From: Sinohyriopsis cumingii
Lineage: Eukaryota; Mollusca; Bivalvia; Unionida; Unionidae
Assembly: GCA_028554795.2 (NCBI GenBank)
Contig: CM068831.1
Location: 67,369,982 to 67,433,981, forward strand
DNA: 64,000 nucleotides
Direction of reading: 5' to 3'
Made by a program: the position numbers and the translations under genes
Notes under the pieces: model-generated
Database searches by the model: none
Seen by the model: the letters and a program-made list of their open reading frames with translations, nothing else
Told to the model about the DNA's origin: nothing
Part shown: positions 1 to 64,000 of the stretch, piece by piece
Numbering within the stretch: the first letter of the stretch is position 1
Layout: the number at the start of each line of letters is the position of its first letter

Positions 1-1639
1 TTCTGTCGCCTTTAATTGCATTAAAGCTAGCACTTAATGCATATTGTTAACCACTTGAGTGCACCTGTATCTATTATAAACCTTCTTTCCAAATAATTGA
101 AATGTTTCCTCGTTCGAATCCTAGTGTTGTTTATTTCGTCAATACTATTATCATGCACCACGCTGATATTAAGAAACGAAATCCCGATCATTTGCACGTG
201 GCTTAGACTGCATAGTTTATGTTTTGTACTATTCTTTGAATGCAACATCTTATATCGTTTGGATTTCATCAATCCAGTCTAAAACGAATCCACAGTTTGC
301 ATGTCAATTTCATAGATCGTAGCATGAATTCATTCACCTTCATTTCTTTAACTGTTCTATTTTTTCAAAGTCTCTTTTTCTGCTGCCTTGGAATTGTGTT
401 GTTGTTGGCGTTTGCTACAATATTGTTTTTTCCAGGCCAGTAATTTCTATGCTGAAATCATTCATCTCTTTCCATAACTTGATTCTTTTGTTCAAGTTGG
501 GATTAAAAGGGTCAGCATTTTCCGATATTTTGGAATTCCATTTTTATAATTATTTCTTCGACAAGAACATAAATCTATGTTTATTTTCGATTCCATGGGT
601 TATATATCATCGAAGGTAAAGCAGATCTTCTAATGATTGTCTTGTCTATTCAACGACATGAAAAGTAGTCGATACAGTTCTGAATTTCTATCTAGACACA
701 TCAACAGCTTCAAAAATTGTTCTGCTCTAGTGGATCTCTTTCTACAGTCATGGAATTTTGGAGGCTTCTCTTGTCATTCTATTAAATAATGATTATTTGT
801 AATTTATTGTTAACTTGTTCCATTTATCTCTTGATGTTTTTTAAATCGTTCACTCTAAACTAGTAGTAAGTAAACTAATGAAGTAGTAAATTCAAGGGCA
901 TGGTTTATTGGGGGTTTTTGTTATTGCTGTTGAAAGTGAGGTAATCATGTAGTGAGGTAAAGGACGATCTGATTTGTTTCTTTATTTTACCCTAAAAAAT
1001 ACGGAATGTGGTTCTTTTGTTAGGTATATTAAATTGTGGTGGCTTTGCTTTGTTTATGATACAGTAGTGAGGAAGGTAGTCAAATATAATTTGTGGGGGT
1101 TTGCTGGGTAGGATGTGGCTGGATTGGGGTATTTTTTTTAAAAAATCAAGTGACTCATTTGGGTAATGTGTAGTAGAATTAACCAAATAAAAATAAAATA
1201 ATAGGACTGTGTTTTCATGGTATCATTTATGATTCTAATAATTACGTTGCTTCATGTTTATTTGTAGCACGGTGACCATCGTAGTTCTTTTAGATTTAAA
1301 ACATTTATACCACTCAAACAATTGCTTCCAAATAAGGTTTAAAATCAAGAAAGCAGAAATAAAATAATCATTTGCACACTAGTTTCCTCCAGAATCAACT
1401 GTAATTAAATCCTATGTAAATTCATATGCTACACTTATTCCTACAGTGACGAAACTATTTCTGTCACCAACATCATTGGCACTTTGAGCTACGTTTGATA
1501 ATAAAACATCTTTCAACATGTAACTTATCTGATTACCTTACATAAAATTTCCATGACAACAGGACCTGTAACGAGAACTCTCCATGAAATAGATGTAGAC
1601 CAACGTTCTATTCCCGATAACGCCACACGAACACGACCG

Positions 1640-1810
1640 AAGTGGCCTTAGTGTTTAGTATTATTTCTACACTCACCCCATCAAGAAAAATTACGTCCAA
1701 TGCACTTGTGATATTCTTCACTGAGCGAGGAATTGACATCCAACGAGATTCCCAAATGTTCACAAGGTCTACATATGCAGATGATAGAATCTGAATAACA
1801 GAGCGAAACA
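1640..1810 (+). mobile_element. Possible LINE reverse-transcriptase scrap (YADD-like)
   Basis: On the plus strand a short frame reads ALVIFFTERGIDIQ and then TYADDRI. The spacing is like the block before the YADD catalytic motif in L1- or CR1-type reverse transcriptases. The equivalent positions in B (about 18960-19140), C (about 39340-39450) and D (about 53060-53230) keep the same pattern, and D reads AYADDKI. The match is short and may be chance in AT-rich DNA. I treat it as a weak lead only. Confidence 0.25.
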
Positions 1811-2974
1811 TACTTTTTTATTTGTCGTGTGCATGGCCAATATAAGACATGATTCATACACAATGCACTGTTGCATAAATGCCTCAATATGTGAATCAAT
1901 AATGGCTATACAAATGTGCACATAAATCCTCGGAGATGGACAGACAGAAATTAAACTCTACAGCGAGAGACGATAATCTAAGCTGGAATGCATTATCAGC
2001 ATATTTACCTAGGTGTCTCAGAGTTCTTAAATCTTCATTTTTGTGTAATTGAAGTAATTGGTACATACCTGGTTTCTGCCAGTATTAACTATCAAAATAA
2101 ATTAAAATGAAATATGTATTTTAGTCTCTGGTTACAAAACAATAAAAGACAAGATATATGGACTGAATTAGGATAATGCCATATCTCCAAGACCGTGAAG
2201 TCAATAAAACAGTTATCACACTGAAATCCCAGTTTTTACAATTCTTTCTTTTAAAATCTTTAAGCATTAATTGTTATATTTTTTAACAATTTAATTATTT
2301 GTGTTTAGCAATTTGAACCATCCTTAAAGAGCATGTGGGCCCAACTATCCATTTTCAAGCATATTCTTGGCAGGATACATAACATATAGTATCGACATGC
2401 ATTATTTGCTATGTACCCGTCATATACTACCTAGTTTAAAAACCCCAAATATCACGGCCATAAGACAATATTGGAGATGCGAATAATCAAATAAATTAAC
2501 CATTATATTCACCAGACATTCTAGAATGTTAGTATTATTCAGAAGTAATGTGGCGCACACCTCTGCTCTTGCAAAGTCTGTATACCCTTAAGTCGGAGAG
2601 GCATTGATCATTTTTCAAAATGAAATAACAAAACCAGTAGCTTCATGTTTGCAATTACTTCCTCTGATAGTACTGTTGACGTGTCACATATACAAAAACC
2701 ACTCACTTCGTATCAATCAAATCAGTTGCTATAACTCTGTAAACTAAATTGACTTAAAAATTATGTAATGATCTCATTTCCTTTACAATTTGTACAGTAA
2801 CTTTCTTTTGGGGACTTTTATTTATCTCTAAGCACCTACCGTTGCTTAATTGACAAAGAACCACATAGATAATGTTCGTGTCAGTAATGTATTCCATATC
2901 AGAGTGAGCCATATATCAAATTATATTATTCTTGCTGTACAAGCAATAGCTAAATTTAGGTAACCAATGAAATA

Positions 2975-3305
2975 TGCAGAAAGTCTTGTATGCAGTCAGC
3001 TATGGGGTCCTATGACAAATTTCGATTTCCCAGATAAATTCATCGTGATAGTTCGGGAATTCCATCATGTCATGCACGCTCGTGTCATAGATCAGGAATA
3101 GTCATCTGAATCAATACATATCACCAATGGAGTCAAGCAAGGTTGTGTGTTCGCCCCAATCCTGTTGAACAAGTGACAATCGAAGAGGCATGAAAGAATC
3201 CCGGAACTGAATTGATCAATCTATCACAACCTTCACATGTTTCCAAGTGTAACACAATCTGTAAATAGCACACATTGACCTGATCTCACGTATTTACTGA
3301 CTTCC
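2975..3305 (+). mobile_element. LINE remnant, unit A (internally deleted)
   Basis: Two pieces of a non-LTR retrotransposon lie side by side. The first contains FPDKFIVIVREFHHVMHARV and TNGVKQGCVLAP, the classic stretch before the catalytic region of LINE reverse transcriptases. The second is the extreme C-terminal end, a decayed zinc-knuckle followed by DLISR. The roughly 750 bp between them, still present in B and D, is missing here. The insertion predates the tandem duplication because the same remnant sits at the same place in all four units. I did not assign a clade. Confidence 0.75.
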
Positions 3306-4616
3306 AACCAGTTACTGATATCTGTATAACTTACCACTGTGCATGAAAACTGCAAAAAGCGTAAGTGACTTGTTATTGCTACTTTATAAGTAATAATTGG
3401 CCTCGCGACCATTTGTAAAAGTAACTTGAATTGAAAGCAGTAAGGTTAATTGTTTCTTTCACTATATTCAGCACAACGTACTCTTGGGATAATACAGGAA
3501 TTTTCCATTCAGTAATACACCTTGGTACAAATTAATTTGGATCTAGGTTTGTCTTCGCATAAAGGTTTTTGAAGGCTAGTTCTATCACACAATCTTTACT
3601 TATTACATGTTGTTCAAATTGTGGACGGTATCAAATCATCACTATATCACACATTTCAAAAATGTGTTCATTCTTTATTTGTAGCTTCTTCTTGGAATCT
3701 TTACTTTTTTGTTCCTCCTTAAATTTCAGAATAAGCCATAGATTTTGATGTCTAACAAATCAACATTCCTGCAATAAAAAGAAAGTCTTTTAAAGGGAAG
3801 GTATTCAGTCCATACGCTCTCAGTAAGACATGAAGTGAACACTTAAGATATTGTAAAAAAAATTCCTTAAACGGACAAAGTAACATAATACTATTGTGAC
3901 GTTCTAGAATGCTGTAGTTTTGAGGAATATGGAAAAGTAGTATTATACGGAAGCCAAGTTCATATCATATTTGGTTATAAATACATGGGACTAAACTTCT
4001 CTCGTACAGTTATTTGGAAAATAGTAAAGGAAGAATACCCATTACACGCAAAGTGTCCACAAACATGGATTATTGTGTACAATACATTAGGCATATTTGA
4101 ACTGTTATTAATATGATCGCATTCGTATTCATAGATGCCACTGATATTTGGCAACAATATTCATAAGCAATTGAAAACGTAAATGGTAAGAGTTTTACTA
4201 GATATGGAATCTTCCTAGAGAACACGCATGCTGCCACAAGGAGAATACTAGCCAAGTACGTCTGTATTTTACCTATTACTGTAAATTAATACTGGATTAT
4301 GTTGGATTGTAATTTATATCCATGGCAATGATATGAACACTGAAAATAACTCGATGAACCAGGTAAGTCAAAATGTGTTACAAATTTTAATAGCATACAC
4401 TTCCCATATGTTTTGGGTTATAATAGGTACGTATAGGCTGTAGGTGATGACAAAGTTGTCCTATTTTACCTATTACTGTAAATGTAGTATTTACCATCTG
4501 AAAATATCATAAAGACAATTTCATTCAGAAATGGAATTCAACCGTAATCAAATAAAATAAAGCATCCCACTACAGTTGCATTACACGTAGCCATTGGGTA
4601 ACCAACGCATCTCTTA

Positions 4617-4836
4617 ATGGCTTTAGAGTGGCATATATACTCAGCATTGTGTGCATGTGAGTGTGAGACAGAAGGCAAATATCATGTTTCACAATGCCCA
4701 TTTTATTCAGATCGTGAAAACAGATTCCCCACAGGGATTTTCTCAGACGAATTCAGGCGTAATATCTCAACTTGTACCATATGTCATCTCAGCATCTCAG
4801 AGAAGAGCTTCAATCGAAATATCATTCACTAATTAG
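4617..4836 (+). other. Possible LINE C-terminal scrap (Cys-rich tail)
   Basis: A 71-codon frame contains CACECETEGKYHVSQCPFYS. This resembles the C-x-C ... YHxxxxCPFYxD tail of many invertebrate LINE polyproteins. The segment recurs in B (about 22912-23140) and D (about 57040-57260), and in partial form three times in C (around 43700 and 44620). The frame is not preserved in all copies, so it is a relic if the identification is right. Confidence 0.3.
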
Positions 4837-5927
4837 TACTTTTCACACCATATTTCTTTCACCCGTATGTGATATATATTTGATATTTTTCCAATGTCGT
4901 CTTGAAAAGTATTTATACTATGGATTCTTCATTTTCTCGCTTTTTCGTTTCACTGTTACAATTGTGACTGTTGAACCATTGTTATGCAAGTGTAGGTTTA
5001 TGCTCCACATTTCCAAAACTCCCATATCATGGACATTGCAATAGATAACATCATCAGCAGTATTCATATACTCAAAATATTAGCAGCCGGTATCTTTGTC
5101 ATTCATAACTTATTTTCGCTTCTAGTGAATGGATAACAAAATGACCATTATGATTGCAATGCCTCAATCACAATGCATGTCAAAAATGATGCATACGAGA
5201 TAAAACTATGAAAGAGCTCACCAGCAGAAGATGGAGATTTTAACTATTCACGTTTGGTTTTGATTATATTATGAGCCCAAAGTTGATGATATTACGTGTC
5301 CAAATAAGGCAGAAAAGAATGAGGCGACAAGTTGTATTTCCAAACCTAGTTAATATTTTTCCCCATCATTTATCTTATAACACTAAATGTTGCCTCTTGT
5401 GAAGTTCACAGTCTCTTTCCAAGCTCCATATTTCACTCCAAATCTAATGTATTTAAATACCAGTGATCTAGTATGGAACTTAATATTATATAACAAACAA
5501 AATGTCATCCAAAGTAGTTTAGGAAGGCTAAGAGATAGTACATATAGCTCTGTAGGTTTCGTTTCTATGAAAATATGAAATTATTAATTCTGGTGTATAT
5601 TGAACTAGTTTTTCGCCGCAGTGTTTAGTTATGTTATTTCTGTATGCCAGAACTTAATTTCCTATTTGAGTATCACTATATTCGTAGTGAGGTTAATTTG
5701 TACAACTCACTGTGTTAGTTGGGCTGTAATTCGTCTCATTGGAGAAAAAAATACTTTCTCGTCTAGAACAATAGTTATATTTTATGCTGACAAAGTCTAT
5801 TCGGACGAATTTATAGTGGATTGTTTACATCCGTCTTATCATTCTTACTCAGTGAAATCAATGCCTTGAACTGGATAATTGTTATTCAAGCAACACCCCC
5901 TTTTTGTGTATTCCCACTTATGTTTCT

Positions 5928-5935
5928 TATAAATA
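5928..5935 (+). promoter_or_regulatory. TATA box of FReD gene A
   Basis: TATAAATA lies 61 bp upstream of the first ATG, which places a start site near 5958 and leaves a short leader. The same position reads TATACATA in unit B (24245-24252) and AATAAATA in unit D (about 58352-58359). Only copy A keeps the canonical box. Confidence 0.55.
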
Positions 5936-5996
5936 TGGACAGCCCTCTTAAACATTTCCACATCTCGCTATACCCTAGAAAAATCCTTAACTGAGA

Positions 5997-6785
5997 ATGT
6001 TTTGTTCAGTGTTCTTTACCATGACAATGGTTCGCTTATTCTTCGCTTTCCTGACGTTCTCTAAATTGCTTACAAGCGGACATCCTCAAATTAATTGCGG
6101 AAACGTCACTTCATCTATATGCCAAAATGTCTCTTTTGGAAAACCAATTGACTGCCAGGACATTTACCAGATGGGTTTTACAAAGACTGGAGGCTACATT
6201 ATTTATCCCAAAGGACATACTAATGGTATCTACGTTCGATGTGACATGCGTACAGCCGGTGGAAGATGGACTGTCATTCAGAGAAGAATCAGCGGAGATG
6301 TTGATTTCTTTCGTGAGTGGATTGATTATAAAGAGGGTTTTGGTGATCCAAATGGAAACATGTGGCTCGGAAATGACAATATACATGACCTCACGGCTCA
6401 GGCCGATTACCAGCTGCATATAAACATGGCTGTTTCAAATACAAATACCAGCTTTGCCATGTATGATACTTTCTCGGTTGGAGACGAAAGTAGTGGATAT
6501 CGTCTCATCATAAAAGGCTACAGTGGAACAGCAGGCGACTCTTTATCTTATCATTCTGATATGAAATTTAGCACCAAAGATTGGGACAACGACAAAACCA
6601 ATTCAACAAATTGTGCCAGTGTTTGCAAATCCGGTTGGTGGTACAATACTTGCCATACTTCAAACTTAAATGGAATCTACGGATCCACCAATCATGCAGA
6701 AGGAATAAATTGGTATACATATGCCGGATATCAAACATCCATGATAAATGCAGACATGAAAATAAGGAGAAAAGTTTCACAGTAA
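5997..6785 (+). CDS. Secreted fibrinogen-related (FReD) lectin, copy A
   Basis: This is a single-exon gene of 262 codons. An N-terminal hydrophobic stretch (residues about 12-27) acts as a signal peptide. Met9 has the better start context (ACCATG) and may be the real start. A full fibrinogen C-terminal domain follows, about residues 50-260. Family landmarks are all present: DC at 52-53, IYVRCDMRTAGGRWTVIQRR at 78-97, WLGNDNIH at 123-130, GYSGTAGD at 174-181, the calcium-site region FSTKDWDND at 191-199, Cys206/Cys219 around GWWY, NLNGIYG at 223-229 and DMKIRR at 253-258. There is no collagen stalk or coiled coil between signal and domain. Such proteins are soluble recognition lectins of the ficolin/FREP type that bind acetylated or other glycans in molluscan immunity. 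The actual ligand is unknown. Residue 46 is Ser where B and D have Cys. The gene looks intact and expressible. Confidence 0.93.
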   Translation: MFCSVFFTMTMVRLFFAFLTFSKLLTSGHPQINCGNVTSSICQNVSFGKPIDCQDIYQMGFTKTGGYIIYPKGHTNGIYVRCDMRTAGGRWTVIQRRISGDVDFFREWIDYKEGFGDPNGNMWLGNDNIHDLTAQADYQLHINMAVSNTNTSFAMYDTFSVGDESSGYRLIIKGYSGTAGDSLSYHSDMKFSTKDWDNDKTNSTNCASVCKSGWWYNTCHTSNLNGIYGSTNHAEGINWYTYAGYQTSMINADMKIRRKVSQ

Positions 6786-6816
6786 GAATGATACAAAATT
6801 ATAAAGATGTCGCGGG

Positions 6817-6822
6817 AATAAA
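6817..6822 (+). terminator. Polyadenylation signal of FReD gene A
   Basis: AATAAA lies 32 bp past the stop codon. It is conserved at 25134-25139 in B and 59241-59246 in D, so the 3' UTR is very short in all copies. Confidence 0.55.
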
Positions 6823-7400
6823 AAATATTTGTACAAATAGGGTAAAGCAAAAAATAATGGTTCATATTGATTCGTGTTAATTGCGACTTTCGCAATAGAC
6901 CGCTTTAGTTATTTCAATATTCCTTTTTCATAAAGGGACGCAGTTATGATCAATTTATAGAACCTTTTAATTTTGCTGTCCCTATTGCATTTGAAACGGA
7001 TGCAGTTGTAATTCCTTTGTTTGTCTGAATGGAGATAGTTTAAAATTAATATGTATATTTTATTGAAAGCATGATACTACATTTATATTTTGTTTGTTTT
7101 GTTTTCTTATTATTATTCCCAAATTTCAATTTCACTATTTTGATGCTAATAGCAATAAACAGAACATGCCTTACATTTACAATAGCAAACAAAATCCAGG
7201 TTCCCTCCCCTCCCATACCGACTTAACGGATTGATCAAATGTTATAGAAACGTTTTGCATATTAATATATCTATATCAATTATTATCGCAAGTTGAAACT
7301 CTTTCTGAATGGCAACGAAATTCCCTGTTCTAATAATTGGTTTACACATGCATGAAAACGTACAATCGTGAGTCCACGATCCGAATAAGAATAATATATG

Positions 7401-7521
<121 letters not shown>

Positions 7522-8247
7522 CAACAAGCACCTTCCTTAGCATCTCAGTTAAAAATATTGTTATGTATTGCAAAATGTGGCAAAATATTACATTTTAAGG
7601 AATGATAAAAGATAATATTCATCCATATGTTCTGTGCTGCATAAGTATGGGTGTAAAACATTGTTTCGTACAAGCAATAAAGCATGAGCAGCTTAGGTTC
7701 TTTTGTTGGGGAATGGTTGCTGTGTTTAGACTCCTGAGAGTTTTTAAAGGAAAATTAAGAGGACTTAGGAGACAATCGTTTTCCTGGAGTCGAACCTTTC
7801 GATTGATGTCCTTGATTCATTCGGAGCCAGTGACCTTAATTGTAACGTCACAGAAAGTTACTATATTAGGTAAAATCAGACCCATATGACTCTTTGGCAT
7901 ATTCGAGTGCATTGCTAACTGGGAAAATCAACGAAGAATATGTAATACAATATACAAAAAATACCATTTCATCATTTATGAAAGAAGACAAATAAAATAG
8001 AAAAGGAACAAAAAATATGAAAATTATCAAATCCAGAAATAATGTCAAGTACCGGAATATTTACAACGACACTAAAATGCAGTCCAGTATACAACATTGA
8101 TCGTCTTTCTCAGTTAATCAAGATGTTCAAAGTTATAAATTTCACACAAGAATAAATATGTTATTATACCTTGCGCAGATTCTGTATTTAAATCTCCGAA
8201 ATTCCTAAAGTGTCATGAACTTCAGTATCACTGGCTGGGCGCATGCA

Positions 8248-8507
8248 AACTTTCACAGTTGCTATATAAACCTTTTGTTGCACTAACACAGTAATCATAT
8301 TTGTTGCTGTTTTATCTTTTGTAGCAAACAAGTTTTCTTGCATGACGATTGACCCAAATCTAGTAGAACGCCCCAATTGCTTTTACGGTAGCCATATAAA
8401 CCTTTGCTGCACTAGCAGAGTAATCGTATTCGTTGCTGTTTTATCTTCGGAAGCAAAGAAAAGTTCTTACAGGGTGATTTATCCAATATCATGTAGAACA
8501 AACCAAT
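8248..8507. repeat. 130 bp direct duplication inside the inverted FReD relic
   Basis: Two adjacent copies of about 130 bp share the block around TATAAACCTT, CAGTAATC and GTTGCTGTTTTATC. The duplication is also present in units B and D (from about 26490 and 60520), so it is older than the unit duplications. It covers the end of the minus-strand FReD relic. Confidence 0.75.
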
Positions 8508-9560
8508 CGTGAATGGATCCGGAATAATTATTCCATTTCAAATGAATTCACGAGAGTTTCACTTGTTTTTCTACATTTGTCGCCAGACACAGTGATCTAT
8601 GACGCATCATCGGCACGTACTGATGACATTGGCAGTCGATTTCAGGGTTATTCTAAACTGGCATAATCTATATTTGATCCTCTTGTAAATCAATGATTGT
8701 ACTCTATACCACAATTTGCCATCTAAATGTTTAGTATATACGTTATCAGCCCAAGAACGATATTCTCGATCAAAGCTATTGTTGTAAGAGTGCGAAATTT
8801 CACAAACGCATAGTACGCATGTCAGGACCTGTCTCGCCTAAAGAAGTTCTAATATTTTCTACCGATAGAACTTCTATTTATTGAAGATACAAGTAAAGAA
8901 AAATTAATTTAGAACTTCCGTAGGAAACAAAAATCTAAGACTTATAAACAAGGGGAATAAACATGTATACGTATTGATTGCACAAAGAACCGTATTTTAT
9001 ATGTTACATCGGCAATTTTACAACGTATATTTGGCTTGGATTGGTATTTCATGCATGTATACGCAATTGAAGGTCACGTTATGATCCTTCATACCCTAAG
9101 TACAATTTGGTATTATTATTTTTTTATTAAGTAGGCGTAAAGTATCACTGGAGAAATATAATATTTGGCAATATTATAAACAAAATACTTTATTACAAAA
9201 TTTTGTTCTAGATCAGTAATCGATCTGTAGGAGGAGGAATATGGTTCTGAGAACCACGGCCCTTCTTATAATCTATTCAGTCATGAAAGAACTCAACATC
9301 ACTGTTGACGCTTCTTATGAACGAATATCCGTCCTCCACCAGTAGTATCGATGTCACAGCTAGCGTAGATGCCGTTACGATCCCACGGTGGATAAATGAA
9401 GTAGACGCCTATCCGGGTAATTCCTATCTCGCACACGTCATATCAGTCTCCTGGTTTTCAAAGCAGACATTGTGCATTGTAGGAGTGGCTCTTTTTGGTT
9501 CTGCCAGTCTTAACAGTTGCACATGCAAGGACAATAGTTTTGTGTATTTCTGCTCAGAAA
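8255..9560 (-). pseudogene. Inverted broken FReD gene, unit A
   Basis: On the minus strand about 9560-9215 reads NVCFENQ, GVYFIYP, DRNGIYASCDIDTTGGG and then a decayed FFHDW-IDY-like segment. This parallels residues 42-117 of the intact gene, with several frameshifts and stops. About 500 bp without visible homology follows. The domain then resumes at about 8690-8255: QFRITL, a DDAS..ITVSG block matching DESSGYRLIIKGYSG, and F-TKD followed by YDYCVS matching the calcium-site and first Cys. The order and orientation of the pieces are right for one decayed gene of a more distant paralogue. The N-terminal part is convincing. The C-terminal part is weaker. Confidence 0.7.
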
Positions 9561-12500
9561 CAATGGTGTTATCAACCGGTTGGAGAGGACAAAACTGTTT
9601 CCTTGTTTCAGTGAATATGACAATGATACGGAATGACCATTCTAGTCGATACTTGAATAGAGTTATTAATCCAAGGCAATATGTATGTTTTATTCTGTTT
9701 CATGTTCATCACAGTTTTCCAACTATAATAAGGATAGTTTTCCAACTATATAAAGGATAGCTGTAAATTTCCTCACTCCAGTAAGATTCGTTTCTCATTC
9801 GTAACTCATTAATTAAGTAGAAGCATAAATTAAGAGAGTTCTGTCATTCAGTTCCGTGTGCATAGTCTAATTAGATGTAGCTGTAAGGTCGCTAAAGCAG
9901 CCATCAACAACTTGGTTTGTCTTCGAAGACCCAATATGACTTTACCATCTTCTTGTCATATAATGACGTTCGTTCAGACAAGTAATTTAAGTTCATCAGC
10001 CTATCGGCACCCCCAATTATGCACCAACATACCTTGATAATTATCTCAAAGACGCATACATTATTTTATGTGGTTGAGATTATGCCACTTGATGCCGTTC
10101 TATTGTTAATACACTTGGAAGTGAAGTTTGTATAGCTCAATGCATGTCAATGACCGCTGAGTACAAGAAAGGGACTGTTATTTTCTCGATTGAATTATGA
10201 CAAGTGTTTAAGAGTCCATTAAGTATATAATCTCAAATCTATCTAGGTAGCTTTTCACCCAGTTTTTATATTTGTTCTTGCTTTGGACGATTTCATCCTT
10301 TTGGTTGGAAAACACAGCGAATTAGTTTAATTGTGATCGTCGTTTGTTTCATATCAAGGACATCATCTTTTGCTTGTTTTAGCTCGGATAGCTCGACGCA
10401 CGTGGTCTATTAAAATGAAGATCGGGTATCTCTCAGATTACGAATGATTATAATTTGTCTGAAAGGAACATTGAGCCCGCCAAGGAAATGCTGCATCTTA
10501 GTTTGAAGGTCTTGAAAGACACTTACAATTATTAATACTTTAGCTGGACCCCGTCTGTAAATCCCTCAACGTTTAAAGATCGTCTGCTAAATTTTATCCA
10601 CATCAAAATTCTTCTTTGTGTACAAAATTGAAGCAGGTATCATTTGAATGGGGGAAGAGTATCATCTCTTTTATACGTATTTCATATGCTTAGCACCTAC
10701 ATCAACAGCCGCGAATAACCATATTTTGTCTGTTACTCACTTGAACTAGGTAATATATTGCTATTTAAATGTATGCAGCAGTGCCCATGCGATTGTTTGA
10801 CAATCAAACTAAGATAGGGGATAAGAAACATTTAAATGCCTCAAGACAATGTTTTCTTTATACTAAGGGAGGTGACGTCATTACAAAAACTTCATTTTAG
10901 TTGGAATAGTTGGCAGCCGTTGATTTGGTTTATACTAAGTTAGGGTTATCTGTGTATCTGACACGTCTACATTACTATTACAGGAACTAATTACGAACTT
11001 AAGGCTACGTTTTGTACTGATTGATTTTAAAAATGACTCATGAATATCTGACTCAGTTTCTTCTTTCAACTCTGATCGAAAAATTATTATCTTTACGAAA
11101 CATTCAGAAAGCTAAAATACTCAAAAGCCCACGAATACCTATCCCTACATAAATATCGCAATCAAATACAGTCTGATATCAAACAGGGATATACTCAGAA
11201 ATTGCAAGAATATGGTCGTGTACCACGGTTATTCAGAATTTACCATATGCGCATGTCCCATTTTGGAACCCTTGGTGGTTGTGATCCCCTTTTTCAGTGT
11301 AAGGTTCACTTCAGCTCCTTGTTAATTGATCAATATCACAAGTATAATGGACCTACCATTATTTTTCGTGGATGGGATGAGTGTGTCAGAATAATAGATA
11401 AAGCTAAGGCCATCCCGTGCAAGGAGAGTTTATGTCACGGTAGGTAATATTGTTAAAGGCGATTTGATCTGGGACGTGTGTGAATCTATGTCAGCAATGG
11501 AGTTATTGGACAACGGTTATTATGAGGTCCTATAGAAAAATATTCCTTTTTGCAAAATATATTCTAAGGCGAATGAGTCAGTTGAATATGAATCTTGTTT
11601 ACTCTTTTCATATTTCCAGCACTGCAATTTCCAAGTTCGGTCCAGAAACTGGTAAAAAAAACAGGTTCTTTTTGGGCTCAATGAATTGACGTCTGCACTA
11701 GCAGACTTGGAGAGAATGCTGTTGATTTTTTAACAGGCGCTTGCACTGGGCCCGTAACTGAATAAAAACAATATTCTCTTTGATCTTTGTTGTAGCATAG
11801 AATTGAAATACATTTAGACATAACTATCTGTATTCTTTTATCTTCAAATATTAACTGTTCATCATCTATTTACTTCAAAGAGAACACAGAACATCAGCTC
11901 CCGGCGTAAGATCCAACGAAAGGTCCTGATCTACGTCGCTCAAAATTACATCACAGTTTACGTAAAAATGTTTATCTAGAATGTGAAACGCCAGGACGTT
12001 TCTTTCCATGTAAAGATATACATGTACGCAAAGATCATAAATATATAAGTAAAGCTTTCGACAGCTCTGTGGTGGTGATGGTGGTGGTGGTGGTGGTGTG
12101 TGTGTGCGTGTGTATTTATCATTATAGATGACAAAATGTTAGTCTCCACAAGTAGTTTCATAACGAATACGTTCTTGTTGAAAGACGTTTAAATATGGAC
12201 AGTAAATCAAGATGACAATGGCGAAGGTGATACATATTGATTTATTTAAGATATCCTGATTTTTAAATAGTGTGATGACATATTTGGCGTTATAGCACCT
12301 CTTGAAAAAGAAAGAAACTATATACGTCACCGTTCTTGAAATGAACATAGAGCAAGCACAATTAATAGAATGGTAAATGAAAGCATATCGAACTTAATGC
12401 AGAACACAAATTCTGCTGCACATCATTCATTTGATTCGTTTGGTAACCAATATTTTGGTAACAAAGATACAAATAATACCAATTTAATTTCTTATTGACA

Positions 12501-13130
12501 GCTTTTTGTGTAATGACGTCTTTGTAGTCTGAAGGCAACAATGTTTATTCTTAATCGCTTTAGGGCATGTTAGAGACATACTTAGTAAAGATCGAGGAAT
12601 GTATAGAAGGACGAGGTCTTTTTTTACATTTAAGTAGTAAGAACTGACATAGACAAGTTTTTCGAACTACTGATATAAAAGGAAATAAACTTCAACAAGA
12701 ACAAAAATAAGTCGATACTATCACGCTTCCAATAGGTTTGAGCCACTTTTCTTACTAACACAAAGAAAGGATAAACACTGACTCACCTTCAATTCAAACA
12801 GATAAAATGGCGGCCACTTTCATTTGCTGTTGGATAAGTATAAGGATAGTACTAGTCCACGTTCCATGCAGTGTATCAATACTTCAAGCAAACGTTAGAA
12901 GCGACACCCTAAAAAATAAAAATGTTGGTCTACATTCTGTATAACTTTCTGAAAAACAAACAATACTACCACCATCGAGGCGAACATATCACTTAAACAC
13001 TATCCATGTATTTCAGTGCAAAATAAAAAAATATCACCATGTCCAATACTTCACAACGTGACTACTTTACTTGCTAGTGTATTAATGAACTCTCTAAAAT
13101 AACCATATCCCTGACATTGTTCCTTCAGCA
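9561..13130. other. Unit A spacer without recognisable gene
   Basis: The spacer is conserved with B (27790-30900) and D (61800 to the window end). Short frames are shared by the copies: a minus-strand frame with LKQAKD-VLDMK near 10400 (also 28502-28720 and 62503-62721), and a plus-strand frame near 11100-11440. None resembles a family I know. The minus-strand frame lies upstream of the inverted FReD relic and could be a leftover of its 5' part, but I cannot show this. A GGT/GT microsatellite sits at 12068-12112. Confidence 0.5.
12068..12112. repeat. GGT/GT compound microsatellite
   Basis: A short run of GGT triplets passes into GT repeats. It is found only in unit A; B and D have unique sequence here. 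Confidence 0.9.
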
Positions 13131-13630
13131 TCTCACTTACTACTAATTAAATGAGAACAATATGCAAGACATCAGGACATGATTATAACAAGTTGACAAT
13201 ACATTACTAATGTAAGCATTATTCAACAGAATAAGTACTGAGAGACACCATAATGACAGAGCTGTAGAAACAGATTCACAAGAACAGAAGAAAGATTTTA
13301 TGAAGCTTAAGACGTGTTTAACCGAGATTCGGTATTTGATCTACTACAATCTACGTCATTCAATCGACTTTACAAAGTCGCATAATATTGAATTTTACAT
13401 ATATATATGTATATTTAAAAATAACAACAAAAGAAAAAAGGTGAAAGACGATGAATGATTACAATACATTATTTAATGGCCTGGACAAACAACATCGTAG
13501 CAAACACTACACTTTGCAAAGTTTTCAGCAGCAAATTAAAAACGAAGAAATATAGCCATAAACCTGATGAAGCTGAACAAATTAATGGCTAGATCTATAG
13601 AAACAACTTTCAGTCTATCCATTCATTTTT

Positions 13631-13739
13631 AGACTGGATTCATGTAGTCAAAATGGAAAAGGATGTCACATTCAAACAATTAACAGACTGGATTCATGTA
13701 GTCAAAATGCAAAAGGATGTCACATTCAAACAATTAACA
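13631..13739. repeat. 54 bp perfect-spaced tandem duplication
   Basis: Two adjacent copies of a 54 bp segment beginning AGACTGGATTCATGTAGTC differ at one base. Unit C has a single copy (from about 45296), so the duplication arose after the A/C split. Confidence 0.9.
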
Positions 13740-14104
13740 GCACAGTAAAAGCCACCAAAGTAAAACATACATATGATTTGGTCATCTACGTTAATTATCG
13801 AATTATCAGTGATATAAGAGAGGGGCACTATCTTTTATGACTTAATCTTTCGATGTAACTTACTTTTGTGACATTTGTAACTGTTTCGACATATCCGACC
13901 ATCAAGCAAGTCTGATTCAGCAAATCGTCACATCAGGTTAACACTTTTGTCAAGGAAATAAGCGGAAATAACTTCAAAGAGACGCCATCTGAAGTCTACT
14001 TTATTGTCTTTTATTAACAACTGCTGTCATTATTCCGGCTTTGTCCCTATTGCCATTGACCAGCAAATGGAACCTATACTCGCATACATCTCCCTTTACA
14101 TACA

Positions 14105-15010
14105 TGTACATAGGAGTACTTCATGTGGGCCGAATACAACACTTGCAATAGGCAGCCATACCTTGGAGACATGCCAACCAGAACAGTCTTCTCGGTACCA
14201 TTCTATATGCAGTTGGAACTATAACATATTTCTTTCTGTTTTCATACCTCATGTGCATCCCAGTGATACATCTTTCCACATCTATGGCCAGCTCAAGTAA
14301 AGTTTGCAGGGCGCATCAGGATAGTCTTTGAAACATTACAGAGCGTTGGATTGCTGACTATTTATATGAGTCTATGCCACAGTCCAAAGCTGGAGCCACT
14401 AGTGTGCTAGAGGTGAATTTGGGTCAAGTCTTGAACATTGAGCCAGTACAGGTAATCTAAGTGCTTGTTTACAAGATAAAAATAAAACTATTCATATGCC
14501 TGAATATTCTGATAGATCCTTCATTTCTGCGACATTGTTTATTTCATGCACTCGCTAGGATTCTTGTTTGTGTGACACAAGAAAATGAGGATATGTTTTC
14601 AAATTTACTGCTGGAAATTGCATGCATTTGCTGTATATGCAAAGTTTTGAAATATATTTAAGAAATGTATTGGTCACACCATATCTAGATAAACAAAGGT
14701 AACATATGTTAATGTTGCTCATCTAATTCGTCTTTGTCAAATCAAAGAAACAAAGAAAAGAATACACATGGAGCAAATGGGACTTGCTAGATTGATTGAC
14801 AATCTTCCGAACTATGTAGTGGATGTGGAAGCTAATATCACATATAAGCATGTCCAAATAGAAATGAAACAGGGAGAACCTGACCGCCACTCACTATTTT
14901 GATGTGTGGCATGTTGCCATGGATGTGTTCATAGCACATTGTTTACTACACCAACTGATAATGGAAGAACCCTATTACTTTTACAGGGAAGAGACAAACA
15001 AAGAGCCATA
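14105..15010 (+). mobile_element. Decayed DDE transposase, unit A distal half
   Basis: Frame fragments in order match a DDE transposase-like family that is abundant in fish and invertebrate genomes: the S-TSFHIYGQLK block, GATSVLEVNLGQVLNIEP, then MEQMGLARLID, HVQIEMKQGEPD and HYFDVWHVAMDV. The last block is the family's characteristic D-x-W-H motif. The pieces lie in different frames with stops between them, so it is not functional. In Repbase terms I would place it near Kolobok/IS4EU, from memory and without a search. No terminal repeats were found. Confidence 0.65.
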
Positions 15011-15249
15011 CATCAAATCAGACAGAAGAATATGTTTTAATATGTTTAATTCCATGTGTAAAAATATAATAATTAGATGATTGCCAGGGAACAAGAATTT
15101 TAGGATCTGAGTAACCGAATTTCAAAAAACGTCAATGGGTGTTTCCAACACTGATTTAAAAAAATTGTATAAGTAGTTAAAATTCGTTTAACTTATCAAT
15201 AACATATATGTGACAGATAAATATTGTTCTATCGGAGGAGAGCGAGAAT

Positions 15250-17281
15250 ACTGGGTTGAATACTGCTGTGTACGTAAATAATGTAGTAGAGTTTGTGATT
15301 GAGATATTGGATTCGGAGCAATTTCTCTTCAACCTTGTTTGATTCTGAGCAATATCTCTATTCTACGTTGATACGATTTACGCATATTCAAAATGTAAAC
15401 ATCTTAGGTATGTATTGTGCCACAAAACCTACACAATATCTGGGGAAAATGCACACTAACATAAAATAATGTTATCACTCTAAGAAACAGAGAAATCAAG
15501 CTAAACCAATTTAGTAAATTTCAACAAATAATTTATTTCTCTATAATACACAGGGAATTTTAAATAGAACTTAATGTTGTGAACTAAAATCCGCACAGTT
15601 CTAACCTTTCTATCATAAGTCCAATGGTATAGAGTGCTTTGATTGAATTCCAGGTTTTTAATGTGCTTAAGTATCAATAGTGTTTAATGAGCTGATATAT
15701 CAGCAGTCTTGATGTATCACACTGATATAATCTAAAATATCTTTGAATGAATTCTCAATAATGCAATATAATGATTTAGCCTAAAATGTCAGTGAGCACT
15801 TAGTAATTCCAATGAATAATATAAATAAATAATTCCTCTCAAATTATATCTCATACAACTAAATATAATCTTATTAGACTCATGTTAAAATAGCAAAGAC
15901 CAATTTGTTTACTTCAGAACCCTATATAAAAGTATAAGACGCAATAAGATGTTCAGGATGATGATAATTTTCAATGGAAATTTCCATCAAATTCGTAAAT
16001 ATATTCATGTCTGCTCGCATAAGCTTAAGCAAATAACGAGAACAAATACAATTTCCAAGGAGAAAATCAGAGTACTGAAATCAAATATAACTAAACATTT
16101 TGTTTACAAATGAATATTATCTAAAAGTACAATCTACAATACTGGACATGTGCTATCTATATAATGTATTGCATACAAATGACAGTAGCAATATACAGTC
16201 ATGGGTAAAAACTAAATACACAGTATAGACATACATAAAATGAACTCATATCTTACTTGCTAATCACAGTGTACGTGTAAACCCTTTATTTCACGTGCTC
16301 TTTGTTTCTCGGGTATTAGTGTATCGATTAAACCAGAACAAGTATGATCACTATGAGTACACCAAGGACCGTCCAGATTGTTAAATATAGTTAGCGACGA
16401 AAAGTTGCTTTTTCAATCGTTCACTCAAGTAGTCAACTGTTTAGTTTTTACCGATGTTTCTCATTTATTCTTTATTTCCTTCATGCCTAACTTATTTCTT
16501 CAGCATAACGATCAAATAACTTGAATATAAAGTTGTTTTTATTTTAAAATGCAAAATCTTTACTCATTGATTTTCCTGTAGTAATTGCTACTGAGGCTAT
16601 ATGCTTCATTCAAGAGGAACAAACTTTGGTACTGCTCCTAGTATCATGTGCTGATTCAAGACCTTCTCTTTTGTTTTACCCTCAAATGAGTAAAACAGAA
16701 TTCTCTTACATAGTTTGTTCATTTGTTTCTTTTAACGCTGTAAATTTAAGGCAATGATCTTTGCCTAAAGTGTTGTATGATTTCCACGGTCCAAATGATA
16801 AAATCAAAGCCAAAATTATTTAATTGTCAATTTTCAAATTGACAAATATTGTGAACGATCTTGCTTTATTTTTTTAATGACGATTCTCCTTCATCTATAG
16901 GGTATAAGATGTATTCAGCACATCATATAGGAGCATAAATAGATCCATAAAATGCAGCTAATTAATTTATATATTTCTTTCTTTAGTGTTAGTCAGCTAC
17001 AAAAATTATCATTGAACGCATGTCTCAGTTGAAATACATTATCTCGTCTACAAATTGGAAATGTACATTTAATTAAATCAGTTAATGTAATTTAGCTGGG
17101 ATACTAGTGGCAAAGGATACAATGCAAAAATCGTAGAGCTATTTCAAAATCGTGTTATTTTCATTTTGCATAACATTCTTGTTTGAGTTTGACAACTAAT
17201 TTTTCAAATGCACCAGTTTTTACTTACAATGTAGTAACACTTTTTCCGTGTTGTATTCTATTTTGAATATCTTTTTTTCCT
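15250..17281. other. Unit A distal spacer, no gene seen
   Basis: This AT-rich sequence aligns well with unit C 46850-48812 and partly with B 35090-36290. No protein-like frame, RNA gene or element was recognised. The site TAA at 17197-17199 is the empty target of the transposon carried by unit C. Confidence 0.5.
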
Positions 17282-19769
17282 TTCTGTCGCCTTTAATTGC
17301 ATTAAAGCTAGCACGTAATGCATACGTCTGTTAACCACTTGTGTCCTAAGTGAAACTTTATCTACTATAAACCTTCCTTACAAATCAGAATATTTGGTAT
17401 CATTATAGTGCTACATCTGTCTACCTTTCTATAATACCACCCACTATAGTGTATCATTCTACTGTTGTTTATTTCGTCAATACTATCATGCACCACGCTG
17501 ATATCAAGACACAACATCCCGATCACGGCTTAGACTGCATAGTTTATGTTTTGTACTATTCTTTGAATCTAACATCTTATATCGTTTGGATTTCATCAAT
17601 CCACTCTAAAACGAATGCACAGTTTGCATGTCAATTTCATAGATCGTAGCATGAATTCATTCACTTCTATGTCTTTAACTGTTCTATTTTTTCAAAGTTT
17701 CTTTTTTCTGCTGCCTGGGAATTGTGCTGTTGTTGGTGTTTGCTAAGGTGTTGTTTGTTCCAGACCAGTAATGTATATGCTGATATCATTCATCTTTTTC
17801 CATAACTTGATCCTTTTGTTCAAGTTGAGATTAAAAGGGTCAGAATTTTCCGATATTTTGGATTTCTTTTTTTAAAATTATTTCTTCGACAAAAACATAT
17901 ATCTCTGTTAATCTTCGATTCCAAGGGATTTTATATCATCGAAGGTAAAGTGAATCTTCTGATGATTGTCTTGTCTATCCATTGACTTGAAAAGTAGTTC
18001 TGAATTTCTATCTAGACACATCAACAGCTTCTAAAATTGTTCTGCTCTAGTGGATCTCTTTCTACAGCCATGGAATTGTGCCGGCTTCTCTTGTCATTCT
18101 TTTAAATAATCATTATTATTTATGTATTGTCCACTTGTTTCCTTCATCTCTTGATGTTTTTTAAATCGTTCACTCTAAACTAGTAGTAAGTAAAGTAATC
18201 AAGTAGTAAATTCATGGTCATGGTTTTGTGGGGGGGGGGGCGGTGCTTCTTATTGCAGTTGAAAGTGAGGTAATCATGTAGTGAGGTAAAGAACGATCTG
18301 ATTTGTTTCTTTATTTTACCTTAAGAAATACGGAACGTGGTTCTTTTGTAAGGTATATTAAATTGTGGTGGCTTTGCTTTGTTTATGATACAGTAGTGAG
18401 GAAGGTAGTCAACTATTATTTACGGTGGTGTGCTGCATAGAATGTGGATGGACTGGGGTATTTTTTTACAACAATAAAGTGACTCATTTGGGTAATGTAT
18501 AGTAGAATTAAACAAATAAAAATAAACTACCAGGACTATGTTTTCATGGTATCATTTATGATTCAAATAATTAAGTTCCTCCATGTTTATTTCTAGCACG
18601 GTGACCATCGTAGTTCCTTTGGATTTAAAACATTTATACCACTCAAACAATTGCTTCGAAATAAGTGTTAAAATTTAGATAGCAGATATAAAATAATCAT
18701 TTGCACACTCGTTTCCTCGAGAATCAACTGTAACTAAATTCTATGTAAATTCATATGCTACACGTATGCCTGCAGTGACGAAAATATTTCTGTCACCAAC
18801 ATCATTGTCACTTTGACCTACGTTTGATTATATAACATCTTTCAACATGTAACTTATTTGATTACCTTGCATTAAATTTTCGTGACAACTGGACCTGTAA
18901 TTAGAACTCTCCATGAAATAGATGTTGACCAACGTTATATTCCCGATAACGACACACGCACACGACAGGAGTGGCCTTAGTGTTTACTATTATTTCGACA
19001 CTCACCCCAACAAGAAAAATTACGTCCCATACTCTTGTGATATTCCTTACTGAGCGAGGAATTGAAATCCAACGAGGTTCCCAAATGTTCACAATTTTTG
19101 CATATGCAGTTGATAAAATCTGAATAACAGAGCGAAACATACTTTTTTATTTGGCATGTGCAAAAGAGCACATAGCCAATATAATATATGATTCATACAC
19201 AATGCACTGTTGCATACATGCCTGCATATATGAACAAATAATGGCTATACAAATGTGCGCATAAATCCTCGGAGATGGACAGACAGAAATAGAACTCTAC
19301 AGCGAGAGACGATAGTCTAAGTTGGAATGCATTATCAGCACATTTACCTGGGTGTTTTAGAGTTCTTAAATCTTCCTTTTGGGTAATTGAAGTAATTGGT
19401 ACATACCTGGTTTCTGCCAGTAATAAGGATCAAAATAAATTAAAATGAAACATGTATTTTAGTCCCTGGTTACAAAACAATAAAAGGCAAGATATATGGA
19501 CTGAATTAGGATAATGCCAGATCTCCAAGACCGTGAAGTCAATAAAATAGTTATCACACTGAAAACCGAGTTTTTACAATTCTTTCTTTCAAAACCTGTA
19601 AGCATTAATTGTTAAATTTTTTAACAATTTAATTATTTGTATTTAGCAATCTGAACCATTCGTAAAGATACGCACATATATATTTAAATAAAGAGTATGG
19701 GGGCCAAACTATCCATCTTCAAGCATATTCTTGGCAAGATGTAGAACATTTAGTATCTACATGCGCTTT

Positions 19770-20047
19770 TCACTCGTCCTATACTATCTGCTTTCAAAAC
19801 CACCCAACCATAAGACAATATTGGAGATTCAAATTAATCAAATAAATGAACCATTATATTCACCAGACATTCTAGAATGTTAGTATTATTCAGAAGCAAC
19901 GTTTTCTATGCACCCGTCATATACTATCTGTTTTCAAAACCCCCAAATATCACAGCCATAAGACGATATTGGAGACTCGAATTTTCAAATAAATGAACAA
20001 TTGTATTTACCAGACATTCTAGAATGTTAACATTATTCAGAAGTAAT
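19770..20047. repeat. About 140 bp tandem duplication, unit B only
   Basis: Two imperfect copies share the blocks CATATACTATCTG, CCATAAGAC-ATATTGGAGA and ACATTCTAGAATGTTA. A and D have a single copy at the equivalent place (about 2400-2550 and 53880-54020). Confidence 0.75.
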
Positions 20048-20474
20048 GTGGGGCACATCTCTGATCTTGCAAAGTCTGACTGTATGCTCTGAAGTCGGAG
20101 AGGCATTGATCATTATTCAAAATGTAATAACAAAACCAGTAGCTTCATGTTTGTAATTATTTCCTCTGATAGTACTGTTGACGTGTCACATATACAAAAA
20201 CTACTTACTTCGCATCGATCAAATCAGTTGCTACAACTCTGTAAACTAAACCAACTTTAAAATCATGTAATGATCTCATTTCCTTTACAATTTGTACAGT
20301 AACTTTGTATTGGGAACTTTTATTCATCTCTAATCACCTACCGTTGCTCAATTGGCAAACAACCACATAGATACTGTTCGTGTCAGCAATGTATTCCATA
20401 TCAGAGTGAGCCATATATCAAATTATATTATTCTTGCTGTACAAGGATTAGCTAATTTTAGGTAACCAATGAAA

Positions 20475-21515
20475 TATGTAGAAAGTCTTTTATGCAGTCA
20501 CCTATGGGGTCCTATGACAAATTTCGGTTGCTCAGATAAATTGATAGTTCGCTAATTCCATCAAAGCATGCGCGCTTGTGTCATAGACGAGGAATAGTCA
20601 TCTGAATCATTCCATGTCACCAATGGAGTCAAGCAAGGTTGTGTGTTGGCCCCAATCCCCTTGAGTATGACGTTCTCTGCGGTGCTTACTTATGCTTCCT
20701 GTGACCATGACAGTGGGATTGTATTCGATACCACACTGATGGCAAGATCTTGAATCTATGGAGAGTGCAAGCGAAGACTAAGACATAAAATTACTGTTCG
20801 TGGTCAACTATTTGCCGACGACTGTTACCTGAATGCCTGATCTGAGTCTATGGATCGTTTGTTGTCAGCTTGTAATTATTGCAATTATTATATTGCTTGG
20901 TTTGTGCTGTGAATGATGCAGATCTAAACTGATAAGGGAAGGTGGTGGTTTTATGTTACGGTCCTAATCAATGATAAAACCAACACCAGAATTGCTAAAG
21001 AAAGTGTGGGCTTTTGCAGGCTACGAGCAAACGTGTGGGAGCGAATTCTACAAAGAAGATGAAGGTCTACAAAGCCTCTGTTTTGCCAATCCTGTTATAT
21101 CTTTGCTAAATCGCTATGTTAAGAAGCTTAATCATTTTCACAGTAGGATGTCAGAAGAGCAACTACTTAAGAAGCATTTCTACGTTGAGCTGAAGGAGGG
21201 GAAGTGATCTCAGGGTGGTCAAAAGAAACGTTTCATAGATGCCGTCAAGACATCTTTGAAGCACTTCATCTCTGACCACGAGCCTTGGGATGATCTCGCA
21301 CATGATCCCTCTCCTGGCGCAGTTTCATCCTTATTGGTGCTAAGGACGTTGAACAAATGACAATCGAAGAGGCATGACAGAAGCGCGAGCAAGTTAAATC
21401 TCAGAACTGCAGCACGTCCTGCATTGATCAATCTATCCCAACCTGCACATGCTTCCAAGTGTGACACAGCCTGTAAATAGCAACATTGACCTGATCTCAA
21501 GTATTCACAGACTTC
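20475..21515 (+). mobile_element. LINE reverse-transcriptase remnant, unit B
   Basis: This is the C-terminal half of a non-LTR retrotransposon ORF2. It has TNGVKQGCVLAP, a run up to LFADDC (the FADD catalytic motif), then VKKLNHFH, VELKEGK, KKRFIDAVKTSLKHF and a terminal DLIS block after a decayed zinc-knuckle. A 78-codon open piece remains at 20971-21207, but the whole carries several stops and frame changes. It is inherited with the unit rather than newly inserted. It is more complete than the unit A copy. Confidence 0.85.
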
Positions 21516-24313
21516 TAACCAGTTACTGATATCTTAGTCATCTTCGAACTCAGAGGATGCACAACAAGTTCACTTATAAAAGGGGAAATGTATAACTTAC
21601 CACTGCGCATGAAAACTGCAAAAAGCATAAGTGACTTGTTATTGCTACCTTATAAGTAATAATTGGCCTCCCAACCATTTGTAAAAGCAACCTGAATTCA
21701 AAGCAATAAGGTTAATTGTTTCTTTCTCTATATTCAGCACAACGTACTCTTGGGATAATACAGGAATTTTCTATTCAGTAATACACTTTGATACAAATTA
21801 ATTTGGATCTAGGTTTATCTTGGCATAAAGGTGTTTGAAGGCTAGTTATTTCATACAATCGTTACTTAATACATGTTGTTCAAATTGTGGACAGTATCAA
21901 ATCAACACTATATCGTGCATTTGAAAAAATGTGTTCATTGTTTTTTTGCAGCTTCTTCTTGGAATCTTTTCTTTTTTGTTCCTCCTTAAATTTCAGAATA
22001 AGCCATAGATTTTTCTGTCAACAGTTCTGCAATAAAAAGAAAGGCTATTAAGGGAACATATGCAATCAATAGGCTCTCAGTAAGACATGAGGTGAACACT
22101 TAAGATATTCTAAAAAATTTCATTAAACGGACAAAATAACATGATATTATTGTGACATTCTAGAATGCGTGTTAATTTAGATCAAACATTCTGAAATGGT
22201 GTAGTGTTGAGGAATATGGAAAAGTAGTCTTATACGGAAGACAAGTCCATATCATATTTGGTTATAAATACATGGGACTAAACTTCACTCGCACAATTAT
22301 TTGGAAAAAAAGTAAAGGAAGAATACCCATTACACGCAAAGTGTCCAAAAACATGAATAATTGTGTACAATACATTCGCCATATTTGAACTGATATTAAT
22401 ATGATCGCTTTCGCATTAATAGATGCCGCTGATATTTGGCTACAATATTCATAAGCAATTGAAAACGTAAATGGTAAGAGTTTTGCTAGATATGGAATCT
22501 TCCAAGAAAACACGCATACTCCCTGCTGCCACAAGGAGAATACTGACCATGTAAGTCTGTATTTTACCTATTACTGGAAATTAATACTGGATTATGCTGG
22601 ATGGTAATTGATATCCATGGCAATGATATGAAAACTAAAAGTAACTTGATGAACCAGGTAAGTCAAAATGTGTTACAAATTTTAATAGCAAACACTTCCC
22701 ATATGGTTTGGGTTATAATTGGTACGTATAGGCTGTAGGTGATGACAAAGTTGTCCTATTTTACCTATTACTGTAAATGTAGTATTTACCAACTGAAAAT
22801 ATCATAAAGACAATTTAATTCAGAAATGATATTCAACCGTAATCAAATCACATAAAGCATCCCACTACAGTTGCATTACACGTAGCCATTGAGTAACCAA
22901 CGCATCTATTAATGGCTTTAGAGTGGAGTATATATCGAGCATTGTGTGCGTGTGAGTGTGAGACATTGAGACATAAGGCAGATATCATGTTTCACAATGC
23001 CCATTTTATTCAGATCGTGAAAACAGATTCTCCACAGGGATTTTCTCAAACGAATTCAGGCGTAATATCTCAGCTTGCACCATATGTCATTTCAGCATCC
23101 CAGAGAAGAGCTTCAATGGAAATATCATTCACTAATTAGTACTTTTCACACCATATTTCTTTCACCCGTATGTGATATATATTTGATATTTTTCCAATGT
23201 CGTCTTGAAAAGTATTTCTACTATGGATTCTTCACTTTTTCGCTTTTTTCATTTCACTGTTACAATTGTTATTGTTGAATCATTGTGATGCAAGTGTAGG
23301 TTTATGCTCCACATTTCCAAAAATCCAATGTCATGGACATTGCAATAGATAACATCTGCAGCAGTAGGTATATAATCGAAATATTAGCAGCCGTTGTCAT
23401 TGATAACTTATGTTCACTTCTAGTCAATGGATAGCAAAATGACCATTATTTTTCTTTGGTTTTAAATGATTGCAATACCTCAATCACAATGCATGTCAAA
23501 AATGATGTATAATAGATAAAACTATAACAGTGTTCACCAGGAGCAGAAGGAGCTTTTCACTATTCACGTTTCGTTTTGATTATATCATTAGCCCAAAGTT
23601 GACGATATTACGTGTCCAAATAAGGCAGAAAAGAATGAGGCGAAAAGTTGTATTTCAAAACCTAGTTAATACTTTTTTCCCCTTCATTTATCTTATAACA
23701 CTAAATGTTGCCGCTTGTGAAATTCACAGTCGCTCTCCAAGTTCCATATTTCACTCCAAATCTAATGTATTTAAATACGAGGGATTTAGTACGGAACGTA
23801 ATATTATATAGCAAACAAAATGTCATCCAAAGTAGTTTAGGAAGGCCGAGAGAAAGTACATATAGCACTGTAGGTTTCGTTTCTATGAAAACATGAAATT
23901 ATTAGTTCTGGTGTATACTGAACTAGTTTTTAGCTGCAGTTTTTAGTTATGTTATTTCTGTATGCCAGAACTTAATTTTCTATTTGAGTATCACTATATT
24001 CGTAGTGAGGTTAATTTGTACAACTCACTGTGTTAGTTGGGCTGCAATTTGCCTCATTGGAGAAAAGATACTTTCTCCTCTAGAAAAATAGTTATATTTT
24101 ATGCTGACAAAGTCTATTCGGATGAATTTATAGTCGACTGTTTACATCCGTCTCAGCATTCTTACCCAATGAAATCAATGCGTCGAACTGGATAATTATT
24201 ATTCAAGCAACACCCCCTTTTTCTCTATTCCCACTTAAGTTTCTTATACATATGGACAGCCCTCTTCAACATTTCCACATCCAGCTATACGCTAGAACAA
24301 TCCTTAACTGAGA

Positions 24314-25102
24314 ATGTTTTGTTCAGTGTTCTTTACCATGACAATGGTTCGCTTATTCTTCGCTTTCCCGACGTTCTCTAAATTGCTTACAAGCGGACAT
24401 CCTCATATTAACTGTGGAAACGTCACTTCATCTACATGCCAAAATGTCTGTTTTGGAAAACCAATTGACTGCCAGGACATTTACCAAATGGGTTTTACAA
24501 AGACTGGAGGCTACATTATTTATCCCAAAGGACATACTAATGGTATCTACGTTCGATGTGACATGCGTACAGCCGGTGGAAGATGGACTGTCATTCAGAG
24601 AAGAATCAGCGGAGATGTTGATTTCTTTCGTGAGTGGATTGATTATAAAGAGGGTTTTGGTGATCCAAATGGAAACATGTGGCTCGGAAATGACAATATA
24701 CATGACCTCACGGCTCAGGCCGATTACCAGCTGCATATAAACTTGGCTGTTTCAAATACAAGTACCAGGTTTGCCATGTATGATACTTTCTCGGTTGGAG
24801 ACGAAAGTAGTGGATATCGTCTCATCGTAAAAGGCTACAGTGGAACAGCAGGCGACTCTTTCTCTTATCATTCTGATATGAAATTTAGCACCAAAGATTG
24901 GGACAACGACAAAACCAATTCAACAGATTGTGCCAGTTCTTGCAAATCCGGTTGGTGGTACAATGCTTGCCGATATTCAAACTTAAATGGAATCTACGGA
25001 TCCACCAATCGTGAAGAAGGAATATATTGGTCTCCATATGCCTCAGATCAAACATCCATGATATATGCAGACATGAAAATAAGGAGAAAAATTTCACAGT
25101 AA
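24314..25102 (+). CDS. Secreted fibrinogen-related (FReD) lectin, copy B
   Basis: This single-exon gene has 262 codons, the same length and layout as copy A: signal peptide, eight Cys in the secreted part including Cys46, and a full FReD domain with the calcium-site region FSTKDWDND and GWWYNAC. Codons 59-143 are identical in DNA to copy A. Codons 144-262 differ from A at 19 codons, every one changing the amino acid by my hand count. Several differences are charge changes: H220R, H233R, A234E and Y245D. The TATA box is weakened to TATACATA. L19P falls inside the signal peptide core and might reduce secretion. The frame is intact, so the gene may encode a lectin with a different binding preference from copy A. 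Confidence 0.92.
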   Translation: MFCSVFFTMTMVRLFFAFPTFSKLLTSGHPHINCGNVTSSTCQNVCFGKPIDCQDIYQMGFTKTGGYIIYPKGHTNGIYVRCDMRTAGGRWTVIQRRISGDVDFFREWIDYKEGFGDPNGNMWLGNDNIHDLTAQADYQLHINLAVSNTSTRFAMYDTFSVGDESSGYRLIVKGYSGTAGDSFSYHSDMKFSTKDWDNDKTNSTDCASSCKSGWWYNACRYSNLNGIYGSTNREEGIYWSPYASDQTSMIYADMKIRRKISQ

Positions 25103-25133
25103 GAGTGATGCAAAAGTATTAAGATATCGCGGG

Positions 25134-25139
25134 AATAAA
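25134..25139 (+). terminator. Polyadenylation signal of FReD gene B
   Basis: AATAAA lies 32 bp after the stop, at the same place as in copies A and D. Confidence 0.5.
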
Positions 25140-25651
25140 AAATATTTGTACAAATAGGGTAAAGCAGCTTGAAGTATGTCCATATAGATTGATGTTATTT
25201 GAAACTTTCGCAGCACTTCGCTTTAGTCATATGAATATTCCTTCTTCATAAAGGGACGCAGGTATAATTAATTTGTGGAACCATTTAACTTTGCTGTCCC
25301 TATTGCATTTGAAACGGATGCAGTTGTAATTCCTTTGTTTGTCTGAATGGAGATAGATTAAAATTAATAAGTATATTTTATTGAAAGTATGATTCTACAT
25401 TTTCATTTTGTTTGTTTTGTTTTCTTATTATTATTCGCAATTTGTACTTTGAAAATTTTGATGTTAATTGCAAAAAATATAATATGCGCTACATATACGA
25501 TTGCAAATAACATCCTAGTTCCCTCCACTCCCATACCCACCTGACGGATTGATCAAATGTTATTGAAATGTTTTGCATATTTATATATCTATGTCCATTG
25601 GCAACGAAATTCCCTGTCCTATTAATGTATTTACACAATCATGAAAACTTG

Positions 25652-25652
<1 letters not shown>

Positions 25653-25727
<75 letters not shown>
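25653..25727. repeat. TA microsatellite, unit B
   Basis: About 37 TA units stand at the position orthologous to the unit A run. Confidence 0.97.
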
Positions 25728-25731
<4 letters not shown>

Positions 25732-26494
25732 TTCAACAAGCACCTTGCTTAACATCTGAGTTAACGATATTGTTAGGTATTGTAAAAAGTGGCAATATAT
25801 TACATTTTAAGGAATGATAAAATATAATATTTATCGACATGTAGTGCTGCATAAGTGTGGTTTTCAAACATAGTTTCGTACAAACAAAAAACATGAGCAG
25901 CTTACGTTCTTTTTTTGGGGAATGGTTGCTGTTTTTAGACTCCTGAGAGTTTTTAAAGGACAATTAAGAGGACTTAGGAGACAATTCTTTCCCCTGCCAG
26001 TCAAACCTTTGGGTTGATGTCCTTGATTCATTCAGAGTCCGTGACCTTAAATTGTGACGTCACAGAAAGTTACTATATTTGGTAAATTCAGACCCAAATG
26101 ACTCTTTGGCATACTCGAGTGCATTGCTAACTAGGAAAACCCACTAAGAATACACAAGATAGAAAAAATTCCATTTTCATCATTTTTCCGAAAATAAATC
26201 CACTGCTTTAAAATTATGAAAGAAGACAACAAAAATAAAAAGGTACACAAAACCTGAAAAGTATAAAATCCAGAAATAATGTTAAGTACCGGAACATTTA
26301 CAACGATACTAAAATGCAGTACAGTATACAACATTGATCGTCTTTCTCAGTTAATCAAGAAGTTCAAAGTTATAAGTTTCACACAAGAAAAAATATGTTA
26401 ATATACCTTGCGCAGATTCCGTATTTAAATCTCTGAAATTCCTGAAGTTTCAGGAACTTTGATATCACTGGGCTGGCTCTTGCAAACTTTCACA

Positions 26495-27790
26495 CTTGCT
26501 ATATAAACATTTTGTTGCAATGACACTGTAATCGTATTTGTTGTTGTTTTATCTTTTGTAGCAAACAAGTTTTCTTGCATGGCGATTGACCCAAATCATG
26601 TAGAACGCCCCAGCTGCTTTCACGGCAGCCATATAAACCTTTGTTGTACTAACACAGTAATCGTATTCGTTGCTGTTTTATCTTCGGTTGCAAAGAAAGT
26701 TATTACATAGTAATTTATCCAATATCATGCAGAACAAACCAATCGTGAATGGATCCGGAATAAGTATTGCATTTCAACTGAATTCACGAGATTTTTACTT
26801 ATTTTCCTAAATTTGTCGCCAGGCACAGTGATATATGACGCATCATCGGCACGTACTGATCACACTGAGAATCGATTTTAGGGTTATTCATGACTGGCAT
26901 TAACCTATATTTGATCCTCTTGTTAATCAATGTTTGTACTCTACACCCCAATTAGCCCTCTAAGTGGTTAGTATATACGTTATCAGCCGGAGAACGATAT
27001 TCTCGATCAAAGTTATTGATGTAAGAGCTAGAATTTTCAGAAAAGCATAGTTCGCTTGTCAGGACCTGTCTCGCCTAAAGAGGTTATAATATTTCCTACC
27101 GATAGAACTTCTATCTATTGAAGATACAAGTAAAGAAAAACTAATTTTGAACTTCCATCGGAAACAAAAATATCTCAAACATATATTTGCTGCATCGGGG
27201 TTTTCAGATTCAAACAAAGCGAACAGACATGTATAAGTATTGATTTCACAAAGAACGATATTTTAAGAGAATATGTTACATTGACAATTATGATATTTGG
27301 CTTGGATTGGTGTTTCATACATGTATATGCATTTCAATTGGAAGTCACGTTATGATCCTTCATACCCCAAGTACAATTTTGTATTATTATTATTTTTTAT
27401 TAAGTAGGCGTAATGTATCACTGGAGACCTGTAATAAAAGTCTATATTATAAACAAAATGCTTTATTACGAAATTTTGTTCTAGATCAGTAATCTATCTG
27501 TAGGAGGAGGAGTATAGTTCTGAGAACCGAGGCCCTTCATATAATCTATTCAGTCATGAAAGAACTCAGCATCACTTTTGACGCTTCTTATGAAAGAATA
27601 TCCGTCCTCCACCAGTAGTATCGATGTCACAGCTAGCGTAGATGCTGTTACGATCCCCGTTGGATAAATGATGTAGACGCCTATCCTATCAGTCTTCTGT
27701 TTTTCTAAGCAGACATTGTGCAGTGTAGGAATGGGTCTTTTTGGTTCTGCCAGTCTTAGCAGTTTCACATGCAAGGACAATAGTTTTGTG
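26495..27790 (-). pseudogene. Inverted broken FReD gene, unit B
   Basis: The minus strand around 27790-27480 reads LHNVCLEKQ, GVYIIYPTG and, in the next frame, RNSIYASCDIDTTGGG, then SDAEFFHD with a stop where the family has Trp, and IDYMKGLGSQ. This matches residues about 42-118 of the intact gene 2.4 kb away. A decayed C-terminal piece lies at 26930-26495 and includes NSNEYDYCVS. It stands tail to tail with FReD B. Stops and frameshifts show it is not a working gene. Confidence 0.75.
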
Positions 27791-30700
27791 CATTTCTGCT
27801 CAGAACAATGCTGCTAACAACCGGTTGGAGAGGACAAAGCTGTTTCCTTGTTTCAGTGAATATGACAATGATACGGAATGACCATTCTAGTCGATACTTG
27901 AATAGAGTTATTAATCCATGGCAATATGTATGTTTTATTCTGTTTGATGTACAGCACAATTTTCCAGCTATGTTAAGGATAGCGGTAAATTCCCTCACTC
28001 TAATAAAATTAGTTTCTTTTTAAAACGAAAGAAACTCATTAATTAATTATAAACATAAAATAAGAGGGTTCTGACATTCAGTTATATTTGCACTCTCTAA
28101 TTAGCTGTTGCTGTAAGGTCGTTAGAGTAGCCATCTACAACGATATTTACCACCTTCTTGTCATATAATGACGTTCGTTCAGACAAGTAACTTCAGTTCA
28201 TCAGTCTATCAACACCCCTAATTATGCATCAACATACCTTAATAATTCTCTCAAAGACGCATACATTCTTTTATGTGGTTGAGCTTATACAACTTGATGA
28301 CGTACTGTTGCTTTTACTCTTGGAATGGAAGCTTTTAGAGCTTACGGCATGTAAGTGACCGCTGAGTACAAGGAAGGGACTGTTATTTTTCTCGATTGAA
28401 TTATAGCAAGTTTTCAAGAGTCCAATGATTATATAATTTACAAATCTATCTAGCTAGCTATTTACCCAGGTTTATTTTTGTCTTTCCTTTGGGCGATTTC
28501 ATTATATTGGTTGGAAAACAGATCGAATGTTTTTAAGTGTGATGGTCGTTAATTTCATATCAAGGACACCATCTTTCGCTTGTTTTAGAAAGGTACTCGG
28601 ATATGTCGACGCACAGGGTCTCTTAAAATAAAGATCGAGTATAAACGTTATAAAGATCTTCTGCTTAATTGTATTCACATCAAAATTCTTCTTTGTGTAC
28701 AAAATTAAAGCACGTGTCATTTGAATGGGGGAAGAGTATCATCTCTTTCATACGCATTTCATATGCTTAGCATTTACATGAACAGCCACGAATAACAATA
28801 TTCTGTCTATTATTCACTCGAACTTGGTAATATATTGCTGCTTAAATAAATAGCGCAGTGCCCATGCGATTAGTTGACAATCAAACTAAGCGAGGAGAGT
28901 AGAAACTTTTAAAACCCCTCAAGACAATCTTTTTTTAATCTAAAGGTGCTGAGGTTATTACAAAAGAAAATAATTTTGCTCGAAGACTTGGTAGCCGTTG
29001 AATTGATTGATACTAAGTTTGTGTTATCTGTATATCTGTCACGTCTACATTACTATTACAGGAACAAATAATTACGAACCTAAGGCTAGGTCTTGTACTG
29101 ATTGATTTTAAAAATGTTTGATGAATATCCGACTTCGTTTCTTGTTTGAGCTATGATCAAAAAATCGTTAGAAAGCGTAAATACTCAAAGGCCCCAGAAT
29201 GCCTATCCCTACGTAAATATTGTGATACAATACAGTCTTTACATCAAACAGGGGGTATAGTCAGAAATAGCAAGAACATGGTCGTGTACTACAGTTATTC
29301 AGAATTTACCATCAGCGTATGTGACATTTTGGAAACATTCCTGGTTGTGATCTCCTTGTTCAGTGACCAGTTCAGTTCAGCCCCTTGTTGAGTGACCAAT
29401 ATCAGAAGTATAAGGGACATACCATTAATTTTTCGTGAATGGGGTGAATGTGTCAAAATAAAAGAAAAGGTCCGTTTGAGCTCAATGAATTGACGTCAGC
29501 AATAGCAGAATTGGAGACAGTGCTGGTGATTTGTATACCGTCACTAGCACTGGGCAAGTGTCTGAATAAAACAAAATATTTTGTTTAAGGCTTATTATAA
29601 GCTAGCATTGAATTACACTTAGACATATTTATCTGCATTCTTTATCTTTTATATGTTAACTGTTCATCATGAATATACTTCAAAGAGAACACAGACATTG
29701 AGCCCCGGCTTAAGATCCAACGAATGATCTTGATCTAAATCGCTCAAAATAGCATAAGTTTATGTAACAATTATCTCCAACATAAAACGTCAGCACGTCT
29801 TATTTCCTACTGCAGGTAGATTGGTACGCATAGCTCAAAAATGAGACAGTAATAATGTCGACAGCCTGTAAATGTTTATGTGTACGTGTAGATGTGTTAG
29901 TGTCATTGTTGAGAATAAAGCGTTGGTCTCCACAAGTAGTTTCATAATGAACACGTTCTTGTTGAAAGAAGTTTAAATATGGAAACTAAATCAGGATGAG
30001 AACGGCGAATGTGACACATTTTGATTTATCTCTCATATCCTGATATTTTGTCAATATTTTGAATAAATATTTACAATGATATCACCTTTTTAAAACGAAA
30101 GAAACTTCATAGGTCACTATTCTTGAAATGAACATAGAGCAGGCACAATTAGTAGAATGGTAAATGATAGCAAAACACAAGTCGGTATTTGTTTAAACTC
30201 TGCTGCGCATTATTCATTTAATTCGTTTGATGTTGAAAATCAATATTTTTGTAAACAAAAATACAAATAGTACGAATTTAATTTCTTATTGACAGTTTTT
30301 TATGTAATGACGTCTTTTTTGTAGTCTGAAGGCAACACTTTATTTTTAATCGCTTTAGGGCATGTTATAGACACACTTAGTAAAGATCGAGGAATATATA
30401 GAAGGACGAGGTCTTTTTTAAATTTAAATACTAAGAACTGGCATAGACCATTTATCGAACTACTGTGTGCAAAGCCAGCAAATTACAACAACAACAAGAC
30501 GACACTGGCACGCTTCTACTAGGATTGAGTCACTTTCATTGCTAATTCAAAGACATGATAGGCACGAACCCACGTTTCATACAAACAGATAAAATGACGG
30601 TCACTTTCATTTGATATTGCATAAAGAAAAGGAAATTACGAGTCCACGTTACATATAGTGTATCAATATCCCACCACAAGTCACAAGCCACACCCCATAA

Positions 30701-30900
30701 ACAAAAATACTGGTCTACTTTCTTTACTACTTTAAGTTAAACAAAGAAAACTGCCACCAAGGAAGAGAACAGACCACCTAACCATTTTCCGTATATTTCA
30801 GTGCAAAACAAAAACAATGTTACCATGTCCAATATCTCACCACGTGACTACTTTACTTGCTACTGTATTAATGAACTTCCTGACATTGTTACTTCAGCAA

Positions 30901-31580
30901 TTTACTTATTACTAATTAAATGAGAACAATATGAAAGACATCAAGGCATGATTGGAACAAGTTGACAATACATTACTAATGTAAGAATTATTGAACAGAA
31001 TAACAACGGAGAAAGACCAAAATCACAGAGCTGTAGAAACATATTTACATGAACAGAGAAAAGATTTTTACATGCTTAAGACGTTTTTAACAAACATCCG
31101 GCTTTCTGTCTACTGCTACTTATGTCATTCAATCGACTTGACAAAGAGATAGATGATTCGCTTAACGTTTATTGATATATACAACCCCTGGAATTCAAGA
31201 TAAACAGAGGGAAATATTATTAGAGAGCGACAAACAGAAAGAAGAAAAAGAAAACGAAAATAAAAATTTAAAAATAGAAAAATGATCAGGAATGTTGTGC
31301 CTCTGTTAATCTGAACTTAAAAAGAAGAATCAAGAGATCGAAGAACATGAATGATTAGAATACATTAATTAATGGCCTGGAAAACAACATCGTAGCAAAC
31401 ACTACCTCTTGCACAGTTTTCAAGCAGCCGAAAGATCTACCCATTTAATTCATGGCTAGATCTATAGAAACAACATTCAGATTACCCATTCATTTTCAGA
31501 TTGCGTTGATGTAATCAAAACGAAACAAGATGTTACATTCCAAGAATTCCAACGCGATACAAGTCACAATCCAAACCACA
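30901..31580. other. Start of the diverged unit B distal half
   Basis: The sequence follows A 13137-13660 and C 44685-45330 at visibly lower identity than those two show to each other. It includes an A-rich stretch around 31230-31290. No gene was seen. Confidence 0.5.
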
Positions 31581-33060
31581 TGCAAACGATTTTGAAGATC
31601 GGAAAGGGGTCTCTTAATATTGATGTTGTGCATGGTAGTATTTGGGAAATATATAACATAACGATGGAATGAGAAAACATTTAAATGATTTTGAACAAAG
31701 GTTTACAAGATATATAAGTGGACTCAATAACCAAGTGGATGAAAAAGTGTATGCATTAAGTGTTAGGCTTCATGCAATTAAAGCCAAAAGAAAGGAAATA
31801 CAGATATTCAAATCGAATTAAACACGGAAAATGGGCATCAAGAATATTTCGTTTCACGTAAAAGGGCAATTGAAAAATCGATCAATAAAACAAACAAAAG
31901 AGTTATGCAAAATGAAACTAATACCAGTGTTATATTGTTTTACAATTTTCGCATTTGTTCCTGGCCATGAGTATCCTGATTTTTTTAATATTATCCGATT
32001 TTCTTAAACGTACACTTCCAAATAGAAGACGAGAAAATGTATTTCAAGTGATAAATGGGTTATTTGGTATTATATCTAAACAATACAAAACAAAGAACTA
32101 TATAAATTAAATAACTACAATTCACTGATCCAGGTATACTTTCACGTTTTGCTGATTACATGTGTTACATTCAATAGATGAAGGATACAGTTTTCATTTT
32201 TTTTTCAAATTAAGCTCTTTTAGAACTTTTATCAAGTTCAGTATTGACAATTTAAATCCTTGTGCTTCATTTCTTCCATTGCATTAGAGGTTAGAAACCA
32301 ATTCTTGTATACTTAACAGACATTAGACGCAAATCAGTACCTAATATTTACAGCGGAAAAGAAAGACGTGTACGTTATCTAAAAGAAAACGCCGTTTTAA
32401 TCATTTGAACGTAATACAAAATACGCCATCTTCAGTCAGAATGTAAAACAACTATTGGAACCAGTCTCAAAGTGTGTTTGGACGATTAATAAGTGACGAC
32501 TTAACTTTTCAAAACAAAGTCAAATATCTATTCAAGTTCATTAATCGAACTGCTGAAAGAAATGAAGAGTACGAGAAAACACTTGCGAATACGGTGAAAA
32601 CAGAACATAGACACTTGACGACTTGAGTGAAAGATTGAGAAAGAATGGTTTGGTTGCTAATTACAATGAGTAATCAGGACGGTCCTTTTTCCATATATGC
32701 GTTTACCTATTGTGATGTTGATACGCGTGGCATAAGACAATACTTGAAAACAAAAGACCACCTGAGATAATTGGTTATTTCATTCTTGTGATTGGCACGT
32801 GAGATACGAATACTTATTGTTTTTAGGTGTCAATTTTCCTTACATCGCTTCTAGGCTTATTCAGCACAGTAAATAACTAAGATGTATCATTCAGTAAAAT
32901 ACGTAATTCTTATCAAGGAAGCGATATCACTACTAGTGACTCAGATAACTCAATCACAAATACTGGTATATCATTCACAAAAATAGCAGTATTAAACCCC
33001 AAAGAAATCTTTGTAGCATTATATACCAAAGTGAACCTAAAATATCATAATTTGCTTTCA
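31581..33060. other. Unique 1.5 kb segment with short protein-like frames
   Basis: This segment has no counterpart in A or C. Three short open stretches look more protein-like than random AT-rich sequence. At 31669-31821 a 50-residue frame has an amphipathic, coiled-coil-like RFTRYISGLNNQVDEKVYAL. At 31912-32007 a 31-residue frame begins MKLIPVLYCFTIFAFVPG, like a signal peptide. At 32447-32626 is a charged 59-codon frame without a start. I recognise none of them. They could be exons or remains of an inserted gene, or chance. Confidence 0.25.
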
Positions 33061-33240
33061 TAGGATAATCATCTTAATATCAGTGACATGAGAGAGCGGT
33101 AGCAGTTTGGATGATTTAATATTTCTATGTAACTTGCATTGTTGGAAGTTGTGAACAATATGAGCATATCTGACGAACAAGCAAGTCTGATTCAGCAAAG
33201 CATCACATCAGGTTATCACTTTTATCAAGGAACTAAGGGG
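33061..33240. repeat. Left arm of a 1.6 kb-spaced inverted repeat
   Basis: This stretch, which contains ATCACATCAGGTTATCAC, is orthologous to A 13800-13960. A decayed reverse copy lies at 34868-35045, with AAAGTGATAAACCTAATG and GCTTTGCTGAATCGG. Confidence 0.65.
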
Positions 33241-33306
33241 AAATACCTTCACAGAGACCCCAACGGTGCGAGTCAAATGTCTTTAGCAGAATGTAATTTC
33301 CATGTT

Positions 33307-33607
33307 GTGCATATGTGTGTGTGATTTTGATTTTTAACGTCGCTTAAAAAACATTTGCAGTAATATACCTACGCTGACTACAGTGTGACAGATTATAGTG
33401 ATATCTAGCACTGAGGCATCATGCCGCAGATATTTTCAGAACACCAGACCGACCAGTAAAAACACTAACCACTTAATGTTGAGCTCCAAGCGAGGCAGCT
33501 GCTTGTACCATGTTTAATAGTTTTTGGTGTGACTCGGCCTGGGTTCGAACCCGCGAACTCTCGCATCCAAGGCGGTGGTTCTAACCAATAGGCCAACGGT
33601 GCTATTG
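33307..33607 (-). mobile_element. tRNA-derived SINE, copy 1
   Basis: On the minus strand the head contains a perfect A box (TGGCCTATTGG, at 33585-33595) and B box (GGTTCGAACC, at 33542-33551), followed by a body and a GT-rich tail. The 7 bp CCATGTT flanks it on both sides (33300-33306 and 33608-33614). The body, with GAGGCAGCTG and TTTGGTGTGACT, resembles a repeat I associate with bivalves. Confidence 0.85.
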
Positions 33608-33744
33608 CCATGTTTGATATATAATGGATTTTACATGTCACCAGTATGTCTGAGGTAATATTTATTGTGTTTTGATGCAACAGGCCAGTTTAAGGGAATG
33701 TGACCCTTGTACATGGCCCTTTGATTACAATTACACATGAGTGC

Positions 33745-34165
33745 TACCTGTAGGGCAAATAAAACACTTGCAACAGAAAGACATATCTCTGAGACAAGTT
33801 AACCGGAACATTGTATTCTCAGTAGCCATTCTATATCCTTCCTTTCCCATACCTCATGTGAATCCCAGTGATACATCTTTCCACATTTATGGCCAGCTTA
33901 GGAAACGTTTGCAGGGCGCATCAGGATAGTTTTTTGAAAAAACTACAGGAAGTTGGATTGCTGATGGTAGATGTGACAGTCCATGCACTGTCCACGTTTT
34001 GGAACCTATAGTGTGTTAGAGGTGAATTCCGGTGTGGTCTTGGTATTTTGATGTGTGGCATGTTCATAGATTTTTTTCATAGCATAATGTTTACTATACC
34101 AAATTATATCATTTGATAAGGGGAAAACCCATTACTTTTGCGGGGAAAACAAACAAAGATCTACA
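33745..34165 (+). mobile_element. Decayed DDE transposase, unit B distal half
   Basis: This is a shorter version of the unit A relic. It keeps FSVAILYP and SDTSFHIYGQLRK, then ADGRCDSP at about 33958-33982, a motif of the same family that includes a catalytic Asp. Last comes WYFDVWHV at about 34040. The roughly 450 bp between the two halves of the unit A relic is deleted here. It is broken in several places. Confidence 0.65.
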
Positions 34166-34384
34166 TAAAATCTGACAGAAAAATATAGCATTGTATTTGT
34201 TTAATTCCATGTGTGAAGAAATAAAAATGAAATTAATTGCCAGGGAATGATAATTAGCGGATGTGAAGAATGGATTTGGAGAACTCCAAACATATCTGTT
34301 GGTGCTTCCATCCCATTTAACTCAGCAATACTATGCAATATCAGTGACAGATAAATATTTCCTATCGAAGGCGAGTGAGAATCT

Positions 34385-34515
34385 TCAAATAAATAGTGGT
34401 GACCATCACTTAGCAGGCAACTACAGAGGTTCTGCTCATAGAGACTGTAATCAGAACTTTAGAAACACACAAAAAAACGCCAGTATTCCATCACAACTTG
34501 TCATATTAAAATAAG
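34385..34515 (+). mobile_element. Polinton/Maverick-like DNA polymerase B fragment
   Basis: A short stretch shows the pattern DHxxxGxYRGxAHxxCNxxF followed by IP. This is typical of the protein-primed DNA polymerase B of Polinton-type elements. It lies at the left end of a roughly 700 bp insertion that splits sequence orthologous to A about 15230-15250. Only a fragment remains, without capsid, integrase or terminal repeats, so this is a fossil. Confidence 0.45.
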
Positions 34516-34867
34516 CATCAGCTCATCAAAGTACTAAACTTTATAACTAATAATGATAACACAGGGCCCCGGTTTATCATATACTTAGGTGCAAACTGTA
34601 TAACCTATTGTAGGTGAAATAATTACATATTGCTGATTCCAATATTTTCACACGTGTATAAATATCCTTGTATATTTATAGATGAAAATATCAGATTTTC
34701 CATCATGTCTTTGGGCGCTTCATTGTGTGTGCCTGCAGAAGTTATTCATGCAGAAAAAATGTACTTTTTGAGCAATAACAAATTAAAAATGGTATCACTT
34801 TTCAGTAGTGGAAATTAATTGTCGCTTAATTTATTTCAAACCGATCGCCCCACCGAGAAATTATATC

Positions 34868-35045
34868 TCCTTCCCTCCTTGACAAAAGTGATAAACCTAA
34901 TGTTGTGCTTTGCTGAATCGGAACTGCTTTGCGATCAGATATGATAAAATAGTTTACAAATGTCAAAATGTATTGCAACAGATTATGTCTTCCCAATCAC
35001 ACCACTCGCTAATCATTGATATTTATTGAATCATCATATAAAAGA
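34868..35045. repeat. Right (reversed) arm of the inverted repeat
   Basis: This is the reverse-complement relative of 33061-33240. It sits in the same insertion as the Polinton-like fragment. Its divergence is clearly higher than that between A and C, so the inversion-duplication is old. Confidence 0.6.
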
Positions 35046-35294
35046 GAATCGTCATATTTCGTTTTCACTTTAGCTTACAATCCTGCAAAGACTGGGTTTA
35101 ATGCTGCTCTGTGTCTGAATGGTGTACTAGTTTTTGTGATTGAAATATTTGACTAGTTGTGATATCTCTTCCTTCTTCTTACAAATTATGATATTCAAAA
35201 TCTAAACATCTTAAGTATGTATAGTGCCAGAAAGCCTGCACAATATGCAAATTAAATTCACACTAACACAAAATATTCTTAGACTCTAAGTAAC

Positions 35295-36011
35295 TGTTAT
35301 GAATATTTAATTAGCTTTGTTTGTTAGTTTTATTTTAGTTTTTTGCATTACATGCTATTGTAATGTAACATTGTATGTTGTTCTTGACCTTGTCCAAATT
35401 TGAGCTCATTTCTGCTTGACCCAGATTGACTTCTTTATTTTATTTATTGTAAACAACTAATACGTAACTATTTATTATCAGTATGGATGGGTTTAAAATC
35501 AGTATTATTATTAATAGAGAAGTAAATTATACATAATCTATGTTCTTCTTACTAGAAGGTTATTTTCCATCAGGTAATAGTTTGTTTTTTTATCATAGAA
35601 AAAAGTAGTTATTCTAATGATTTTTTCGCTGGAACTACAAAGGTGCTCTGATATAATTCTTTGATAAAGACATTCACTGCAATTTATAGTGTATTCAAAC
35701 CTGGAATTATATTTATGTGATACAACAAAAGACTGCTGGCACATAAGCACACTAAGAGTTATAAAAGACACATCATCGCCGTCAGTTTTTGGATTTCTTT
35801 TTGACTACTACTGAAGTTTATTGAGGACTTGAAATTACTAGGACTTGAGTCTGTAATTCTTGGATTTTTTGAGTTGATTTAAATCGCAATACTCAAAGTT
35901 TTTTTCTCATTTTCATTTTGTATTCTAGGAAAATAAAATATTTGTTAATTTTACAACGCATTTTGTCTTCACTCTTTTCTGATTTTTACTTTAAGAGTAT
36001 AGGTCGTAACA
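35295..36011 (+). mobile_element. Solo LTR of an LTR retrotransposon
   Basis: The 717 bp segment begins TGTTA and ends TAACA, and is flanked by the 4 bp TAAC on each side (35291-35294 and 36012-36015). Unit A has the corresponding uninterrupted site near 15480. A TATAAAAG sequence near 35760 and AATAAA near 35933 are where an LTR promoter and poly(A) signal are expected. No internal coding region is present, so this is the product of LTR-LTR recombination. The family cannot be told from the LTR alone. A 4 bp duplication is compatible with the Ty3/Gypsy group. Confidence 0.8.
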
Positions 36012-36015
36012 TAAC

Positions 36016-36819
36016 AGAAAAAGCAATACCAAACACTTTAGTAACCTTCAACAAATAATGTGTTTCCATTGAATACAAAGCCAAACGTTTAAAGAAACTT
36101 GCAGTGTTGTGAAGAAAATCCCAAATAATCCTGAAAATTCTTTCATAAGTCAAAAAAAAAAATAGAATGCTTCGAATAAATTCAGGATTCGAATGTGCCT
36201 ACGTATCAATCGTGTTTATTGATCTGATATGTCAGCAGTCTTGATGTATCACAATGGTATTATCCATATATATAGCTTTGATATTAGTCACATGGATCCT
36301 TGTTTTCCATTGTTTAGGTTACTAATTAAAACAAATATGTATAACTTAACATAGCAGTACAATGAAAATAATTAAAAGCTGAAATGTATTGATTACCCCA
36401 AATAATGATGGTAATAACCATAACTCCACAAACTTCTCAATTAATGACATCATGGACTTCATAAAAGTTTCTAATGACTATGTCCTATCCAAGGTACCAA
36501 TATTTATTCCTAATCTTTGAAATTATTAGATCCACAAGAACATATTAGCAAATTAAGACTAAAACAGAATCAAGTCAATATATCTTCAAGAGACTGGTGT
36601 CATTTACACTTCTCCAAAATCTTACAGATAGAATACTGGTACTAAATGTATATGAAGTCTGTATTAAATATGCGTCTACTGGTCTGAATATTTTATTAAA
36701 TTTACTCAATTTATCCCGATAACATTAACATATTTAAGGGCAGATGGAAGCCATGCAAATCATAATCAAAATAGCATCAACCAAGCCGTGACCAATGTGA
36801 GCTGATGCATAACCTTATG
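36016..36819. other. Diverged unit B distal sequence, no gene
   Basis: The first 250 bp align with A 15500-15750, including a shared block around CAGCAGTCTTGATGTATCAC. Beyond that the alignment fades. No coding or RNA feature was seen. Confidence 0.4.
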
Positions 36820-37135
36820 TTTGGCTCTGTGTTTGTGCGTGTGTGTGATTTGAATTTTTCACGTAGATGTAACTATTTTGCAGTCATACTGCTACGATGT
36901 CTAGAGTGTGGTAGTTTATAGTGATATCTAACACTGGAGCATCATACTGAAAACATGTAGCATCATTTCCCACCCAGTCAAATTGTCCTAACACTAACCT
37001 CTTAATGCTGAGCACCAAGTGAGGCAGCTGCAAGTACCATTTTTATAAGTCTTTGGTATGACTTGGCCAGGGTTCAAAACTGCGATCTCCAACATCCGAG
37101 TCAGATGTTCTAACCACTTAGGCTACCAGGGTGGT
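36820..37135 (-). mobile_element. tRNA-derived SINE, copy 2
   Basis: This belongs to the same family and orientation as 33307-33607. The A box is perfect (TAGCCTAAGTGG on the minus strand, about 37113-37124). The B box is degraded. An 8 bp target duplication ACCTTATG flanks the element (36812-36819 and 37136-37143). Confidence 0.85.
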
Positions 37136-37143
37136 ACCTTATG

Positions 37144-38104
<961 letters not shown>

Positions 38105-38847
38105 AAGATTAAATAATCAAATGACAATAAGAAACAATACATGGTTTGATTACATATTTTAAAGTGGAGATGTAATGTACACATGTTGTTATTGCTGAGC
38201 TTGCGTGTTTTTTTATAGTCTTATCATCAATTCGTCTGCCTAAAAGTTTCTCTATCTTTACGTTTTCTCTTTTTTATCCAGCCCGAACACGATATTGTTT
38301 TCCAGTCCACTAATTTATAAGTTGAAATAATTCATCTTTTTCTATCTTTTGATTCTTATGTTCAAGTTGAGAGTAAAAGTGTCAGAATTATCCTGATATG
38401 TCTTAATTCTTTTTCAATTTTTATTATTTCTTGGCCTAGAACATATATCTCTGTTTATCATCGATTCCATGGGTTGTATATATCATGCGTGGTGAAGCAA
38501 ATCATCTGCTCTTAGTGTTGTCGATTGAATGACCTGAATAGCAGTAGATAAAGTACTGAATTTCTATCTTGACTCGCCTTCAGCTTCTAAAACTGTTTTA
38601 TGCTCTTGTAAATCAATTTCTACAGCACTGAGATTTTGGTGGATTTTATGGGCATTCTATTCAATTAGGCTTATTAGTAACTTATTGTCCAATTGTACCT
38701 TCCATCATTTGATGTCTTTCAATTGTTCTCACTTAACTAGTAATAAGTAAAGTGATGAAGTAGTAAAATCAAGGACACGGTTATTGTGGGGGAGTAATTA
38801 AGTAGTACATTCAAGGGCATGACAATTTTGTGGGCGTTTATTAATGT

Positions 38848-39300
38848 AGTGTGTATTTGTGTGTGATTTGCATTTTTAACTAGCTTTAGCAATTTTGCAG
38901 TCATATCGCTACAATGTCTGCAGTTTGACAGTTTATAGTGGTGTCTAGAACTGAGACATCATTGTTGTTGTTGTTGTTGTTGTTGTTGTGGGGTTTAACG
39001 CCATTTTTCAGCACACCATAGGCTATACATGGCGGCCAGTATTATTGGTGGAGGAAGAACCCGGGAAAACCCCGGAAAGAACCACCGACCCACGAGAAGC
39101 CACTGGCAAGCTTTCTCACATACCAACATTGTCCGAATCCGAGACTCGAACCCACGCAGACAGAGGTGAGATGGCAGTGATCCGTAACGGAGAGCGCTTT
39201 AGACCACTCAGCCACTCGGGGCCCCCTGAGACATCATGCTGCAGATATAAAGCATCATGTCCAACCCAGAAACCTTCTACTGACACCAAACCGACTATTT
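38848..39300 (-). mobile_element. tRNA-derived SINE, copy 3, truncated and interrupted
   Basis: Tail and body match copies 1 and 2 (GTGTGATTTGCATTTTTAAC, GCAGTCATATCGCTAC, TTATAGTGGTGTC). The tRNA-like head is missing at the right end. A second, unrelated SINE is inserted within it. In unit C this repeat stands where about 700 bp of unit sequence is absent. Confidence 0.75.
38963..39225 (-). mobile_element. Nested tRNA-derived SINE with AAC tail
   Basis: The minus strand starts with a tRNA-Ser/Leu-like head: a perfect A box TGGCTGAGTGG (39204-39214) and a perfect B box GGTTCGAGTC (39143-39152). A conserved body follows (GTTTAACGCCATTTTTCAGC and ATGGCGGCC on the plus strand), then an AAC-repeat tail, seen as GTT repeats at 38963-38988. 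A perfect 12 bp target duplication CTGAGACATCAT lies at 38951-38962 and 39226-39237. The uninterrupted versions in SINE copies 1 and 2 confirm the empty site. The body may belong to the Meta/Nin-DC group, from memory. Confidence 0.92.
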
Positions 39301-39879
39301 AGTGTTTACTATGATTTTGACACACTCACTACATCCCGAAGCATTAAGTCCCTTGCACTTGTGATATTCTTCACCAAATAACAGATCACAACCAGCGACT
39401 CTTAGAAAAGTTTACATTTTCTGTGTATGCAGATCATAAAGTCTGAATAACAACAGAACAATTCTTTGATTTGATGTGTGCAAAAGAGCACATAGTCAGT
39501 ATAGTACATAATTCATTGCAAATGCTCTGTTTCCTAAATAAAAGAATACATAAATTAATAATGGCAATAAAAAATGTGCAAATAAATATTCGGGGATAGA
39601 CAGACAGACAAAGAGAGAACTCGACAGCGAGAGAAAATCATCTAAGTTGGAAACATTACCAACATATTTAACGAAGTATTTTAGAGTCGTTAAAACTTCA
39701 TTTTTGGGTAAATAAAGTAATTTGTACATGCTTGGTGTCTTCCAATAATAAGGACCAATATAAGATTCCATACGTGAGAGGAATACAGGACAGCTTAAAA
39801 AAAATGATATTCACACATTCGTCGAAATTGACTTAGTCTTTTAAGCAGAGAGATGTGGGGTCGTATATCTATCCCATCA

Positions 39880-40875
39880 TGGCATGCTTGCTTTAATCTA
39901 CGGAGACTACAAGCGAATACGAAGCTACAGAATATTACTGTTCGTGGCATTATATTTGCCGACGAATGTTCCCTGAATCTAAATTATAAGTTTGACATGT
40001 AAAACGGTATGGATCATTTCTTGTAGCTTGTTATTATTACGGTCTCAAAATCTATCAAAAAGACAAAGGGGATGCACCATCTTGCAGCAAGGAATCAGTT
40101 CATATAGCCAACCATCAGAGCAAATGGATAATCACTATTGTCAGTGACACGTTCACCTATCTCGGCAGCACACTGTCACCTACTGTCCACTTCGATGATG
40201 AAACGGCTGAATTGGCAAAGCAAGTGTGGCCTTTGGCAGAATACGCACAAACGTGTGGGAGCGAAGAGGTATCAGTCTACACGTAAAACTGAAGGCCTAC
40301 AAAGCCACCGTGTTGCCAAACTTGTTATATGTTAGCGTATGCCACGAAGTTCAATGGTTTTCTCATGGGCTGCTAAGGAAACTCGTGAGGATAAGATGGC
40401 AGAACAGGGTCGCAGGATCTGACTTTCTCAGACGCGCAAACATTCCAATTATACACACTGTGCTGATGAAATTACAGTGTAGACAGGCAGGCCCCATCGC
40501 CAGGATATCGGGATCTCAGATGGGCTACTAACAAGAAGATCGTCTATGTTGAGCTCAAGGAGGGAAAGTGATCTCACAGAGATTATAATTAACGCTTCAC
40601 AGATTCCTTCAAGTCATCCTTAAAATACTTCAACACTGTCTCTGAGCATTTGAATGATCTCGCACAGGATCCCTCCCCTGCCGCAGTCTCATCCATGCTG
40701 GAGCTAAAGACTTTGAACTGATGAAAATTGAAGAGTCAGACAGAAAGGTGAACAAGGTAAATCTGGAAAATGCAGCACATCCTGCATTGATCAAGCAAAC
40801 CCAACCGGCATTTGCTGTCGAGTGTACAACAGACTGTAGGAGCACCAATTGACCTGATCTCACGTACCCACACAA
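39880..40875 (+). mobile_element. LINE reverse-transcriptase remnant, unit C
   Basis: This is the same insertion as in A, B and D, seen in the most diverged unit. Readable pieces are IIFADECSLN (the FADD motif region), DTFTYLGSTLSPTVHFDDE, YVELKEGK and FTDSFKSSLKYF, plus a tail that matches the other units' zinc-knuckle end. FTYLGSTLS is a good diagnostic block that the other copies have lost. It has many stops and is long dead. Confidence 0.8.
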
Positions 40876-42210
40876 CTCAAAACAGTTATTAATATCCTAG
40901 TTAACAATAAGTTAACTAATAAATTGGAAAACGCGTACAAGTTCAGACTCCGCAGGAAAACTGCAAAAATAATTAGTGTTTCGTGATTAATCTTTTGCAA
41001 GTAATAACTGGTCTAGAAAACATTTGTAAATGCAAATTGCATTGAGAGCGATAAGGTTAATTATTTTCTTTCATTATATTCAGCACAGCTTACTGATGTG
41101 ATTAATGCGGGGATTTAAGTGAGTGTAAAATTAGATGTGTCAGGTAAATACAAAATTAAAATTGTTCATCTTCGAGTATATGAATAGGTAATCATTTATT
41201 ATATTACAAGCTAGTCGAAGTCTTTGATGCAAAATTTGTTCTAATAGTACTCGATTGGTACTGTATTCCTGTATTAATTTAAGTAATATAATCGTTGGTT
41301 GTTTCATGATCCAAAAGGAGAAGATTTCATTGAGTAATAGTCTTTCAAGTCTTTTGTACAAATAAATTTTAAACAATTTCGTCTTGACTAAAAGCGTTTT
41401 GAGGCTAGTTCCATCAGCAAGTTGTCTCTTAACACTTGTTGCTCAAATTGTCGAAGGTATAAAGTCGTAACACTACCGTGCATTTGAAAAATATGTTAAT
41501 CCTTATTTGTAGCTTCTTGTTGAAGTCTTTTCCATTCACTTATTCACAAAATTTAGCATAAGTCATAGATTTTGTTTGTCCCACAAAAATATATTCCTGA
41601 ACTGAAAAGAAGGACTATAATAGGGTTGTATGCACTCCATAAGTCCACCGTAGGAACAAAAGGTGAAAACTTTAGATATCGGTAATAATTTCCTTAAACG
41701 GATAAAATACAAAACATTATTGCTGTAACCTTCTGGAATGTCTTAATCTAGACAAAAACTAAACTTATTGTATTCTAAAATAGTGTATTTTTGAGGAATA
41801 AGGAAAAGTGGTATTATACGGTAAATAAGAGCAGGTGATATCTAGTGAATAAATTCAACGTACTAAGCTTCATTCGGACACTTATTTGGAAGAAAGCAAC
41901 GGAAGAATACCAAATACTCGCAAAAGTCTGCACAAACATGCATTACAGGCTGTTGAATGGTTATTAATATGAACAGATTCGAACTAAGGAAGTCGAAGTC
42001 AAGTGTGTTACGCAAGATAAGGGCATACAATTCCGACATGGTTTGGGTTATAATACGTACGTACAGGTTCTTGGAGATGACAAAGTAGTTATATTTATCT
42101 TCGGAAAATGATATCTTAAAGATAATTTAATTCAGAAATGGAATTAAAATGTAAACAAATGACAAAAAGCATTCCGCTACAGTCAATTTTATAATTTTCT
42201 GTTTTATTTA

Positions 42211-42300
42211 ACATACATACATACATACATACATACATACATACATACATACATACATACATACATACATACATACGTACGTACGTACATATGTGTGTGT
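42211..42300. repeat. ACAT tetranucleotide microsatellite
   Basis: About 16 ACAT units pass into GTAC and then GT. It marks where unit C leaves the homology to A, just before the missing FReD block. Confidence 0.95.
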
Positions 42301-43331
42301 ACCTTTGTAAAATGTGCGAAATGGGGACATATATGTGAATACACACCAACAGTGCGGGTACACACCTCGAAACCGGGATGTACACACTTTAGTAATGTCG
42401 GCTTAAATGGAATGCCAGTCCGGTACCTAATGATACAAACTTTGAAATAGGCGTATCTGAGCATGTGTGTCTCTGTTTTGTCGGCATTTTTTTCAGACTA
42501 TGTTATACACAACAATATCCACGTATCACTCGACTCAAAACTTTGCGTGTATCAGTCGGAAAACTGTGTTCACGTGTATGCGGTACAATTTCACACTGTT
42601 TTGCTGTCCGCTTGCGCACTTTGCTTCCGAAATACTCACAGAAGATGGCATCAAGAAGAGCTAACAGGATTGAAATCATTTATGTAAACATAGGCAAATA
42701 TACATGAAATAGTTTCTCTTTTAACACAGAGAGCAATATCGATATATATGTTTATTAAATGTAGTCTAATATTCATAACACATTTCGCCAAATTAGAACG
42801 AGAACACAAGAAAACTGAATAAAAGGTTTGATGCATATGTTATGCACGGTTTTTCGATGGCCAATGGATTCTACCGTTCATCTGTTCCTCGTATATTTAC
42901 CTTATATTTAACTCTGAGCTATTGACATTTGGACAAGAAATACACTGGAAAATATCAACATAGATGTTAGTTCATGTGGTTGGAAGAATAATAACGAACT
43001 GTCTACGTGTTTAAAAAAAAATACATAATACCATTTCTTTCCTCCAATTAACCCCGTTAGAAGTTAAGCTTGAACCAATAAGAAATAAAAAGAAGTTTTG
43101 TAAAAACTTGTACATGACACCAGTCACGACGCTGAAAGTACAAGTTTTCATACTCATATTTAGTGTTTCTCGATGTATCTAAAATATGCTTTCTGGCTGA
43201 AGTACAAATAATGTGAAACAAAATAATAATATAAATTTTGTTTGACTCAGACGTAAATTATCAAACATTTCTCATTCTTACCACTTTTAGTCAGTACCTT
43301 TTAATATTCTCTCTCTTTCTGTCTGTCTGTA

Positions 43332-43372
<41 letters not shown>
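43332..43372. repeat. TC microsatellite
   Basis: A run of TC repeats inside the first copy of the duplicated segment. The second copy has GATC-rich sequence instead (about 44507-44540). Confidence 0.95.
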
Positions 43373-43374
<2 letters not shown>

Positions 43375-43638
43375 CTCTGTTCCTTCTGTCTTTCTTCCGT
43401 CTTGCTAGCTTGATTTCTTTCTGGCTGCATGTCCCTTGTTTTGCCCTATTTCTAAGGACCCGATGACATTAGTTTATTAATTTGGATGGGAACTGTGTTC
43501 ATGAGGTGAGATTACTGCAATATTTAGATGTATATATCAAATGCATATTAAAATAGATCTTTATGGACCAAATTTGTTAAGATAAAAATCTCCCCGTTTA
43601 GATGGTAAAAGTCATATGTACCCGTTTTGTATGTTTTA

Positions 43639-43641
<3 letters not shown>

Positions 43642-43678
<37 letters not shown>
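43642..43678. repeat. GT microsatellite
   Basis: About 18 GT units between the two copies of the duplicated segment. Confidence 0.95.
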
Positions 43679-43679
<1 letters not shown>

Positions 43680-45714
43680 CAGAAGAGTCAGGTGGAAGAT
43701 GTTTATCTCGTTTCACAATGCCCATTTTCATCACATCTTGAAAACAGATTCACACCAGTGACTTTCTTGGAAAGAAATACCCTTGTTGTATCCACGTTTA
43801 TGCGGTAAAAATTCACACAGTTTTGCTGTCGGATTGCACACTTTGCTTCAGAAATACTCACCGAAGATGGCGTCAAGAAGAGCTAACAGATTGAAATCAT
43901 TTATGTAAACATAGACAAATATGTATGAAATATTTTATTTTTAACAGAGAGTGCAAAATCGATATACATGTATGTTAATGGCTAGTCCAACGTTCAGAAC
44001 ACATTTCGCCAAATTAGAACGGATATTATACACGGTTTAAGATATTCTAGTCGTTCATCTATTATTGTATATTTAACTTATATTTAATTCTGAGACATTT
44101 GAATTTGGATAAGAAATACAGAGGAATAAATCAAGATTGATTTTAGTTCATTCGAATGTGGTTGGAAGCAACATAACGAACAGTCTATATGGTAAAAAAA
44201 CATAATACCATTCTCTCCTCCAATTATCCACGTTAAAGTTAAATCCAAGAAGACAAGCTTGAGCCAATAGGAAATAAAAATAACATTTGTAAGAACTTGT
44301 ACATGACACCAATTAAGATGCTGAAAATAAAATTGTTCATACTCTTATTTAGTGCTCATCGATGTATCTTAAATGTGCATGCTAGCTGAAGCATAAATAA
44401 TGTGAAACAAAACAATAATATAAATTTCGTTTGACTCAAAGGTCAATTATTGAACACTTCTCATTCTGTCCTGGTTTAGTCAGTACCTTTTTATATTCTC
44501 TCTCGATGGATCGATCGATGAATCGATCGATATATCGACATTGTCCTCTCTCTGCCTTTCTTCCTTCTTGTTTGCTTGATTACTTTTTGGCTTTAAGTTC
44601 CTTGTTCCAGGTAGAATATGCTTGTAATTTTTCACAATGCCCATCTTATTCAGGTCTTAAAAACAGATTCACACCGATGACTTTCTACTAATTAAATGAA
44701 ACAAATATGCAAGACATCAGGACATGATTATAACAAGTTGACAATACATTACTAATGTTAGCGTTATTGCACAGAATAAGTACTGAGAGACACCAGAATC
44801 ACAGAGCTGTAGAAACATATTCTCAAGAACAGAAGAAAAATTTTTATAAGCTTAAGACGTGTTTAACAGAGATTCGGTACTCTATCTACTACTATCTAAG
44901 TCATTCAGTCGACTTGACATTGAGACAGCTGATTCGCATAATGTTCAATGATACGTATATATCCCATAGAATTCGGATAAACAGAGGAAAATATTATTGG
45001 AAAGCGACTAGTATAAAATAAAATTAAAATATAAAAAAATTAAAAATAACAACAAAAGGAAAAAGGTGTCTCTTTTAATGTTAACTACAATAAAAGAATA
45101 AAAAGATGAAGAAAGATGAATGATTACAATACATTATTTAATGGCCTGGACAAACACCATCTTAGCAAGTACTACACTATGTAAAGTTTTCAGCAGCAAA
45201 TTAAAAACGAAAAAATGTAGCCATAAATCTGATGAAGCTGAACGAATCAGTGGCTAGATCTATAGAAACAACATTCATTCTATTCATTACTTTTTATACT
45301 GGATTCATGTAGTCAAAATGAAAAAGGATGTCACATTAAAACAATTAACAGCACATTAAAAGCCACCAAAGCAAAGCACTCATATGATTCGGTTATCTAC
45401 ATTAATTATCGAATTATCAGTGACATAAGAGAGCGGCATTATTTTATATGACTTAATCTTTCGATGTAACTTACTTTTGTCACATTTGTAACTGTTTCGA
45501 CATATCCGACTATCAAGCAAGAATGATTCAGCAAATCATCACATCAGGTTAACACTTTTATCAAGGAAATAAGCGGAAATAACTTCAAAGAGACGCCATC
45601 TGGGGTCAACTTTACTGTTTTTTATTAACAACTGCTGTCATTATTCCGGCCTTGTCCCTATTGCCACTGACCAGCAAATGGGACCGAGACTCGCATACAT
45701 CTCCCTTTACATAC

Positions 45715-46625
45715 ATGTACATAAGACTACTTCCAGGGCCGAATACAACACTTGGAATAGGCAGCCATACCATGGAGACATGCCAACCAGAACAGTGTTC
45801 TCAGCAACCATTATATTTGCAGGTGGAACTCTAACAGATTTCTTTCTTGTTTTCATACCTCATGTGCATCCCAGTGATACATCTTTCCACATCTATGTCC
45901 AGCTCAAGTAAAGTTTGCAGGGCGCATCAGGATATTCTTTGAAACGTTACAGAGCGTTGGATTGCTGACTATTTATGTGACAGTGTATGCCACAGTCCAA
46001 AGCTGGAGCCTATAGTGTGTTACAGGTGAATTTGGGCCAAGTCTTGAACATTGAGCCAGTACACGTAATCTAAGTGCTTGTTTACAAGATAAAAATAAAA
46101 CTATTTATATACCTGAATATTCTGATAGATCCTTCATTTCTGCTACGTTGTATGTTTCATGCACTGGCTAGGATTCATGTCTATGTGACACAAGAAAATG
46201 CGGATATGTTTTCAAACATACTTTTGGAAATTGCATGCATCTGCTGTATATGCAAATAGTCCAAAATACATTTAAGAAATGTATTTGTCACACCATATCT
46301 AGATAAACAGAGGTAATATATGTTAATGTCAGCTAATTCGTTTTTGCCTAATGAAAGAAGCAAAGATAAGAATAGTCATGGAGAAAATGGGACTTGCTAG
46401 ATTGATTGACAATCGGCATAACTATAAACTGGATGTTAACGCTAATATCACATATAAGCATGTCCAGATAGAAATGAAACAGGGAGAACCTGACCGCCAC
46501 TTACTATTTTGATGTATGGCATGTTGCCATAGATGTGTCCATAGAACAGTGTTTACTACACCAACTGATAATGGTAGAACCCTATTACTTTTACAGGGAA
46601 GAGACAAACAAAGAGCCCTACATCA
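45715..46625 (+). mobile_element. Decayed DDE transposase, unit C distal half
   Basis: This is orthologous to the unit A relic. The best-preserved part reads NTWNRQPYHGDMPTRT, TIIFAGGTLT and HVHPSDTSFHIYVQLK. This is a good match to the conserved N-terminal part of the catalytic domain in the widespread family that continues DGRCDSPGHS. Later pieces VNLGQVLNIEP and ITYKHVQIEMKQGEPD follow in other frames. It is not functional. Confidence 0.65.
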
Positions 46626-46849
46626 AATCAGGCAGAATAATGTTTTAATATGTCTAATTCCATATGTGAAAAAATAAACATGAGTTGATTGCCAGGGAAC
46701 AAGAATTTTAGGATCTGAGTAACCAAATTTACAGCATTTCATAAAACGTCAATGGGTGTTTCCAACACTGATTTTAAATTTTTTATAAGTACTTGAACTT
46801 CGTTTAACTTATCAAAAACATATCTGGGACAGATAAATATTTTTCAATC

Positions 46850-48812
46850 GGAGGAGAGCGAGAATACTGGGTTGATTAATGCTGTGTACGTAAATGATGT
46901 AGCAGAGTCTGTGATTGAGATATTTGATTCGGAGCAATGTCTCTTCCTCCTTGTTTGATTCGGAGCAATGTCTCTATTCTACGTTGATAAGAGTTAAGTA
47001 TATTCAAAAGGAAAACATCTTAGGTATTTATTGTGCTAAAAAACCTACATAATATCTGGGGAAAATGCAGACTAACAAAAAGTAATGTTAGGACTCTAAG
47101 AAACAGAGAAATCAAGCTAAACCAGTTTAGTAAATTTCAACAAATAATATATTTCTCTAGAATAAACAGGACATTTTAGATAGAACTTAATGTTGTAAAT
47201 TAAAATCCAAATAATTCTAACCTTTCTATCATAAGTCCAATAGTATAGAGTGCTTTGAATGAATTCCAGGTTTTTAATGTGCTTAAGGATCAATGGTGTT
47301 TAATGAGCTGATATGTCAGCAGTCTTGATGTATCACAATGATATAATCTAGAATATCTTTGAATGAATTCACAATAATCCAATATAATGATTTAGCCTAA
47401 AATGTCAGTGAGCACTTAGCAATTCCAATGAATAATATAACTAAATAATTCCTCTTAAATTATATCTCATACAACTAACAGTAATCTTAATAGACTGAAG
47501 ATAAAATAGCAAAGACCAATTTGTTTACTTCAGAACCCTATATAAAAGTCTAACACGCAATAAGATGTCCAGGATGATGATTATTTTCAATGTAAATTTC
47601 CATCAAATTCGTAATTATGTTCAGGTCTATTCGAATAAGATTAAGCAACTAACGAGACCAAATACAACTCCAAGGAGAAAATCAGAGTACTGAACTCAAA
47701 TCTAACTAAACATTTTGTTTACAAATGAATATTATATAAATGTAAAACCTACAATAACGGACATGCGCTAGCCATATAATGTGTTGCATAACAATGTCAG
47801 CAGCGATATACAGTCATGGACAAAAATTAAATACACAGTATAGATATACATAATGTGAACCCATATCTTACTTGCTAATCACAGTGTGCGTGTAAACCCT
47901 TTATTTCACCTGATCTTTGTTTCTCGGGTTATAGTGTATCTATTAAACCATAACAAGTATGATCACTATGAGTAGACTCATATAAAGGAAAAGGACCGTC
48001 CAGATTGTTAAATATAGTCAGCGACGAAACGTCCTTTTTCAGTCGTTCAATCAAGTAGTCATGTGTTTAGTTTTTACCGATGTTTTCCATTTATTCTTTA
48101 TTTCCTTCATGCCTAACTTATTTCTTCAGCATAACAATCAAATAACTTGAATATAAATCTTTACTTATTGATTTTCCTGTAGTAATTGCTACTGAGGCTA
48201 TATGCTTCATTCAAGAGGAACAAACTTTGGTTCTGCTCCTATTATAACGTGCTGACTCAATAATTTCTCTTTTACTCTCAAATGACTCAAACAGAGTTCT
48301 CTTCCATAATTTGTTCATTTGTTTCTTTTAAAGCTGTAAATTTAGGGAAATGATCTTTGCCTAATGTCTTTTTAGAGTGGAAGTGTTGAATGATTTCATC
48401 GGTCAGAATGATAAAATCATAGCCAACATTGTTTAAATTGTCAATTATAAAGTTGACAAATATTATGAACTATCTTGCTTTATGGTCTTAATGACGAATC
48501 TCCTCCATCTATAGGGTATACTAATTATTCAGCACTTCATACAGGAACATAAATAGATCCATATAATGCAGTTAATTAATTTATATATTTCTTTGTTTTG
48601 AGTTATTCAGCTACAAAATTATCATTTAACGCATGTTTCAGTTGAAATACATTATCTCGTCTACAAATTGCAAATTTACATTTAAATAAATCAGTTAATA
48701 TAATTTAGCTGGGATACTAATGGCAAAAGATACAATGCAAAAATCATAGAGCTATTTCAAAATATTGTTATTTTCATTTTGCATAACACTCTTGTTTGCT
48801 TTTGACAAATAA
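46850..48812. other. Unit C distal spacer, no gene seen
   Basis: It aligns closely with A 15240-17199 and shares its lack of recognisable frames. It ends at the TAA target site of the transposon. Confidence 0.5.
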
Positions 48813-48881
48813 CACTGGACAACAAATTTTTACAAAAGTCATGTTACTGAAATAAAATTAGTCAATTCTTATCAATTTTTA

Positions 48882-48930
48882 TGTGCTGAACACGAATATG
48901 ACAGTCAAATTGCAAAATTGGCTCTAGTTT
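48882..48930 (+). repeat. Left subterminal inverted block of the transposon
   Basis: The block contains GCTGAACACGAATATGAC and TTGGCTCTAG. The reverse complement of 51104-51153 repeats it with few changes (GCCGAACACGAATATAAC, TTGGCTCTCG). These blocks lie 50-120 bp inside the ends and are probable transposase-binding sites. Confidence 0.75.
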
Positions 48931-49029
48931 TTTTGTAATCTGCAAGAAATTAATGTTTACATAACGAAATGCATTCCAGTAGTAAAAGGTCAACTGTAAT
49001 AGCCTACCTATAAAAAATCAAGTCATTGA

Positions 49030-50718
49030 CTACATCTTAGATTTCTTCGCCTGTCTCTTGTACAGCTGTTCGGGAGCATCTCTGAGGAGTGTCCAGCAGT
49101 AGTCAGCCAGCATTGTAGTGGACCATGTTCCCTGGTATCTTTGTTCCATTGTTGCGATATCTTGATGAAAACGTTTGCCGTGTTCATCACTAACAATACC
49201 ACAGTTGCTAGGAAAGAAATCCAAATGGGAATGAAGGAAGTGAATCTTTAGAGACATATTGCAGCCAAGTTTCTTATACTTCATCAACATGTCTTCTACT
49301 AGTTCCTTATAGTTTTCTGCCCTAACATTTCCGAGGAAGTTTGTAGAAACTAGGCGAAAAGCATTCCATGCTTGTTTCGCGTCACCTTCCAGCAAGTTGT
49401 TGAACCGGTCATCTTTGAAAAGCTCTCGAATCTGAGGACCCACAAAAACTCCCTCTTTAATCTTTGCTTCGCTGAGTCGAGGGAATTTTTCATGCAGGTA
49501 TCGGAATGCTGGCAAAGTCCGGTAAATGGCTTTCACGAAGTTCTTCATCAAACCTAGTTTGATGTGAAGGGGTGGTAGCAAGATTTTCTGAGCCTCAACC
49601 AGAGCTGGGTGTTGGATATTCTTCTCTCCAACGGCTACATTCTGCCTGTGAGTCCATTCCTTCCTCATGTAGTGCATTTCCCTTGCTCGGCTATCCCACT
49701 CGCATAAGAAACACATGTATTTTGTATATCCTTGCTGCAGTCCCATTAAAAGGGCAACTACCTTCAAATCACCACAGAGGTGCCAGCTGTACTTGTTATA
49801 CTCAATGGAATTCAGTAGCTGCCTTAAGTTATCGTATGTCTCTTTCATGTGGACAGCATACGCTACTGGAATAGATGGAAGAATGTTTCCATTGTGCAAA
49901 AGCACAGCCTTGAGACTCAGTTTCGAAGAGTCCACAAATAGTCTCCATTCTTGTGGGTCATGAGTGATTTTTAAAGCATTCATGAGGCCCTCAATATCGG
50001 AACAGAATATCAGATTACTTTCCTTTCTGAAGAAAGGCTCCAATTGCTGGTGGCGCTTTCGATATGCAGTAATTGTGACATCTTCTTCTAGAAGATTCCA
50101 TTGTTGGAGTCTTGATCCTAGCAATTCTGCCTTGTTCTTTGATAAGTCCAAATCACGAATCAGGTCATTTAGTTCTTCCTGTGTTATTCTGTGTGGGGTT
50201 GATGATGCACCACAGTGAAAATCTGGATCACTGCATGCTGATAGACCAGGAGAAGAACAGGTCGACTCACCTTTGTCTTCGTCAGATGAATCAAGAGAAT
50301 ATTCTGCTGGAGGTTCTGGAATAGGAAGTCCCTCACCATGTGGAACTGGTCTCAATGCAGACGGAATGTTTGGGTAGACTATTCTCGACTTCTTTCGCTT
50401 CGTTATTCCGCCGGAAAGAGGAGGAACCAAGCAGAAGTAACAGTCATTTAGGTGGTTGCTTGGCTCTCTCCACACCATTGGGACTGCAAACGGCATTGAT
50501 GACCTTTTGCAATTCAACCACTGTGAAAGCTGTGTTGTACATGTAGCACAGCATATATGCGGAGCCCAAGGCTTGTCTTGGTCACCAACCTTGCATCCGA
50601 AGTAAAGATGATATGCCTTCTTCACTTGAGAATTGATACTTTTCTTCTGGTTGGCAAATGTCACTTCCCCACAAATATAGCAAAAATTGTCCGCGGTATT
50701 AACACACTTTCGAGGCAT
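49030..50718 (-). CDS. CMC-like (CACTA-type) transposase, 562 codons, intact
   Basis: This is a single uninterrupted reading frame inside a TIR-bounded element. The N-terminus is Cys-rich with paired motifs (C13-x2-C16, C57-x2-C60, C93-x2-C96), like a zinc-binding DNA-recognition domain. An acidic linker (residues about 141-151) follows. The catalytic half has a first Asp in LFVDSSKLSLKAV (D263) and a second in HLCGDLKVVALLMG (D317). Next come CFLCEWDSR (C336-x2-C339) and a final acidic region SDEHGKRFHQDIATMEQRY (E512 or E525). The D-D-C-x2-C-H-E order is what I expect of CMC transposases. The enzyme would cut and reinsert the element. It acts in the nucleus. Close relatives appear as unnamed proteins in many invertebrate genomes, to my recollection. 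Family naming needs a search. The reading frame itself is certain. Confidence 0.85.
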   Translation of the reverse strand: MPRKCVNTADNFCYICGEVTFANQKKSINSQVKKAYHLYFGCKVGDQDKPWAPHICCATCTTQLSQWLNCKRSSMPFAVPMVWREPSNHLNDCYFCLVPPLSGGITKRKKSRIVYPNIPSALRPVPHGEGLPIPEPPAEYSLDSSDEDKGESTCSSPGLSACSDPDFHCGASSTPHRITQEELNDLIRDLDLSKNKAELLGSRLQQWNLLEEDVTITAYRKRHQQLEPFFRKESNLIFCSDIEGLMNALKITHDPQEWRLFVDSSKLSLKAVLLHNGNILPSIPVAYAVHMKETYDNLRQLLNSIEYNKYSWHLCGDLKVVALLMGLQQGYTKYMCFLCEWDSRAREMHYMRKEWTHRQNVAVGEKNIQHPALVEAQKILLPPLHIKLGLMKNFVKAIYRTLPAFRYLHEKFPRLSEAKIKEGVFVGPQIRELFKDDRFNNLLEGDAKQAWNAFRLVSTNFLGNVRAENYKELVEDMLMKYKKLGCNMSLKIHFLHSHLDFFPSNCGIVSDEHGKRFHQDIATMEQRYQGTWSTTMLADYCWTLLRDAPEQLYKRQAKKSKM

Positions 50719-50831
50719 TACTGTTCTTTATTGTACGTAAATGGATAAAATAATAAGTTTTATGTAACAGTAGCTTGAACTGTCTCGCACAACGTCTAAA
50801 ATATTTTAAATGTTGAACCTATCTGATTGGG

Positions 50832-50957
50832 CTTTATATAGTACACTGCTTACGTCAGCTTCAGCAGCCGCCTGGCATTAGTATAATAGGCCTACACATG
50901 TATAGTACACTGCTGACGTCAACTTACTTCAGCAGCCGCATGGCATTAGTATTGCAT
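50832..50957 (-). promoter_or_regulatory. Probable transposase promoter: TATA and two CRE-like sites
   Basis: On the minus strand TATATAAAG lies at 50832-50840, about 115 bp before the ATG. Two diverged direct copies of a 50 bp segment (about 50836-50886 and 50900-50957) each carry an ACGTCA core. The second is a perfect CRE palindrome, TGACGTCA (50914-50921). The first reads TTACGTCA (50850-50857), just upstream of the TATA box. Confidence 0.5.
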
Positions 50958-51103
50958 TGCATCAGAAAATGATGCAATCAACTGTGGATGATGTGAGCAT
51001 GATGGTATTATGCAATGTTACATCATTATTCCGGATGTTGCTGCAGTCCTACTGGAGAAATTTACACAGTGAAACATAGAAAATGAGGTATATGAATATC
51101 TTC

Positions 51104-51153
51104 AAAACGAGAGCCAATACAAATTTTTCACGGTTATATTCGTGTTCGGCACA
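51104..51153 (-). repeat. Right subterminal inverted block of the transposon
   Basis: This is the partner of 48882-48930 in inverted orientation. Confidence 0.75.
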
Positions 51154-54100
51154 CCAAAATACTACAGATTAGGGCCTTTTCAAGTCAGTAATGATTTCAC
51201 CAGTGTAATTTTTTCAAATTCACCCATTTTTACTTACAATGTAATATTTTTTCCGTCTTTTATTATATTTTGAATATCTCTTTATCCTTTCTGTCGCCTT
51301 TGATTGCATTAAAGCTAGCACTTAATGCATACGTCTGTTAACCACTTGTGTCTTGAGTGAACCTTTATCTACTATAAACCTTCCTTACAAATCATTTAAA
51401 TGTTTTTGACAACACAGGCGAATTTTGGGTTTAAAAAAGTCGGGTACAAAAAATAAGTTTTTAATCTCCATTTTCTAGATATTCCAGATTATTTGGTATC
51501 ATTGTAGAGCTACATGTGTCTACCTTTCTATAATACATCCCACTGTAGTGTATCGTTCTACTGTTGTTTATTTCGTCAATACTATCATGCACCACGCTGA
51601 TATCAAGACACAACACTCTGATCAATTGCACACGGCTTTGACTGCATAGTTTATGTTTCGTGCTATTCTTTGAATCTAGCATCTTAAATCGTTTGGATTT
51701 TATCAATCCAGTCTAAAACGAATGGACAGTTTGCATGTCAATTTCACATATCTTAGCATGAATTAATTCACTTCTATTTCTTTAACTGTTCTATTTTTTC
51801 AAAGTCTCACCTTCTGCTGCCTGGGAATTGTGTTGTTTGCTACGATATTGATTGTTCCAAGACAGTAATGTATATGCTGAAATCATTCATCTTTTTCCAT
51901 AACTTGATTCTTTTGTTCAAGTTGAGATTAAAAGGGTCAGAATTTTCCGATATTTTGGAATCTTTTTTTAAATATTGTTTCTTCCACAGGAACATATCTC
52001 TTTGTTAATCTTCGATTCCAAGGGTTATATATCATCGAAGGTAAAACGAATCTTCTGATGATTGTCTTGTCTATCCAATGACTTGTAAAGTAGTAGATAC
52101 AGTTCTGAATTTCTATCTAGACACATCAACAGCTTCAGAAATTGTTCTGCTCTGGTGGATCTCTTTCTACAACCATGGAATTTTGGAGGCTTCTCTTGTC
52201 ATTCTATTAAATAATGATTATTAGTAATTTATTGTCCACTTGTTCCATTCATCTCTTGATGTCTTTTAAATCGTTCACTCTAAACTTGCAGTAAGTGCAG
52301 TAATGAAGTAGTAAATTCAAGGGCATGGTCTTTTTGGGGGTGTTTGTTATTGCAGTTGAAATTGAAGTAATCATGTAGTAAGGTAAAGGACGATCTGATT
52401 TGTTTCTTTATTTTAACCAAAGAAATACGGAATGTGGTTCTGTTGTAAGGTATATTAAATTGTGGTGACTTTGCTTTGTTTATGATACAGTAGTCAGGAA
52501 GGTAGTCAACTATTATTTGTGCGGCTTTGCTGGGTAGGATGTGGCTGGATTGGGCTATTTTTAAAATATATAAATTGACTCATTTGGGTAATGTGTAGTA
52601 GAATTAAGCAAATAGAAAAAATAACCGGTCTGTGTTTTCATGGTATCATTTATGATTCTAATAATTAAGTTGCTCCATGTTTATTTCTAGCACGGTGATC
52701 ATCGTAGTTCCTTTAGATTTACAAAATTTATACCACTCAAACAATTGCTTCCAAATAAGTTGTATAATCTAGATAGCAGAAATAAAATAATCATTTGCAC
52801 ACTAGTTTCCTCCAGAATCAACTGTAATTAAATCCTATGTAAATTCATATACTACAGTTATGCCTACAGTGACGAAACTATTTATTTCAGCAACATCATT
52901 GTCATTTTGTCCTACGTTTGATAATAAAACATCTTTCAACATGTAACTTATTTGATTACCTTACGTAAATTTTCCATGACAACAGGACCTGTAACGAGAA
53001 CTCTCCATGAAATAGATGTAGATCAACGTTATATTCCTTAAAACGACACACGAACACGACCGAAGTGGCCTTAGTGTTTACTATTATTTCGACACTCACA
53101 CCATCAACAAAAAATTAAAAGGCACGTTCCATGCACTTGTGATATTTTTCTATGAGCGAGGTAGTTTAAACCAACGAGGTTCCCAAAAGTTCACAATTTC
53201 TGCATATGCAGATGATAAAATCTGAATAACAGAGCGAAACATAATTTTTTATTTGGCGTGTGCAAAAGAGCACATAGCCAATATAATACATGATTCATAC
53301 ACAATGCACTGTTGCATAAATGCCTGAATATATCAATCAATAATGGCTATACAAATGTGCGCATAAATTCTCGGAGATGGACAGACAGACAGAAATAGAA
53401 CTCTACAGCGAGAAAAGATAATCTAAGTTGGAATGCATTATCAGCATATTTACCTAGGTGTTTTAGAGTTCTTAAATCTTCATTTTTGTGTAATTGAAGT
53501 AATTGGTACATACTTGGTTTCTGCCAGTAATAAGGATCCAAATAAATTAAAATAAATATGTATTTTAGTCTCTGGTTACAAAACAATAAAAGGCAAGATA
53601 TATAGACTGCATTAGGATATTACCAGATCTCCAAGACCGTGAAGTCAATAAAATAGTTCTCACACTGGAAACCCAGTTATTACAATTCTTTCTTTTAAAA
53701 TCTGTAAGCATTAATTGTTATATTTTTTAACAATTTAATTATTTGTGTTTAGCACTCTGAACCAATGCTTAATGATACGCACATATATATTTAATTAAAG
53801 AGTATGGGGGCCAAACTATCCATTTTCAAGCATATTGTTGGCAGGATGTATAAAATCTAGTATCTACATGCATTATTTTCTATGTACCCGTCATATACTA
53901 TCTGTTTTCTAAACCACCAAATATCACAGCCATAAGACAATATTGGAGATGCGAATTAATCAAATAAATAAACCATTATATTTACCACACATCCTAGAAT
54001 GTTAGTATTATTCAGAAGTAATGTGGCGCACACCTCTGCTCATGCAAAGTCTGACTGTATGCCCTGAAGTCGGAGAGGCATTGATCATTAATCAAAATGT

Positions 54101-54454
54101 AATAACAAAACCAGTGGCTTCAAGTTAGTGATCATTTACTGTGATAGTACTGTTGACGTGTCACATATACAAAAACCACTCACTTCGTATCAGTCAAATC
54201 AGTTGCTACAGCTCTGTAAGCTAAATCGACTTAAAAATCATGTAATGATCTCATTTCCTTTACAATTTGAACAGTAACTTTGTATTGGGGACTTTTATTT
54301 ATCGCTAATCACCTACCGTTGCTTAATTGTCAAACAACCACATAGATACTGTTCGTGTCAGCAATGTATTCCATATCAGAGTGAGCTATATATAAAACTA
54401 TATTATTCTTGCTGTACAAGCAATAGCTAATCTGATGTAACCAATGAAATATGT

Positions 54455-55640
54455 AGAAAGTCTTTTATGCAGTCAGCTATGGGATCCTATGACTAATTTC
54501 GGTTGCCCAGAAAAATTCATCGTGATAGTTCGGTAATTCCATCATGGCATGCACGCTCATGTCATAGACGAGGAATAGTCATCTGAATCATTCCATGTCA
54601 CCAATGGAGTCAAGCAAGGTTGTGTGTTGGCCCCAATCCTCCTGAGTATGATGTTCTCTGCTATGCTTACTTACGCCTCCCGTGACCATGACACTGGGGT
54701 TGTATCCGATACCACACTGATGGCAAGATCTTGAATCTATGGAGAGTGCAAGCGAAGACTAAGACATAAAATTACTGTTCGTGGTCAACTATTTGCCGAC
54801 GACTGTTACCTGAATGCCTGATCTGAGTCTTTGGATCGTTTGTTGTCAGCTTGTAATTGTTGCAATTATTATATTGTTTGGTTTGTGCTGTGAGTGATGC
54901 AGACGTAAACTGATAAGGGAAGGTGGTGGTTTTATGTTACAGTCCTAATCAATGATAAAACCAACACCAGAATTGCTAAAGCAAGTGTGTGCTTTTCGAG
55001 ACTACGAGCAAACGTGTGGGAGAGAATTCTACAAATAAGTTGAAGGTCTACAAAGCCGCTGTGTTGCCAATCCTGTTATATGTTTGCTAAAACGCTATGT
55101 TAAGAAGCTTAATCATTTTCACATTGTCTGCTGAGGAAACTAATTAGGATAAGATGTCAGAACATGGTTTCAGACACTGAGCTTCTCACAAGAGCAAACA
55201 TTCCAAGTATTCACATTCTGCTGATGACATCACAGTAAAGACTGGCAGGACCCATCGCCAGTATGTTAGGATGTCAGAAGAGCGACTACTTAAGAAGCAT
55301 TTCTACCTTGAGCTGAAGGAGGAAATGTGATCTCAGGGTTGACAAAAGAAACGCTTCATAGATGCCGTCAAGACATCCTTGAAGCACTTCATCTCTGACC
55401 AATAGCCTTGGGATGATCTCGCACAGGATCCCTCCCCTGCCGCAGTTTCATCCTTATTGGTGCTAAGGACTTTGAACAGATGACAATCGAAGTGGCATGA
55501 AAGAAGCGCGAGCAACGTAAATCTCAGAACTGCAGCACGTCCTGCATTGATCAATCTATCCCAACCTGCACATGCTTCCAAGTGTGACACAGTCTGTAAA
55601 TAGCACACATTGACCTGATCTCACGTATTCACAGACTTCT
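54455..55640 (+). mobile_element. LINE reverse-transcriptase remnant, unit D
   Basis: This is the longest surviving copy of the LINE relic: TNGVKQGCVLAPILLS, LFADDC, VKKLNHFH, and a tail with CDTVCK and HIDLISRIH corresponding to the C-terminal zinc-knuckle. Compared with B it keeps about 110 bp more between the VKKLNHFH block and the VELKEGK-like block. Several stops and frame changes remain. Confidence 0.85.
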
Positions 55641-58420
55641 AACCAGTTACTGATATCTTAGTCATCTTCAAACTCAGAGGATGCACAACAAGTTAACTTA
55701 TAAAAAAGGAAATGTATAACTTACCACTGCACATAAAAACTGCGAAAAGCATAAGTGACTCGTTATTGCTAATTTATAAGTAATAATTGGCCTCGCAACC
55801 AATTGTAAAAGCAGCCTGAATTGAAAGCAATAAGGTTAATTGTTTCTTTCACTATATTCAGCACAACGTACTCTTGGGATAATACAGGAATTTTCCATTC
55901 AGTAATACACTTTGATACAAATTAATTTTGATCTAGGTTTGTCTTGGCATAAAGGTGCTTGAAGGCTAGTTCTATCACACAATCGTAACTTAATACATGT
56001 TGTTCAAACTGTGGACGGCATCAAATCGTCACTATATCGTGCATTTAAAAAATGTGTTCATTCTTTATTTGTAGCTTCTCCTTGGAATCTTTTCTTTTTT
56101 GTTCCTCCTTAAATTTCAGAATAAGCCATAGATTTTGATGTCTAACAAATCAACATTCCTGCAATAAAAAGAAAGGCTTTTAAGGGAAGGTATGCAATCC
56201 ATTGCCCTCAGCAAGACAAGAAGTGAACACTTAAGATATTGTAAAAGATTTCCTTAAACGGACAAAGTAACATAATATGATTGTGACGTTCTAGAATCCG
56301 TGTTAATTTAGATCAAACATTCTGAAATCGTGTAGTGTTGAGGAATATGGAAAAGTAGTATTACACGGAAGAAAAGTCCATATCATATTTGGTTATACAT
56401 ACATGGGACTAAACTTCTCTCGTACACTTATTTGGAAAAAAGTAAAGGAAGAATACCCATTACACGCAAAGTGTCCACAAACATGGATTATTGTGTACAA
56501 TACATTAGGCATATTTGAGCTGTTATTAATAGATCGCATTCGTATTATTAGATGCCGCTGATATTTGGCTACAATATTCATAAGCAATTGAAAACGTAAA
56601 TGGTAAGAGTTTTACTAGATATGGAATCTTCCTAGAAAACATGCATACTCCCTGCTGCCACAAGGAGAATACTGACCAAGTACGTCTGTATTTTACCTAT
56701 TACTGTAAATTAATACTGGATTATGCTGGATGGTAATTGATATACATGGCAATGCTATGAACACTGAAAATAACTCGATGAACCAGGTAAGTCAAAATGT
56801 GTTACAAATTTTAATAGCATACACTTCCCATATGGTTTGGGTTATAATAGGTACGTATATGCTGTAGGTGATGACAAAGTTGTCCTATTTTACCTATTAC
56901 TGTAAATGTATTATTTACCATCTGAAACTGTCATAAAGACAATTTAATGCAGAAATGGAATCCAACCTTAATCAAATCACATAAAACATCCCACTACGGT
57001 TGCATTACACGTACCCATTGAGTAACCAACGCATCTATTACTGGCTTTAGAGTGGCGTATATATCGAGCATTGTGTGCGTGTGAGTGTGAAACAGAAGGC
57101 AAATATTATGTTTCACAATGCCCATTTTATTCCGATCGTGAAAACAGATTCTCCACAGGGATTTTCTCAAACGAATTCAGGCGTAATATCTCAACTTGCA
57201 CCATATAGCATTTCAGCATCCCAGAGAAGAGCTTCAATGGAAATATCATTCACTAATTAGTACTTTTCACACCATATTTCTTTCACCCGTATGCGATATA
57301 TATTTGATATTTTTCCAATGTCGTCATGAAAAGTATTTCTACTATGCATTCTTACTTTTCTTACTGTTACATTTGTGATTGTTGAACCATTGTTATGTAG
57401 GTGTATGTTTATGCTCCACATTTCCAAATATCCCTTTTCATGGACATTGCAATAGATAGGATCTGCAGCAGTAGGTATATAATAGAAATATTAGCAGCCG
57501 GTATCTTTGTCATTGATAACTTATTTTCACTTCCAGCGAATGGAGAGCAAAGTGACCATTATTTTTCTTTGGTTTTCAACGATTGCAATATCTCAATCAC
57601 AATGCATGTCAAAAATGATGTATACGAATTAAAACTATAAGAGTGTTCACCAGCAGCAGAAGGAGCTTTTCACTATTCACGTTTCGTTTTGATTGTATTA
57701 TTAGCCCAAAGTTGATGATACTAAATGTCCAAATAAGGCAGAAAAGAATGAGGCGACAGGTTGTATTTCAAAACCTTGTTAATATTTTTTTCTCCATTAT
57801 TTATCTTATAACACTAAAAAGCTGCCGCTTGTGAAGTTCACAGACTCTCTCCAAGTTTCATATTTCACTCCAAATCTAATGTATTTAAATACGAGTAATT
57901 TAGTACGGAACTTAATATTATATAGCAAACAAAATGTCATCCAAAGTATTTTAGGAAGACCAAGAGATAGCACAGATAGCTCTGTAGGTTTCGTTTCTAC
58001 GAAAGTATGAAATTATTAGTTATGGTGTACTAGGTTTTAGCTGCAGTGCTTAGTTATGTTATTTTTGTATACCAGAACTTAATTTCCTATTTTAGTATCA
58101 CTATATTTGTAGTGAGGTTAATTTTTACAACTCACTGTGTTAGTTGGGCTGCAATTCGCCTCATTGGAGAAAAAATACTTTCTCGTCTAGAAAAATAATT
58201 ATATTTTATCCTGACAAAGTCTATTCGGATGAATTTATAGTGGATTGTTTACATCCGTCATATCATTCTTACCCAATGAAATCAATGCCTCGAACTGGAT
58301 AATTATTATTCAAGCAACACCCCCTTTTTGTGTATTCCCACTTATGTATCTAATAAATATGGACAGACCTCTTAAACATTTCCACATCCAGCTATACGCT
58401 AGAAAAATCCTTAACTGAGA

Positions 58421-59209
58421 ATGTTTTGTTCAGTGTTCTTTACCATGACAATGGTTCGCTTATTCTTCGCTTTCCTGACGTTCTCTAAATTGCTTACAAG
58501 AGGACATCCTCAAATTAATTGTGGAAACGTCACTTCATCTACATGCCAAAATGTCTGTTTTGGAAAACCAATTGACTGCCAGGACATTTACCAAATGGGT
58601 TTTACAAAGACTGGAGGCTACATTATTTATCCCAAAGGACATCATAATGGTATCTACGTTCGATGTGACATGCGTACAGCCGGTGGAAGATGGACTGTCA
58701 TTCAGAGAAGAATCAGCGGAGATGTTGATTTCTTTCGTGAGTGGATTGATTATAAAGAGGGTTTTGGTGATCCAAATGGAAACATGTGGCTCGGAAATGA
58801 CAATATACATGACCTCACGGCTCAGGCCGATTACCAGCTGCATATAAACTTGGCTGTTTCAAATACAAATACCAGCTTTGCCATGTATGATACTTTCTCG
58901 GTTGGAGACGAAAGTAGTGGATATCTGCTCATCGTAAAAGGCTACAGTGGAACAGCAGGCGACTCTTTCTCTTATCATTCTGATATGAAATTTAGCACCA
59001 AAGATTGGGACAACGACAAAACCAATTCAACAGATTGTGCCAGTAGCTACAAAGGCGGTTGGTGGTACAATAATTGCCATCATTCAAACTTAAATGGAAT
59101 CTAAGGACCCACCAATCATGCAGAAGGAATACATTGGTATGCATATGCCGGACATCATACATCCATGATATATGCAGACATGAAAATAAGGAGAAAAATT
59201 TCACAGTAA
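58421..59209 (+). pseudogene. FReD lectin, copy D, one premature stop
   Basis: The frame matches copies A and B over 262 codons, but codon 228 (Tyr in NLNGIYG) is TAA, giving a 227-residue product. Beyond the stop the frame stays open to the normal TAA at 59207-59209 and still reads YADMKIRRKISQ, so the loss is recent. The product would lack the last 35 residues, including part of the predicted binding pocket and the final beta strand. It also has Tyr for Cys210 and AATAAATA in place of the TATA box. Codons 59-143 differ from A at a single codon (T75H). It could be a young pseudogene, a truncated secreted form, or an allele with a working counterpart in the population. Confidence 0.85.
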
Positions 59210-59240
59210 GAGTGATACAAAAGTATTAAGATATCGCGGG

Positions 59241-59246
59241 AATAAA
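59241..59246 (+). terminator. Polyadenylation signal of FReD copy D
   Basis: AATAAA lies 32 bp after the original stop, as in the other copies. Confidence 0.45.
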
Positions 59247-60519
59247 AAATATTTGTAACAAATAGGGTAAAGTAGCTTGAAGTATGTCCATATAGATTGA
59301 GGTTATTTGAAACTTTCGGAGCACCCCGCTTTAGTCATATGAATATTCCTTCTTCATAAAGGGACGCAGGTATAATTAATTTGTAGAACCATTTAAATTT
59401 GCTGTCCCTATTGCATTTGAAACGGATGCAGTTGTAATTCCTTTGTTTGTCTGAATGGAGATAGTTTAAACTTAATAAGTATATTTTATTGAAAGTATGA
59501 TTCTACATTTTCATTTTGTTTGTTTTTTCTTATCATTATTCGCAATTTGTACTTTCAAAATTTTGATGTTAATTGAAAAAATATAATATGCGCTACATAT
59601 ACGATTGCAAATAACATCCTAGTTCCCTCCACTCCCATACCGACCTAACGGATTGATCAAATGTTATAGAAATGTTTTGCATATTTATATATCTATGTCA
59701 ATTGGCAACGAAATTCCCTGTTCTATTAATGTATTTACACATTCATGAACATGTGCAATCGTGAATCCACGATCTGAATCAGAATAATATATAAATATCC
59801 CGATTTCAACAAGCACTTTGCTTAACATCCCAGTTATTTTAAGGAATGATAAAATATAATATCCATCCGTATGTAGTGCTGCATAATTGTGGTTTTCAAA
59901 CATAGTTTCGTACAAAGAAACATGAGCAGCTTACGTTCTTTTCTTGGGGAATGGTTGCTGTTTTTAGACTCGTAAGAGTTTTTAAAGGACAATTAAAAGG
60001 ACTTAGGAGACAATTCTTTCCCCTGCCAGTCAAACCTTTGGGTTGATGTCCTTGATTCATTCAGAGTCCGTGACCTTAAATTGTGACGTCACAGAAAGTT
60101 ACTATATTAGGTAAAATCAGACCCAAATGACTCTTTGGCATACTCGAGTGCATTGCTAACTAGGAAAATCCATGAAGAATACACAAGATAGAACAAAATC
60201 CATTTTCATCATTTTTCCGAAAATAAATTCATTGCTTTAAAATTATGAAAGAAGACAAATAAAATAAAAAGGTACACAAAATCTGAAAAGTATAAAATCC
60301 AGAAATAATGTTATGTACCGGAAAATATACAAAGAATACTAAAATGCAGTCCAGTATACAACATTGATCGTCTTTCTCAGTTAATCAAGAAGTTTAAAGT
60401 TATAAGTTTCACACAAGACAAATATTTTAATATACCTTGCGCAGATTCCGTATTTAAATCTCCGAAATTCCTGAAGTTTCATGAACTTTAATATCACTGG
60501 GTTGGCTCTTGCAAACTTT

Positions 60520-61805
60520 CCCATTTGCTATATAAACATTTTGTTGCAATGACGCAGTAATCGTATCTGTTCTTGTTTTATCTTTTGTAGCAAACAAGTG
60601 TTCTTGCATGGCGATTGACCCAAACCATGTAGAACGCCCCAACTGCTTTCACGGTAGCCATATAAACCTTTGTTGCATTAACACAGTAATCGTATTCGTT
60701 GCTGTTTTATTTTCGGTTGCAAAGAAAAGTTATTGCAGAGTAATTTATCCAATATCATGTAGAACAAGCCAATCGTGAAACGATCCGGAATAATTATTGC
60801 ATTTTAACTGAATTCACGAGATTTTTACTTATTTTCCTAAATTTGTCTCCAGGCACAGTGATATATGACGCATCATCGGCAGTGAGAATCGATTTCAGGG
60901 TTATTCTCAACTGGCATTAACCTATATTTGATCCTCTTCTTAATCAATGATTGTACTCTACACCCCAATTACCCCTCTAAGTGGTTAGTATATACGTTAT
61001 CAGCCCGAGAACGATATTCTCGATCAAAGTTATTGATGTAAGAGTTAAAATTTTCACAAAAGCATAGTTCGCTTGTCAGGACCTGTCTCGCCTAAAGAGG
61101 TTATAATATTTCCTACCGATAGAACTTCTATCTATTGAAGATACAAGTAAAGAAAAACTAATTTTGAACTTTCATAGGAAACAAAAATATCTAAAACATA
61201 TATTTGCTGCATCGGGGTTTTCAGATTCAAACAAAGATAACAGACATGTATAAGTATTGATTTCACAAAGAACGATATTTTAAGAGAATATGTTACATTG
61301 ACAATTAGGATATTTGGCTTGGATCGGTGTTTCATACATGTATATGCATTTCAATTGGAAGTCACGTTATAATCCTTCATATACTAACTACAATTTGGTA
61401 TTATTATTTTTTATTAAGTAGGCGTAACGTATCACTGGAGACCTATAATAAAAGTCTATATTATAAACAAAATGCTTTAATACGAAGTTTTGTTCTAGAT
61501 CAGTAATCGATCTGTAGGAGGAGCAGTATAGTTCTGAGAACCAAGGCCCTTCATATAATCTATTCAGTCATGAAAGAACTCAGCATCACTTATGAAAGAA
61601 TATCCGTCCTCCACCAGTAGTATCGATGTCACAGCTAGCGTAGATCCTGTTACGATCCCCGTTGGATAAATGATGTAGACGCCTATCCTATCAGTCTTCT
61701 GTTTTTCTGAGCAGACATTGTGCGGTGTAGGAATGGGTCTTTTTGGTTCTGCCAGTCTTAGCAGTTTCACATGCAAGGACAATAGTTTTGTGCATTTCTG
61801 CTCAG
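60520..61805 (-). pseudogene. Inverted broken FReD gene, unit D
   Basis: The same relic occurs as in A and B. The minus strand reads HNVCSEKQ and GVYIIYPTG with a neighbouring-frame CDIDTTGGG at about 61800-61490, and decayed C-terminal pieces at about 60935-60520. It carries a small deletion relative to B around the SVKSDAEFF block. It lies about 1.3 kb from the end of FReD D, tail to tail. Confidence 0.7.
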
Positions 61806-64000
61806 AAACAATGCTCCTAACAACCGGTTGGAGAGGACAAAGCTGTTTCCTTGTTTCAGTGAATATGACAATGATACGGAATGACCATTCTAGTCGATAC
61901 TTGAATAGAGTTATTAATCCAAGGCAATATGTATGTTTTATTCTGTTCGATGTTCATCAGTTTTCCGACTATGTTAAGGATAGCTGTAAATTGCCTTACT
62001 CCAGTAAGTTTAGTTTCAATTTAAAATGAAAGAAACTCATTAAATAATTATAAACATAAAATAAGAGGGTTCTGACATTCAGTTATATTTCCACTGTCTA
62101 ATTAGCTGTAGCTGTAAGGTCGTTAGAGTAGCCATCTACAACGATATTTACCACCTTCTTGTCATATAATGACGTTCGTTCAGACAAGTAACTTCAGTTC
62201 ATCAGTCTATCAACACCACTAATTATGCATCAACATACCTTAATAATTGTCTCAAAGACGCATACATTCTTTTATGTGGTTGAGATTATGCCACTTGATG
62301 ACGTACTGTTGCTATTACTCTTGGAATGGAAGCTTTTAGAGCTTACGGCATGTCAATGACCGCTGAGTACAAGGAAGGGACTGTTATTTTTCTCGATTGA
62401 ATTATGGCAAGTGTTCAAGAGTCCAATGATTATATAATTTACAAATCTATCTAGCTAGCTATTTACCCAGGTTTATTTTTGTCTTTGCTTTGAGCGATTT
62501 CATTATTTTGGTTGGAAAACACATCGAATGTTTTTAAGTGTGATGGTCGTTAATTTCATATCAAGGACACCATCTTTTGCTTGTTTTAGAAAGGTACTCT
62601 GAAAGCTCAACGAACAGGGTCTCTTAAAATAAAGATCGAGTATAAACGTTATAAAGATCGTCTGCTTAATTGTATTCACATCAAAATTCTTCTTTGTGTA
62701 CAAAATTAAAGCACGTATCATTTGAATGGGGGAAGAGTATCATCTCTTTCATACGCATTTCATATGCTTAGCATTTACATGAACAGCCACGAATAACAAT
62801 ATTCTGTCTATTACTCACTCGAACTTGGTAATATATTGCTGGTTAAATAAATAGCGCAGTGCCCATGCGATTGTTTCACAAGCAAACTAAGTAAGGAGAT
62901 TAGAAACTTGTAAAACCCCTCAAGACAATCTTTTTTTTACTCTAAAGGTGCTGAGATTATTACAAAAAAATCATTTAGCTCGAAGACTTGGGGCCGTTGA
63001 TTTGATTGATACTAAGTTTGTATTATCTGTATATCTGTCACGTCTAAATTACTATTACAGGAACAAATAATTACGAACTTAAGGCTAAGTTTTGTACTGA
63101 TTGATTTTAAAAATCTTTAATGAATATCCGACTTCGTTTCTTGTTTGAACTTTGATCAAAAAATCGTAAGAAAACGTCAAAGGCCCCAGAATACCTATCC
63201 CTACATAAATATCGTGATACAATACAGTCTGTACATCAAACAAGGGGTATAGTCAGAAATAGCAAGAACATGGTCGTGTCCCACAGTTATTCAGAATTTA
63301 CCATCAGCGCATGTGACATTTTGGAAACATTCCTGGTTGTGATCTGCTTGTTCAGTGACCAGTTCAGTTCAGCCCCTTCTGAAGTGACCAATATCAGAAG
63401 TATAATGGAGATACCATTACTTTTACGTGGATGGGGTGAATGTGTCAAAATAAAAGAAAAGGTTCGTTTGAGCTCAATGAATTGACGTCAGCAATAGCAG
63501 AATTGGAGACAGTGCTGGTGATTTGTATACCGTCACTAGCACTGGGCAAGTGTCTGAATAAAACAAAATATTTTGTTTGAGGCTTATTATAAGCTAGCAT
63601 TGAATTACACTTAGACATATTTATCTGCATTCTTTTTCTTTTAGATGTTAACTGTTCATCATGAATATACTTCAAAGAGAACACAGACATTGAGCCCCGG
63701 CTTAAGATCCGACGAATGGTCTTGATCTACATCGCTCAAAATAGCATAAGTTTATGTAACAATTATCTCGAACATAAAACGTCAGCACGTCTTATTTCCT
63801 ACTGCAGGTAGATGTGTACGCATAGCTCAAAAATGAGACAGTAATAATGTCAACAGCCTGTAAAAGTTTATGTGTACGTGTGGATATGTTAGTGTCATTG
63901 TTGAGAATAAAGCGTTGGTCTCCACAAGTAGTTTCATAATGAACACGTTCTTCTTGAAAGAAGTTTAAATATGGAAACTAAATCAGGATGAGAATGACGA
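61806..64000. other. Unit D spacer to window end, no gene recognised
   Basis: It aligns closely with B 27790-30000. A plus-strand frame around 63130-63485, with SYSEFTISACDILETFLVV, is similar in B (29146-29391) but shifted in A. I recognise no family in it. Confidence 0.4.

What the first reader, a model, noticed from the sequence alone, without database searches (positions are those of the whole stretch)
5997..25102. FReD paralogues with a frozen core and a hypervariable ligand-pocket end
Between copies A and B, codons 59-143 (255 bp) are identical, although the flanking DNA differs by roughly 10 percent or more. Codons 144-262 have 19 amino-acid-changing codons and no synonymous ones by hand count. 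Fourteen of these lie in codons 205-260, which in known FReD structures hold the ligand pocket and calcium site. Copy D repeats the pattern with different residues at the same positions. This is what gene conversion of a scaffold plus diversifying selection on the binding face would leave, as proposed for mollusc FREPs.
Basis: partly seen in the sequence, partly recalled or inferred. Interest (0 to 1): 0.8.

Follow-up and report, generated by a model that had tools for sequence, protein, structure and literature searches.

The report
Mussel lectin array, diversified binding pockets
A freshwater mussel carries a tandem row of about twenty nearly identical lectin genes whose frame is conserved while natural selection has repeatedly changed residues that line the expected sugar-binding pocket, which looks like a ready-made set of recognition proteins with different targets.

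Summary
A and B are identical over codons 59-143 and differ by 19 amino-acid-changing and 0 synonymous codons over 144-262, 14 of them in 205-260. They belong to a ~20-copy array of intronless, single-domain FReDs on one contig, in what two mitogenomes indicate is a male freshwater mussel. Over 20 copies, omega is 0.18-0.20 for codons 59-143 and 3.4-3.6 for 205-262 (p<=2.7e-5); M8 beats M8a by 2dlnL 135-141. Positively selected codons include 218, 233, 234 and 245, which align with cis-peptide and acetyl-pocket residues of FIBCD1. The calcium Asp pair 197/199 is invariant. An older related group has omega 0.28 there. Gene conversion of the scaffold is not supported: silent divergence in the core is not significantly lower, and no globally significant tract overlaps the gene, though power is low. 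No Ig domain was found, so FREP in the strict sense does not fit. Copy D has a stop at codon 228. Ligands and an immune role are inference.

The parts
5997..6785 (+). Copy A: intronless FReD gene, 262 codons, hydrophobic N-terminus (signal-peptide-like, inferred by eye) plus one fibrinogen C domain
   Evidence: ORF; PF00147 E 1.9e-67, residues 51-257; model matches FIBCD1 4m7f at TM 0.90-0.91 normalised by the target
6171..6425 (+). Copy A codons 59-143, conserved core
   Evidence: identical to B; omega 0.18-0.20 over 20 copies
6585..6593 (+). Copy A codons 197-199: holds the Asp pair (197, 199) aligned with calcium ligands Asp393/Asp395 of FIBCD1, invariant in 20 of 20 copies
6609..6782 (+). 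Copy A codons 205-262, diversified ligand-binding end
   Evidence: omega 3.4-3.6 over 20 copies; 14 of 58 sites with posterior of dN>dS at least 0.9
6624..6626 (+). Copy A codon 210, aligned with pocket Tyr405 of FIBCD1; Cys here, Tyr in 15 of 20 copies
6648..6650 (+). Copy A codon 218, aligned with cis-peptide Asn413; 5 residues over 20 copies, positively selected
6693..6698 (+). Copy A codons 233-234, aligned with pocket Tyr431 and Ala432; 9 and 5 residues over 20 copies, positively selected
6729..6731 (+). Copy A codon 245, aligned with pocket Trp443; Y, H, D, R over 20 copies, positively selected
24314..25102 (+). Copy B: second intact FReD gene
   Evidence: 96.5% identical to A
24488..24742 (+). 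Copy B codons 59-143, identical to A
24926..25099 (+). Copy B codons 205-262, diversified end
58421..59209 (+). Copy D: third FReD copy, premature stop, probable pseudogene
59102..59104 (+). Copy D codon 228, TAA where 18 of 20 copies have TAC
3207..10429 (.). Tandem duplication block around A, matching 21419-28642 at 85.5%; its 3207-7399 part matches 55542-59792 at 88.4%
21144..30008 (.). Tandem duplication block around B, matching 55267-64000 at 92.4%

Best explanation
This is a young tandem array of about 20 genes for secreted, single-domain FReD lectins in a freshwater mussel. Unequal exchange of large units multiplied the gene (inferred from the block structure). Purifying selection keeps the scaffold, the calcium Asp pair and the pocket disulfide. 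Positive selection for new ligand specificities repeatedly replaces the residues lining the S1 acetyl pocket and its rim (218, 220, 221, 233, 234, 240, 241, 245, with 201 and 209 beside the calcium loop). Each copy thus presents a different pocket on nearly the same frame: 16 distinct five-residue pockets in the 18 copies without a stop, of which only one keeps the full TL5A/FIBCD1-type set. Shown by computation: the array, the contrast in selection, the alignment of selected sites with the pocket. Inferred: secretion, glycan ligands, and immune or mucosal recognition of microbes as the driver (about 0.55). No expression or binding data were available.
For: Array: 20 full 789-bp copies, the other 19 at 94-97% identity to A, plus one gapped copy at 91%. 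Selection: pN/pS 0.17, 0.87 and 2.37 for 59-143, 144-204, 205-262; omega 0.18-0.20 and 3.4-3.6; M8 over M8a 2dlnL 141 (gene tree) and 135 (codons 144-262 on their own tree); minimum mutation count in 205-262 71 replacement to 9 silent, expected 18.4 silent, p=0.006, without a tree; neutral simulation with an independent genealogy per codon, 0 of 2000 reach the observed pN. Pocket: 4 of 7 FIBCD1 S1 positions are among the 9 sites at NEB>0.95 inside the domain, P=5.6e-5 over codons 51-257 and 5.9e-4 over 144-257. Codon 233 encodes nine residues, all with third base T. Internal control: 9 open copies of an older related group, with four-fold divergence 0.35 against 0.02 here, have omega 0.28 over 205-257, His220 in 9 of 9 and Tyr/Phe at 233 in 9 of 9.
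Against: The first 200 bases after the gene differ by 0.11-0.15 between copies, as much as pN in 205-262 (0.099). Had the C-terminal end that neutral rate, pN would not exceed neutrality; but silent sites in the same codons give 0.042 (bootstrap CI 0.016-0.075). The neutral simulation's ratio statistic alone is only p=0.017-0.024 at the gene-wide silent rate. M7/M8 and the site posteriors assume one tree and fixed relative branch lengths, while recombination is detectable around the genes (PHI p=0.0099 for -1500 to 1300, the floor of 100 permutations; 0.24 inside the coding region). Not all selected sites are in the pocket: 46 (NEB 0.998), and by the second method 27, 204, 205, 251 and 260, lie elsewhere, and 6 of 58 sites in codons 1-58 reach 0.9. 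Of the pocket positions, 219 is invariant and 210 is not among the selected sites. The model's confidence is modest in residues 201-250 (pLDDT 65-78); pocket positions come from a sequence alignment with FIBCD1, not from measured distances. Two of 20 copies have a stop, and three (L034, L046, L053) have lost the first ATG, so not all are surely expressed.
Confidence: 0.7

Rival explanations
1. One reading: gene conversion keeps copying a scaffold segment (codons 59-143) between genes while selection diversifies the pocket end.
For: A and B are byte-identical over 255 bp between more diverged DNA. Four-fold divergence in the core is about half of the rest (0.012 against 0.027-0.029). Recombination exists in the region (PHI -1500 to 1300, p 0.0099). 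Two pairs have their longest silent identity run over the gene start into the core (-64 to 286, -46 to 286; uncorrected P 0.015 and 0.020).
Against: NG silent divergence in the core does not differ significantly from the rest, nor do four-fold sites. None of the 3 globally significant tracts overlaps the gene. The core also has omega about 0.16 in the older related group, so constraint alone can freeze it. The test has little power inside the gene (36 silent polymorphic columns).
Confidence: 0.1
2. Same selection, different purpose: the pockets diversify for particle capture in feeding mucus, attachment of larvae to fish, or gamete recognition, not for defence.
For: Nothing in the window shows expression or ligands. 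That unionid larvae live on fish and that bivalves sort food with mucosal lectins is recalled, not tested here.
Against: Lectins with this pocket (TL5A, ficolins, FIBCD1) are described as immune recognition proteins (passages). That does not decide the point for this array.
Confidence: 0.3
3. Relaxed constraint: the pocket end is decaying in a redundant array and no positive selection is needed.
For: Stops in D and L034 (2 of 20), both at codon 228, and first ATG lost in L034, L046 and L053; replacement divergence in 205-262 is about that of the 3' flank.
Against: pN exceeds pS in the same codons (bootstrap P 0.0024); omega 3.4-3.6 with p at most 2.7e-5. Cys206, Trp215, Cys219, Asn225, Gly236 and Trp239 stay invariant in the 39 sequences of A1 between hypervariable neighbours, and 18 of 20 frames are open from codon 2 to the end.
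Confidence: 0.06
4. Targeted mutagenesis, like a diversity-generating retroelement or deaminase hotspots, produces the variability at fixed codons.
For: At codons 201, 218, 221, 233, 241 and 245 only the first two bases vary and the third is fixed.
Against: A fixed third base is expected when silent divergence is a few percent. Codons 209, 234 and 240 also vary at the third base. No reverse transcriptase or template was looked for in the genome.
Confidence: 0.02

Closest known systems
Small FReDs (sFReDs) of Biomphalaria glabrata (PMC7588048)
   Same: FBG domain without Ig domains; many paralogues; the paper reports FBG domains of sFReDs as more diverse than those of FREPs and suggests a broader carbohydrate range (passages).
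   Different: The term 'positive selection' occurs 0 times there. The mussel copies are a recent, near-identical tandem array with change concentrated at the pocket end.
FREPs of Biomphalaria (FREP3 and others)
   Same: Mollusc proteins with a C-terminal FBG domain and a diversified repertoire.
   Different: FREPs carry one or two Ig domains; their FBG domains are relatively conserved compared with the Ig domains, and variants come from gene conversion and point mutation. Here no Ig domain was found and the FBG pocket end is the variable part.
FIBCD1, tachylectin 5A, ficolins
   Same: Same fold (TM normalised by target 0.90-0.91 to FIBCD1 4m7f, 0.89 to TL5A), calcium Asp pair, pocket disulfide.
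   Different: The S1 pocket residues are said to be conserved in FIBCD1, TL5A, L- and M-ficolin apart from Trp443 (the sentence is cut in the passage seen). A later paper says changes at S1 make it inactive in ficolin-2, which uses other sites, so loss of S1 has a precedent. In this array S1 varies from copy to copy, and codon 233 (Tyr431) has nine states.
Anopheles gambiae FREP family (PMC1242226)
   Same: Tandem expansion of FBG genes; some domains have changed residues at the binding site, read as slightly different binding sites (passages).
   Different: No positive-selection test ('positive selection' occurs 0 times); that the mosquito copies are older and more diverged is recalled.

Membership tests
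FReD / fibrinogen C-terminal domain (PF00147) | Match over the curated cut-off covering the domain | tested here: met
   227.8 bits against cut-off 22, profile 3-219 of 221
FReD / fibrinogen C-terminal domain (PF00147) | FReD fold | tested here: met
   AlphaFold model, mean pLDDT 76; best Foldseek hits tenascins, FIBCD1, ficolins
Mollusc FREP (strict sense) | One or two N-terminal Ig domains | tested here: not met
   ORF A holds only PF00147. 10 of the 19 + strand stop-to-stop frames of 45 aa or more at 1500-5990 were sent to Pfam: 0 matches at E<=0.1. Done for copy A only; shorter exons, and exons further upstream, were not searched.
sFReD as defined for Biomphalaria | Complete FBG domain, start and stop codon, no Ig domain | tested here: met
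   copy A, (with the limits of the row above)
Acetyl-binding lectin (TL5A / ficolin / FIBCD1 type) | Calcium-ligand aspartates | tested here: met
   197 and 199 invariant in 20 of 20 copies and in 39 of 39 aligned FReDs of the genome
Acetyl-binding lectin (TL5A / ficolin / FIBCD1 type) | S1 pocket Tyr405, His415, Tyr431, Ala432, Trp/Tyr443 | tested here: not met
   Y-H-Y-[A/G]-[Y/W] in 2 of 20 copies (L033 and L034, which has a stop); A is C-H-H-A-Y, B is C-R-R-E-D
Acetyl-binding lectin (TL5A / ficolin / FIBCD1 type) | Calcium-dependent binding of acetylated sugars | not testable with these tools
   needs protein
Gene family under diversifying selection at the binding site | omega above 1 at sites that map to the ligand pocket | tested here: met
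Concerted evolution by gene conversion | Conversion tracts, or reduced silent divergence in the homogenised segment | tested here: inconclusive
   No globally significant tract over the gene; core silent divergence lower but not significantly; low power

The most novel reading that the evidence does not exclude
A germline-encoded repertoire in which one lectin frame has been freed from the canonical acetyl specificity: the S1 pocket, usually the conserved hallmark of acetyl-binding FReD lectins (ficolin-2 being a known exception), has become the hypervariable site, so that a single array offers many different pockets, an invertebrate counterpart to a V-gene cluster with paratope-focused selection.
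Probability: 0.5. Interest if true: 0.75.

Novelty: new variant of a known kind. Interest (0 to 1): 0.6.

Why it matters
How invertebrates without antibodies obtain many specificities is an open question. Here a natural deep-mutational series exists: 18 uninterrupted copies with nearly the same frame and 16 different five-residue pockets, in one genome. They could be expressed side by side on glycan arrays to test directly whether FReD paralogues encode different recognition. The analysis also separates two ideas that the finding joined: the frozen scaffold can be explained without gene conversion.

Tried and rejected
Local gene conversion of codons 59-143: tested on silent sites, not supported but not excluded. 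Relaxed constraint: rejected by omega and by simulation. Octopus or other cephalopod as the source: first guess from genome size, dropped after no molluscan haemocyanin domain was found (whose control rang nowhere, so weak) and two mitogenomes of the unionid kind were found. Older subfamily as a second replicate: of 8 copies (L035-L039, L042-L044) three read with stops (L038, L043, L044) and L037 reads with a shift near codon 200; all 8 were left in and gave omega 0.79, p 0.42 for 205-257, so it decides nothing. In the same call the 51-58 segment failed numerically in both groups (nan). Third M8 run (codons 1-143): not reached, the script hit its time limit after two runs.

Rows dropped before counts: the 20-copy set leaves out the gapped copy L041 (91% identity), the 8 older copies, and the more diverged or partial hits on C8 that one search lists and that were not fetched. 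The older related group used as a control is the 9 open copies among the 30 loci that one search returned; hits with stops or partial hits in the same stretch were not used. Copies in the 20-set are gap-free against A by BLAST coordinates; flank columns with a gap in any of the 20 rows were left out of the conversion test. A1 holds 39 sequences: 18 of the array (D and L034 left out for their stops) and 21 other FReDs of the genome.

No claim is made that pocket-focused selection on FReDs is unpublished; the searches made were made, in one open-access library. Papers: PMC3908420 (passages and section 15), PMC10825690, PMC7588048, PMC12074976, PMC1242226, PMC2429915 and PMC5222514 (passages each); the rest only as search listings.
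Full report
What is there. The window is G000:C8:67369982-67433981 of a 2.9-Gb genome. It holds two intact intronless FReD genes, A (5997-6785) and B (24314-25102), and a third copy D (58421-59209) with a stop at codon 228. Each lies in a large tandem block: A's 3207-10429 matches B's 21419-28642 at 85.5%, and B's 21144-30008 matches D's 55267-64000 at 92.4%. In the genome the same 789-bp gene recurs. Twenty full-length copies were collected (A, B, D and 17 others between 67.08 and 67.76 Mb of the contig; the 19 others are 94-97% identical to A), with one gapped copy at 91% and an older neighbouring subfamily at 84-89%. All 20 were used below unless said. Eighteen have no internal stop; D and L034 stop at codon 228, by TAA and TAG. 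L034, L046 and L053 have no ATG at codon 1; L046 and L053 could start at Met9 or Met11.

The organism. Two mitogenomes are present. C807 has cox2-cox1-cox3-atp6 around a cox1 that lies twice, 15,961 bp apart. C1106 has nad3, a cox2-containing frame of 410 codons, cox1, cox3 and atp6 (genes other than cox1 named by eye). Their COX1 proteins are 70% identical. A second, sex-linked mitogenome with a long cox2 extension is the mark of unionid male mtDNA (PMC5222514, passages). I therefore take the source to be a male freshwater mussel; the species is unknown.

The observation. It is correct to the codon. A and B share codons 59-143 exactly and differ at 19 replacement and 0 synonymous codons in 144-262, 14 of them in 205-260. 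The A-B flank difference is 7-15%.

Selection. Mean pairwise pN/pS (kappa 1) over 20 copies is 0.75 (codons 1-58), 0.17 (59-143), 0.87 (144-204) and 2.37 (205-262). For the last segment the codon bootstrap gives P(pN<=pS)=0.0024; with the two stopped copies left out it is again 0.0024. A self-written MG94 model gives omega 1.00, 0.18, 1.0 and 3.6 on the gene tree, and 0.20 and 3.4 for the core and the end on their own trees; p against omega=1 is at most 1.2e-4 (core) and 2.7e-5 (end). M8 with 7.8% of sites at omega 9.2 beats M7 and M8a by 2dlnL 141; codons 144-262 on their own tree give 135. Two checks do not rest on a tree fitted to these data. The minimum mutation count in 205-262 is 71 replacement to 9 silent where 18.4 silent are expected (p 0.006). 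In neutral simulations with an independent genealogy for every codon, 0 of 2000 reached the observed pN at the gene's own silent rate, and a fraction 0.0030 did at the higher rate 0.08, which approximates the upstream flank; the ratio statistic alone gave 0.0165 and 0.0045.

The frozen core needs no conversion. Silent divergence is similar along the gene (pS 0.048, 0.041, 0.051, 0.042, kappa 1); the core differs from the rest by -0.005, CI -0.032 to 0.024 (kappa 2). Four-fold sites alone are lower in the core (0.012 against 0.027-0.029), but only 3 of 31 and 14 of 61 codons are polymorphic and the CI includes zero. Seven of 190 pairs have an identical core. A GENECONV-like permutation test (longest run per pair, 200 permutations) on 487 silent columns gave 3 significant pairs of 190, all at about -935 to -792; runs reaching into the core (L048-L050, D-L048) had uncorrected P 0.015-0.020 and global P 0.79-0.85. 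Recombination in the wider region is detectable (PHI p 0.0099, the floor of 100 permutations) but not inside the coding region (p 0.24). Silent divergence across the whole ORF (0.02-0.05) is below that of both flanks (0.06-0.10 over the last 1 kb upstream, 0.07-0.15 over the first 300 bp downstream). I cannot explain this; gene-wide conversion and constraint on silent sites both remain possible.

The pocket. In FIBCD1 the acetyl group is held by the backbone NH groups of Cys414 and His415, placed by the Asn413-Cys414 cis-peptide, and by Tyr405, His415, Tyr431 and Trp443 with Ala432 at the base; Asp393, Asp395 and the carbonyls of Ser397 and Asn399 hold calcium (PMC3908420). The HMMER alignment of A with FIBCD1, numbered by me from the Cys401-Cys414 disulfide, puts Tyr405, Asn413, Cys414, His415, Tyr431, Ala432, Trp443 at 210, 218, 219, 220, 233, 234, 245, and the four calcium ligands at 197, 199, 201, 204. 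Sites at NEB>0.95 are 46 in the N-terminal part and 201, 209, 218, 221, 233, 234, 240, 241 and 245 in the domain. Four of the seven pocket positions are among these nine (P=5.6e-5 over codons 51-257; 5.9e-4 within 144-257), five when 220 (NEB 0.92) is counted. A second method (posterior over a dN/dS grid) gives 16 sites at 0.95 or more, five of them pocket positions (218, 220, 233, 234, 245); at 0.9 it gives 14 of 58 sites in 205-262, 3 of 61 in 144-204, 1 of 85 in the core and 6 of 58 in codons 1-58. Codon 233 shows H, R, Y, F, N, S, P, T and V, always NNT. Sixteen distinct five-residue pockets occur among the 18 copies without a stop; only L033 of the 18 keeps Tyr-His-Tyr-Gly-Tyr. Cys206, Cys219, Asp197 and Asp199 are invariant in 39 of 39 FReDs aligned. 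Positions 201 and 204, aligned with the main-chain calcium ligands, do vary.

Internal control. An older related group on the same contig (9 open copies at 65.8-66.3 and 78.7-78.9 Mb; four-fold divergence 0.35 against 0.02) has omega 0.28 for 205-257 and keeps His220 (9 of 9) and Tyr/Phe at 233 (9 of 9), though 218 has 4 states and 245 has 3. Pocket diversification of this strength is therefore a property of the young array, not of the domain in general in this genome.

What it is and does. A single-domain FReD in which no Ig domain was found matches the class called sFReD in Biomphalaria, whose role in defence is called somewhat conjectural there. It does not fit FREPs, whose FBG part is conserved relative to their Ig part. 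The best reading is a secreted lectin repertoire diversified at the pocket by selection. Defence is the likeliest purpose by analogy, but feeding, larval attachment or reproduction are not excluded.

Noticed in passing
L057 (contig C807) and L059 (contig C1106): Two mitogenomes in one assembly with COX1 70% identical; the second has a 410-codon cox2-containing frame. This fits F and M mitotypes of doubly uniparental inheritance, so the individual would be a male unionid mussel.
   Followed up: partly
window 59102-59104 and the same codon of L034: Two copies have a stop at the same codon (228) by different bases, TAA and TAG, where the other 18 read TAC.
   Followed up: no
window 49030-50718, - strand: A 562-codon ORF without a Pfam match between the B and D blocks; that it is a transposon-type protein is a guess.
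   Followed up: no
window 5997-6785 and flanks, 20 copies: Silent divergence in the ORF (0.02-0.05) is lower than in both flanks (0.06-0.15), with a sharp change at the 3' end of the gene; unexplained.
   Followed up: partly
codon 210 of A, B, L045, L052: Cys replaces the pocket Tyr next to the conserved Cys206-Cys219 pair, an extra cysteine that might be free or link chains.
   Followed up: no
window 7404-7519, 25654-25727, 37998-38100: Pure (AT)n runs of 74-116 bp; two lie some 550-620 bp downstream of A and B.
   Followed up: no
G000, many contigs: 127 PF00147 matches listed in the genome (150 of 151 candidates scored), many of them one-exon full domains on several contigs.
   Followed up: partly
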